Positions 1 to 64,000 of a stretch of DNA of 64,000 nt are shown here, one piece after another (the first letter of the stretch is position 1; each line of letters starts with the position of its first letter). The translations under genes and the position numbers were made by a program. The notes under the pieces were generated by a model. The model was not told where the DNA came from. It made no database searches and was given only the letters and a program-made list of their open reading frames with translations. The DNA is taken from contig WHVD01000093.1 in the NCBI GenBank assembly GCA_015178975.1, positions 186,001 through 250,000 on the forward strand, given 5' to 3'. This DNA is from Hysterangium stoloniferum (lineage: Eukaryota; Basidiomycota; Agaricomycetes; Hysterangiales; Hysterangiaceae).

Positions 1-445
1 GATTCATCGGCGGTTCTGTCAACAGGATCTTCCGTCCAGCGGGATCGATTTTGAGTTTCTCATCAAAAGTATAGTTCCAGAGGTAACGCATATCCTCCCA
101 ATTTTTTATTATGCCGTGTTCCAAAGGCTGAGTGATTTGAAGGTAGTTTCGGTGTTCCTCCGCTTCGTCACCAATCATGATGTCCTTGATTACTGCATTC
201 CCTTGTCGTTCCTCCGCTCGAAGAATTGGACGTCCAATAATTGATGGAAATACTTTTATAATTGTCAGATAATGAAATTCTAAGTACTGTGCACTTACTT
301 ACCGTGTTCGGGGAAGTTGGAACCAGCATAGCCTACTTTAACATACTATTCAAACAGGCATATGATCAGGAAATTATCCGTGTTGATTCAAATTGCCACA
401 TACGCCAGTACCATTATCGACGACAAGAGGAGGTCCTAAATCCAT
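1..445 (-). CDS. ARP2: Actin-related protein 2 (ARP2), 5' part
   Basis: Arp2 is a core subunit of the Arp2/3 complex, which nucleates branched actin at cortical patches and endocytic sites. Three minus-strand exons can be joined: 445-404 (start codon at 445; begins [14 protein letters not shown]), 345-303 ([14 protein letters not shown]) and 252 to the window edge ([15 protein letters not shown], then GDEAEEHR and [10 protein letters not shown]). These match the actin-fold phosphate-binding loop and the Arp2-specific FPEH...GRPILRAEE region. Introns are 398-403 to 346 and 302-253, both GT-AG (52-58 and 50 bp), and phases agree across both joins. The remainder of the protein lies outside the window. 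It is head-to-head with the pyridoxal kinase gene, 193 bp apart. I see no stop or frameshift in the visible part. Confidence 0.93.
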
Positions 446-638
446 ACTTGCTGAGTGCTTGTGTCTTTGCGAATGTGTTTTAAGATCCCACAGTCTTTCT
501 TACGTCAGCCTGGCAAGTCACGATCTTCATCAGTATTTTAACCAGCTTTTTTCGTGTTCCCTGTTCTTTCTTTGCTTGGATACTTGCTTAGATAATTATA
601 CCATAGATACCTGGACTCAACTTAACTATTGCGGTGTC
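446..638. promoter_or_regulatory. Shared ARP2 / pyridoxal kinase intergenic region
   Basis: This 193-bp gap separates two divergent start codons, so it must hold both core promoters, possibly as a bidirectional promoter. It has pyrimidine-rich stretches but I see no clear TATA box or recognisable operator. The assignment rests on position only. Confidence 0.5.
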
Positions 639-2072
639 ATGGAAAACAAGGGTAGCAACGATGAGCGTATCCTCAGCATCCAATCTCACGTTGCGTCAGG
701 ATATGTTGGCGGGAGAGCTGCTATATTTCCACTTCAGCAAGTGATTTTCGTTCACAGTGGTCATGTTTTTTTCTCTAAAGCTCTTCAAAGATTACTTGGA
801 TACGAAGTAGATGTAGGAAGCTTTCATTCTTCACATCCGTTGACCTTACGAGACACTGTAGGTCGTAAATACGGTTAATTACTCAAACCATGCTGGTACG
901 TGGGATTTAACTCCATACCAGTTAATTAGTTACTATAGAGATATATAGGTTACGGGCGGACAGGGGGGTGGAAAGCCACGCCAGAAGAATTATCATCGCT
1001 ATTTGATGTCATGAACAAGAATGGGTTGTTAAATCCTTCAAGGCTATTGACAGGTGTGTTGGCTTCATCATAAATATCAACGCATTCGAAATAGTATCAG
1101 GTTATGTGCCTGGGGCTGAGGCACTCAGGACTATCTCGCAAGTTAGTCGACGTTTGCGCAATCAGAATCCCAGTCTCATTTATCTCTTAGATCGTATGTC
1201 CGAAATTCTGCATTCGTCAGATTTTATTACTTATACTATCCCTGTTCTGCTACTTTTCAGCCGTGATGGGGGACTCCGGAAAGCTTTATGTTTCCCCAGA
1301 TGTGATCCCAGTCTATCGGGAACTTTTATCTTCGGCTACAATCATCACGCCTAATTATTTTGAGGCTGAGTACGCCCTGTCTATTTTATCCCCGTAACAT
1401 TATCTCGATGATTCTAGGTTGTTAACAGGCACGCCCATGGATTCGGTGGTCTCGCTTCGTAAAATTCTGCATACATTGCATACGGAGTTTAATGTTCCTC
1501 ATGTCGTAATATCTTCCATTCCGCTCGGTGGATCATTTCTCTCCGGTTTACCGGCATGGCTACGAAAAGTCCCGAGGTCTGATGAGGAAGAAGCAACACC
1601 ACTTTTGGAACCACTCTTATGCGTCGCTTCCTCGGCATTGGGGCCAAAGTCCGAAATTACATCAAGAGTACATGCGTTGTGTATCCCTCGAATACCTGGT
1701 TATTTCTCTGGCGTTGGTGATCTTTTCGCTGCATTAGTGTTGGGACACTTTATCCCCAATTCAGAGTACACGCCTCCCGGCCAGACGCCTCTTTCACATG
1801 CCGCTGCTAGATCCTGCAAAACGACACACGCGATCCTGTGGCGAACACACCAATACGCCGCATCCCTACCTGCTGAAGAAAGGACAACCAGCGACGACGA
1901 TCTTGACGCTAAGAATCCTGATCGGAAAGTGAAGAGGATGAAAGGACGTGAGTTGAGGCTGGTGAAGGAACAGAAACTTATAGTTGGAGATGGTTTCTCT
2001 GCGGCCACTGGTGGACTAGAGGATATGAGAGAATGGGTTGAATTTTGGCAGCCGGGGCATGAAGGGCGCTAG
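639..2072 (+). CDS. Pyridoxal kinase (PdxK/BUD16 type)
   Basis: Phosphorylates pyridoxal, pyridoxine and pyridoxamine with ATP in the cytosolic vitamin B6 salvage pathway. Seven exons fit: 639-736, 791-812, 862-895, 949-1053, 1101-1193, 1261-1369, 1418-2072, giving 371 residues with consistent phases. Family motifs in order: RILSIQSHVASGYVG near the N terminus, NTVNYSNHAG, GYVPGAEAL, YLLDPVMGDSGKLYV, TPNYFEAELL, and FSGVGDLFAAL, which is the ATP/anion-hole region holding the catalytic Asp (GVGD). The tail RMKGRELRLV is typical of fungal members. Intron 1 (737-790) uses a GC-AG donor, GCAAGT; only this choice restores the expected FPLQLLGYEVDV reading. An acidic, charged insertion lies at about residues 310-335 (DDDLDAKNPDRK). 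BUD16 is the yeast orthologue name; I leave the symbol open. Confidence 0.92.
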
Positions 2073-2327
2073 TAATAAAGCTACCATGAGCGACCAGGTT
2101 GGGAGGTTTTATAACACTTGAAGGAGATAGCAATTGTTGAGAATAATTTATATGTCAACGAATTATTAGAATATCCGTATTTGTTCAGTTATTGAATACT
2201 GGTCGACGTTATCTAGAATATCTTGTCTCAAGTTGGTTATATTGTCACACATTGGGTGTCGTAACGGTGATGTAACGTTACGAAAAAGGTCACAAATCGT
2301 TTGTAAGTTCAAGCTTCAAGTGCTACG

Positions 2328-5300
2328 ATGTTGGATGGTTCGAGGTAAGGCCAATTTCTCTTATTACTAGAGATACTTTATAATTCTTAAACAGGCTTCG
2401 ACAATCTTGGGCTTCCGCCTTGTCGAATGCTGAGGCGCAGTTCCGTTCTTTGCTTGTTTCTTCAAGCTCGTCGGTTTGGAAGCGTGTCCCTTTACTAGCT
2501 TCAAACTCCAAAGGGGCACTAGGTCAAACGGCTATTTCTAATAGCAAGGGTAAATCACGCATGCTGTCTACTGATGGCATTGTGATGCATCGGTGCCAGA
2601 CGAAGCGAGGCGACATTATGCGTGTCGTGTTAGACGTACCTCTTGAAGCCGGCTTGGTCGACCTGGACAAGTGGAGAGCGGTCCTTGCAACCCCAGATAT
2701 ACGGGTAGATTGGGACCCGGCGGTCGAATCATCTAGTCTCGTCGAGATGTTCGATTGGAACACTCGAATAACTCGAACAAATTATGCATTAGGTTGGCCA
2801 GCAAAGTAAGCTTGAGGCGATTAACGCGACTATGGTTATGCACTCCCAAACATAATGCTGACATTAAATATAGCCCCCGGGATGCTGTAACTATATCTAA
2901 AACTTTTCATGATGCAACGACACTTATTGATTTATCCACCTCGCTTCCTCGCTCCCTTGACGAACCTGCCTATTTACGACCTGCGCCGCCTTATGTGCGG
3001 TCTCATGTGCATCGTAGGTTGATTTCTAGTTTCTTGGTGTATGTGTAGATCGGTCATTTCCTTTTCTTTAGTATTTGCCTGGTGTATTCAAATTCAACCT
3101 GCAAAACAAGGGGACAACGAGGCTGGTTTCTCTTCCCCTAATAACAAGCTACGTATCACTTGCTTTTGGCAACATGACTTGAATAAAGTCTGGGCGCTGT
3201 CGTCATCATTATCGCAGCAATTGCCGACAATGGTGCAGGGACTACTTCGAACAGTGCAAAAACGTGGAAATCGCCTCCCTCTGCTTTGTGCTTATGGGAC
3301 TGGTGTGACGATTGAACGCATTACCTTTGAAGTTGGTCGAGAAGCCTTGAATGTGGAGTATGCTGTTGTCTCGGACGACGAAGATGAAACTGGTTCCCAT
3401 GCTGTCAAAGCTTTGGAAGAGGTGAATGAAGCCAAAGAAAGAAAGCGGCTGGAAAGAACTGTGGAGTGTGTACTACCTGATACTGTGGGATGGGACGTTC
3501 AAATAACCACTCGGGCTTCATCTGAGGCGATTGCTTCTCTCCCTTGGAAGGCAACCGCTAATCGATCCCTAGTTTCTTCTGAGTCAGGGAAAACCGTCTT
3601 CCGTGTACGACATTCGTCTTTACCAGACCATCATTCGATTTTGAAAGTCAAAATGGTCATAGAACTTTCCGGCAGCCCCTCTGGATTGCGTCTCAATGGA
3701 CTTTCTCATTTAATATCGGACATGGAGCCTAGAGATCCTACATCATTTACTTTGTCTCGTCAGATGCTGCAGGACACAACTACTGTTAGTGGGTTAAGTT
3801 TCCATAGCAGTTCCACAAACGGAAGCGGCGAAGCATCTGCTGCATCCAGCATCGCACAGCGAGGCTTGTCAATGCATGGAAGAGCAAATCGCTCTTCCGC
3901 AGCAGAGAAAATGATTCTTACTCGCGTCAAGCGTAACTATATATATTTCTCGTCATTGTTACAAGAACCCGAGGCAAAATGGAAACGCAGTGGGTACACC
4001 AGCAACTTGTGAAATAGAATAGTGCAGTGACACTTCCACTCACAGGTTCCGAAGCCAGGGGGGTTACCATTTCACAGCTAGACTCCATCGATCCAACTTT
4101 GGTCGTCTATCGTGCCGAGGCCGTATTCGTTGGTGTGGGCCTGTGGGATCTATATAGTGCTATTGCTTCGCCTGGTGCTCGGGTTTATTGGGAAAAAACC
4201 CATGAAGATGCAGTACTGCTCGAAGATGTCAATGAGCTGACAGAGCTATGGCACTGGCGAACAAAAGCCAACTGGCCGGCAAAGTACGTACTTTTGATCT
4301 AATAATGCTAAACGTATCGTCATGAAAATTATTCAGCCCTCGAGACGCCGTACTGTTGAAAACCGTCTATAAGTCCCCAACAACTGCCCATATTTTCTCA
4401 TTCTCCACTGATGATGTGCAGTTATTTTCCTGTATTCCTTCAGTGGATCCAAATGTTATCCGCACGCAGGTCGATCTTCAAGGCTGGGCTATTGAAACGC
4501 TGTCTCCTACGACGACTCTGCTGACTCTTTTAGAGCAGTCAGATCCTCGTGGCTGGGCGGGTAAGTCTTCTATACCCCAGCAGATGGTGAGCGCTGTGGC
4601 GGGTGTCGGAGAGTTTGCCATAAAGTGTGGTGGGCCGCCAATCAATACACGCCTCGCAGGAGCAAGATCGTTAAGTGCGCGGTATGACCACGAAAAAGGC
4701 AGTTTTAAACTTGAATACGAAGGTTGTGAGAGTAGGAGATCAAGTTTCGAACCTTCTGACACGAACAACGGTCCATCAAATGATATCACAGAGTCTGTAT
4801 CTCCAACGCTAGATATTTCTACGCCTACTTTGCCCTTCATTGAATGCGAGGTTCGATGTGATCTTGATACCTGGGGATCCTCCATCGAGGTTGTAATTGA
4901 TCCGCCACCTCGAAGTGTCTCATGCTTGCGCCGTCATAGATTATCAAGTCGTGGCGGAGGACTATGGTTAACAATTGGGCATGACGCTCTATCGATAGGA
5001 GAGGATCGGCTTCTAGTCATTGTCCGCAAGGGCACTTCAAAGGAAAAAGGCGCGGTTGTCATCAATGGCGTCAAAGTTAAAATAGATGTCGAAGACCTTC
5101 CAGAGACTGAAGTAAAAGCTTTGACCAAGATGAAACGAGTAAAGCCAATACGTATTCCACTCGACCAACCGCCTGTTCTCGGTGTTATTAGACGGCGTCG
5201 TGAGGAATGGAACGACGAGAACGACAGCGGCAATGGTACTGAAACTAGGACCTCCAGTGTTGTACGATGGGCTACATCAACTCCTCATTTTTCTAGCCCA

Positions 5301-7829
5301 TTGGCTAAATTTTGGACCCAGGCAATAGAGCAGACTGCTGCAACAACAACTGCAGCCGTCAACGCCGCATCAGCATCCTTCGGCGCTGCTGGAACATCCA
5401 TTGATGCGCCGTTATTATCTTCAAGACCGCCCATGGCGTACGCACTTTCTTCGCTAGCTTTCTTAAGAAATCTGCACGATGAAAAGTCCAACGACAATTG
5501 GACTTTGGTGTCGGAAAGAGATCTGCCTGTTCATCGAAAAGTTTTCGCGGAGGTTTCAACAGTTATTCCCGTCCACAAAGGTGAAAAGGTTATTGAGGGT
5601 GTGTCTGCGGAAGAGGTAGCTCGTGTCGTCAACAGTTACGACTGCAGAGCTGCTTGGGACGATCGTTTTGACTCTGCAACTGTGCTTGAAGAATTCGGAG
5701 CAGGCTGTCATACTGCGTTTGTGACGTGCAAAGGCGGATTTCCCTTCCGAGACAGAGGGTTCTATCTGGCCAACGCTACCGCATGGCTGCTAAAGCCCTC
5801 AGAATCACCCGCGTCCGAAGACCAACGAGTTGCTGATAGTTCATTACATCCCAATTCGACGACCATTTTATGTGCTTCCGCATCTTTCAGCCCTTCATCG
5901 GTCGAGTCCTTTGACTCGACTAAATATAATCCTCATGGTCTACCTATTGGTCGCGTTATGGTCCAAGGCTGGATACTTGAGACGCTTGACCCTTACACTA
6001 CAGAAAATTATGCTATTCCTTCCACAAGATGCACCTATGTCGTATCGATCGATTTCGCAGGATCAGTGCCCGTGGCTTTTAACTCCATGCTGAATGCCTC
6101 ACTCCCTCGCGCCATTTTGACAATCGAGCAATACATGAAAGGCAATCCAGCGCTTCCCATGATGAGACTCCCTTCTTCGGTCGTCGCTCTAGTTGCAGAG
6201 GACGGCTCACGAGGCGTAGGCGAGCGATCATCTGCCACCGCAGCTTGGAAATATGTACGAACTGATGAGACACGAACACTAGTTTCGGAAAGATACCACA
6301 CAGCAAATAAGAAACTTAGGGCCATTTTCCTTATTTCACCCAATACCCACACAGAAGATTCCGCGTCGTCAAGGCCGAGCTTAACAGCTACACTCTTACA
6401 GGATAGTTCTCCCCTCCCCGATGGTCCATCCACACCTCAATCTTCCCCTACAGTATCACCCGCTTCGACGATCAGGTCCCGGCGTGTATCCACAACAACA
6501 TCCCCCCTGAAACAATCTCGATCTATATCCCGAGATCGTATATCTGCTATCGCTGCCTCTCTAGCTGCAGGAAGCAGAGATCCGAACCAACGTGATTTCC
6601 TTGCCGGCGAGATCATCGTGGATTCTAAGCTGTATCCAGACGGATACGAGGTTCATGTCGTCTCAAGTTTCAGAGACTCAACGCTCGGAAGCGATCCATT
6701 ATCTACGTCCATGATTTCTTCCAATACAACTGACCTCCCCCTATCCTGTACCTGTCATATAATGCCGTCGACACCGCTTCACTCTTCCGGAATCAGTGTT
6801 GATGCACCTCCTCGACATCTACTTCGTTTGACTCTACCAACGGCCCTCTACGGGGATATTATAGATCAGCCTCTATCACTAGAAACACCGAAAAAACCAT
6901 CGTGGTTGACAGCCTTTGAAACTCATGGCGCTATTCTTGACGTAACCCTCTTTCCCATAACTGATACTGGAAAGGGCAAAGGGGTTGTCATGTTTGATGG
7001 TGAGATTATTGACGTTATGGGTGAAAAGGATTCTATTCGCCTTTTGCGAAGAGGGCTTGAGGACACTCGACTAGCGAAAATGCCAATTTTGTCGAGGTAA
7101 GCATTTTCGAACTTTTTGCAATCTTTGTTATTCTGGTTAATGGTTGATAGTGGTCATTTACTCGCTGAATCCGAGGAAATCCCCAAGCTCCTCATTAACC
7201 CTATAGCAGTGGCGACAACTTTATGGGTTGACAGCGCAATCATTCAACAATCGGCGAAGGCAGATGTGACGTCACCTGATGGTGGGGGTGAAGCAAAGGA
7301 TAACTCTTCCAGAGATGATACTAGTGATGTTACTGTAAGGACATACGATACTTCTCAAGGGCACCACTTAACCTACCATCAGGATTCCCTGCGAGCATCT
7401 TGTGAAAACGCGGAGATCGTCGTACCCTCAACCGGATTTTTTAGATTTTTGAATGGGTATCCAAACACTTTATTCAGGCGAAGCAATCCGGAACTTTCGA
7501 TGACTAGTCGGCCATTTTCTACACAGGGGACATCTTCCCCAAGCTACATTGATTCCAACGCTCCCTCACTTGTTTTGACTGGAGATAGGGGTACTACTTG
7601 CCTCTTCCCCTTGTCAACGGTCCTGATCATTGCCTTGATTTCCTTCCTCTTCGGATCTCTCCTCAGATCCCTTCTCACACCTGCAGACTTCGTTTATATT
7701 CCGCAAGGCTTGACCCAGCCGGAGAAAGGTCGTGAATTGGAAGGATGGCGTGAAATAAAGCGCTTGGTAGAATTCAAACATGTTGCTGGCGGCTGGGATT
7801 TCTTGATTGGTATCGTTCGACGCCACTGA
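2328..7829 (+). CDS. Large multi-START-domain protein with C-terminal membrane anchor
   Basis: Seven exons join without phase conflict (2328-2344, 2395-2805, 2874-3013, 3072-3989, 4046-4283, 4337-7096, 7151-7829) to give 1,720 residues. I see three START-like (lipid-binding) modules. The first (residues about 60-290) and second (480-705) both contain a WPANPRDAV motif, each created across an intron at the same codon. The third (about 940-1200) reads DDRFDSATVLEEF...GGFPFRDRGFYLA and MVQGWILETLDPY. Serine/proline-rich low-complexity linkers separate them. A hydrophobic stretch near residues 1645-1669 (LSTVLIIALISFLFGSLL) looks like a single tail-proximal membrane segment. A role in lipid binding or transfer at a membrane contact is inferred from the fold only; the ligand is unknown. 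The first exon is very short (17 bp), so the start is likely but not certain. Confidence 0.82.
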
Positions 7830-8283
7830 CGACTTACATTAGTTTATATCATAAAATTCCATTCATATTCATCCAGGACAGCACCAATGTATCAACCTAC
7901 ACCGTAGTCTACACCTCATATTTTGTATTTTTCATGTGAACGTCTCCTTTCATTCACCTACATATTGCGATATTAACTAAAACATTAATGGGTCAGAGGG
8001 ATTTTCAAAATTTGCAGTATTAGACCATGACACTGGCTGGTCAATGGTCCTCTGAATTACTGATGTTAGCTATAAAAGGGTGAACAATTAATAATATGAA
8101 GAATCCATTCATATTCAACTTGATAAGTGAAATGTGTCTACAATAAATATTAGGCAGTACCAAAAATATTATTTATCAACTAGTATTTATGTCATTTATT
8201 TAGTGTCAAAAGAGCCAGATGCAATAATATTAATGGAACAAAAAATTTCTCTGATATTGTTAAGGTGTCAAAATGCAGACAGG
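7830..8283. other. Downstream intergenic region
   Basis: AT-rich sequence after the START-protein stop, containing the presumed 3' UTR. I see no coding signal. Its last five bases (ACAGG, 8279-8283) are the left target duplication of LTR-A copy 1. Confidence 0.6.
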
Positions 8284-8498
8284 TGTCACGAACATACAAA
8301 CTCAAATTTCGATAATATTTAATTTAACATTTCTTCGACATTTCTTCGACATTCCTTTGACTTTCCGACTCGACTTCCGATTCGACTATTCTTCGACAAT
8401 ATCTTCGACAATCTCGAATATCTTTGACTTGTCTCAGGTTAATGTCATTGATGATTTCACTTTAATATCATATTATCATCATAGGTAAATGATATATA

Positions 8499-10106
8499 CA
8501 GTGGGTCAAAAAACTGCCCCAATGTTTGTGCATTTTAGAAAGATTGATACTGTGTGAAGGAATGACATCAGTGAAAATTCTGAAAAATTCACATGATATA
8601 CTAGAACATGTTGGCTATCTACCAACTTAAGAAATCATGTGATTCCAATCAAAACTCATTGCTCAATAAATCAAACAAAATAATCACTCATTGGGGCAGT
8701 TTTTTGACCCTCTATTATTTTCTCTGATTTTCAATATTACACACCAGTATAAGGTAGGAGTGGATCATATGAATCATCAACATGTCATGTGACCTTATTT
8801 GTATCAATTTGGCATGCTGAACTTTGTTCATTCATCTCCTTGACTCCTTACCACCACTATGAAATCCATCTCTGCAGAAAAGCATTCTTCTGTTATTTTT
8901 CTCCTCAATGAGGGGTATTCCCAGTGTCAAATTCAAGCTAGGACTGGTCTGGGAAAGGGTACTATTGGCAGGATCAGTAGGGAGGTAGAGGGGGATAAGG
9001 AAAATCATCCTGGTGGCCATTCTTCCAAGCTTTCCCCTTATGATAAACAGTCGATTATCCATTAAATCAGCTCTGGGAAGCTTGACAATGCTGTCCAAGC
9101 CACCCAATTTATAAATTTCATCATATCTACCTCTGTCACTCCTCAGACTGTTAGGAATGTGTTGAAGGAAGCTGGCTTTAGGTCAGCAACAAAGAAGAAA
9201 GTCCCTATGCTCAAGGGGTCTCATCATCAACAATGTCTAAAGTTGGCCCAATACCATGAAAATTGGACTATGGAGGACTGGAAGAGGGTGTTGTGGACTG
9301 ATGAGACAAAAATGAATAGGATTGGGTCAGATGGGAAGGTATATGTTTGGAAGCAACAAGGGGAACCAGTATCAGACAGGACCACCACACCAACTATCAA
9401 ACATGGAGGGGGGAATAACTTGATGGTTTGGGAGTGTATGGGCTGGAATGGGGTGGGGAAGCTGATAGAGGTGCAGAAGAACATGGATACAGTGCAGTAT
9501 TATGAGATTTTGGAGGAGGGAGTGGAGGAGAGCATTGAAAGTTTGGAGATGGCTGAGGATAAGTGGTACTTCCAATAGGACAATGATCCAAAACATACCT
9601 CAAAAAAGGCAGACCAGTGGTTATCTGACAATAACATCATTCCTATGAATTGGCCTGCCCAATCCCCTGATTTAAATCCCATTGAACACCTCTGGCAATA
9701 CCTCAAGGCCAAACTCCAACAATATGACATATCACCCAAAGGAGTACATAAATTATGGGACAGGGTGGCAAAGGAGTGGACTGAAATACCACCAGAGACA
9801 TGTCAGAAGCTAATAGAAAGCATGCCTAGGAGGATACAGGCAGTTTTAAAGGCAAAGGGGGGTCATACAAAGTATTAGATTGTAAAATAATAGAGGGTCA
9901 AAAAACTGCCCCAATGGATGATTATTTTGTTTGATTTATTGAGCAATAAGTTTTGATTGGAATCACATGATTTCTTAAGTTGGTAGATAGCCAACATGTG
10001 CTAGTATATCATGTGAATTTTTCAGAATTTTTGCTGATGTCATTCCTTCACACAATATCAATCGTTCTAAAATGCACAAACATTGGGGCAGTTTTTTGAC
10101 CCACTG
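8499..10106 (+). mobile_element. Tc1/mariner-superfamily DNA transposon (Tc1-1)
   Basis: A 1,608-bp element beginning CAGTGGGTCAAAAAACTG and ending with its reverse complement, flanked by TA dinucleotides (8497-8498 and 10107-10108), as expected for Tc1/mariner. The terminal inverted repeats are unusually long, about 223 bp (8499-8721 and 9884-10106). Each arm ends internally in an inverted copy of the outer tip (8691-8717 and 9890-9913). It carries one transposase frame with two stops and lies inside LTR-A copy 1, so it moved after that LTR inserted. Confidence 0.9.
8859..9878 (+). pseudogene. Tc1-like transposase, two in-frame stops
   Basis: A 339-codon frame encoding a DDE transposase that would cut and paste the element by binding its inverted repeats. 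The N-terminal part (LLNEGYSQCQIQARTGLGKGT) is a helix-turn-helix. The catalytic triad is present: LWTDETK (first Asp), QDNDPKHT (second Asp) and SPDLNPIEHLW (Glu, spaced as in DD34E). Two codons are stops: TAA at 9063-9065 and TAG at 9577-9579. Both sit where glutamine (CAA/CAG) is expected, so each is a single C-to-T change. The frame is otherwise unbroken, which suggests recent inactivation. The copy cannot encode full-length protein as read here. Confidence 0.88.
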
Positions 10107-10646
10107 TAGTATATAAGGGCAATGATAGAAACGAAGGAAGTCAGTCAGAAAACCTGTATTATATTATATTATTACTGTATTACATAATCGTCGAACTTTT
10201 CTGAGTCTTTCTTCAACTTATTAATTCATGAGCCTCTGTGTCCTATCTTTGCCTCATGCTTTATCAACAGGACGAATTAATACTTCATCAAATGAGGCAT
10301 CTTTATTTGATATTGTTGAATATTCTTCGATTGTTTATTCAACTTTATTGAGTAAAATTCGATTCGTGACAACAGGGGACTAGATGGAAGACTGGGAGGT
10401 CTGTGACACAAATCAGATTTTACTCGAATAAACAATCAAAAAATATTCAACAATATTGAGTACAGATGCCTCGTTTGACAAAGTATTAATTTGTCCTGTT
10501 GATAAAGTGTGAGGCAAAGATATAATTAAGTTGAAGAAGGTCTCAGAAAAGTTTGATGATTATGTAATACAGTTAATAATATAATTATTGTATAGGTTTT
10601 CTGACTGACTTCCCTTACTACTATCATTGCCCTTTTTTATACTATC

Positions 10647-12693
10647 TGTTAAGTTCTGAAACAAGGGATAAGTTCTGAGGATGTCCTGTGGAGGTTTCTG
10701 GTAATTATTCCAAACACACTTTCTGGGAATGTCCCATGGAGTCTCCAGGTAATAAGTCCAGAGAAGTTTCTGGGGATATTAGTACAAAGAGTGTATCAGA
10801 ATAATTACCAGAAGTTACTGCTGAGAGATGGACTTGGCTTCAGCTTATGTGTTGTGCCCTCATACACTCATTCAGGTGTTCATATTTTGAGCTGACAGAA
10901 CACTACAAGGAAGATGTAGATTCTGGAATTCCCATGGGAGTTCCAGGAATCGAGCATGCAGACAGACAAGGGGAGCAGAGGCTGGATCAGGACATATTCG
11001 GGGTGTAACTAGTTTGAGATTCAAACTGGATTGTAAGTACATGTTACGACCGGAAATCCCACTGGACTCTGGGCACTAACTTATATGCACCTGCACCCTA
11101 TACACACCCATTATCAGTTTACTGGAATTCCCACTGGACTCCGTACGTCAGACTCATCTACATTCATCTTTGTTATATTGTGTTTCAGTCACTGGAAAAC
11201 CCACCGGACTCCGTCTCTATCTATTTCTGACCTCATCCCGCATGTCAGTCACCGGACCCCACTCAGAAAACCTGTCATCCCTCTAACTGAGCCCCATTCC
11301 CGTTTTAGTCAAATGACCTGTCACGATTCGGACTCCGCTCCCACTCCATTTCCCATTATGGTTTATGATTTGTCACTATTCGGACTGCACTCCGTTCTGT
11401 CCCGTTCCTAACACCAAATTGGTGTTTACTATTCCCGTTTTATGTTTTGCTCGTTTCGTTTCATTATTACTGGATTCGGTATGACATTCACTCCATGGTC
11501 TATTTAAACTGGCAGATGTTGTACATACAATCCAGTCAGAAAATCGGCTTAGATTCCCCCCCAGTAATCTAATACATTTTCCACTCTAAACTCCTACTTG
11601 AATTACACCGCTCACACTAGTCAGAGCCCACGGGCTCTGGTGCATCTATCTCTCTTACCAATCTCGACTCACGACCCACGACCTCTGACCTACGACCCCT
11701 CGACCCACGACCCCCACCCAGACTCCCCAGGATTCCTGTCCGTCCATCTGAAATTGGACAATACGATCTAGTGAGGGTGTAGCCTATAAGCTGAAGCCAA
11801 GTCCTACGGGATATTCCACGGGTTTCTCCAGAAACCCACCTGTACATATCCTAACAGTACATGAGTATGGGAGACTTATATAGACTTTGAAATGCAATAA
11901 TACCAAATATGGTAATAATGAGGGGCAGAACTATTAAACATAAAACAAAACAAGTAAATACTAAACTGGGAATTTGGGATGGGATAGAACAGAAGTAGAG
12001 AATGAATCATGACAGGTCATTAGACCATAATGGGAATGGGGTTCTATGCTCTGTTAGAGGGGTTCCAGGAGTCTGGTTGGAGTCCAGTGATGGGCATAGA
12101 GAGTCGGGTATAAACAGGTTGATGTGCAGATCTGGTGGAGTCCAAGGACTGGTGCATGAGATGCAGACAAATCATGACAGGTCATGGGACCATAACAGGA
12201 GCAGGGTTCTATGCTCTGTTAGAGGGGTTCCAGGAGTCCAGTCAGAGTCTGGTGATGGGTACATCAGAGACAGAGAGTCGGGTATAAGCAGGTTGATGGC
12301 CAGGTCTGGTGGAGTCCGAGGACTGGTGCATGAGACACAGTGTTGGATATAGACAGATTGATGTACAAGTCTGCCAGAGTCCAATGACTGGTGCATATAG
12401 AGTGACATGTGGGTCCTGGCGGGTACTCCAGTTGTACTATACCTTGGGTACGATATAGAGAGTCGGGTGCAGATAAGGTGGAGTCTGGAGACCAGTGGGT
12501 TTGCTAGGTCATAACAGAAGGTGTCTAGTCAAGGGGCAGACTGACAGAATGGGATGTGAGTCAAAGGGTACTTGAGGAATGAGGGTCAGGTTCTGGTGGA
12601 TTCCAGATCTTGATAGTGGTCTGGAAGATGGTTCAGAACCTAATATAATATCCAGAGGATACTCTGTGGAGTTCCCAGGAACAAGTCTTGACA
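10647..12693. repeat. LTR-type insertion C (probable solo LTR), itself interrupted
   Basis: Starts TGTTAAGTTC, ends GTCTTGACA, flanked by CTATC on both sides (10642-10646, 12694-12698). Without nested LTR-B copy 1 it is about 1.2 kb. It has no coding signal; 12002-12352 consists of short diverged internal repeats around GGAGTCC. At 10831-10860 it carries the GACTTGGCTTCAGCTTAT module found in other LTR families. Confidence 0.75.
11042..11856 (+). repeat. Solo LTR-B copy 1
   Basis: An 815-bp LTR (TGTTACGACC...CCTAACA) with GTACA duplications at 11037-11041 and 11857-11861. It is the same family as the LTRs of Gypsy-1. It contains the palindromic module at about 11771-11804 and an open frame of 108 codons (11085-11411) that also persists in other copies. 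It is the innermost insertion of a three-level nest. Confidence 0.9.
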
Positions 12694-12925
12694 CTATCTA
12701 TCATTTACCTATGATGATAATATGATATCAGAGTGAAATCATCAATGATGTCAAACTGAGACAAGTTGAAGATTAGTTGAAGAATCTCAAAGATTAGTTG
12801 AAGAATCTCAAAAAATAGTCGAGTCAGAAATTGAGTTAGAAATTGAGTTGGAAAGTTGAAGGAATGTTGAAGAAAGTTAAATTGAATATTATCAAAATTT
12901 GAGCTTGTAGGTTCATGACAGTCTG

Positions 12926-13097
12926 TACATATGTACTTAACTGGGGGTCTGGTTCTAAGACAGATGGAACTTGCCTTCAACTTATGTGTTGTGCCCTTGC
13001 ACAAACTGTGGGTGTGCTGGTATTTCAGAAACAAATGGGAAGTGCATTCAAACAAAGTAATCAATCAACACTTAGCTGATAACCAGAAGGCAGGAGT
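12926..13097. repeat. LTR-D-like fragment
   Basis: Short LTR remnant resembling 41970-42112. Both have the cttcaacttatgtgttg module followed by a cacaaactgt tract and tatttcag. It has no coding content. It is the flank into which LTR-A copy 2 inserted. Confidence 0.5.
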
Positions 13098-13825
13098 TAT
13101 TAAGATCTAAGCTAAAAAGGGGAAGGGAGACTCTAAGTCAGGGGGTCCAATGATTGGAAATGAACTAATTGGGAGGCTGATTATAGAGATCATACTAGTC
13201 AGGAGGTCTGACTCTATAATCATAGTGGAGCTTGGCTTCAACTTATGTGTTGCACCCTCATACAAACTGTTAGAGTGCTCCGGTATTTCAAATAGAGCAA
13301 ATAGTACAATAGAGATGAAGTTCAACATTTAGCTCAATCAACTGGTGGGCCAAAAATACTAAGAGTTGTATAGTAAGAGTTCATGGCTTGCTGAGAATGT
13401 CTTTGGGGATGCTGAGAAGGGAGGAATGAGACTGGGAACTAGAAGGCAATCTAAAGAACTGTAGTATACAGTACATGAAGAGGATTTATACTATGATGAG
13501 ACAGATGACTGGATGGCCAATCAAGGAAGCAAAGGGTGAAATGGATCATGAGAAATCAATGACAATGTGGGGAGACTAAATGTAATATACTAAACAATAT
13601 TAAAGGGATCTGAGGTGGTGAGTGAGATGTGTAAATGGAGATGGTGATGGGGGAGGGAATGGAATGGAGATGGAATGGAAACTAAAAGGGTAAGACTATA
13701 ATGAAACAAGTGTTGGGGACACTGTGAGTGGTGATACAGTGAGTGGGGGTTCCAAACAGTGAAATGACAAAGGATATTAAGTACAAAACAAGTAGTGGGG
13801 GTCTGAAATGACAGGAATCCTAATA
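13098..13825 (-). repeat. LTR-D copy 1, 3' LTR of a minus-strand chromovirus remnant
   Basis: On the plus strand it runs from TATTAAGATC to ATCCTAATA, a mutated TG...CA pair compared with the copy at 40306-41263. On the minus strand it is preceded by a purine-rich tract (reverse complement of 13826-13838, AATGGGGGAATAC), the expected polypurine tract before a 3' LTR. This sets the element direction as minus. The 5' part of that element is missing. Confidence 0.7.
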
Positions 13826-13999
13826 GTATTCCCCCATTAGATCAAGACCATTTGAGACCTTTCCAGAAAATGACACTGGTGTGCTCACTTGTTTGAAATG
13901 TTCACATCCATAGCCTGTTAGTCAAAATGGGTATTAGTGAAAATATAAAAAATTCAGAAAAATATGAGATAAATTCATTGTCTCTTGTCTTCACTCCCA

Positions 14000-15532
14000 A
14001 TGCCTCCACCTCTCTTCTTACCAAGCCCCAGTGATGGGGATGATGTCAAAAAACTTTGCCAACAACTACAGGAGGCCAAGGAGTGACAGTAGTTACAACT
14101 TGAATGGGAGGCTGCTGAGAAAAAGCAGAAGGAGGATGATCATCAGGAAGCATTGGTGGTGAAGAAGAAGACTGCCAATGATATGAAGGGCAAGGGTAAG
14201 GGTAAGGGTAAGGTGGTGGTGGGGCCATCAAAGGTACATGTCTTCTTCTTTCTGTTTTGTCCTTTACTGACTATAGAAAACAGGCAAAAAGGAAATGTGA
14301 GGATGATGAGGATGGTGAGGATGGTGAGGATGGTGAGGATGGTGAGGATGGTGAGGATGGTGAGGATGGTGAGGATGGTGAGGATGGTGAGGATGGTGAG
14401 GATGGTGAGGATGGTGAGGATGGTGAGGATGGTGAGGATGGTGAGGATGGTGAGGATGGTGAGGATGGTGAGGATGGTGAGGATGGTGAGGATGGTGAGG
14501 ATGGTGAGGATGGTGAGGATGGTGAGGATGGTGAGGATGGTGAGGATGGTGAGGATGGTGAGGATGGTGAGGATGGTGAGGATGGTGAGGATGGTGAGGA
14601 TGGTGAGGATGGTGAGGATGGTGAGGATGGTGAGGGATGGTGAGGATGGTGAGGATGGTGAGGATGGTGAGGATGGTGAGGATGGTGAGGATGGTGAGGA
14701 TGGTGAGGATGGTGAGGATGGTGAGGATGGTGAGGATGGTGAGGATGGTGAGGATGGTGAGGATGGTGAGGATGGTGAGGATGGTGAGGATGGTGAGGAT
14801 GGTGAGGATGGTGAGGATGGTGAGGATGGTGAGGATGGTGAGGATGGTGAGGATGGTGAGGGGGGATGGTGAGGATGGTGAGGATGGTGAGGATGGTGAG
14901 GATGGTGAGGATGGTGAGGATGGTGAGGATGGTGAGGATGGTGAGGATGGTGAGGATGGTGAGGATGGTGAGGATGGTGAGGATGGTGAGGATGGTGAGG
15001 ATGGTGAGGATGGTGAGGATGGTGAGGATAGGGGGGCTGGAAGTCCCAGACAGTAAGTTTTCTTTTCATTTTATTATTATTTTGATACTGATGTGATCAT
15101 AGGAGAGTTCCAGCTTTGGGGGGTCCATTGTGTGTGGGATGCACAGCATTGGGCATCCAGTGCACTTCCATGGGCTTCAACAGAGTCTGTGCACAGTACA
15201 ACAGGAGCAAGAAAGGTTGCACATTTGCAACACCATTGCTGGAATTGGTGGTGGAGCCTCTAAAAGAGATTGGGGAGACCCTGAAAGGGATCTTGGGTGC
15301 ACTGGAGACAGTGGCTTACTCCTGTCATCAGTTGGAGGAATGGTGGTCCATGGTGGGGAGTAGGCAAGAAATGGGAATACTGGTGGAGGAGGAGGTGCCA
15401 TTTGAAGGGAGTTCAAGCATTTTTGGTACTATAAATTGGCCTGGGACTAGTTTAGTGGTTGAGAGGAGGAGTAGAAATAGATCCAGAGGTGAGAAGGAAC
15501 AAGAGACACCTCAAATCAATACTCTAGATTAG
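14000..15532 (+). pseudogene. Retroelement antisense accessory gene, copy 1 (cysteine-cluster protein), with repeat expansion
   Basis: Spliced gene antisense to the LTR-D element. Exon 1 (14000-14232) encodes a charged, helix-forming segment (CQQLQEAKE; EAAEKKQKEDD) with two early stops (TGA 14084, TAG 14090) and ends in a GKGKGKGK run. Exon 2 begins after 14274 (KQAKRKCEDDEDG) and is filled by the 9-bp array. The last exon (about 15105-15532) encodes CVGCTALGIQC, eight residues, CAQY, NRSKKGC: the spacing of a Zn2Cys6 cluster with the fifth cysteine changed to tyrosine (TAC). The downstream part predicts an amphipathic helix. It resembles the genes at 22641-23443 and 43729-44425. Zn2Cys6 clusters normally bind DNA, but this function is only inferred and the present copy is broken. 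Confidence 0.7.
14308..15029 (+). repeat. (GAGGATGGT)n tandem array
   Basis: About 80 tandem copies of a 9-bp unit, nearly perfect, with two single-unit disruptions at about 14632-14640 (GAGGGATGG) and 14857-14868 (GAGGGGGGATGG), each shifting frame. In the frame of the host pseudogene it would read as repeated Glu-Asp-Gly. The near-identity of units shows recent expansion. The long frames in every other phase here are repeat artefacts. Confidence 0.97.
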
Positions 15533-15831
15533 TTGTAAATTATGAAAAAGGACTTAAACAAATGTATTAGTATAGCATGAGAAAATTGGGGGTCCAAACA
15601 TGTAGAAGTGTTGGGCCAGCAAGCTTGGTTATAGTATGGTGTGGATGGTCAAACAAAAGGAAGCTAAAAAAAGGAGAGAAACAAAAACAAGAAGAGACAT
15701 AGGACAATAAGGAGTAATGGTAATGAATCCAATGGTATTGGGGTACTGAAGAACAGAGATCTAAAAAGGGAACATGTTAGAATCCTCACCATTTTGGGCC
15801 CCTGTAGCCTATTTCTACCTTGGTGACCCTC
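15533..15831 (-). other. Remnant of the post-pol region of the minus-strand element
   Basis: No gene is visible. The reverse complement of about 15690-15730 resembles the sequence just after the pol stop of Gypsy-1 (22441-22530) and of Gypsy-2 (about 45230-45300), including the agagacatagg...gaatccaa landmarks. It therefore links accessory gene copy 1 to a lost pol gene on the minus strand. Confidence 0.55.
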
Positions 15832-16191
15832 TGTCACAACCATCACAGTCACAACATTGTCACAAAATATTCAAGGTAATTTTTGACAACTCTTTGACTT
15901 TGACTTGACCAATGAATTTGACTCAACTCCTATTTGACTTTCTTCGACAATATCAAATATCTTTGACATTCTCAGTTCAATGTCATGAATGATTTCATTA
16001 TGAGTCATAATGTAGTCATAGGTAAACAATGGAAAGCATAAAAGGGCAATGAGAAGAGTGAAGACCTCAGTCAGAAAATCTCTCCATTGAACATTAGTTG
16101 TCTGTATTACTAATCTACTCTCAATCTTATCTTTTGTAATTGTCAAAAAATTTTGACATTAACATCTGTGAGCCTTCACAACTGGTATTAG
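15832..16191 (+). repeat. LTR-E, 3'-truncated
   Basis: Starts TGTCACAACC like the other LTR-E copies (26134, 39557, 45644) but stops about 70 bp short, where the 5' LTR of Gypsy-1 begins. It was interrupted by, or recombined with, the Gypsy insertion. Confidence 0.75.
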
Positions 16192-17013
16192 TGTTACAAC
16201 CAGAATTCCTGCCAGACTCCGGGCACTAACTTATATGCACCTGTTCTCTATACGCACCAATTGTCAGTTTAGAATTCCCACCAGACTCCATACATCAGAC
16301 TTGTCCATGTTCAACTTCGTTACATCATGTATCAGTCACCAGAATACCCACCGGACTCCATCCCTGTCTATGTCCGACCTCGTCCCACATGTCAGTCACC
16401 AGACCCTGCTCAGAAAACCCATCATCCCTCTAACAGAGCCCCGTTCCTGTTTTAGTCAAATGACCTATCACAATTTGGACTCCGCTCCCGCTCCATTTCC
16501 CGTTATGGTTTATGATTTGTCACGATTCAGACTCTGCTCCATTCCATCCCATTCCTAACACCAAATTTGGTGTTTACTATTCTCATTTTATGTTTTGCTA
16601 GTTTCGTTTCATTATTACTGGATTTGGTATGTCATTCATTCCATGGTCTATATAGTCTGGCAGATGTTGTACATACAATCCAGTCAGAAAATTGGCTTAG
16701 ATTCCCCCCAGTAATCTAATACATTTTCCGCTCTAAACCCCTCCTTGAATTACACTGCTCTTGCTAGTCAGAGCCCACAGGCTCCAATGCATCTATCTCA
16801 CTTATTCATCTCAACTCCCTGACCTCTCGACCCACGACCTCCGACCTATGACCCCTTGACCCATGAACCCTGCCCAGACTCCCCAGGTTTCCCATCCACC
16901 TGTCTGAAATTGGACAACACGATCTCACGAGGGTGCAGCCTATAAGCTGAAGCCAAGTCCTACCAGATATCCTGTGGGTTTCTCCAGAAACCGGCCATGT
17001 ACGTACCCTAACA
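16192..17013 (+). repeat. 5' LTR of Gypsy-1 (LTR-B copy 2)
   Basis: An 822-bp LTR, TGTTACAACC...CCCTAACA. It contains four short internal repeats around GGAATTCCCRCYGGACTCC, the palindromic module with an embedded TATAA (16928-16960) about 55 bp before its end, and a 107-codon open frame (16235-16558) that also occurs in other LTR-B copies. The TATAA suggests initiation close to the LTR end; this is inferred. Confidence 0.88.
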
Positions 17014-17047
17014 GTATTTTCTGACTAAGACTCGCAGATTGTTCAAT

Positions 17048-18310
17048 ATGCCACCAAGAAAAAAAACGCATGCACAGGCATCATTACCTGGACCGTCGAC
17101 TCTTCATTCCCCATTAACTTTGTATACCAGCCAGACACTCGCAAACCAGTTGGAAGCCATGGAAGAGGCCTGTATCGAAGAAGTCCCAGAAAACCAGGAT
17201 GAATCCGAGCACAAGGACGAGTCCATGGCCCCCGACAAGGGCAAAGGTGTCAAAAATCCTCCATCTAGTGATCGACTGCTGCTTTCAGATCCTGAGTATT
17301 TAGCAATCACTCTAGAAAGGTTGATGAATCATATGCTTGGAGAAGGCAAAAAGAAAGATCCGGAACCTCTGCAGTCAAAAGTCAATGCTCCGGAACCCTT
17401 CTCAGGTTCCAACCCAAACAAACTCTCTACTTTCCTCATGCAATGTCACTTCAATTTCCGCAATCAATCTGCTACATTCTCCACGGACTTCTGAAAAGTC
17501 AACTATGCACTTTCGTACTTGTCAGGCTCCATGTTGAAATGGTTCGAACTGGCTTTTAGCGGACTTTCTGAGGAAGAGCCGCTTTGGCCCGAAGATTGGG
17601 ATGCTTTTGTTGAGGAGCTTGAAACCAACTTTGGCCCATATGACCTGACAGGAGAAGCCAAGAACAGTCTCACAAATCTTTGTATGAAGGACACGCAGCG
17701 CATCACGCACTATATTGTCCAATTTAATAATTTTGCAGCTTGTTGTCAGTGGGGCGATCCCGCTCTCTGCCACCAATTCTACACCGGTCTGCCATCCTGC
17801 CTTAAAGATGAAGTCTCGAAAGGAGAAGATGGCAAGCCAAAAACCCTGTCCCATATGCACCTCAAGGCTCAAAACGGGGATGCACGTTATTGGGAACATT
17901 GCGCGGAAGTTGCCCACGAGACCTCCGTGGACAAAGTAAACAGGTCCATGGCCAATAAAACTAACAACAACAACTCATCAACCAGCAACCAGAACTCCAA
18001 GCAATCCAACAAGAAGAATGATAAAAAGTCTTCAAACAACAACAACAACAACAACAACAAAGGTCAACAGTCTGGCAAGCAGACTGGAAAACCTGACCTC
18101 ACAGGCAAACTTGGACCCAATGGCAAATTGACCCCACAGGAAAGACAACATCATATGGACAATAACCTCTGTCTCTTGTGCAGAAAACCTGGTCATCGCA
18201 TCCCAGAATGTCTGCTGGCAAAAGCAAACTCTGAAAAGGGTCAAACAGCCAAGACCTCCACAGAAACCCCGTCGAAGGACAAACTGGCTTCTGACTTGAA
18301 AAAAGAGTGA
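17048..18310 (+). pseudogene. gag: Gypsy-1 gag polyprotein
   Basis: Begins MPPRKKTHAQASLPG shortly after the 5' LTR. The capsid-like core (SMLKWFELAFSGL; WPEDWDAFVEELETNFG; HYIVQFNNFA) is typical of retrotransposon_gag. It is followed by an Asn-rich linker with an (AAC)n run (about 18033-18060) and a CCHC zinc knuckle, CLLCRKPGHRIPEC. One in-frame TGA at 17492-17494 interrupts the core; CGA to TGA is the likely cause. A near-identical start is repeated at 42840-42903. The gag frame ends at 18310, just after an A6 run. Confidence 0.85.
18299..18310 (+). promoter_or_regulatory. Possible -1 frameshift site between gag and pol
   Basis: The last gag codons are AAA AAA GAG TGA (18299-18310). The pol frame is -1 relative to gag and is open from here. 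A slip on the A6 run would join the two, as in many Gypsy elements. No downstream pseudoknot was assessed. Confidence 0.45.
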
Positions 18311-18799
18311 GCAACCCCACGGACTCCGTGTGGGTCAGGGGTTGCATTGCCTCTCCGTGCATTCAAGAGTTTACCCACCTCAACGCATCCACTCTTTCGC
18401 ATTCTGATTCACTTTTCATTAAACTTATGTCTAATATGATTCTGAAATTCATTTTTTCAGCTCTTATAGATTCCGGCTCGACTCATTGTTTTTTAGATAC
18501 AAAATTCACACAAAAACATTTGTTATCAACTTATCCAATAAATCCCATTGGCCTCCACCTCTTTGATGGCACAAGTAATTTGGTTGTTACCCAAGCTTGT
18601 GATTTATCCATCTGTTTCCTGTGTGGAACATCTCAGTTGGTCACTTTCTATGTGACCCAGTTAGACTCAAGTTGCTTGGTGGTCCTAGGACACAACTGGC
18701 TTACCTGCTACAATCTGTTGATTGACTGGATAGCTAACAGTATAACATTCCAGACTCCCATGGCAGCTGAGGAAACTGTGCCCGACATGGCCTCCACAG

Positions 18800-19205
18800 C
18801 ACCCATGGCCTTCCTAAATGTTCATCCAGGAAATTGTGGATCGCAGAAGTTCCGTGGACGAAAGTGGGTAAATATGTCCTAGGGGTGGCTGGGCGCCTTC
18901 TTCGAGATCAATTTTTAAGTCATATTCTCTGTGGGGTGGAAGCCAGTCAGCTTTCTGCTTGCTAAAAATATCCGTGAAGTCATGATATTTCTCTGGGATG
19001 CCTTCTAGGTCAGCAGCTTGCTCAGATGCAGATACCAGGGTTGAAAAATGACCAGTTGCTTCATCAATTTTTAGGTTGATAGTGAACACCTGGGACCCAT
19101 CCATTTTTGTAGCCCTAATAAAAGCTGCAGCATTAATCAGAGAAATAGATGGAGGTGTCGTGGGTTCCAGGGAAGCCATGGATGCTGTAGGGATCACAGG
19201 AGTCC
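18800..19205 (-). other. Inverted segment inside Gypsy-1 pol
   Basis: About 400 bp of pol between protease and RT reads on the opposite strand. The minus strand encodes INLKIDEATGHFSTLV, EKYHDFTDIFSK and DWLPPHREYDLKIDLEEGAQ, which belong just before the RT domain. The segment is bounded by short inverted repeats centred on CCATGG (about 18798-18816 and 19176-19193). Plus-strand coding resumes at [14 protein letters not shown] (about 19211). Confidence 0.85.
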
Positions 19206-21714
19206 TCGAGACTGCAATTTGGAGCACCTATTCTGTTTGTCAGAAAAAAGGATGGATCCCTTAGACTATGTGTTGATTTCAGAGGACTCAATGCTGTCAC
19301 AAAAAAGGATAAGTATCCACTTCCACTTATATCTGATCTGCTCGATGCTCCATGGAATGCCCAGATTTACACCAAAATAGATCTCAAACATGCCTATCAT
19401 TTGGTCTGGATCTCCACGGGCGATGAATGGAAAACCACTTTTAGAACCTGCTATGGGGCCTTTGAGTGGTTGGTGATGCCCTTTGGACTCACCAATGCTC
19501 CATCTGTTTTTCAATGTTTTATCAATGACATTTTCTCCGACATGCTCAATGTATGTGTCATTGTTTACTTGGACAACATTCTTATCTACTCCCAGGATCC
19601 CACGGAACATGACAAACAAGTTTGTGAAGTTCTCTGGAGACTCAGACAATATGGTTTATTCGTGAATGGTAAAAAATGTACTTTTGACACAGACTCCGTG
19701 GAATACCTGGGTTTCATAATGGGACCCGATGGACTCCGCATGGATGAAACTAAAGTGCAAGTCATTAAAGATTGGCCTGAACCCTGAAAAGTTAAAGATA
19801 TACAATCCTTCCTCAGCTTTGCCAATTTTTACCGATGGTTTATCCGCGGATATTCTGACATCACGGTTCCCCTTACCTGTCTTACATATAAGGATACTCC
19901 ATGGAATTTTAATGATAAGTGTCAAAAAGCTTTCAACCTTTTAAAAAATTCTTTTTCTTCAGCTCCTATCTTGTTGCATTGGAAACCAGACCTCCTGCTC
20001 ATTGTTGAAATGGATGCCTCGGACTATGCACTTAGAGCCATTCTGTCTATCCAGGACTCCAACAGAGAAGTCCACCCCATGGCTTTTCTGTCCCAGACTT
20101 TTACCAGAGCAGAGCTCAATTACGACGTTCATAAGGAACTCCTGGCAATTTTTTCAGCTTTCAAAATGTGGTGACACTATTTGGAAGGCTCAGGAACTCC
20201 GATTGACATTGTAACAGATCACAAAAACCTGGAATACTTTTCTACCACAAAACTTTTGACCTGTTGGTAGGCCGACTGGTCTGAATACCTATCCACTTTC
20301 AATATGACTATCCATTTTTGATCTGGCCATCTCGGTGGCAAACCTGACGCTTTAACTAGATGATGGGACGTCTATCCTAAAGAGGGGAGCAATGACTATG
20401 CCACAGTAAATCCACACAACCTGAAACCCATTTTCACAAATCAGCAACTTACCGCATTGGTCCGTGCAACTTTCCTCATCAATCCCATTGTCCGTGGAAT
20501 TATCATTATGGATATTGAGAAGCTACATCAAGATATTCTATCAGCAATTCCACTAGACCCGATTACTAAAGCACACCTTGACAATCCCATGGACCCTGAT
20601 CAACTCCGGTGGTCTCTTGATCAGCATGGTTTCATTAGACTTGACGATTGTATCTATGTACTGGACTCCAATGGCCTCCGCCTCAGGATCCTTCAGTATA
20701 AACATGATCACCCACTCTCTGGACATTTTGGGTACAAAAAAACTCTATCATCAATAAGAAGAGAATATACTTGGTCCAGACTCCATGGATTCGTTAAGCA
20801 CTATTGTAAATCTTGCACTACTTGTCCCCACTTGAAATCTCAGCGACACAAGCTATATGGCCTTTTGAAACAACTCCCGGTACCGGAACACCCATGAAAT
20901 TCTATTTCTATGGATTTCATTGAACACCTACCAGACTCCGAAGGTTTTTCCACCATTCTAGTCATTGTTGACAGATTCTCAAAACAAGGTATATCCATCC
21001 CTACACATGATACAATTACATCCATGCAGTTAGTGGAACTTTTTATTATCCACGTATTTTCCAAGCATGGAGTTCCATCCCACATAACTTCTGATCGAGG
21101 ATCAGAGTCCATATCTCACTTCTTTAGATCCCTCAGGAAATCCTTGGACATGAAATTACATTTCACATCCAGACATCACCCAGAAGGTGATGGACAAACT
21201 GAACACGTCAATCAGACATTGGAACAATATCTCCACGTATATTACAGTTATCAACAGGACAATTGGAAATCCTTGTTACCACTTGCAGAATTTGCTTACA
21301 ACAATGCACCCTTGGCCACTACTGGCGTTTCCACGTTCTTTGCAAATAAAGGATATAATCTAAATATTACAGTACATCCAGAATGAAATCCCACCTCTGC
21401 TTGTGCTCAAGAGTTCACCACAGACCTCCATGAGCTCCACGAGGAACTCTGGACTGCACTAAGTCCACCCAAGAGCAATATCAACATTCAGTGGACAAAC
21501 ACCAGACTCTGCCACCAAACTTCAAGATTGGCGATCATGTTTTTGTCAAAGCTCAATTCTTCTGGACTACCTGTCCATCAAAAAAGCTTGCTGAAAAATA
21601 TTTAGGTCCATTTGAAATTATCGCACATGTAGGTTCAGTCTCTTGGACCCTACGGCTTCCGGATAGCATGTGTGTGGTACTGCTAACACTATCCTGGATT
21701 GCATGCAATCTCCA

Positions 21715-22195
21715 TGTCACGTATCGAATTTTACTCAATAAAGTCGAATAAACAATCGAAGAATATTCAACAATATCGAATAAAAATGCCTCATTTGATG
21801 AAGTATTAATTTGTCCTGTTGATAAAGTGTGAGGCAAAGATAGGATACAGAGGCTCACGAATAAATAAGTCAAAGAAAGGCTCAGAAAAAGTTCAACAAT
21901 TATATAATACAGTAATAATATAATATAATACAGGTTTTCTGACTGACTTCCTTCGTTCCTATCATTGCCCTTATATACTATATATCATTTACTTATGATG
22001 ATAATATGATATCAAAGTGAAATCATCAATGACATCAAACTAAGACAAGTTGAAGATATTTGATATTGTCGAAGATATTGTCGAAGAATAGTCAAGTCGG
22101 AAGTCAAGTTGGAAATTGAGTTGGAAAGTCGAAGAAATGTTGAAGAAATGTTAAATTAAATATTATCAAAAATTTGAGCTTGTACGTTCATGACA
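21715..22195 (-). repeat. Solo LTR-A copy 3, inside Gypsy-1 pol
   Basis: A 481-bp inverted LTR-A (TGTCACGTATCG...TTCATGACA) between the integrase and chromodomain. Flanking 5-mers are CTCCA and CTCTG, which differ at two positions by transitions, so the duplication is probable but decayed. Coding sequence continues on both sides. Confidence 0.88.
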
Positions 22196-22440
22196 CTCTG
22201 CCCCCTCTGGTCATTATTGACAGAGAACCCGAGTTTGAAATCTCACAAATTTTAGATTCAAAAATTGACAAGCATCGATGCACTTGTAAACTGCTTTACT
22301 TGGTCAAGTGGGTGGGTTACGAGGGCACCAATGAAGAGACTTCATGGATTTTGGCCACGGAACTCAGTAATGCCATGGAAATTGTTACTGACTTTCACAC
22401 AGCTTACCCACTCAAACCCAGACCACTATCTTCTCTTTGA

Positions 22441-22640
22441 CCACACTCTGCGGACCCCATGTTACATTTGGACTCATTTTCATTATTCCCTGTCACCCTA
22501 TGTCTCTCTTTGCTTTTACAGGTTCTGACATGTTTTTCAAGTCCTTAAGTGGATATTCCACGGACTTTGATTCTTATGTTTTTTTTCACGCTTTACTTTC
22601 ATTTTCAAAAAAAAAAAAATTATTAAATTTTTATATTTTT
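22441..22640 (+). other. Post-pol untranslated region of Gypsy-1
   Basis: Non-coding spacer of 200 bp between the pol stop and the stop codon of the antisense gene. It includes an A12 run (22608-22619) followed by AT-rich sequence. The same landmarks recur next to the other two accessory-gene copies, so the spacer belongs to the element. Confidence 0.6.
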
Positions 22641-23443
22641 TCAATCTACATTTATGGGGCTATGCTTCTGCCCAACCTCAGCCATCTCTTGAGGAAGCTC
22701 CACTACCTCCGCAGGCACCCCGTCTTGGGCCTCAATGCCCTCAGCGATCTGCCCCAAAACATCATCCAAACTGGACATCCCATCTGTCCCGCTAATGTCC
22801 TGTGCCCTGGACCCCGTGGGCTGCTCGTGGACGAGCGAGCACCTTGCCTTGAGGTGCATGCACTGGTAGCAACCTGGTCCCTGCCTGGACTTCCAATTAC
22901 ACTCAATGTTCTGGTCATTGCAACCAGAACACCATGGGTTGTTCTGTGTCAGTAGGCAGACTGGTGCCACCTTCCTTGCTTTCTGTTGATTATGGTTAGT
23001 TCCCTGGAATTCCCACAGACTCGAGACTTACCTTTTGGGGGCTCTCCGGCTCCCCCTCAGACTCCGATTCTACCTCTGTCACTTTGCACTGAAAATACCA
23101 AGTCAGTTAACTCGACAAGTTGAAACATTGGGACTTACCTTTCCTGTGGCAACTGCAGCCCTGTCTGCAGCCACCCAGGCCTTTTCCATGGCCACCCGTA
23201 CAGCCTCCTCCTCATCTCTCTTCCTCTGCCTCTCAGCCTCTTCCTCTGTGGCCAATGCCACCTGGTATTCCCTGTCTAGGGCCTCCTCGACCTCCTTCAC
23301 CTCCTTTTCTGCCTCTTCACATTGTTGGCACTGTTCCTCTCATGCGCCAGTATTTGGGCCACACTGAGTGGCACCCGATATGGAATGCCTGTGGAGGTCC
23401 CAGCAGTTGGCATGGGTCTTCTTGGTGTTGGCTTTGGACCCAT
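22641..23443 (-). pseudogene. Retroelement antisense accessory gene, copy 2 (Zn2Cys6-spaced cluster, all six cysteines kept)
   Basis: Three exons on the minus strand: 23443-23140, 23088-23032 and 22982-22641, with GT-AG introns of 51 and 49 bp. Exon 1 starts MGPKPTPRRPMPTAGTS and encodes a long charged coiled coil (EEALDREYQVALATEEEAER...AMEKAWVAADRAAVATGK). Exon 2 is acidic (VTEVESESEGEPESP). Exon 3 carries CSGCNDQNIEC, nine residues, CYQCMHLKARC: CX2CX6CX9CX2CX6C, the spacing of fungal binuclear zinc clusters. A frameshift in exon 1 near 23330-23345 separates the start from the coiled coil, so this copy is probably broken, although the cluster is intact. It lies inside Gypsy-1, antisense to pol, ending 200 bp from the pol stop and starting about 200 bp from the polypurine tract. 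A DNA-binding role is inferred from spacing only. Confidence 0.78.
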
Positions 23444-23635
23444 TATGGTGAGATGGGGGTAATAAAGAAGAAGAAATTTTCATTTTTTCAAAATTTTATA
23501 TAGGCTCATCACATCTGAACCTTACCTTCCAGATCACATGACTCTTTGACACATACATGTAACCGACATGACTTTTGACACATGCACATAGCCAACAAGA
23601 ACCTTATCAAGGTCTAGAGCCTCTTTGGGACTTTG

Positions 23636-23653
23636 GCATAAAGGGAGGGTACT
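23636..23653 (+). promoter_or_regulatory. Polypurine tract of Gypsy-1
   Basis: The tract aaagggaggg followed by tac lies directly before the 3' LTR start at 23654, where plus-strand DNA synthesis would be primed. Its position proves that the antisense gene lies within the element. Equivalent tracts flank the LTRs at 13825 and 43582 on the minus strand. Confidence 0.75.
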
Positions 23654-25250
23654 GTTATGACTGGAATTCCTGCTGGACTCCCGGCACTAACTTATACACA
23701 CCAATTGTCAGTTTACTGGAATTCCCGCTGGACTCTGTACTGTACATCAGACTTGTCCACGTTCGACTTTGTTATGTCGTGTATCAGTCACTGGAATACT
23801 CACTGGACTCCATCCCCGTCTATGTCCGACTCTGTCCCATACATCAGTCACTGGACCCCACTTGGAAAACCCGTCATCTCTCTAACTGAGCCCCATTCCC
23901 ATTTTAGTCAAATGACCTGTCACGATTTGGACTCCACTCCCACTCCATTTCCCATTATGGTTTATGATTTGTCATGATTCGGACTCCGCTCCATTCTGTC
24001 CCGTTCCTAACACCAAATTTGGTGTTTACTATTCTCATTTCATGTTTTGCTAGTTTCATTTCATCATTACTGGATTTGGTATGTTATTCATTCCACGATC
24101 TATATAATCTGGCAGATGTTGTACATACAATCCAGTCAGAAAATCGGCTTAGATTCCCCCCAGTAATCTAATACATTTTCCGCTCTAAACTCATCCTTGA
24201 ATCACACTGCTCACGCTAGTCGGAGCCCACAGGCTCTGACACATCTATGTATCTCACTTATTTATCTCAACCCATGACCTCCAACCTACGACCCCTTGAC
24301 CCATGAACCCCACCCAGACTCCCTGGGATTCCCGTCTGCCTGTCTGAAATTGGACAACACGATCTCGCGAGGGCACAGTGTTAGGGTACGTACACGGTGG
24401 GTCTCCAGAGAAACCCATGGAATATCCAGTAGGACTTGGCTTCAGCTTATAGGCTGCACCCTCGCTAGATCGTGTTGTCCAATTTCAGACAGGCAGACAG
24501 GAATCCCAGGGAGTCTGGGTGGGGGTCGTGGGTGTGGTCGAGGGGTCGTAGGTAAGAGAGATATGTAGATGCACTGATGGGCTCCAACTAGTGTGAGCAG
24601 TGTAATTCAAGTAGGAGTTTAGAGTGGAAAATGTATTAGATCACTGGGGGGAATCTAAGCCAATTTTCTGACTGGATTGTATATACAACATCTGCCAGTT
24701 TAAATAGACCGTGGAGTGAATGACATACCAAATCCAGTAATGATGAAATGAAATGAGCAAAACATAAAATGGGAATAGTAAACACCAAATTTGGTGTTAG
24801 GAACGGGAAGGAACGGAGTGGAGTCTGAATAGTGACAAATCATAAACCATAATGGGAAACGGAGTGGGAGCGGAGTCCGAATTGTGACAGGTCATTTGAC
24901 TAAAACAGGAATGGGGCTCTGTTAGAGGGATGATGGATTTTACGAGCAGGGTTCAGTGACTGATGTGTGGGATGAGGTCAGATATAAACAGGGACGGAGT
25001 CCAGTGGGTTTTCCGGTGACTGAAACACAATGTAATGAAGTTGACCGTAGACAAGTCTGACATACAGAGTCCAGCGGGAATTCCGGTAAACTGATAATGG
25101 GTGCGTACATATAGGGCACGGGTGCGTATAAGTTAGTGCCTGGAGTCTGGCAGGATTTCCAGTCGTAACACACAGCCTATAAGCTGAAGCCAAGTCCTAC
25201 CAGATATCCTGCGGGTTTCTCCGGAAACCCACCATGTATGTACCCTAACA
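23654..25250 (+). repeat. 3' LTR of Gypsy-1 (LTR-B copy 3), split by LTR-B copy 4
   Basis: Begins TGTTATGACTGG and ends TACCCTAACA. It is interrupted at 24379-25170 by an inverted LTR of the same family with CACAG duplications (24374-24378, 25171-25175). Without the insert and one duplication it is about 800 bp, similar to the 5' LTR. Confidence 0.88.
24379..25170 (-). repeat. Solo LTR-B copy 4 (minus), nested in the Gypsy-1 3' LTR
   Basis: A 792-bp inverted LTR-B, TGTTAGGGTACG...AGTCGTAACA, with a perfect CACAG target duplication. An LTR inserted into its own family creates a long inverted repeat at this site. Confidence 0.9.
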
Positions 25251-26133
25251 ATACTCTCAGGTACTGTACTCCCTATCTTCATCTGTCAAGCATACGTATT
25301 GTCCTCTACCACCACAGAAGGAACATGTGATCTTGGACACAGGCCATTTACTGTTGCTGCAAATGACAAGCACAGTCTCTGGGTCAGGAACAAATTCTGG
25401 TGGATGACCTTTGGCACACCTCCTCATTTGTGAGATGGGTGATGACACTATCGAGAGTCAGCTGGTCAAAAGGGGGGGAATCGAGTCAAGGGTGACAATA
25501 AGGGTGTAGTAATCTTCTGGGATGTTCCAGTGTGCTTTCAATTCAGGCTTCAGTTTGGGTTAGGTGCACACTATTCAACAAGGTGTGGCTGACGGTTCAG
25601 GTCAGGTTTGATGCATGCTGTTCAACAAGGTGTGGCTGACAGTTCAGTTTGATGTGCAATGCTTTTCAACGAGGCGTCCATGGGTTTGGGTTTGGGTTTG
25701 GTATGCGACACTTTTCAACGAGGCATCCATGGTTTGGGTTTGGGTTCAGTCTGCGATGCTTTTCAACGAGGCATCCACAGGTTTGGGTTCAGGTTCAGCG
25801 TGCAATGGTTTTCAACAAGACATCCATGGTTCCAATTTGGGGTCGGTGTGCGACACTTTTCAATGAGGCGTCCACAGTTCCAATTTGGGTTTGACTTTGT
25901 AGCATGAGTGTTATAATGGATTGGTGTATGATGTCCACGACGATAAAGCGAGTGGCTACTCAAAGCCATGCAAGTCTAGTGGTTTCAGCCCCACTTGGCA
26001 TTGCTTGATGATGCCCTTCAAGCTAGGTCATGCATTTATGTAAAATTTTCAGTGAAAATATGACCAGACCTATAGAGGATGAGCACAATACTGTCTGAGT
26101 GATATTGTTGGTTAAAAATGCATAGGGGGGTCT
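25251..26133 (+). repeat. Unassigned region with a minisatellite
   Basis: No gene recognised. A short minus-strand frame (25448-25257) contains CSFCGGRGQYVCL but has no partner exons I can find. From about 25555 to 25890 there are five to six diverged tandem units of about 55-60 bp with the core TTTTCAACGAGGCATCCA followed by (GGTTTG)n. The unit also contains GGGTTT runs but is not a fungal telomere repeat. Confidence 0.6.
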
Positions 26134-26564
26134 TGTCACAACCGTCACAAGTCACAAAACTGTCACAAACAATCAAAGGTAATATTCGACAACTCTTCGA
26201 TGCATCAAATTCGACTCGACAAACCTGAACATTATTTGACAACATCGAATCTCTTTTGACATGTCTCATTTCGATGTCATGTATGATTTCATTATTAGTT
26301 CATAACATAGTTATAACAATACGAAGAAAAGCATAAAAGGGCTATGAAAGGAGCGAGGGAAGTCAGTTGAAATATCTGTATATTAGTGATATTAGTAATC
26401 TATCTTGTTGTAACTTCTTCGACAAATACTTCCGTGAGTTCTTGCAACTGGTAATAGCCTCTTACTTCATCGATAGGGCGAATATATACTTCGTTGAACG
26501 AGGCTTTTGAGTTTGATTAGTAGAATATCATTTGACTTTATTGAAGAATAATCGATTCGTGACA
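26134..26564 (+). repeat. Solo LTR-E copy 1
   Basis: A 431-bp LTR (TGTCACAACC...ATTCGTGACA) with GGTCT duplications at 26129-26133 and 26565-26569. Confidence 0.92.
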
Positions 26565-26683
26565 GGTCTCATGTGTAACTACAGGATTATATACTCAAAA
26601 CAAGAGTGGTAATGAATGTGGGCAATAATGACCCCAGTCACTATACAACTCCGACTGCTCGCTTTACCCAAAAATCTAACAAT

Positions 26684-27143
26684 TTTACTATTATATATCT
26701 AGTATAGTTTAATGTTATAACTCAAAAAAATTGACCTACAGTATGTTTCCTAAAATCACAGTCCATTTGAGCTTGTGAACCAATTCATGGGCCAACAGAT
26801 GTGTCACTCCCAATGAGCTTATAATATGTTGTTTTAAATGTATATAGGTAGTAAAAAATGACAGCACCTGGCTTTGCCATCAGAGGTAATGTGAGTGAGT
26901 TCACCAAGTAAATGTATACAAGCTACCCTCATACAGGTTTGCAGCTGGTATTTAGACTGCAAAAGCCAGGTGATGTCATATTTCACTACCTAGATACATG
27001 TAAAACAACATATTACAAGCTCATCTGTTGGCTCATGAATTGGTTTGCAAGCTGAAATGGACTGCAATTTTGGGAAACATGCTGTAGGTTAAATTTTTGA
27101 GTCATAACATTAAAATATACTAGATATATAATAGTAAAATACG
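26684..27143. repeat. Foldback (long inverted-repeat) element upstream of DNMT5
   Basis: Two arms of about 190-200 bp (26684-26880 and 26950-27143) are imperfect reverse complements, from tttactattatatatctagta at the outer edge to cacctggcttttgc at the loop, with a loop of about 60-70 bp. This is MITE- or foldback-like. No coding capacity. It ends about 480 bp before the DNMT5 start codon. Confidence 0.75.
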
Positions 27144-27543
27144 TATATGAAGTTTCAAGGCAATTGGTCAATTGTTGAGAGCTACGAGGTTCGTAATTGT
27201 CAGCAATATTTCCCCGCAAATCTAGCGCGCGCCTTACGTAATGCAAAGGGCTGTAACACTAATAAATTTATTGGGGTATGTATATCACTCAAATAAGGGC
27301 TAAAACTAAGGATGTGCCAATTAAAGTGGTATACAAGGTATATTTCAGCAGGAAAATGTATACTATATGTAGCATTTCTTGTGTTTTGAGAAAGTCAAAT
27401 AAAATTGTATTTTGACAATTTTCCAACCCAAAATTAATGAAATAACTATTTATTTTGAAAGAAAAAAAAACCTGTCGCGGCACTTGCGCCGCATACCCTC
27501 TTTCCTATAGCGCCATGATGCATGCGTGTGACTGATTGTGACG

Positions 27544-27589
27544 ACGCGTCAGATCGGCCTACTTTCCAACTGCCACCACCACGACGCGT
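27544..27589 (+). promoter_or_regulatory. Two MCB-type ACGCGT sites in the DNMT5 promoter
   Basis: The decamer ACGACGCGTC occurs twice (27541-27550 and 27581-27590), 40 bp apart, with the last copy ending 32 bp before the start codon. A third ACGCGT lies in codons at 27728-27733. ACGCGT is the MluI cell-cycle box bound by fungal MBF-type factors at G1/S genes. Binding here is inferred. Confidence 0.6.
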
Positions 27590-27621
27590 CGTAGCTCTCT
27601 AAGCGCGACTCATTACTCCCA

Positions 27622-30600
27622 ATGGGCACAACGATAGCAAGGGATCACCCTAAGGCACAGACAAAAGTTACCAAGTTCTTCAAACAGTCTAAAAGCGGAA
27701 TGGACGCCTCGGACCACTCCGATCGCGACGCGTCTGACGTGGAAAACTTGGACACTCCCCAAGCTACGTCGAAGGTCAACAATAAGCTTCCCCCGGATCA
27801 ATCAGACCTTCCTCCTATAAATGATATTCCAGCTATTTTCGCCGATCTCCTCAATCGCATCCCACAAATCAAGGGCGTCGTCGAACACGTCCAAGGTCGC
27901 AAATTACGCGTCGCAACAATGTGTTCCGGCACGGAGTCTCCCCTACTCGCGCTCAATCTTATCTGCAGGTCTATCCAGAAGAAATATGGTCTCGCACTTG
28001 AGGTTGAACACGTATTTTCGTGTGAGATTGAGCCTTTCAAGCAGGCATATATCGAACGTAACTTCAAACCTCCGATTCTATTCCGTGATGTATGCGAGTT
28101 AGGCGGTGACTATGCGTATGTTATCTGCAACCTTCATTAGACTTCATTCACTTAAGCGTAACAGTACTACGGCATATGGCTCTCATGTCGAAGTGCCTGG
28201 TAATGTCGACATTCTCATCGCAGGAACCTCGTGTGTCGATTATTCAAACCTGAATAATGAGAAACAAGGAATTGAGGCGGACGGAGAGTCCGGTCGTACA
28301 TTCCGTGGCATGATGTCGTGGGTTACTAAGCATCGTCCTCCACTCGTAATTCTGGAAAATGTCTGTGGTGCTCCCTGGGACAAGGTTCAAAGCTATTTCG
28401 AAGCAAAAGCATATAGCGCAAGCCATATGCGTGTTGATACTAAAAATTTTTACATCCCTCATACCCGCACGCGAGTTTATCTCATGGCCGTAGACAAAAA
28501 GAAATCTGACATGCCAAATGATTGGAAGGACCTGTTGAAGCAGTTGTATCGACCGGCATCTTCCACATTGGATGCATTCTTGCTCCCTAGAGACGACCCT
28601 CGTATCCATCAAGCCAGGGAGAAGCTGGTTCAAGAAAGTTTTGGAGGGGTGGACCGGCGCACTGGACGTACAGACTGGGGCAGGTGCGAATCTCGTCATC
28701 AAAGAGCTCGTTTGGAGGAAGAACTTGGCAGTAAACGACCACTGACCGGTTGGGACGAAGGTTTGCCATTTCAGCTCAGTTCCTATATTCTCCTATATTC
28801 ATTGTTATGTGGATTTAGGTGGTTACTGTAATTTGCCAGACTTCGCCTGGAATGACTGGGGCGTCGGACAGGTGCAACGAGTTTGGGATTTGATGGACAT
28901 ATCCCTCCTTCGAGCAGCCAAGGAAGGGGTAGACCCGTCTTATAAGACGTCAGTCCTATTCATTTTATGTTATTACAGGCTCTGATGAACCATCCAGCCA
29001 AGTGTGGAATTTGTCACAAAATGTCGACAGGAATATTGGATCCCGTCCTGGTATTTGCCCATGCTTAACGCCTACGATGATCCCCTATATTACTAACCGT
29101 GGAGGACCCATGATCGGATTGGAGGCCCTATCGCTTCAAGGACTCCCTGTGGACGAGCTCCTTCTTACTCGGGAAACCGAAGATCAGCTGGCTGACTTAG
29201 CCGGTAATGCCATGTCCTCTACTGTTGTAGGTGCTAGTATTATGGCAGCCCTCGTCATAGGTAAAAAGTTATTAAAAGGCGGTTCAGCTGATAACAACAA
29301 TATGGACATTGATGCACCCCATGCGAAAATTGAGGATGATATCATGGGAGACGATCAGCTTCAACTTCAGCCTCTCGACCTAACCACGATCACTACCCAT
29401 TCTCTTTCAAAGCTTCTACAGCGCGCAGACCGTTCAGCGCGTCTGTGTGACTGCGAGGGTCGCACCGGAATGACTTCCCGCGTTGTACGGCGTTGCCAAG
29501 AGTGCTCTGCGACCGCATGTGTTAAATGTGGAGGCCGTCCTGAGCACAATTATCTTCCCATCGACTTTTCAACATTGTCCCGTGTGCCTCCGATCGAATT
29601 TGCTGCAGAGCTCAAAGCAGCTCTCCCCATGTGCTTGAGTATACAAGGCGTAGACGTTGTGGGCTTGAACAAAAATAGAGTTTCGTCCAATGTCAGCATC
29701 TCTGACAAAGAGTGGAGAGCATGGGAGTCAGCCGTTCTTGAAGCCTCCCAAAGTGAGTTAAGATTCTCCGACCTCAAACGTCAAGAAGTTTGGGTAGCAG
29801 TGTATGCTTCCTCCAGAGCGTCGTTGGAGCTGTTGTTACATCCCAAACGACCGGAATGGCGACTTTTTGGTAAGCCAGAGTCATCTGTTCCGGCCAATAG
29901 CCCCACCCGCAAACTTCTTGCTTTCCCCGTTGCTCGGTTCGTTTGTCGTGACGGTCTTCTCGACGGTATTTGGGAGTTCGCTCTCCCACAAGTTTCCTCC
30001 TATAATATCCAACTGAAGGGTGTTGGCGAGCTTGTTCCGGCCTGGGAATGTCGTCTTGGGCTACAAAATGATAAGCTAAAAGAGCGCAAGGTGTATTCTC
30101 AAATAAAAATTACAGTTCCAACGAATCACCTTGCATCCTTGGACCGCGATATATCTGGCGTGTATTCATACCTGCCTCAATGCGGGACTGCGAACAGCTC
30201 GCTACATAAGAAGGTGGACGACGACACGACGCTTCCTGATCTCTTCCTCTTTCTTGACCCTACTCGCTGTGGGGAAGTGACCGAAGATGCCTTCGTGTTT
30301 TCAACCAGTAAGCGAAGATATGAATTTGGAGAGACACGTCCTATCATCTGTAGCCTGGATCCCAAGTGGAGACAATCCGACTTGGAGGAGATTCAAAGCG
30401 TTAAATGCCATGTTCCATGTGTCTGGGTCTCGGCATCCGGTACTAGGTTGGAGGTGAGCTGAAATATTGTCGACATTTTGAGCGTATCGTTTATCTCGTA
30501 TTTAGGCAACGCAACGAGCGGCGAAGTTTGCTGTCCCCGCAAAGGAACTCAATATTGTGGTCTCGAATACATCATGTGCTAGTGCCAATGCAATTTTAAC

Positions 30601-33600
30601 TTGCGAGGTTGGACTGCAAGGTCAGGCCGGACCGGAATGGCCCCGTAATCAGTGGCGAGACGTTGATGCAGTACACGCTCGCACAATTTTCCAGTCTCTA
30701 GCATGGATAATTGAACGTGTAAAGAACATTGGAGGATATGTCGACTCATGGGTAGATGTTCCATTCAAAGGAAGAAGCAGTAACTGTGAACGCTGCGCGC
30801 CCACAGCGCCTCGATTGATCTGGAAAAAGTTCGATCGCAAGGTGAAAGCAGTTGAGGATCAGTCTCAAGCTGGCGCGTACGAGCAGGCTTTGAAGCACCG
30901 CCCCAGTGCTTTCATCACACAATTGAAATTTGACGAGACCACTGGGGTTGGTAATGTTCGAATTGGTGTAAACATACCATCCCTAGTTCACCGTGCGGTG
31001 TCTCGACTTCCAACTGAGCAGCGCACTGGATCTCCAAAGGTTTCATGGAGGCTGACCACAGATTATACACCACCCGCGAAACTCAATCTTCCCAAATTTC
31101 AGCTGTCGGGTAACAAACAGGATCCCCAGCACACACAGCCACCACACTTCAAAATTCCACTTCGCCCTGAGCAACTCCGTTCTCTAAGCTGGATGGTTAA
31201 CCAGGAGTCCTCACTGGCTCCTCCTTTCATCGAGGAAGAAATCGCCGAAGCTATGCTTGAGCCTCTTGGTTGGAGAGCGGAAGGGCGCGCCCAAAGGCCA
31301 GTTCATGTTCGCGGTGGTGTACTTGCCGACGAAGTGGGATATGGAAAAACTGCCATTACACTCGGTCTTATAGACAGTGCGCCACACAAAAAGGCCGATG
31401 TTCCGCCCAAGGAAGTCGCCTTTGGTCGTATTTCCGTAAGGGGGACTTTGGTTATTGTTCCGCCCCATCTAACGCGACAGTGGGAGTCCGAAGTCAAGAA
31501 GTTTTGCGGAAACGCCTTTGACGTTGTCGTAATCTCAACAGCGGCTAATATGAACTCATTGTCCATCGAGGTCGTTTGTGCAGCCGATATTGTAATTGTC
31601 GCATCAAATCTGTTCAAATCTTCTGTTTACTTGGCGAACCTAGAAGCATTTGCGGCTGCAGGTGTTCTCCCTAATCAAGATGGAAGATACTTCAATGCAA
31701 AGTTGAAGGAGCTCCTCTCATCGCTCAAGCAACAGGTTGAACTACTGAAAAAAGACGGTACTGAGAGTGTCATTAAGAAAATTGAAGAGGGCGTAAACAA
31801 AGGTAACGCCGAGTCCTGTCTCCTTTTTGTGATTTTTAACTTCCTTGCAGTCGACGAGCCGTCTGAGAACTTAGGACCATCCAAGCGACTGAAAGGCAAG
31901 AAGTACCGAGAAGTCAACGCGTCTAACACTTCTCCTGAACCAGAACCCAAAACCTCCCTGTCAAAAGTATCGAATCGTTTTACTCAGTCAGGCAACTCTC
32001 CTACGCCTAACTTAGTGGTAGAAGTTGTCATTCCACCCAAAAGGAAAAGCGCTGTCACCAAGGTTTCCTCACTTCCGCCGCCTGAAGAATCCGACATAGA
32101 CAGCGACGAGGCCCCTAAATGGCGTCCTCGGCGTTCCATAACGCATATTAAAATCCACATCTCTGACGACGAGAATGTCGAGTCTGAAAGCGAATACGGT
32201 GATGATCAGAACGCAGATACCAGTGTCCAAGATAGCCGGATGGAAGAGTCAGACAATGGCGATGTGTCTATGGAAGACGACGTTTCTGAAGAGGAAGAAT
32301 CTCTGATAAAAATCAAATTGAAGGCAAAGGCCAAATCCAAGCCTCAACCCAAGTCCAAGAGCGAGGCCGTTAGCAAATCAAAGAGGAGTAAAGGTATGAA
32401 CGATATGGACGTAGACGATGCCCCACCCAAGGGTAGTATTGTGAAGAAGCGCAAGAGTGACGTGATAGGTTCCGACGATGACGGGAGCGAGAGTCCAAAG
32501 AAACCCACAAAGAAGGCGAAAGTTAGTCGGGCTAGTCTTGATCCTTGGAAGCTTAAAACTTCGACTGTCAAAAAGAATTGGAAAGAGATGAAAGCTCCGC
32601 CTCTGGAAATATTCCATTTCCATAGACTCGTGATCGATGAGTATACTTACTTGGATGGCAAAACACATTCGCTCATCACGAGCCTCCAAGCCACATGCCG
32701 TTGGGTTCTTTCAGGGACACCGCCTGTGCATGATTTCCCTTCATTGAAAACCATCGCCGTTTTCTTAGATGTTCATCTTGGAATTGATGACGACAATGAA
32801 GGACATTCTGCGCAGGTTAAAAGAAGGCGGCGAGAACAGACAGGTGCGTTATATTTCTTTCCCAGGGATGATGAGACAGAATGATACTTTTTTGTCTCCC
32901 AGAGGTCGAAAAGTTCCACTCGTTCCGTGAGGTACGCAGTCTCGAGTGGCATGCCCACAGACATCAAGTTGGGCAAGGTTTCCTTGACCAATTCGTTCGT
33001 CAGGTGTGTATCTATCACGAACGATAAACGACATTTGATTGACCTTACCGCACAGAATAAACCGGAAATTGACGAGATCCCAGCGACTGAACACAAGGAA
33101 CCTGTGTTTCTACCTGCTGCAGAGCGTGCGATTTATCTGGAGCTTGATCACCACCTTCGAGCTCTCGACATGACTATCAAGCGCGGAAGAAAGAACGAAA
33201 GCGATCGGGAAAAGCGCTTACAGAAATCTCTAGGAGAAAGCAAGTAAGTGTAACCTAGGCCAGTCATTTAAATTTATTTATGTGATGTAACCCAGTTCTG
33301 CGGAAGAAGCCCTCCTCAAACGCTGCTCTCATTTCGACCTGGAAACGAACGACAAAGAAAATGCTATGAAAGCATGTGAGATCATTGTAAAAGACCGTAC
33401 GGCACAACTCGAAGAATGTCGCGCGGACTTGTACAACAATGTCTTGGAAGCTTTGGAGATGCAAAAACGAATTGGAAAGACAGAAAATGAGAGCCTTTTC
33501 CAAGAATGGCTTCGTGTGACACGGACGGAAGGTGTTGGCGATAGGCGAGCATCTGATATTGTCCTGGGAGTCTTTAAAGACGCTGGTCTGGACTTCTCCG

Positions 33601-34674
33601 CGCCGCTCAAGGCCTCCACGAATCTCATATCAACGGAGAAAGTGAAGCTAAGCGGGAAAGCCAATAAACCGGGTAAAGCCAAGCCTAAGGGGAAAGGGGG
33701 TGAGAAATCCCGAGACATTGCTGACCTTATATGGGAACATCGAGAGCACGCACACGACCTACGAAGGCTCACTAAAGAGTTGGTCGGTCGTGTTCGCTCG
33801 CTACGATATTTCACCGTTGTCCGCGATCTCCAAAAACAGGAACAGCAGAAGGTCCCGCCTGTAGATTGTCCCATTTGCGATCGGAAGTCCCTCCCAATTG
33901 GTGACGTAGGTGTTCTAAGCTCATGTGGACATACGGGTTGCTTGAACTGTGTCATTGCCTGCGCTGAAACGGAGGAGTGTGTGTATCACGCTAGTGGAGA
34001 GTGCATGTCTGCGGCAAGAATTCTAAATGTGGTGAAGGCGGAAACGTTGGGAATCGATGAGGCTGAACGTGATGGCAATGGGAAACATTACGGACGAAAA
34101 CTGGAACAAGTAGTCGAGCTAATCAGGTGCGCTCTCCATTACATTAGTAAATAGCACAACCTAAACGGCCTTCAGGAATCGGATTCCCAAAAATGAACAA
34201 GTCCTGATATTCGTTCAATTCCCTGACTTGATGACGAAAGTCGGCGATGCCCTGACTGCCCATAAGGTCAAGTTCCTCCAGATAAAAGGTTCAGCGAGTA
34301 GCAAAAGCCGAAGTCTTGAGTTGTTCCAGAATTCCAACGCAGAGACTCAACGTGTGCTTCTCTTAAACGTGACTGATGAAAGCGCAAGCGGAGCGTAAGT
34401 TCTCCTTCCGAGTTTTCTTCTACCTATAGCTAACTGCCATTGGCTCTAAAGCAATTTGACATCTGCAAATCATGCGATTTTCCTTTCTCCTTTACTGACG
34501 GCATCGCAAGAAATTTATGACGCTTGTGAAACCCAGGCGATAGGCCGTTTGCGACGATTTGGTCAAAACAAAATGGTTCATATATGGCGCTTTTTGACCA
34601 CCGACACAATCGACACCGAGATCTATCAAATGCGAAGTGGAGACCGAAGAGACGAAACACAGAGACTGATTTGA
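27622..34674 (+). CDS. DNMT5: DNMT5-type DNA cytosine methyltransferase with RING and SNF2 helicase domains
   Basis: DNMT5 enzymes maintain CG methylation on hemimethylated DNA using ATP. Eleven exons join in phase (27622-28115, 28165-28760, 28819-28948, 28998-30453, 30506-31802, 31851-32843, 32903-33003, 33056-33243, 33296-34126, 34176-34394, 34452-34674) to 2,175 residues. N-terminal PIP-like box QTKVTKFF at 13-20. Methyltransferase: motif I-like VATMCSGTESPLLA (about 97), catalytic loop AGTSCVDYSN (Cys188), ENV (229-231), and target-recognition end RPGICPCLTPTMIPYITNRGG. Cys-rich linker near 555 (CDCEG...CQEC...CVKC). SNF2 Walker A DEVGYGKT (about 1168), DEAH-like VIDEYTYL (about 1583), RING CPICDRK...CGHTGCLNC (about 1942), and C-terminal helicase lobe (QAIGRLRRFGQ). 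A low-complexity acidic/basic insert of over 200 residues separates Walker A from the DEAH-like box. I see no chromodomain, unlike the Cryptococcus protein. No damage found. Confidence 0.95.
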
Positions 34675-35221
34675 GTGATGTGAGTGGTGTATAGAGTTGT
34701 AATGTTCAATTACTGTATAGACTTATCCTGTGTATTTCGTTCATCGTAAAACACCTATGGATTAATAAACCCTTTTTTGACTATTTTACGTGGTCATTCC
34801 CTATCGATAAAATTTAACAACCTGAGCGTTCAAGCTCAGCTTCAAGTCCAAATTGGTGGAGAGCGGCTTGGCAACTTGTTATGATTGGAATTCATGGCGG
34901 AGTCCAAAATCTTCGTATTTTGCCGCCGTTTTGAAGTGGGCATATCTCCTTAACTATTGTGATTTAGATCAAGTGTGATATATGAAAATTGATGTATTGT
35001 TGTCTTTCTTGAAGACTGTGGAGCCAAAATTTCTGCTATGTATCTCAACAGATAAAATACATCACAACCTAATGAGCAGGTGCTACAAGACACCTTTTGT
35101 ATGGTATCCAATGATCAGTTTTCTGTGAGAGTACACCAGAGTGATTTCATTATACATATAAATATTCTCATGGAAGGTTTTGCTCTAGATCTCTGTGTTT
35201 TCTATCAGTTCTCTAGATCTC
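34675..35221. other. Downstream intergenic region
   Basis: AT-rich, with no coding signal. It includes the presumed DNMT5 3' UTR (AATAAA-like aattaataaac near 34760). A short match to the LTR-B start lies at about 34878 (tgttatgattggaattc) but does not continue. Confidence 0.5.
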
Positions 35222-36605
35222 TGTAATGTATTCAGGGGATTCTCTTAGATAGCTCAATATATGCTATAGTGTCACAGAGCTTCAACAATAAAACAAGCAA
35301 AGGTCCAGTAATTTAAATACTGATAGATTAATGAGCTGCGCTATTAAGCTTAAACAACTCAAATCAATGCTTATTTTGATTATTGAAAGGTTCAATAGAA
35401 CTGTGTATGACTCTTTTAGCAAATACAAAAACTATTCCTTGAGAATAGGGGCTGGAAGCTGAATATATGTGCAGTAACTTGGCAGAGACTTGATATAAGA
35501 GCTTCGGATTCTTGTATGCTTATTTGTAACTATTAATAGTTATTTAACAAGGTGTTAAATAATTTATTAATAGAGAAAATAATATGTATTGGATTATCTG
35601 AGTGCTTGTACTTGATTAATTCAATAAACTTAGGGCTGGGCCTTGAATAATCTAGTATTGGCAGGGATTTCAGTAAGGATACTTAGATACTTATTAGGTT
35701 TATTATCTAATTAATAAGCCTAAAGGGTAGCTGTGAGGCTGGGGAACTTAGATGATTAGCTAAGTCCAAGAGTTGCTGACAAAGATTCAAGATGCTGCAA
35801 GTGTAGGTGCTTGCAGTGAGTGTATCAGACTAAGGCTATTATTGTCCTTAGGATGATGAGGTAAGCTTCTGTACTGTACTGTAAAATGTGTGTGTGATAA
35901 GATTGGTTTTATTGGAAACTTGGCCCTCCTTATATACATTTTGATAACTCAATGATTAGCTAACTATTTAGTTTATGAGGTCATTAGTGAGATCATAATG
36001 ACCTCATATTCTACTCATTATTTACCCTTTGTCTATCATGTGATTCTCTTCTCTGAGACAAGGGTTGTAACCTCTTGCTTGAACATGAAGGTTCAAGGCC
36101 GCAGTCCCGGGATGGAAGCAAACGATGAGTCGGCGGAACCTAATAATGACTCAGGTAGTCACGTTTGTGACTTGTGTGACATCCCGACACCGGACTGTGA
36201 CTTGTGTGACATCTTGTAATTGTCACCTGCTGACAAATCATTCCCTCAATCCCAAATTTGAAGCGCCGGGCACAAATGATGACATAATGTGTTCCTGTGC
36301 TTCCACTGGAGGCTTATCTGATAAGTCACATGACTCCAAAAATGTGCAAACTAGGCTGCAGCAAGGTGCCGAAAGGTAATAACTAAGTAAATAAAATATA
36401 AATAATTAGTTAAAAATTATAATAAATTAACTAAGATATAATAGCATAATATGAGTTCATATATGCTATTATTATGCAAAGTTAAAAGGAATAGAGCCTA
36501 TATTTCACAATAAAAAATATAATAAAAATACAATAAATTCGAGAAAATATTAATAAATTCAAAGAAAATTAAGAGAAAATTATGAGATAAAGCTGATACC
36601 TCACA
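35222..36605 (+). repeat. Solo LTR-G copy 1
   Basis: A 1,384-bp element, TGTAATGTATTC...ATACCTCACA, with ATCTC duplications (35217-35221, 36606-36610). It is the same family, inverted, as 48035-49448. It contains a direct repeat of TGTGACTTGTGTGACATC (about 36160-36210). No coding signal. Confidence 0.85.
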
Positions 36606-36884
36606 ATCTCTGTATTTTCTATTAGTTCTCCTACACCTTCCATCAATGTACATATAGGCAGTGGTTCTTTGGAAATTACATCCAATTATGATTATGAGAG
36701 GCACTAGAAAGACTATCAGAGGTTTCAGAGGCCCTCTGACCCAAAGGTCAGTAGTGACTCCCCTATAACCTGTTAAAAGCTGGTAGCCAACATTGCGTGT
36801 GGGCCAACTAGACATTAAGTAATTCTTATCCCTCTTAATGCCAAATACAAGTTATTTTGCCACCTATTTTTGGGCTTCAAACTA

Positions 36885-36975
36885 TTGGTATAGGTGGGGA
36901 TTGAACTCACGACCAAGTGGGGTCTTCAGAGTATCGGAGTTTACTTTATGTTGGAAACCACAAAGCCAACGTTGG
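36885..36975 (-). repeat. tRNA-like / SINE-type Pol III promoter unit
   Basis: On the minus strand an A-box-like TGGCTTTGTGGT (36968-36957) is followed about 50 bp later by a B-box-like GAGTTCAATCCCC (36909-36897) within a T-arm-like GTGAG...CCCAC hairpin. The spacing suits a tRNA or tRNA-derived SINE. A full cloverleaf with an acceptor stem is not evident, so a SINE or tRNA relic is more likely than a working tRNA gene. A second A-box-like TGGCTTAGTGGT lies on the plus strand at 36973-36984. Confidence 0.4.
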
Positions 36976-37298
36976 CTTAGTGGTTTCCAACACCAGCAGC
37001 CACTCAAAAATGGCACCCTAAACTACATCCAATTTTCAAGGATGCTGCCACAAAAAACTTGCAAAATCAACAGGATGACTGTGATATACAGTGGCTTCCA
37101 AAACTGTCCCAATGTTTTGGTAATTCTCAATAAATGCTTTATAACCTACCAAATAAATTTTCTAAAATAGTGACATTATTTCTCACATATACCTTAGCAT
37201 ACTAGCTTTGATATACCCAAATATTACATAATATAGATGGATATTGGTGTCACAGTGAATATTTAAAAATGACCAATCATTGGGACAGTTTTGCAACC

Positions 37299-38087
37299 TG
37301 TCACAAACGTACAAGCTCAAATTTCAATAATATTCAATATTACATTTCTTCAACATTCCTTTGACTTTCCAACTCAACTTCCAACTTGACTATTCTTCAA
37401 CAATATCTTCGACAATATTGAATATCTTCGACAATATTGAATATCTTCGACAATATTGAATATCTTCGACAATATTGAATATCTTCGACAATATTGAATA
37501 TCTTCGACAATATTGAATATCTTCGACAATATTGAATATCTTCGACAATATTGAATATCTTCGACAATATTGAATATCTTCGACAATATTGAATATCTTC
37601 GACAATATTGAATATCTTCGACAATATTGAATATCTTCGACAATATTGAATATCTTCGACAATATTGAATATCTTCGACAATATTGAATATCTTCGACAA
37701 TATTGAATATCTTCGACAATATTGAATATCTTCGACAATATTGAATATCTTCAACTTGTCTCAGGTTGACATCATTGATGATTTCACTTTGATATCATAT
37801 TTCATCATAGATAAATGATATATAGTATATAAGGGCAATGATAGGAACGAAGGAAGAGTCAGAAAACCTGTATTATATTATATTATTTACTGTATTATAT
37901 AATCGTCGAACTTTTTCTGAGCCTTTCTTCAACTTAATTATTTGTGAGCCTCTGTGTCCTATCTTTGCCTCACGCTTTATCAACAGGACGAATTAATACT
38001 TCGTCAAATGAGGCATCTTTATTCGATATTGTTGAATATTCTTCGATTGTTTATTCAACTTTATTGAGTAAAATTTGATTTGTGACA
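37299..38087 (+). repeat. Solo LTR-A copy 4 with internal tandem expansion
   Basis: TGTCACAAAC...TTTGTGACA with CAACC duplications at 37294-37298 and 38088-38092. It is about 310 bp longer than other LTR-A copies because of a 19-bp tandem array. Confidence 0.93.
37399..37750. repeat. 19-bp tandem array in LTR-A copy 4
   Basis: About 18 near-identical units of AATATCTTCGACAATATTG. The unit contains the palindrome CAATATTG. Other LTR-A copies have only one or two partial units at this place. The open frames over it in three phases are repeat artefacts. Confidence 0.97.
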
Positions 38088-38121
38088 CAACCACCCTTTT
38101 TGAATCAGATATCTTGTTATT

Positions 38122-39123
38122 CTAGTACTTTGTATGGCCTCCCTTAGGCTTTATTACAGCATCAAGTCTTCTGGGCATATTTTCAATCAGTTTCTGACAC
38201 TTCTGAGGCTCAATCTTTGCCCATTCCACTTCCACCCTCTCCTATAACTCCTAAACCCCCTTTAATGGTGAAGGATATTTCTGGAGCTGTTTCTTCAGGT
38301 GGATCAAAGATGTTCTATGGGATTCAGGTCAGAAGACTGTGCTGTCCAGTCTAACACCTGAATATGATTTTCAAAAAACCATTTTTGTGCCATCTTGGAT
38401 ATGTGTTTGCTGGAAAATGGCCTCATCTGCTGGAATATCCAAATCTTCAATGCTCTGGGACAAATGCTGAGCCAGGATCTCCACATATTGTGCAGAATCA
38501 ATTCTTCCTTCAAACTCTGCAACCATTCCCACTCCATTCCAACCCATACAGCCCTACACCATGATATCTCCACCTCCATACTTGACTGTAAGTTGGGTTG
38601 TCCTATCAGAAAGTGGTTCTCCAGCTTTCTTCAACACATATTGATGTCCATCTGACCCAATTTTATTGATATTGGTCTCATCAGACCACAAGACCCTTTT
38701 CTGATCATCCACAGTCCAGTTTTGGTACTTGAGGGCAAAGCTTAACCTGGCCTTTCTATGTTGAGCCTTAAGCAAAGGTCTTTTTGCATTGACTACAGCT
38801 TTGAAACCATGCTGTTTCAAGGTCCTTCTGACTATTTTGGGTGAGACATGATATTTTTTGATGGAATTAATGTAGTGTGTGGCCTGGACAGCATTATCTA
38901 GTTTGCCAGAGGTGATTTGATATATGATCCTCCTTTGGTCAGTAGGAGAAAGCTTGGATGGACATCCTCCTTTCAGGTTTTCTTTGTCTATCTCTATCTC
39001 CTGAGCAATTCTACTGATAGTAGCTTTGCTAAGACCTGTTGTAGAGGCTACATTCCTATTGGAGAGTCCATTTTGTAGGAGGGAGATGGCTTGTTCTCTT
39101 TTGAGAGGGGAAATAGCTTTCAT
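38122..39123 (-). pseudogene. Tc1-like transposase of Tc1-2, degenerate
   Basis: Starts MKAISPLKREQAISLL, matching the start of the Tc1-1 protein, and ends GGHTKY. It has an N-terminal helix-turn-helix (NVASTTGLSKATISRIAQE), first Asp in LWSDETN, and Glu in SSDLNPIEHL. The stretch that should hold the second Asp (QDNDPKHT in Tc1-1) is replaced by MRPFSSKHI. A stop follows GGDIMV at about 38554, and further frame changes occur near 38300. The enzyme cannot be active. Confidence 0.85.
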
Positions 39124-39556
39124 GATAAGAATGATAGTTAAAATGTGATGTTTCATGTCACATATTAATTAGAACATCAAATAGATGTCACGTGAATTTT
39201 CCTGTAATTTTCCTGGCCCTCTAGAATATAATATGATATAATGAAATGTGTGAAAAGAGAGGGTTGCAAAACTGTCCCAATGATTGGTCATTTTTAAATA
39301 TTTACTGTGACACCAATATCCATCTATATTATGTAATATTTGGGCTAGTATGCTAATATATATGTGAGAATAATTTCACTATTTTACAAAATTTATTTGG
39401 TAGGTTATAAAGCATTTATTGAGAATTACCAAAACATTGGGATAGTTTTGGAAGCCACTGTAGATGAGATGTGTGTTTCAAATGACCTTTTGGAGATGAA
39501 AAAGGGTTCTTCTGCCATCCATAATATATAAAACAGGAGACAGGTTTTTGAGCAGC

Positions 39557-39985
39557 TGTCACAACCATTATATGTCACATATTGTCACAAACATTCAAAG
39601 GTAACTTTCGACAACTCTTCGACCTATCGAATTCAACTCGACAAACTGAACATTATTTGACACCATCGAATCTCTTTTGACTTGTCTCATTTCGACGTCA
39701 TATATGATTTCATAATTAGTTCATAACATAGTCATAATGATACGACGAAAAGCATAAAAGAGCTACAAAAGGAATGAGGGAATTCAGTCGAAATATCTGT
39801 ATATTAGTGATATTAGTAATCTATCTTGTTGTAACTTCTTCGACAAATACTTCCATGAGTTCTCGCAACTGGTAATAGCCTCTTACTTCATCGACAGGGT
39901 GAATATATACTTCGTCAAACAAGGCTTTCGAGTTCGATTAATAGAATATTATTTGACTTTTTCAAAGAATAATCGATTCATGACA
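39557..39985 (+). repeat. Solo LTR-E copy 2
   Basis: A 429-bp LTR with GCAGC duplications (39552-39556, 39986-39990). Confidence 0.92.
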
Positions 39986-39990
39986 GCAGC

Positions 39991-41520
39991 ATCTGGCACT
40001 ACCAGTAAGTAACTTAATATCTCCTACCACTCTTGCACTTTTATTTATTTATAGCTCATATGCAAGGCTATCACAAGAATAACACAGTCACAAGGGATAT
40101 TAGAGAAGATTATTTGGCTGAAGGTATTTTTTTATGATTTACTATATTCTTGATATTTCAGCTAATGCTGTAGTTCTTAAATACAGGCACAAGTGACTAG
40201 GGTCAAGAATATGATGAAGATGAAAATGAGGGTCAGAATATGGTGTTGGCTGGACAAGTTAAGAATATATTTGAGATCCAATTTGAGATTTCATATGGAG
40301 CTGCTTGTTAAGATCTAAGCTAAAAAGGGGAAGAGAGGCTCTAAGTCAGGGGGTCTAATGATTGGAAATGAACTAATTGGGGGGTTGTTCCTTTGTGAAG
40401 TAACATGTCATGTTCTCAAGCGATAGCACTACTCCTTTGCTTAGACCTCTCTCAATAGAGAGTATTTACAGATTGAAAACTTCGTCATTCAAATTCAGAC
40501 ACATCTACCCTGTTTATGGCCATCTAAATTTTTGAATTATACTTACTTGACTTCAACTGGGACTTGGCACAGATTCAAATCTGGGCTGCCTGATGATAGA
40601 GATCATACTAGTCAGGAGGTCTGACTCTATAATTGTAGTGGAGCTTGGCTTCAACTTACATATGTGTTACACCCTCATACAAACTGTTAGGATGCTCCAG
40701 TATTTCAAATAGAGCAAACAGTATGATAGAGATGAAGTTCAGCACTTAGCTCAATTGACCAGAGGGCCAAAAATACTAAGAGTCATATATGTAGTAAGAG
40801 TTTGTGGCTTGCTGAGAACATCTTTGGGTGTAGTGAGAAGGGGAGAACAAGACTGGGAACTAGTAGAGGGTAATCTAAGTCAATTTTCAAACTAAAGAAC
40901 TGTAGTATACATGAAGAGGTTTATACTATGACCAGATGGATGACCAGATGGCCAATCAAGGAAGCAAAGAGTGAAATGGATCATGAGAAATTGATGACAA
41001 GGTGTGGAGACTAAATGTAATATACTAAACAATATTAAAGGTCTGAGGTGGCAAGTGAGATGTGTAAACAGAGATGGTGACAAGGGAGGGAATGAAATAG
41101 AGATGGAATGGAAACTAAAAGGGTAAGACTATACATAATAAAACAAGCGTTGGGGACACTGTGAGTAGTGATACAGTGAGTGGGGGTTCCAAACAGTGAA
41201 ATGACAAAGGATATTAAGTACAAAACAAGTAGTGGGGGTCCAAAATGATGGGGGATCCTAACACTGCTACATGTGTGAAGGGTATGCTTTTACCACAGTT
41301 TCATTGCAGTAAAATACTCCTTTTATTTTATTTATATTTTACACATTTTATTTATATTTTTCTATCCTTTATATTCTTCGAATATTGTACCATTTCATTA
41401 GCTCAAAGCTCTGTGTATACTTGTGGGTGCACTCGGCACCAGACAAACAGACATACTTTTACCCAAGCACCACCACTCGTAAGACACAAACTAGGTCTAC
41501 AGTGAGCAGTGATCAGGATA
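39991..41520 (+). pseudogene. Unrecognised gene remnant, interrupted by LTR-D copy 2
   Basis: Removing LTR-D copy 2 and one CTGCT duplication joins a reading FEISYGAA to TCVKGMLLPQFHC. Intron-like boundaries (gtaagt near 40001, tttatag near 40060, cattgcag near 41309, tttcattag near 41400) and a further segment KALCILVGALGTRQTDILLPK (41406-41468) suggest a spliced gene. Stops in the first part indicate decay. I do not recognise the family. Confidence 0.35.
40306..41263 (-). repeat. Solo LTR-D copy 2
   Basis: TGTTAAGATC...ATCCTAACA with CTGCT duplications (40301-40305, 41264-41268). It has about 215 bp (around 40386-40595) not present in LTR-D copy 1. It carries a variant of the shared LTR module at 40641-40676. 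Confidence 0.88.
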
Positions 41521-42113
41521 ATGTGTCAGCTACCACATAGATAGCATTATCTGAGCTAACGAACACTTCTGGCCTCAAACTATAACAGTCAAGGCCTCCA
41601 CTCAAATCATTCTTCTTCCTCTTCTACTTATTTCTTCATATATAGAATGGTCAGAACTTCCACCACTCTTCACACAAGGACTCCTGTGATCCCTATGGCA
41701 CCCAAATCATTCTTCCTCCCCTTCTATTCATTTCTTCGTATATAGAATGGTCAGAACTTCCACCACTCTTCACAACATGCAACCTCAGAATAAACTCAGA
41801 TGTGTGATACACAGACTTTCTGGTTGACTTAGCAGATTCTATGGGTTTGAAGGTTTCCAACCTTCAGCTAGGATACATTTTCTCTTTCTTGCCAAAGCCC
41901 TCTAAACCTAAACCCCATTAAGATTTAAGGGCTAAAGACAAGGGGGAAGTGATGTCAGAGGGCTGACAGGTATTTTGTACTTAACCAGAAGGTCCAGTTC
42001 TACAAAACAAGTGGAGCTTAGCTTCAAATTATGTGTTGCACCCTCACACAAACTGTTGGGGTGCTCTGGTATTTCAGGAAGAGCAAGTAGTACAATTTGG
42101 GACTGAGGCTAAA
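41521..42113. other. Degenerate retroelement-like sequence with a tandem duplication
   Basis: Two copies of about 105 bp (around 41610-41700 and 41706-41780) share catatatagaatggtcagaac. A segment tactcctgtgatccctat recalls the Gypsy protease-RT linker. 41970-42112 is an LTR-D-like tail matching 12926-13097. No gene. Confidence 0.4.
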
Positions 42114-42903
42114 TGTTACGACTGGAAATCCTGCCGGACTCCGGGCACTAACTTATATGCACCTGTACCCTGCACACACTAATTACATATCAGTCACTGG
42201 AATACCCACTGGACTCCACTCCTGTCTACCTCTGACCCTGTCCCATGCCCCAGTCACCTGACTCTGCTTGGAAAACCCGACAGCTCTCTAACTGAGCCCC
42301 ATTCCTGTTATGGTCAAATGACCTGTCATGATTTGGACTCTGCTCCACTCCGTCCCATTCCTAACACCAAGTTTGGTGTTTACTTATCTCGTTTCATGTT
42401 TGCTAGTTTAGTTTTCATTATTACTGGATTTGGTATGTTATACATTCCACAGTCTATATAGTCTGGCAGATGTTGTACATACAATTCAGTCAGAAAATCA
42501 GCTTAGATTCTCCCCAGTAATCTCAAGTATATTTTCTGCCCCAAACTCCTCTTTGAAACACACCACTTTACCTCGTTGGAGCCCACAGGCTCTGACCCAT
42601 CTACCACTCAACCTCCGACTTATCTATCTCGACTCCCCAACCTCTTGACCCATGAACCCCACCCAGACTCCCTGGGATTCCCGTTTACCCATTTGAAATT
42701 GGACAAGACGATCTCACGAGGGTGCAGCCTATAAGCTGAAGCCATGTCCTACCGGCTTTCCTGCAGGTTTCTCAGGAAGCCCTCCATGTATGTATGTACC
42801 CTTAACAGTATTTTCTGACTAAGACTTGCAGATTGTTCAATATGCCACCAAGAAGAAAAGCACACACACAGGCATCATTACCTGGACTGTCGACTCTTCA
42901 TTG
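42114..42903 (+). repeat. LTR-B copy 5 plus truncated gag start (Gypsy-3 fragment)
   Basis: An LTR of about 690 bp (42114-42807) is followed by a leader and gag start (MPPRRKAHTQASLPG, 42841 on) almost identical to Gypsy-1, cut off at about 42903. It is a 5' fragment of a chromovirus, plus strand. Confidence 0.8.
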
Positions 42904-42953
42904 GACCTAACACCTCATATCCAGCTTTGTGATCTTAAAGCAAAGCTAGATGA

Positions 42954-43582
42954 TGTTAAGCTCTGGACTTATGGATAGGTCTCCAAGGGAAACCTGCAGA
43001 TAATACAGGTGGCTGGTAGGACTTAGTTTCAGTTTATGTGCTATGCCATCGCATGATTGTTATCTCCAACTTCAGACAGGGGAAAATGGGAATACTGGGA
43101 GATCCAGGAATATGCAAGGTTGGAGGTGGGAGACCTGGGGGTTCTGAGAATATGCTATGTCAAGTCAGAACACCTGCAGGCTCTGGGAGTATACTGGTAC
43201 TGGGTTCTTAGAGTGAGAGATAAAATACTAGGTGTGCTAAGTTGATTTCCTGATCAGATTGTAAGTGCATGTTTAACTAGACTATATATAGAGCTAGAGA
43301 TTATTGTACTACAAATCTGGTGAGACAAAAGACAAAATGGGTGAACAAGAAAAGACTGGGCATACCATACTAGGGACAAGGGTCAAGACAGAATGGGAAC
43401 AAACACAGAAGGCATAATAAACCAGATGTCAAATGGGTTCAGGGGTGGATCAGGACAAAAATCTTCAAGTGTCTAAGATTCCAGAATATCCAGGTGGAGC
43501 CTGGTTGGTGAGTCATACTGTAAAGGAGAGTGAAGTGCTTATAGGATGGGTCCAGGACCTGGTGGGTTTTCTGGTCCTAACA
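42954..43582 (-). repeat. LTR-J, 3' LTR of Gypsy-2
   Basis: On plus, TGTTAAGCTC...GTCCTAACA, 629 bp, followed by gtacccttcctttaagg, the reverse complement of a polypurine tract. It carries a variant of the shared module (ttagtttcagtttatgtgctatgcc, about 43022-43046). The family differs from LTR-B and LTR-D. Confidence 0.72.
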
Positions 43583-43728
43583 GTACCCTTCCTTTAAGGC
43601 TGATTTCCCAAGATGCCTAGTTACAATTATGTGTCAAGATGTCAGGTGATCTGGAAGTATGGTTCAAAACATGGGGAACCTATAAAAAACTCAAAATAAT
43701 AAAATCTCTCTTTTCTCAAACCACCATC

Positions 43729-44425
43729 ATGGGTCCAAAACTAACACCTAGATGCCTGACCACTGGACCACTCCTCAAAATACTCCTGTGGGGCCCAGCA
43801 CTTGGGCCCCTCTTGCTGCTGCTCAAATTCTTGAGTGGCATGAAGAGCAGAGGCAGCAATGCAAGGAGGCCAAAAGGACAGCAAGGGAAGAGGAGGAGGA
43901 GCTTGAGAGAGAGTATCAAGCAGCAGTGGCCACAGAGATAGAGGAGGAGTGGAAAAAATAGGAGGAGCAGGAGGCTGTTAAGAAAGCAGTGGAGGAAAAG
44001 GCAGAGGCCAAACAGGTTGTGACAGAGCATTCCCAGATGCCCAGAATATCCACAGGAAAGGTAAGTTTATATATATATGTATTTGAAGATTCTTTTAACT
44101 CCAAATTTAGTGCAAGGTGGCTGAGGCAGAGTCTGAGTCCAAGGTGGAGCCTGAGACTCCACAAGCAAAGGTAAGTGATGGATTCTAGGGACTTTTGGTA
44201 CTGACAGGGTTCTCACAGAGAACCAGGAAGGCACCTCCAGTCTGCCTGGAGACTAAAAATGACCTGCAGTGCTCTGGTTATGCAGACCAGAATGTGGAGT
44301 GCTTTCAAAAGGCCGGTCAAGGCCTGGGGTATTGGCCATGTTTATCCCTCAAGGCTAAATACTCATTGATGCAAGAGGCTGCAGGAACTGGTAACCAGGA
44401 GTTCAGAAGGGCCATGAGAGGCTAG
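43729..44425 (+). pseudogene. Retroelement antisense accessory gene, copy 3 (cysteine cluster degraded)
   Basis: Three exons (43729-44060, 44111-44170, 44219-44425) with introns of 50 and 48 bp at the same positions as copy 2. Exon 1 starts MGPK; a frame change follows, then a coiled coil (EWHEEQRQQCKEAKRTAREEE; LEREYQAAVATEIEEEW) with a TAG at 43959. Exon 2 is acidic (VAEAESESKVEPETP). Exon 3 reads CSGYADQNVEC, nine residues, YWPCLSLKAKY: the CX2CX6CX9CX2CX6C framework with cysteines 2, 4 and 6 changed to tyrosine (TGY to TAY, G-to-A). It is antisense to Gypsy-2 between the chromodomain and the 3' LTR. The present copy cannot form the cluster. Confidence 0.75.
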
Positions 44426-44532
44426 GTGCCCTAGAAGAGGTCCTGGGATGATAGCAGTGGGCATAGCTGCCCAAAACACCTTGTTGGAGGGGAACTGGGT
44501 GTAAAAGGCCATTGTGGGAAATCTCTGGGAAC

Positions 44533-44963
44533 TGTCACAAATTGATTATTCTTCAATAAAGTCGAATAATATTCTACTAATCGAACTCAAAAGCCTTGTT
44601 CGACGAAGTATATATTCGCCCTGTTGATGAAGTAAGAGGCTGTTACCAGTCGCAAGAACTCACAGAAGTATTTGTTGAAGAAGTTACAACAAGATAGATT
44701 ACTAATATCACTAATATACAGATATTTCAACTGACTTCCCTTGCTCCTTTCATAGCCCTTTTATGCTTTTCTTCGTATCATTATGACTATGTTATGAACT
44801 AATTATGAAATCATACATGACATCAAAATGAGACATGTTGAAAGAGATTTGATGTTGTCGAATAATGTTCAGGTTTGTCGAGTCGAATTCGATGCGTCGA
44901 AGTGTTGTCAAATATTACCTTTGATTGTTTGTGACAGTTTTGTGACTTGTGACAGTTGTGACA
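44533..44963 (-). repeat. Solo LTR-E copy 3
   Basis: A 431-bp inverted LTR with GGAAC duplications (44528-44532, 44964-44968), between the accessory gene and the pol end of Gypsy-2. Confidence 0.92.
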
Positions 44964-45303
44964 GGAACTCCATGGAGAGTTCCAGGAGTTCCTGGACAAC
45001 TACTCATGGGTTGTCCAGGACATGGATGGTACCTATGAGGTGTCAGAGAGTGAGAAGCCAAGGAAATACAAGAGTTAATGAAGGAGAGAAAAGAAGAGGG
45101 TGCCAAGCCTGCTATAATAGAAGTAGATTAAATATAATAATAGTTTTTTAATTCAAAGTTTAAAAAGAAATGAGAAACCTGCAGGAAACCTGCTTAAAGC
45201 AGAATTAAAGACAAGTCAAAAATCTGTAAGGGAAAGAGAGACATAGGGCAACAGGGAAAGATGATATGAATCCAAAACAGGTATGGAGTCCACATGTATT
45301 GTA

Positions 45304-45600
45304 GCTAGAGGGAGGATAATGGGCTAGGTTTCTCAGGGTAGGATGTATGAAAGTCAAATACAATTTCCATGGCATTCCTGAGTTCCATGGCCAAAATCCA
45401 AGATATGTCTTCATCAGTGCCCTCATAACTCACCCCACTTGACAAAGTAGAGCAGTTTACAAGTGCATTGATGATTGTCAATTTTTGAGTCTGAAATTTG
45501 TAATATTTGAAACTTGGATTCTCTGTCTATAATGACTGGAGAGGGCAGAGGTTGTATGCTGTCCAGGATGGTGTTAGCAATACAAGGTTCTAACATTGAA
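45304..45600 (-). pseudogene. Gypsy-2 chromodomain (C-terminal pol)
   Basis: On minus: PVIIDRESKFQILQISDSKID, KLLYFVKW, then after a one-base shift SYEGTDEDISWILAMEL and a terminal PLSSL, ending at about 45304. It aligns with the Gypsy-1 chromodomain, which reads chromatin marks in chromoviruses. Upstream coding (HPVFHVSMLEPCIANTILD) reaches LTR-E copy 4. Confidence 0.8.
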
Positions 45601-45643
45601 ACATGAAATACTGGGTGTACCACACACATGCTTTCTGGGAGCC

Positions 45644-46075
45644 TGTCACAACTGTCACAAGTCACAATACTGTCACAAATATTCAAAGGTAACTTTTGAC
45701 AACTCTTTGACTCATCGAATTCAACTTGACAAACCCAAACATTATTCGACAACATTGAATCTCTTTCGACATGTCTCATTTTGACGTCATGTATGATTTC
45801 ATTATTAGTTCATAACATAGTCATAATGATATGAAGAAAAGCATAAAAGGGCTATGAAAGGAGAGAGGGAAGTCAGTCAAAATATCTGTAAATTAGTGAT
45901 ACTAGTAATTCTAATTTGTCGTAACTTCTTCAACAAATACTTCTGTGAGTTCTCACGACTGGTAATAGCCTCTTACTTTATCGACAAGGTGAATATATAC
46001 TTCGTCGAATGAGACTTTCAAGTTCGATCAGTAGAATATTATTTGACTTTATTGAAGAATAATTGATTCGTGACA
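45644..46075 (+). repeat. Solo LTR-E copy 4
   Basis: A 432-bp LTR with GAGCC duplications (45639-45643, 46076-46080), inserted in Gypsy-2 pol. Confidence 0.92.
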
Positions 46076-46331
46076 GAGCCAGAGGTTCCATAATACTGAA
46101 CCAGCTTGTACTATGATTTCAAAAGGTCTTATGTAGATCCTTTTCAGCAAGTTTCTTGGAAGGTTGGATTGTCCAGAAGAATTGAGCTTTTACAAAAATA
46201 CAGTTGCCAATCTTGAAATTGGGTGGCAGAAGCTGTTTTCTATCTGTGGAACATTGATATTCTTCCTGGGTGGACTTTATTGCATTCTGGAGTTCTTGAT
46301 GGAGTTTATTGAGGTCCATGATGAAATCTTG

Positions 46332-47171
46332 TGTTAGGATACACACACAGGCCGGGTTTCCGGAGAAACCTGTGGGATATCCGGTAGGACTTGGCTTCAG
46401 CTTATAAGCTGCGCCCTCGCTAGATCGTGTTGTCCAATTTCAAACGGACGGATGGGGATCCCAGGGAGTCCGGGCAGGGTTCGTGGGTCGTAGGTTGTAA
46501 GTCGGGGGTCGTGGGTCGTAAGTCGGAGGTCGTGGGTCGTGAGTCGAGTTGGTTGAGAGAGATAGATGCGCCGGAGCCCGTGGGCTCTGACTAGTGCGAG
46601 TGATGTGAATTGAGTAAGGTTTTAGAGCGGAAAATATTATTAGATTACTGGGGGGAATCTAAGCTAATTTTCTGACTGGATTGTATGTACAACATCTGCC
46701 AGTTTATATAGACCGTGGAATGCATGACATACCAAATCCAGTAATAATGAAACGAAACTAACAAAACATAAAACGGGAATAGTAAACACCACATTGGTGT
46801 TAGGAATGGAACGGAATGGAGCGGAGTCCAAATTGTGACAAAGCATAACCCATAACGGGAAATGGAGCAGGAGCGGAGTCCTAAATCGTGACAGGTCATT
46901 TGACTAAAACGGGAACGGGGCTCGATTAGAGCGGTGATGGGATTCTAAGCGGGGACCGGTGACTGATGCATGGGACGAAGACGGACATAGACAGAGACGG
47001 AGTCCAGGGGAAGTCCGGTGACTGATATGTGTTGTAATGAGGTCGAACGTAACGAGTCTTGACGTAACGGAGTCCGGGCGGGAAATCCTATAAACAGACG
47101 ATTGGTGCTTGTAGCGCGTGGGGGCGTACAGGTTAGTGCCTGGAGTCCGGCGGGATTGTCTGGTCGTAACA
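46332..47171 (-). repeat. Solo LTR-B copy 6 (minus)
   Basis: An 840-bp inverted LTR-B with TCTTG duplications (46327-46331, 47172-47176). It contains the perfect palindrome CAGCTTATAAGCTG at about 46398-46411 and a GGTCGTGGGTCGTAAGTCGGA repeat run near 46480-46550. Confidence 0.92.
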
Positions 47172-47309
47172 TCTTGAGCATGAACAGAGGCAAGACTGTG
47201 CTCCTGGTGTACCATGATATTGGGATTATAACCCTTATTGGCAAAGAAGGGTAATATGCCAGTAGTGGTGGAGGGTGCATTGTTGTATGCAAATTCTGCC
47301 AGTAGCAGG

Positions 47310-47935
47310 TGTTAGGGCAACACTAACAAGGCTACCAAAACACAAGAAGAATTAAGAGATAAGGCAAGATAAGGAGTAGGAGAATAGAAGTTCTAATGAC
47401 TTGAAGAATATCACACTTACTGTATATTTAGTGGAAATCCTAAGAGATTGAAACTGGGGTCTAACTATGTACATCTTAGAATATTTATACTAAAGGGAAA
47501 ATTAAATAAAGTTATTATCAAGAAGGTTCAAACCTTAGAAGAAATTTAAAATAAAGTTAAGTTTTACATTTGACATGTGTATATCATGTGATTGACATGT
47601 GTATGTCATGTGATTGACATGTGTATATCATGTGATTGACATGTGTATATCATGTGATTGTCACATGATTGTCATTGCATGGCTGTGAATGGTCTTTCAA
47701 GCCATTTCGTGTTCATGACATCACATGACATCACACATTGCTGTACAATGTATGACATGTGAGTCTTTTGAGCTTATGTGATATCATGTATTGTGACATG
47801 CAACATGTGACTGTGAATGGTCTTTCAAGCTGTTTGCACATTGTGACACATGATATCTGACAAACAAAATAAACTAAACAAAACTAAACTAAACTAAAAT
47901 AAAATAACATAAAATAAAATATATGAGCCCTGACA
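47310..47935. repeat. Solo LTR-F
   Basis: A 626-bp element, TGTTAGGGCAAC...GCCCTGACA, with GCAGG duplications (47305-47309, 47936-47940). It contains four tandem units of TGATTGACATGTGTATATCA (47585-47660) and a TAAAC/TAAAA run (47870-47925). Only copy in the window. Confidence 0.85.
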
Positions 47936-48034
47936 GCAGGGATTTCCAGTTGTCCTGTTGGTAATTGAAATATATGTAGAGGTATTGTTCCAATGTCTGA
48001 TTGACATGCTCAGTTTGTCCATCATCTTCTGGGT

Positions 48035-49448
48035 TGTGAGGTATCAGCATTATCTCATAATGTTCTCTTAATTTTCTTTGAATTATTTAATATTTTCTCG
48101 AATTTTTATTGTATTTTTACTATGTTTATTGTGAAAAATAGGCCTTATTCCTTTTAACTTCACATAAATAATAGCATATATGGACTCATATTATGCTATT
48201 ATTACTTAATTAAATTATTATAATTTTTAACTAATTATTTCTATTTTATTTACTTAGTTATTACTGCCCGGCACATTGCCTTGCTTGTATGTGTGCATTT
48301 GGGCATCACATGACACATTACCTAATCCGGCTCATACAGTCACACTAGTGACTAGCATTTAGTCACGCGAGTGACTGTAACACTAGTCACACGAGTGACT
48401 GTAACATTAGTCACACGAGTGACTGTAACACTAGTCACACGAGTGGTAACACTAGGCCCGTGACCTATTAGATAAGCCTCCAGTGTCAGGATGTCACACA
48501 AGTCACGGATGTGACTACCGAGTCATTAATTGATTCCGCCGACTCATCGTTTGCTTCCGTCCCGGGACCGCAGCCTTGAACCTTCATGTTCAAGCAAGAG
48601 GTTAGAACCCTTGTCTCAGAGAGGGGAATCATGTGATAAATAAAGGGTAAATAATGAGTAGAATATGAGGTCATTATGATCTAACTAGTGACCTCATAAA
48701 CTAAATAATTAGCTAATCATTGAGTTATCAAAATGTATATAAGGAGGGCCAAGTTTCCAATAAAATCATCTATCTCACACATATTTTACTGCACAGCTCA
48801 GAAGCTTATCTAATCATCCTAAGGACAATAATAGCCTTAGTCTGATACACTCACTGCAAGCACCTACACTTGCAGCATCTTGAATCTTTGTCAGCAACTC
48901 TTGGACTTAGCTAATCATCTAAGTTCCCCAGCCTCACAGCTACCCTTTAGGCTTATTAATTAGATAATAAACCTAATAAGTATCTAAGTATCCTTACTGA
49001 AATCCCTGCCAATACTAGATTATTCAAGGCCCAGCCCTAAGTTTATTGAATTAATCAAGTACAAGCACTCAGATAATCCAATACATATTATTTTCTCTAT
49101 TAATAAATTATTTAACATCTTGTTAAATAACTATTAATAGTCACAAATAAGCATACAAAAATCCGAAGCTCTTATATCAAGTCTCTGCCAAGTTACTGCA
49201 CATATATTCAGCTTCCAGCTCCTATTCTCAAGGAATAGTTCTTTTGTTTGCTAAAAGAGTCATATATTGTTCTTTTGAACCTTTCAATAATCAAAATAAG
49301 AATTGATTTGAGTTGTTTAAGCTTAGTAGCACAGCTCATTAATCTATCAGTATTTAAATTACTGGACCTTTGCTTATTTTATTGTTGAAGCTCTGTGACA
49401 CTATAGCATATATTGAGCTATCTAAGAGAATTCCCTGAATACATTACA
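48035..49448 (-). repeat. Solo LTR-G copy 2
   Basis: A 1,414-bp inverted LTR-G with TGGGT duplications (48030-48034, 49449-49453). It contains a 24-bp tandem repeat, GTCACACGAGTGACTGTAAC plus ACTA, about four units at 48350-48450, each with the palindrome-like GTCAC...GTGAC. Confidence 0.9.
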
Positions 49449-49559
49449 TGGGTGATACATACATATCTGGATATAAAGTGTAGTGTCATATCAAGGGCTT
49501 TTCTGAGGGATCTAAAGACATGAGACAAAATTAGAGCCCCAATTGGAAGTTACATGGTG

Positions 49560-50279
49560 TTAAGAACTGAAAACTGACTAATGTCAGTGGCCGACAGGGA
49601 CCAATCAGAAGGACTTGGCTTCAGCTTATGTGCTGCGCCCTCGCAAATATCCGTGGGTGTCCTTAGATTTCGGACAGGCGAAGACTAATCCTAAAGAGTC
49701 CCTTTCGGCGAGATACCGATCGGGACCAAAGGACAAGTTGAGCGTCGGGCCAAGGGGGCGGGGCCGGAAGTGGGCGAGCGCATGCGAAGGCGGATGGGGG
49801 GATTCTTAGTATGAGACTGTTACAGACGTATGAGGGTATTCTGAGTTGATATTCTGATTGCCTAGTAACTACAACTACAGCGGGTTCATATACAAGTAGC
49901 AGGCATCTAGAAAATACTAATGGGGAGAAGGGCGGAAAATGGTATTAACAATAAGCTTGACTAGGAACAGAAGTTTATGATTAGTTCGGAGGCCGATGAT
50001 AACCGAGAGTGGAATTATGATAAAAGGAAATAGTCCAAGGACTACAAATATAGATAGACATAGGTGAAACATAGGATTGAACGGATCAACATAATAAAAG
50101 GGACGTATCAAAAGTTTAACCAGACAATACAAGTTATTTTGACGTGGGCGTAAATGGAGTTTGATCATCGTGAAAACATATGTCAGCTTTGGGGCCAATG
50201 GTTTCCAAAGTGGTGACTTGAAAACGTTGATAAGTGGTGATAACCTCGGGACCGATAGGGTTGCGACACGGTCATAACA
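49560..50279 (-). repeat. Solo LTR-H copy 1
   Basis: TGTTAAGAAC...GTCATAACA with CATGG duplications (49555-49559, 50280-50284). The shared module is at 49611-49645. Confidence 0.9.
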
Positions 50280-50832
50280 CATGGGGTGGGACACATGCTT
50301 AGAAAATATGTGGATGAAAGGTTCCACTAGTTGCATAGATGTAATCAAGTGAATACAATGTGATTAGGGTATACTAAAGGCATGAGGTGGCAAGGTTGTT
50401 ATGACCTGTTCCTGGATGTTTCAATATCTGGCTTCCGACTTCCGACTATGGAACATCATAGTTACTGTATCTTCTGTAATCTTCCCAAGTTCCACATTTG
50501 GTAATTTGTCCATTGACAAGTATTCACTCGTTTGTTTATTATATTCCAGTTTCGGAATAATGTCTCCCCAATTTGTCTTATTGTATTCCCATTTCAGAAT
50601 ACTTCCATTTCTGTCTTATTGTGGTCTCAGTTTGTAGTACAATAATGAGAAGACTTATATTAGTTTCCACGAATTTGTACTTTACTTTAGATCTGATATC
50701 GACTTAGTTTCTTATTCCCTCTTCCATCTTTCTGTATGCTCAATATTTGGAACTCTTCAGGAGGGCATTAGGACAGAGATGGAATGGGATGGTGAAAAGG
50801 GGAAGCTATAGTGAACCAAGTGTCAGGGTGCT

Positions 50833-52406
50833 TGTTACGACCGGAATTCCTGCCAGACTTCGGGCACTAACATATATGCACCCGCACCCTATACACACCA
50901 ATTGTCAGTTTACCAGAATTCCCACCAGACTCTGTACATCAGACCTGTCCATGTTCGACTTCATTACTTCATGTATCAGTCACTGGAATACCTGCCGGAC
51001 TCCGTCCCTGTCTATGTCTGACCCTGTCCCACACATCAGTCACCAGACCCCGCTTGGAAAACCCATCATCCCTCTAACTGAGCCCCATTCTCATTATAGT
51101 CAAATGACCTGTCACGATTCGGACTCTGGTCCTGTGTTACGACCATGTCGTAACCCTATCAGTCCCCGAGGTTATCGCCACTTATCGACGATTCAAGTTA
51201 CTGTTCAAGTCACCACATCGGAAACCATCAGCCTCCCGATGCTGACGTATGCTTTCGCAGTGATCAAACCCCGTTTACACCCACGTCAAAACATACTCGA
51301 ACTATCTGGTTAAACTCTGATATGTCCCCTTTATTATGATGATCCGCTCTATCCTATGTTTCACATATGTCTATCTATATTTGTAGTCCTCAAACTATTT
51401 CCTTTTACTGTAGTTCCGCTCTCGGTTATCATCGGCCTCCGAACTAATCATAAACTTCCCATTCCTAGTCGAGCTTATTGTTAATACCATTTTCTGCCTT
51501 TCTCCCCGTTAGTATTTTCTAGATGCCTGTTACTTGTATATGAACCCACTGTAGTTGTAGTTACTAGGAAATCAGAATATCGACTCAGAATACCCTCTCC
51601 AGAAGTCTCATACTAAGAATTCTGTCTTCTGCCTTCGCGTGCGCTTGCCCCCCTTTGGTCCCCGACCCTTGGTCCGACACTCAACTCATCCCTCGGTTCC
51701 AATCAGTAGTTTCACTGAGAGGTACTCGTTGGGACAAGTCTTCACCTGCCCAAAATTTAAGGACACCTGACAGACAACTGTGAGGGCACAGCACATAAGC
51801 TGAAGCCAAGTCCTTCCAATCGGTCCCCATCGGTCCACCGACATTAGTCAGTTTCTAGTTCTTAACATCCTGCTCCATTCCCATTATAGTCAAATGACCT
51901 GTCACGATTCAGACTCTGCTCCCGCTCCATTCCCGTTATGGTTCTATGACCTGTCACGATTCAGACTCTGCTCCGTTCCATCCCGTTTTTAACACCAAGT
52001 TTGGTGTTTACTTATCTCATTTTATGTTTGTTAGTTTAGTTTTCATTATTACTGGATTTGGTATATTATTCATTCCACAGTCTATATAGTCTGGCAGATT
52101 GTACATACAATCCAGTCAGAAAATCAGCTTAGATTCTCCCCAGTAATCTTAGTATATTTTCCGCTCTAAATTCCTCTTTGAATCACACTGCTCTCACTAG
52201 TCAGAGCCCATGGGCTCCAATGCATCTATCACTCGACCTCCAACCTATCTATCTCGACTCCCCACCCGGACTCCCTGGGATTCCCATCTGCCTGTTTGAA
52301 ATTGGACAAGACAATCTCGCAAGGGCGCAGCCTATAAGCTGAAGCCAAGTCCTACTGGATTTCCCATGGGTTTCTCCAGAAACCCTCTGTGTACACACCC
52401 TTAACA
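50833..52406 (+). repeat. Solo LTR-B copy 7, split by LTR-H copy 2
   Basis: TGTTACGACC...CCTTAACA with GTGCT duplications (50828-50832, 52407-52411). It is about 835 bp without LTR-H copy 2. Confidence 0.9.
51135..51867 (+). repeat. Solo LTR-H copy 2
   Basis: TGTTACGACC...TTCTTAACA with TCCTG duplications (51130-51134, 51868-51872). It is inserted in LTR-B copy 7. Confidence 0.92.
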
Positions 52407-52410
52407 GTGC

Positions 52411-52889
52411 TGTCACAAATGCACAAGCTCAAATTCCAATAATATACAACTCAATATTCCTTTGACTTTCCTTCAACTTCTGACTTGATTTTTAACTCAA
52501 CTATCTTTTGAGATTACTTAACTCAATATTTGACTACCCTTCAACTTGACTCAATTTGACATCATTCATGATTTCATTCTAATATCATATTATCATATGT
52601 AGGTAAATGATAAATATATAGCATAAAAGGGCTACAATTAGAGCAAGAGAAGTCAGTCAGAAAACCTGTACCATAGTCTGTTTCCTTATTATTGTATTAC
52701 TAATTTCTACTTCTGTTTGAAATCTATTCAACATAATTATTCATGAGTCTTTATGTATGTCTAGTATTAGCCTCTTACTTCATTGACAGGATGAATTAAT
52801 ACTTTGTCAAATAAGGCTTCTGTATTCAATTTAGTAGAGTGTAGTTCAATTGATATTCAACTTTATTGAAGAGAATCTGATTTGTGTCA
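52411..52889 (+). repeat. LTR-I (LTR-A/E-like)
   Basis: TGTCACAAATG...TTTGTGTCA, about 479 bp. Left flank GGTGC (interrupted by LTR-B copy 7, which landed at its first base) and right flank GGTAC differ by one transition, so a decayed duplication is likely. Confidence 0.7.
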
Positions 52890-52959
52890 GGTACCATGGG
52901 CAGTGATACCATGGTCAGGGATACCAATAGTGGGGGCCAAATGAATGGGATCCTAACAG

Positions 52960-53435
52960 CCATCTTGCATCAATTGATAGTCTTGCCAATATCTTTACCA
53001 GACTGCTCACCCATGTTGCACACAAGTGACAATCCTGAAGGGCATGCTTAGTCAGGAGGAGTGTTCTTATCATCATTGGTCTTCACATATGTAGTGTGGG
53101 AAAAAGTTATGTAAGTACTTGCTGTGGTGTGTAGTATATATACTATTTCACACTTGATTTCTGAAGACACACAAAGGGCCTGCTTACATATATGCTCCAT
53201 TTGAATGAATATGTGGTGGGCAAGTGACAGATGATGATAATCTTGCATCCACAGACATATTGTATCCTCAACACAGAAGCAAATGCCATCAGTGGCATGA
53301 TTGCTTCCACATTTACAGATTTTATGGGTTTTATACACCTAGGCCATAAATTTTGATGAATAAAGGTACTTATATAGCCAGAAATCAATATTAAGCTAAT
53401 TCTGACAGTGTAATTTGTCCTTAAACCCAAATAGT
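52960..53435 (-). other. Unassigned segment left of Copia
   Basis: A minus-strand frame of 96 codons (53338-53048) contains KCGSNHATDGICFCVEDTICLWMQD. A related stretch occurs at 59968-60005 on the other side of the Copia element. This suggests a shared unknown gene or repeat, but I cannot name it. Confidence 0.3.
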
Positions 53436-53663
53436 TGTTGGAGTCTGACATCTCTAGAGTGTCCAACAACAAGTCCTCCATTCATGGTCACATGATTGAC
53501 ATCTCTGATCAGTCACAAGATGAACCAGATGTCAGTAACTAATGAGTTCCAACATCACTCAGTTGCAGCATGACAATATGTGGAATGCAAACTCATCTGT
53601 TAATATAGTGATATTTCTTACCAATGTTTTACCAATATCTTTGTAATGTACTTACCAAGTATC

Positions 53664-54094
53664 TGTCACGAATCGATTATTCTTCAATAAAGTTGAATAA
53701 TATTCTACTAATCGAACTCGAAAGCCTCATTTGATGAAGTATATATTCACCCTGTTGATGAAGTAAGAGGCTATTACCAGTCATGAGAACTCACGGAAGT
53801 ATTTGTCGAAGAAGTTACGACAAGATAGATTACTAATATCACTAATATACAGATATTTCGACTGAATTCCCTCATTCCTTTTGTAGCTCTTTTATGCTTT
53901 TCGTCATATCATTATGACTATGTTATGAACTAATAATGAAATCATACATGATGTCGAAATGAGATATGTCGAAAGAGATTTGATGTTGTCGAATAATGTT
54001 CGGGTTTGTTGAGTCGAATTCGATGCGTCAAAGAGTTGTCGAATATTACCTTTGATTGTTTGTGACAATGTTGTGACTTGTGACGGTTGTGACA
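53664..54094 (-). repeat. Solo LTR-E copy 5, in the Copia 5' LTR
   Basis: A 431-bp inverted LTR with GTATC duplications (53659-53663, 54095-54099). Confidence 0.93.
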
Positions 54095-54205
54095 GTATCT
54101 CTGAATCATATCAGTTGGAACAGTTTAATACTCATAGTAATCCATCAGATGGGAGTGTGTGAAATATTTTCTCTGACCTTGCCCACTTGCAACTAATAAA
54201 TTACA

Positions 54206-54225
54206 TTATGTAGGTTATGGGCCCT
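54206..54225 (+). promoter_or_regulatory. Copia primer-binding site (initiator-tRNA half type)
   Basis: Directly after the 5' LTR, AGGTTATGGGCCC resembles the site complementary to the anticodon arm of initiator tRNA-Met, used by Drosophila copia and Ty5 with a cleaved tRNA half. The first gag ATG (54217) lies inside it. Confidence 0.5.
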
Positions 54226-57200
54226 GACCTGATTACTCAATCAATGGATATTACTACCCCCATTCCCAGCTCTTCATTCTTCAATGTTCCCCAGCTTGCC
54301 AAAGATGGCTCAAACTGGATAGTATACAAAGGAAAATTGCTAACTGCAGTAAATGCAAGAGGAAGCACCATGAAGCAATATATCGACAGAAGTGCAAAGG
54401 AGCCTGTTGCATTCAAGACAGATTCATCTGGAGTTCCACAGAGTCCAAATGGAGGAGCAGTGACCTCTGACGAAATTAAAGACAGCGTAAAGGAGATCCA
54501 AGAATATGAGTATAGGAACTCACTTGTCAAACAGCAGATCTTCAGTACCTTAACAAATGAAATGTATCTGTGGGTACAGGAATTTGAGAGTGCCTCCAAT
54601 ATATGGTTGGAGTTACATATGTGCTATCCACCAGGACAAGATGAAGCTAACCCAAACTGACCTCCGACAGTGGATGCATGAGACATGCTGTCAAGAAGAT
54701 GGAGATGTAAAAGACCATTTTGGAGCACTTCAGAGATTGAAGCAATCCCTTGCAGGAATGGGAGTGAAGATAGAGGATGAAGACTGTAGTGCCATTATCA
54801 TGGGATCACTACCAGAGTCATATCAACCCACCCTATCTGCAATCAGTGCCATCGCCCATATGAATGGTAAGGGTATAATCCCAACTGACCTAATAAGAGT
54901 CATTACAGAGGAATATGAGCACAGACAGCTCACAGGCCAAAGTCTGACAAGGAAAGGAGGAAACTCTGCCTTTTCTGCATGATCAGAAAATAGGAAGACA
55001 TGTAATCCCAGGAAAGAAGGAGATAGCACCAATGACAAAAATGTAGATGTTGAATGTTACAACTGTCATTGCAAAGGCCACTACAAATCAGATTGTTGGT
55101 GGCCAGGAGGTGGAAAGGAGGGACAGGCACCCCAGCATCCAGGATGCAATAATGGAGGAGGCAGAGCTCAGAAGAAGCAATCTGCAAGTGCTGCATCTGC
55201 TCTGACACCCCAAGATAACTTTGCATTTACTACCACAGCAATCATAACTATGCCAAAGAACAAGGAAAGTGCAATCATGGACTCTGGCACAACATCACAC
55301 TTCTGTCCAGACTGAACAAAGTTTATTACCTTTGCAGATATCCCTGCCCAAGAAGTTCACACTGCCAATGGAACAACAATCAGTGCTATTGGACAAGGAG
55401 ATATCAAGATTAATCTACCCTTAGGAACCAAGACTACAGTGGTAATGCTGAAAAACATGCTGTATACTCCAAAGATGTCTCTAACCCTTATCTCCACAAA
55501 TTGTATTGCTTCAGCAGGATTTACAGTCCAATTTGAGGAAAATATGTGTAGGATCATTTCTCCTGCACCACAGTGGAAGACCATAGTGGAAATTCCACTA
55601 GCCAATGGGTTATACACTATTCCCACTCCATTTTCCCACCAAGCACTCACAGCACTGGAGAAATTTTCCATGCATGCACTTCATCAAATTCTAGGACATG
55701 TAGTGTAACCTGCAGTTATGGATGCAGTAAAGAAGGGACTTGTTGAAGGTGTAGAGCTAGACTCCACCTCTACTCCTGAGTTCTGTGATGCCTGTACAAA
55801 GGCTAAGGCAGTCCGACAACCATTCCCAGAAGAATCCAGGAACAGAGCTTGCACATATGTGGAATTAGTGCATACTGATCTATGGGGATCTGCACAAACT
55901 ACTAGCATTGGTGGAGGTCTCTATTACATTAGCTTCACAGATGATTATAGCTGGGAAACCCAAGTTCAATTTCTCTGACTTAAATATGATGCACTTAAGG
56001 CTTTCAAACACTATGTGGCAGAGATAGTGTGCCAGCACAACGGAATAAAGGTACAGAAATTGAGGTCAACAGAGGTGGTGAATATTTGAGTGAAGAATTT
56101 GATAACTACTTAAAGGATAATGGAATCAAATGACAGCTCACCATCCACAACTCACCACAGCAAAATGGAGTAGTAGAAAGACTCAACCACACTTTGGTGG
56201 AACAAGCAAGAGCAATGTTATTAGGAAAGAATATGCTGATGTTCCTATGGCCAGAAGCCATCAACTATGCAACATGGTTGAAGAACCATCTACCATCCTG
56301 TGCTATTCCAGGAGAAACCCCCTATTCCCTTGTCCACAAATCCAAACCCAACCTTGCCACAAGCACACGAGTTTGGAAGATAAGTGTACATTCACTCCAC
56401 TGCTGGAGGAAAGCTAGAAGCTCAAGCAAATGAAGCCATATTTGTTGGAATAGATGATGAAAGCAAAGGGTACCATATTTATTGGCCGGAAAAGAGGTAT
56501 GTAGGTATAGAATGCCATGTAACATTTGCACCAATGATTCTCACATTACAGGCCAACAAACTGGACATGGGGGAGTCAGTGCCAGTAAGCACACCACAGG
56601 TCATCCAGCCCATTACACCACCTATACAAGCCCCACTGCCTGCTCTGCCAGTAACACCTCCTAGACCATCACAGCCACTTCCACAACCAGCTGCACTGAG
56701 AACAACCCGAGTCTGATCACCTGTAGGATATTATTGAAGCCTTAATGAAGGAGAACATGCAGCAACTACAACTATTGAAGAACAGGACTCAGCAGAGTCA
56801 AATGTCCACTGGGAATTAGCAACTGCAGAACCAGAACCTTCACTGAAGGAAGCACTCAGTGGACCAGATGTGCTATCAATTATGAAATTGGACAACTCGA
56901 GAAGCTTGGAGCATGGAAAATTGTAAATCCACCTCCTCATGTTAACATCATTCCATGTCATTTTGTATTGGCAACCAAGTATGGACCTGATGGAAAGAAG
57001 ATTAAACTCCATGCACAACTTGTCACTAATGGACAGCATCAGACACATGGGCTAGATTACTCCAAAACATTTGCCCCGACCACCAACATGACTACAATTC
57101 ACACAGTCCTCACTATGGCAGCTTGCCAAAACTGGGAAATCCACCAGGTCGACATTAAGAGTGCATATCTTAATGTGAAGCTCCATGATGATATTTACAT

Positions 57201-59005
57201 GTGTGCACCATCAGGATATCTCAAACCAGAGGACAAAGGAAAGGTCCTCAAACTTCTGCTGAGTTTGTATGGACTCAAACAGGCAGGATTTGAATGGTCA
57301 GAAGAGCTAGAAAAGTTCTTTTTAGACTTTGGATTCACCAGGTCACAAGTTGATCAAGCTGTATACTTCAGGAGGAAAATGGAAGAGCACATGGTCATCA
57401 CAGTGTCAGTAGATGACATGGCCATCACTTCCAAGTATCTCCAACACATTTTGAAATTCAAGGCACAACTCTGAACAAGATTCGAGATCTCTAACCTGGG
57501 GGAGTTGAGTTGGTTATTAGGCCTCAAGGTTGAGCATGACTGCCAAGCCTACTCTATAGCAATATCACAGAAGGCATATGTGGAAACCATCCTAAAATGT
57601 TTCTGACTTGAAGATGCAAAACCCATCCATATTCTGATGCACACAGGGAGTATAATTTCTATTGATCAATCTCCCTCTACTTCTGATGAATTGAAGGACA
57701 TGCAAGATGTTCCTTACCAGTGTAGAATAGGATCACTGATGTATGCAGCCACAAGTTCAAGGCCTGACATAGCTGTAGCATTCCCTGTTGCAATTTTAGG
57801 AGGTTGTCCATAATCATTATAATATCAGATGTTTACTGGTAAATTTTATATTTCTACAAAACTCCATCTTTAAATAGTGATATATCCTCTGAGACTATTA
57901 TATTGTTAACCACCAACCCTAAGAAACAATTCTCCTTATTACATCCTAAACAATTCAGAGTTAATTAATAGAACCTATTGTATATGGTTTTCCAAGTTAT
58001 GTAAACACTTGCTAATACTTTTGTTGTTAATTTGTTTTTTAAAAGCTAAACTATAGTTATTTCCTAGTAAAATATGTGATATATAATTGGAAATTTTTTG
58101 TCCTGTGGCTTTCTTAGTTGGGTGAAATCACCTATATATTCTGGGTATGTTGAATCAAGTAGAAATCTGTTCAGATTGACAGATCCATTCCAAAGTAATA
58201 CATATGTATTTAGAGGTGCCAATGATATGGAATGGACTATCTAAAGGTATCTATTTTTTAAAAGTATCAGTGTTTCAAACTACTAATTTTTTTATTGTCT
58301 ACTCATGTCCAGAAAGATTCTTTAGTTTGTAATGTACAAGAGAGTTTAAAACTTTCAAAAAGTTTTAAAAACCAAATTATGTGTGAATCACATCCCAGAT
58401 GTTTAAATGACCTTTAGAGTATACTAGAATTTGGTATACTTAATAGTTTTCAGATATCCTCCTTATCACAATTTATGTGAAACCCTGGACATACCCATTG
58501 GGAAACAGTAAAGGATGTTATCCACTATCTGAAAGGTACAACTGACTTTTGACTGACTTTAGGAGCAAACAGCACTAGATTAGAGGCATATGTAGATGCT
58601 GATTGGGCATCACAACTGCACTGGCATTCAATGTCAGGATACACCATTTACCTCCATGGATCTCCAGTAGCATGGAGCACTTGCAAACAGTCACACATTG
58701 CACTCTCCACTGCCAAAGCAGAGTACATCACACTCACAGCAGTAGTTCAAGAAGTGCTATATTTACAGGCATTCTTAGAGGAGATATATGGACCAGTGTC
58801 ATCTCAGATTCCTATCCACTGTGACAATCAAGGAGCTATTGCACTAGCATCAAATAACAAGTTCCATGCACATACCAAATACATTGACATCCGATATCAT
58901 TTCATCCAAAACCTAGTTCAAAACAGAATCATTGACCTCGTATATTGCCCTTCAGAGGAGAACATACCTAGCAGACATATTTACCAAAGCCCTACCATGA
59001 TCTAG
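54217..59005 (+). pseudogene. Copia gag-pol polyprotein
   Basis: Order is that of Ty1/Copia: gag (LAKDGSNWIVYKGKLL; EYEYRNSLVKQQIFSTL), a -1 base shift near 54640, CCHC knuckle CYNCHCKGHYKSDC (about 55056), protease AIMDSGTTSHFCPD (55276), integrase zinc region (MHALHQILGH...CDACTKAK) and core (VHTDLWGS; FTDDYS), RT (VDIKSAYLNVKLHDDIYM; LYGLKQAGFEW; SVDDMAIT) and RNase H (YVDADWAS; TAKAEYITL; CDNQGAIALASN). Stops include TGA after GNSAFSA (54980), after CPD (55315), after VQFL (55976) and TAA after GHVV. A non-coding insertion splits the RT-RNase H linker. Unlike Gypsy-1, the RT catalytic VDD is intact. Confidence 0.88.
57799..58462. mobile_element. MITE-like insertion in Copia pol
   Basis: A 664-bp AT-rich, non-coding insert between TTA at 57796-57798 and TTA at 58463-58465. 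Removing it and one TTA restores the reading PVAILSQFM. The ends are GGAGG...CCTCC with weak further inverted similarity. A TTA duplication is the mark of PIF/Harbinger elements; the family call is tentative. Confidence 0.6.
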
Positions 59006-59421
59006 ACTCCAGAAGTTATGAGTGGCACTTCAAATAAGTACCACATGTGGGGGAGTGTTGGAGTCTGACATCTCTAGAGTGTCCAATGACAAGTCCTCCA
59101 TTCATGGTCACATGATTGACATCTCCAATCAGTCACAAGATAAACCAGATGTCGGTAACTAACAAGATAAACCAGATGTCGGTAACTAACAAGTTCCAAC
59201 ATCACTCAGTCACAGCATGACAATACACAGAATGCAAACTCATCCATTAATATAGTAATATTTCTTACCAATGTTTTACCAATATCTTTGTAATGTACTT
59301 ACCAAGTATCTCCAGATCATATCAGTTGGAACAGTTAAATACTCATAGCAATCCATCGGATGGGGGTGTGTGAAATATCTTGTCTGACCTCACCCACTTG
59401 CAACTACAGTAATAAATTACA

Positions 59422-61015
59422 TCAATAATAACAAAGGAAATGCATATTTTTGTGGAACGGTTCACCTCCACCAGTAATAGTCAGGTCATGATAGTGAGAG
59501 GAAAAGTTAAATAAAATAGTAATTCAGAAGAGCTACTTTTCTGACTGTTCTCCAATGCTTTCAACATAACTCCTAATAGGATGGATCTTTACCAGCTTAA
59601 GTTAGAATAATTTGATGCCTTACCCTACCCAAAACAACCACTCTTTGACAGTGGGTAGTGGATAATTAATTGTATAGATACCCACACACCAAAGTGCCCT
59701 AAAAGGAAGGCCAATTAATGTACTGTTTACTGTTCAGCAACCAGAGGAGTCAATTAGACCCAAAACCATGAGTAGCAGTTTTGTAATGTCCTGATAAATA
59801 CATTCATTGCTCATGAAATAAAATAAATCAAAAAAATAGGAGTTAAAACTCCAATTGCACAGAACCATTACAATACTGTCGTCACACCATGTCCACTTTC
59901 AAGGTCGCACCCGAACATCAACCTTTTCCCATGAAATTTCTTAAATTGAGTGAGCAATTGAGCTGACAGGTGGTGATAATCCTGCATCCACCAAAGTATC
60001 CTCTAGCACTCCAACAAATGCAAAAAAATGAGGAGAGATGCCGTCCACTACTTGATCTCATGCCTTGATGCTTATTACTGTCCCCTATTACGGTGTCCCA
60101 ACTGTATCAGGTCTAGATTCTGACAGCAATGAGTTAAGTGCAAATGTCACCTACCAGCTTAGCATGAATTTTGAATTTTGAGTTTGACAGGTTAATCAGT
60201 GCTTCAGTTGTGTTGATGAGTCAGCCATCCTTGGTCAATGTTTAGCAGTTCATTTTACACCATAACAAGCATCATAAAAATGTAGATTATATTTATTATA
60301 GTGTGAATAATTATGAAAAAAAAAATCATACAGAGGACTGTATGCTAGTTAGCTTCATCATGTACTGTTGATGCCAGTGCCCCATGATACCACTGTGTAA
60401 TTGCAATTCAACATTTTTGAATAAAACAGATGAGTACTTTCCACTGTATTCTCAAGCTGAAGTTTAAAATATATAAACTATATAAAGTATTATACATGGT
60501 GCTTTTTATCCAAAAACCACAACAGCTTTTTTGATCTGCTGCTATGCCTTGTTGTTCAGGCTGATAAAACTTCTAGAAAGAATTATTAAAAAATACAGTA
60601 GGCTGCAACACACACACACATACCATGTTAAGTTAACCCCAGTCCCTGCAGTGATGGCTCCCTTCACTACCTATGGTCCCTGTCAGCTTCAATTGTGGGA
60701 TTCTGAGCCATTTGGTCAAGAACAAGTTGCCACTTCATGGTAGTCAGGAGGCTCTTTATTGTAGCACCACTGCCTTGTAAGCCAAGCTGCCCTGCAACAG
60801 CAAGCAATAGTTGCTTCACTAATAAAAGAAAGAAGTGAGGTTGAATATCTAGGGAGTGATACAAATCTTACCTCATCTGGATTTCATGCTCTGCAAGAAG
60901 TAGCTTGCTGAGTACCTTACAGTTGGTAATGCCACATCAATTGTATTCAATGAGAAGTTTTTTTATGTTTTCGTCTTTAGAAGGTGCTATGAATGGTTAT
61001 TCAAAAAATGTTAAC
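59422..61015. other. Intergenic region without a recognised gene
   Basis: AT-rich. About 78 bp at 60085-60162 is an inverted near-copy of 62090-62165, just upstream of the DUF3669-like gene. A (CA)n run lies at 60608-60622. No intact coding region seen. Confidence 0.5.
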
Positions 61016-61759
61016 TGTTAAGAACTGAAAACTGACTAATGTTGGTAGGCCGATGGGGACCAATCGGAAGGACTTGGCTTCAGCTTACTGCACCCTCACA
61101 AATATCCGTCAGGTGTCCTTAAATTTCAGATGGGAGAAGACTAGTCCTAACGAGTACCTCACGGTGAGTTACTGATCAGGACCAAAGGATAAGTTGAGTG
61201 TTGGGTCAAGGGGTCGGGGACTGAGAGTGGGCAAGCATACACATAGGCAGAAAGTGGGATACTTAGTATAAGACTTCTAGAGATGAATGTGGGTGTTCTG
61301 AGTTGATATTCTGATTGCCTAGTAACTACAACTACAGCGGGTTCATATACAAGTATTTGGTGTCTAGAAAATATGTATGTACTAACTAAGGGAAGAGTGG
61401 AAACACTACTGACAAATAAACTTGACTAGGAATGGGAAGGTTACGATAAGTTCGGAGGCCATGATTAACTGAGAGTGGAATTACAAGAAAAGGAAATAGT
61501 CTGAGGGTTACAAGTATATATAGACATATGTGAAACATAGAGTAGAATGGATCATCATAATAAAAAGGGATGTATCAGAGTATAACCAGATAGTACGAGT
61601 ATATTTTGATGGGGGTGTAAACGGGGTTTGATCGCCATGAAAACATATGTCAGCGTCGGGAGACTGATGGTTTCCGATGCGATGATTTGAGTGATAACTT
61701 GAACCGTTGATAGGCGGCAATAACCTCGGGGACCGTCGGGTTGTGACATGGTCGTAACA
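61016..61759 (-). repeat. Solo LTR-H copy 3
   Basis: TGTTAAGAAC...GTCGTAACA, 744 bp, with TTAAC duplications (61011-61015, 61760-61764). The shared module near 61069 is shortened. Confidence 0.9.
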
Positions 61760-62162
61760 TTAACCATAATTATATGAGGTAGTAGAAGATTACTCACAGC
61801 AGTGCTTGTATTGATTGGATCCTGAAGGATTCCGATTGTACTGGGTGCTAGACTGGGATAGCACAGACTCAGTATCTGACATCAATGGCAACGATATGAG
61901 CAGAGGCGGCAGTGGCAGCGACAGTGGGCAGCTGTGGAGGTGATAGTGGAGAAAATGACAGTAATATTGGGTGGCCAGCAATGAAAAACGACAGTGATAG
62001 AAGGCAGTGGCGATGTTGAAGTCAACCATTGTCAACGAGAATTCTAAAGTATGAAACTATCCATTATGTAATGAGCTCGGATTTAGCAAACTGGTAGGTG
62101 ACATTTGCACTCAACTCATTGCTGTCAGATTCTAGACCTGATACAGTTGGGACACCATACCT
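61760..62162. promoter_or_regulatory. Upstream region of the DUF3669-like gene
   Basis: No coding signal. Its last 75 bp match, inverted, the segment at 60085-60162, so part of the presumed promoter is repetitive. Confidence 0.4.
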
Positions 62163-63893
62163 ATGCCTTTATCGGACACCAATCCTGAATGGAAAGTTGT
62201 GGCAATTGGTAGAGGCAGTTTCACTACCATCTCCATCCTTGCTGGCTGCCCTGTGGCTTTCAAGCATGTCCTTGTGCTACAGCGTGCCCCAGAACTCAAA
62301 GCAGAGGTGCTCTGCTCATTGTAAGGTAGGCATTGCTTTAGTTCAGCACCTTATGTAATCATATTACTAAGCACCAAGGGCGGCCAAATTTGCAAATCAA
62401 ATTTTTGAAAAATTTATTATGAAGTCAAAAAATGAATTGGAGGGTCACTATACAGAGAGTTCTTGGATCCAAGTTTTTGATGTGAGATTGTGCAGCTTTA
62501 GACTTCTGAGGCATAGTAGTAGAACTGTACAACTGCATGTTTGCTACTGTGCTGCTTATGTAATGCAGCCTGTGATCAAGTGCACAGCTTACTGCACAAG
62601 TACATATGCAACTATACCCTCTTTTCCTTAGGAGAATTTTTATGTAAGTAATATAGGTACATATATTTGAATTTAATACAGTTTTCTTTCCCAATTTTAG
62701 GCCCATCAAACAAGGCTGCCCAATATATCACGTGATGATTATGTAAGTGGCCAATACTGACACTGTCAAAATTTTGAAAATCTCAGAATCACATGGAAAT
62801 GTGCTTTAAGCATTCAGAGACTCAAAAAAAAAGTCAAAATTTGTAAGTCCTACTACTTGGCAAGGGTGAATTATTTTTCAAGTTTTAAACCTGAGAACTG
62901 GAGGAATGGGTCCCAACTCCACTTCCCTGGGCTTTAATTACAGATTATCTATGTTGTGGAAGCACAGAAAGGAATGTGAACAGGTCACTTTTTTGCTTAC
63001 ATAAACAGGTGCCAAACTAAAGTGATGCCTACCTACCTTACCATTTCTGCAACACTAAGGCATTCTTTTCAATTCCTCGCCCTCTCGCATACTACAATCC
63101 AGATGTTGATCCCACTTTTGTTTCCCCCATTTGTATGCCTCCAGGAAGGTCTAGCACCCGAACTCGATGTCCTTTCATCATGGAGGATGATTTCAAAGCC
63201 TTGAACTTGGGAAGTGCGGCCTATGCAATGGATCAAGTCTTTCCTCTTCCTTTGGCAACCGCTCAAATAATTTGTGCATTGTTTTATCCAACAACAGCTA
63301 AGGATGCACCAGTACCATTGCTTTGTCAACTTTATTTCTGCAAAATCATAGCAACCAGTGGAAGGCCTAATAAGTTCTTTAACTCTGCAAACTTCCCCTT
63401 AGATGTTGCTCGCTACACCCAAGTCCTTAGTACTGTAACTAGTACTACCCTCCCATCAGTCAAAAAGATCGCAACTGGCATGGGAGAAATGTTGGGACGT
63501 CTACACTGGTGGGCTGGATACGATGGCCATGACATTGAGTTTGTCATGGGTGGGGCATCCTTCAGTGGCATAGAGGTGTACGTCATCAATTTCAATCAGG
63601 TATATTGCTTGTTTGTCGTTCAAGGTCATTCTACACAACTGATTACTACTTCCAAGCTGCATTCTTGGCTCAGGGAGAAGGAGGACATTAAGCAACTTGT
63701 AGATGCTTTCTTCATTAATGATCCCTATTACCCTCGTCCACGCGCCATTGATCCAATCTATCGGCATTTTCGAACTGGTTACATAAATGCATATCCCCAG
63801 CAGTCCAAAGAGGCGGTCGATATTGCTGAGGCTTTTCTCCTTGCACTCGAAGCAGAACAAGCCCAACGTGACGTGCGCGATATTTCAATTTAA
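62163..63893 (+). CDS. DUF3669-like (fungal 'zinc finger protein' family) protein
   Basis: Exon 1 (62163-62320) reads MPLSDTNPEWKVVAIGRGSF then AFKHVLVLQRAPELKAEVLC, a glycine-loop-like N terminus. Exon 2 starts at 63023, continuing as FDAYLPYHFCNTKAFFSIPRPLAYYNPDVD. The long first intron (702 bp, GT-AG) restores phase exactly; total 342 codons. A second intron, 63600-63656 (57 bp, with a CTGAT branch-like site), is in frame and likely, giving 323 residues. Family-like motifs: MGEMLGRLHWWAGYDGHDIE, VYVINFNQ, and FFINDPYYPRP near the end. The molecular function of DUF3669 is not established; the assignment is from motif memory. No damage seen. It appears to be the only intact host gene in the right 29 kb. 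Confidence 0.65.
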
Positions 63894-64000
63894 CCATGGT
63901 AAATCGTCAATGAGGTGCAACCAAAGTTGTCCTGGATACTGTGTTGCAAGCCGTTGACGTTCAGTGAGCTATTATGGCGATAAGTGGTAGATGGGAATAT
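63894..64000. other. 3' flank at the window edge
   Basis: Only 107 bp remain after the stop codon. Nothing recognisable. Confidence 0.5.

Follow-up and report, generated by a model that had tools for sequence, protein, structure and literature searches.

Antisense genes are known from several LTR retrotransposons. In plants, antisense ORFs between pol and the 3′ LTR (aORF-3R) are described for Grande (gene23), RIRE2, Retand and PvRetro13, with a promoter of its own and a nuclear product in the case of Grande gene23; Boty-like elements of Botrytis cinerea have an antisense gene, brtn, in the same place, an antisense promoter in the 3′ LTR of HTLV is mentioned, and what antisense extra genes do in LTR retrotransposons is said not to be known (available part of PMC7264820). 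Here we describe a gene of this kind in a 64,000-nucleotide stretch of DNA from Hysterangium stoloniferum (hereafter the window; GCA_015178975.1, contig WHVD01000093.1, positions 186,001 to 250,000 of the forward strand) and in the 111-Mb, 554-contig assembly that we searched for relatives.

The gene is an ORF antisense to gag-pol that lies between pol and the 3′ LTR, occurs in most copies of its element, and is conserved at the protein level. In HTLV-1, HBZ is a coiled-coil nuclear protein encoded by an antisense, spliced gene near the 3′ LTR. Compared by description, our gene is likewise antisense, spliced, and close to the 3′ LTR, but it differs from HBZ in that its promoter-like block lies outside the LTR and in that its product has a cysteine cluster, not a bZIP. 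With plant aORF-3R it shares place, orientation, presence in most copies, and conservation similar to that of other element proteins, and with brtn, likened by description, it shares a fungal element and an antisense position between pol and the 3′ LTR (available part of PMC7264820). It differs from the plant genes, again by description, in belonging to a fungal chromovirus, in having two spliceosome-type introns and a six-cysteine cluster, in the presence of several old versions on one backbone, and in having a related gene in an element that lacks pol. The portion of the review text available contains neither "intron" nor "zinc"; the available main text of PMC3248453, on fungal LTR elements, contains none of "antisense", "additional ORF", "zinc", "intron" or "Boty", and that of PMC6317226, a plant survey, none of "antisense", "additional ORF" or "aORF".

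An opposite-strand gene between pol and the 3′ LTR

Gypsy-1 (16190-~24400) is a decayed Ty3/Gypsy element on the forward strand. Its 5′ LTR (16190-17010) and 3′ LTR (23653-~24400) are 83% identical by blastn (16190-17010 against 23653-24373), and between them lie gag (17039-18307), a decayed pol (18121-22437) with reverse transcriptase, RNase H, integrase and a chromodomain (within 22201-22437), and a polypurine tract that was read directly (23640-23652). Pfam matches above cut-off were obtained for Retrotrans_gag, RVT_1, RT_RNaseH, Integrase_H2C2 and rve, and for Chromo both here and in L028, a reference copy outside the window. With gag, reverse transcriptase, RNase H, integrase, a chromodomain at the C-terminal end of the integrase and an LTR pair all present, the family is a Ty3/Gypsy chromovirus.

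On the reverse strand of Gypsy-1, between pol and the polypurine tract, lies an accessory gene that spans exactly 22641-23443. Exon 1 (23139-23443) encodes a charged, helix-like segment, exon 2 (23032-23088) acidic residues between basic ones, and exon 3 (22641-22982) a six-cysteine cluster followed by the C-terminal region. The two phase-0 introns have GT..AG borders: intron 1 (23089-23138, 50 nt) reads GTAAGT...CTGAC...CAG and intron 2 (22983-23031, 49 nt) GTAAGT...CTAAC...CAG. A sequence-only reading of the window had proposed this two-intron gene, and its coordinates and cysteine spacing (CX2CX6CX9CX2CX6C) proved exact. The copy is broken, with a frameshift in exon 1 (305 nt) and an exon 3 about 53 codons shorter than that of L028.

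The same reading had placed a second copy, with introns at the same positions, in Gypsy-2, which we could confirm: the gene occupies 43729-44425 on the forward strand, antisense to the pol pieces of that element (45308-49540, reverse strand), and both introns are at the Gypsy-1 positions. Its exon 1 contains a premature stop, and several of its cysteines are lost; in the 62 aa at the beginning of exon 3 it matches L028 with 48% identity (BLASTP E 2e-16). Together with a third, more divergent gene treated below, all three copies in the window are decayed. Outside the window, L028 and L056 retain a gene that is open through all three exons. L028 (C1:512000-521900) has LTRs that are 99.3% identical over 820 bp, stop-to-stop frames of 437 aa for gag and 1304 aa for pol, and antisense exons at 2671-2997, 3047-3103 and 3153-3653 that encode a product of 294 residues. 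A, E, K and R abound in the exon 1 product, which looks helical; exon 2 places basic residues around an acidic run, which we take to be NLS-like across the exon junctions; and exon 3 encodes the CX2CX6CX9CX2CX6C cluster and then a tail.

Upstream of the ATG, an alignment of 16 copies revealed a promoter-like antisense block (23444-23639, reverse strand, in Gypsy-1) in which a ATGTGTCAAA..GTCATG motif occurs twice, with a TATA-like stretch and a CT-rich run before the ATG. The TATA-like TATATAAA, at 23495-23502 in Gypsy-1, is found in most of the 16 copies, with L012, L014 and L022b differing. Of seven 3′ regions compared in 12 copies, this block has the lowest divergence (mean 0.075 versus 0.185 for exon 3). 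The antisense promoter had been expected in or near the 3′ LTR; the predicted one, a conserved block of its own, lies between the polypurine tract and the ATG and not within the LTR. Across 20 aligned copies, most rows with sequence preserve the GT/AG borders, the ATG and a branch-like CTRAC motif; the intron 1 motif is lost in L012, L017 and Gypsy-2, L016 is unaligned at intron 1, and several decayed rows have stops or lost cysteines. Introns of such short GT...CTRAC...CAG form point to a fungal host.

The fungal Zn(2)-Cys(6) binuclear cluster (PF00172) has the spacing CX2CX6CX5-12CX2CX6-8C. The exon 3 cysteines of L028 (C18, C21, C28, C38, C41 and C48) fit it, and among 12 sequences chosen for a stop-free exon 3 five of the six cysteines are invariant and the sixth nearly so. 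The earlier assignment to Zn2Cys6 proteins is thus upheld in spacing and not by the Pfam Zn_clus profile, whose gathering cut-off of 21 bits was not reached where a score was shown (12.8, 8.2 and 10 bits); eight of 12 members matched the profile at E 1 or better, the best at E 0.014. An AlphaFold model of exon 3 was uninformative (pLDDT 48), a PDB sequence search with the protein gave no convincing match, and no relative was found in a scan of viral contigs. Weak matches of the protein to AvrD (best E 0.0025), CAP and talin were taken as chance.

Two inverted pieces were observed in or next to Gypsy-1. A pol piece at 18847-19215, corresponding to residues 235-357 of the L028 protein, is inverted between correctly oriented flanks, and an inverted LTR of the Gypsy-1 family (24382-25171) adjoins the 3′ LTR, so that the two form a large palindrome-like arrangement.

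Prevalence and purifying selection

The sequence-only reading called for a survey of Gypsy copies for the antisense ORF. We examined the best 150 of 2520 candidate chromodomain matches, chosen regardless of the accessory gene, and at least 123 of these 150 have the gene antisense within 1.5 kb downstream of the chromodomain, with none on the same strand (coordinate tables). The tally grew from 113 of 150, based on two gene listings (one of them represented by 62 of its 150 rows), to 120 and then to 123 as two further listings were added; the median spacing between chromodomain and gene is 214 bp (113 matches). Among the 25 matches with a pol frame of at least 1250 aa, 23 have the gene, at least 19 of them with a stop-free exon 3. 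The other 27 of the 150 comprise five that were fetched, one gene-less copy on contig C212, two at contig ends, and 19 without assignment. All five fetched copies hold the gene or a remnant, and four hold exon 3 sequence (one partial, one split); in L049 only the promoter block, sequence of exon 1 and the final codons remain.

Approached from the promoter side, exon 3 was reached in 38 of the best 40 of 735 candidate places, mostly at about 483 bp, and both exceptions are on C212, where the promoter block is only 104 bp from the chromodomain and the accessory gene is therefore absent. The gene searches yielded at least 328 distinct places in the assembly. The 20 loci L009-L028 all have the gene antisense past the chromodomain, with an insertion between the two in two of them; given that these loci were picked by the gene itself, this count is circular as evidence of prevalence. 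These results support the view that the accessory gene is a standing component of the chromovirus lineage, and not the outcome of three captures.

Within C212:642692-645648 about 2.7 kb separates two promoter copies that stand in inverted order, and one of them is immediately next to a chromodomain. Many contigs start (among them C1, C16, C25, C103, C122 and C199) or end (among them C2 and C34) in or near near-identical young copies of the element, so the assembly was probably broken by the recent amplification of this chromovirus.

A comparison of dN/dS between the accessory gene and pol, also suggested earlier, gave values well below 1 for exon 3 and for pol. Relative to L028, exon 3 has a dN/dS of 0.10-0.20 in 11 diverged copies (L009-L019), against 0.20-0.34 for pol in the same copies. 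Exon 1 is noisier, at 0.18-0.70 in diverged copies and 0.99 in some young pairs with few changes. In the pair L028/L056, which is open in all exons, the ratio is 0.17 for exon 1 and for exon 3 alike, and other pairs compared alongside it reach 0.28 in exon 3. Neighbouring elements affected the L018 exon 1 value (low), the L016 gag value (low) and part of the L010 pol, and these were remapped on restricted stretches. Differences in exon 3, summed over all pairs of 15 copies, fall on antisense codon positions 1, 2 and 3 as 2120, 1824 and 5176, and in the two copies checked the sense strand of the same stretch has stops in three frames and open runs of at most 214 codons. Protein-level purifying selection on the accessory gene, with a dN/dS of 0.10-0.28 in exon 3, is clear.

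Old gene versions and a possible role

When L028 is compared with old copies, most pol windows have a DNA identity of 86-95% and the two windows at the promoter block one of 81-90%, against 65-84% across the gene. Low values (70-76%) also occur in single windows of U3 and gag. We disregarded stretches that hold inserts or lack a match (L014 and L016). The accessory gene is thus a diverged block between conserved flanks. Synonymous divergence from L028 is 0.5-1.3 in exon 3 and 0.24-0.31 in pol, except in L010 (0.43), a locus that holds a second element. In a tree of 16 copies, five inner branches of the gene are starred, compared with one in the pol tree, which is otherwise a star; L012 is left out of both trees. 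An AU test of gene clade B gave rejection by the pol data (p-AU 0.017) and none by the gene data (p-AU 0.83), the former value being only indicative because B was picked after both distance tables had been seen. Distances of exon 1 and exon 3 are themselves discordant in some copies, such as L012 and L013.

Given that pol is star-like, that the gene tree is deeply branched, and that pol rejects a gene grouping, the gene seems to have been exchanged among elements. The copy C535 is the clearest case of different versions riding near-identical elements: over 601 bp of pol it shares 99% identity with L028, but in exon 3 it is 87% identical to L028-type copies and 92-100% identical within a set of eight places, itself included, two further places being a 96% fragment and an 88% copy. 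Exchange by recombination, which would have homogenised pol and retained the gene versions, is the simplest reading of these sequences. It would seem decidedly improbable that there was no exchange and that the gene, sharing one history with pol, merely mutates or loses CpG faster, even though the gene is rich in G+C and in CpG (about 9 per 100 nt, versus 5.9 in pol), old copies decay by transitions, and exon 3 distances still correlate with those of the end of pol when the young cluster is excluded (r 0.61, p 0.015), so that the two histories are not fully independent. Besides the trees and C535, exon 3 exceeds pol in transversions at fourfold sites in every one of the 11 diverged copies, the excess being small in L010 and L012, and in six of the 11 a Fisher test distinguishes them (0.11-0.23 versus 0.03-0.05, p 0.0001-0.014), although the comparisons are not independent because one reference is common to all. 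CpG decay as the sole cause of the divergence is disfavoured by these transversions and by C535. The gene had been supposed to be vertically inherited; it holds that it belongs to the lineage and does not stem from three chance captures, while the star-like pol tree and the p-AU of 0.017 speak against simple vertical descent. Compared with the available parts of PMC7264820, PMC3248453 and PMC6317226, what is new here is a gene that forms an island of old divergence on a near-uniform backbone.

We lean towards the view that the accessory protein is a nuclear DNA-binding regulator of its own element, encoded by a gene that is read from its own antisense promoter. In this scheme, which we build from sequence features, a third gene besides gag and pol would be read from the TATA-like promoter between the polypurine tract and the gene, its antisense placement giving it a promoter separate from that of gag-pol, and its transcript would lose two short introns. 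The introns would outlast retrotransposition because the genomic RNA holds only their complement, which cannot be spliced. Its product, in which a long N-terminus, charged and helix-like, is combined with an NLS-like cluster of basic residues and a cysteine cluster, may enter the nucleus, bind DNA, and regulate the transcription or copy number of the element, and the diversity of versions may reflect element-specific control that distinguishes self from non-self. The retention of old versions on one backbone suggests such specificity between element and regulator, whether as immunity or as copy-number control. Because at least two L028-like copies (L049 and C212) are without the gene body, the gene is possibly dispensable in cis, and gene-less copies near L028 could be served in trans.

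In lambdoid phage immunity regions, which are defined by co-diverged binding sites, the regulator gene is a diverged segment flanked by conserved sequence, and relatives exchange it. The accessory gene is similar in being a diverged block between conserved flanks and in the occurrence of its versions on nearly one pol, with a putative regulator role; it differs in that co-diverged sites, sought in U3, were not clearly found. Exon 3 and LTR U3 distances correlate across all 12 copies (r 0.72), no more strongly than most other regions do, and without the young cluster exon 3 shows no coupling to U3 (r -0.04, p 0.50) and exon 1 a weak one (r 0.36, p 0.046, uncorrected for six tests). We therefore set aside an operator model in which U3 diverges in step with the gene.

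A narrower form of regulation, in which the gene would be an immunity gene encoding a DNA-binding repressor whose version sets which siblings are silenced and lets rare versions escape, is on present sequence comparisons unlikely. If it were true, old versions would survive on a backbone homogenised by recombination, as in heteroimmune phages, and pol-less relatives would retain a related gene for the same reason. Also unlikely is the idea of a nuclear protein that assists the integration complex as a cofactor, acting in import, tethering or target choice and not in expression. The NLS-like motif and the cysteine cluster would suit such a cofactor, as would the presence of a related gene beside gag in a pol-less element, which has to borrow pol, and the antisense protein of maize Grande is reported to be nuclear (available part of PMC7264820); the chromodomain of pol may already serve targeting, however, and several old versions on one pol backbone would be left without a reason.

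That the antisense RNA is the working part, forming dsRNA with genomic RNA and causing silencing while the protein matters little, strikes us as very improbable. Any RNA made from the accessory gene would be the complement of the 3′ part of the genomic RNA, and antisense RNA roles are discussed for plant elements (available part of PMC7264820), but the low dN/dS of exon 3, the third-position bias, and the mostly conserved cysteines and splice sites point to a protein. We give still less credence to a mere passenger, a host gene of zinc-cluster type that was captured a single time and then carried along: the introns and the zinc-cluster spacing do resemble those of a host gene, yet the gene has its own conserved promoter-like block, is under purifying selection comparable to that on pol, and is present both in the great majority of the best family matches and in the diverged Gypsy-2. 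The family offers an unusually clear case of an antisense gene, with its many places in the assembly, a dedicated promoter-like block, introns that fix the strand and strong selection, together with copies that naturally lack the gene and old versions, several of them on one backbone. Given these features, function is testable with matched and mismatched pairs.

Pol-less relatives and other features of the window

The third gene (14000-15532, forward strand) is a divergent accessory-like gene with a relative in a pol-less element, and its window copy has a tyrosine in place of the fifth cysteine and an in-frame stop in the first exon (read directly). It had been attributed to an LTR-D element, a label that is wrong because the adjoining repeat (13177-13822, reverse strand) instead matches both LTRs of a relative on C102; a further copy of that LTR lies at 40590-41263. 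The C102 element is about 4.5 kb long, with LTRs that are 86% identical and the order LTR, gag, antisense gene, LTR, and it has no room for pol because only about 0.8 kb separates gag from the gene. In C513 gag and the gene are ordered as in C102, and no LTR pair was found there. Among 20 third-gene loci examined with 1.5-kb flanks, gag pieces occur in eight and pol pieces, decayed or nested, in two; L043, considered as a pol-bearing relative, was too decayed and nested to use.

The third-gene exon at 15092-15532 matches 58 stretches, its own included, some of which are pieces of one copy. Six cysteines in the arrangement CX2CX6CX8CX2CX6C are present in nine of 20 rows (two of them overlapping), the others having lost at least one or being incomplete, and dN/dS is 0.12-0.48 in the listed pairs, except for close pairs at 0.67 and 0.84. 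Architecture makes homology to the main gene likely, given the antisense place, the three-exon layout, and six cysteines spaced almost as in the main gene; by sequence it is marginal, as the third protein matches the other two with a BLASTP E of 0.005 (a single comparison) and an hhalign probability of 5.8%.

The middle exon of the third gene is swollen by dozens of copies of a 9-bp tandem repeat, GGTGAGGAT, at 14280-15040, which encodes Gly-Glu-Asp in frame but with length slips. Elsewhere in the window, long open frames at 30506-32884 and 4326-7100 have SNF2-related and START-domain matches and are candidate host genes between the elements. A separate 19-bp tandem repeat array, with 20 registered copies, lies at 37307-37838.
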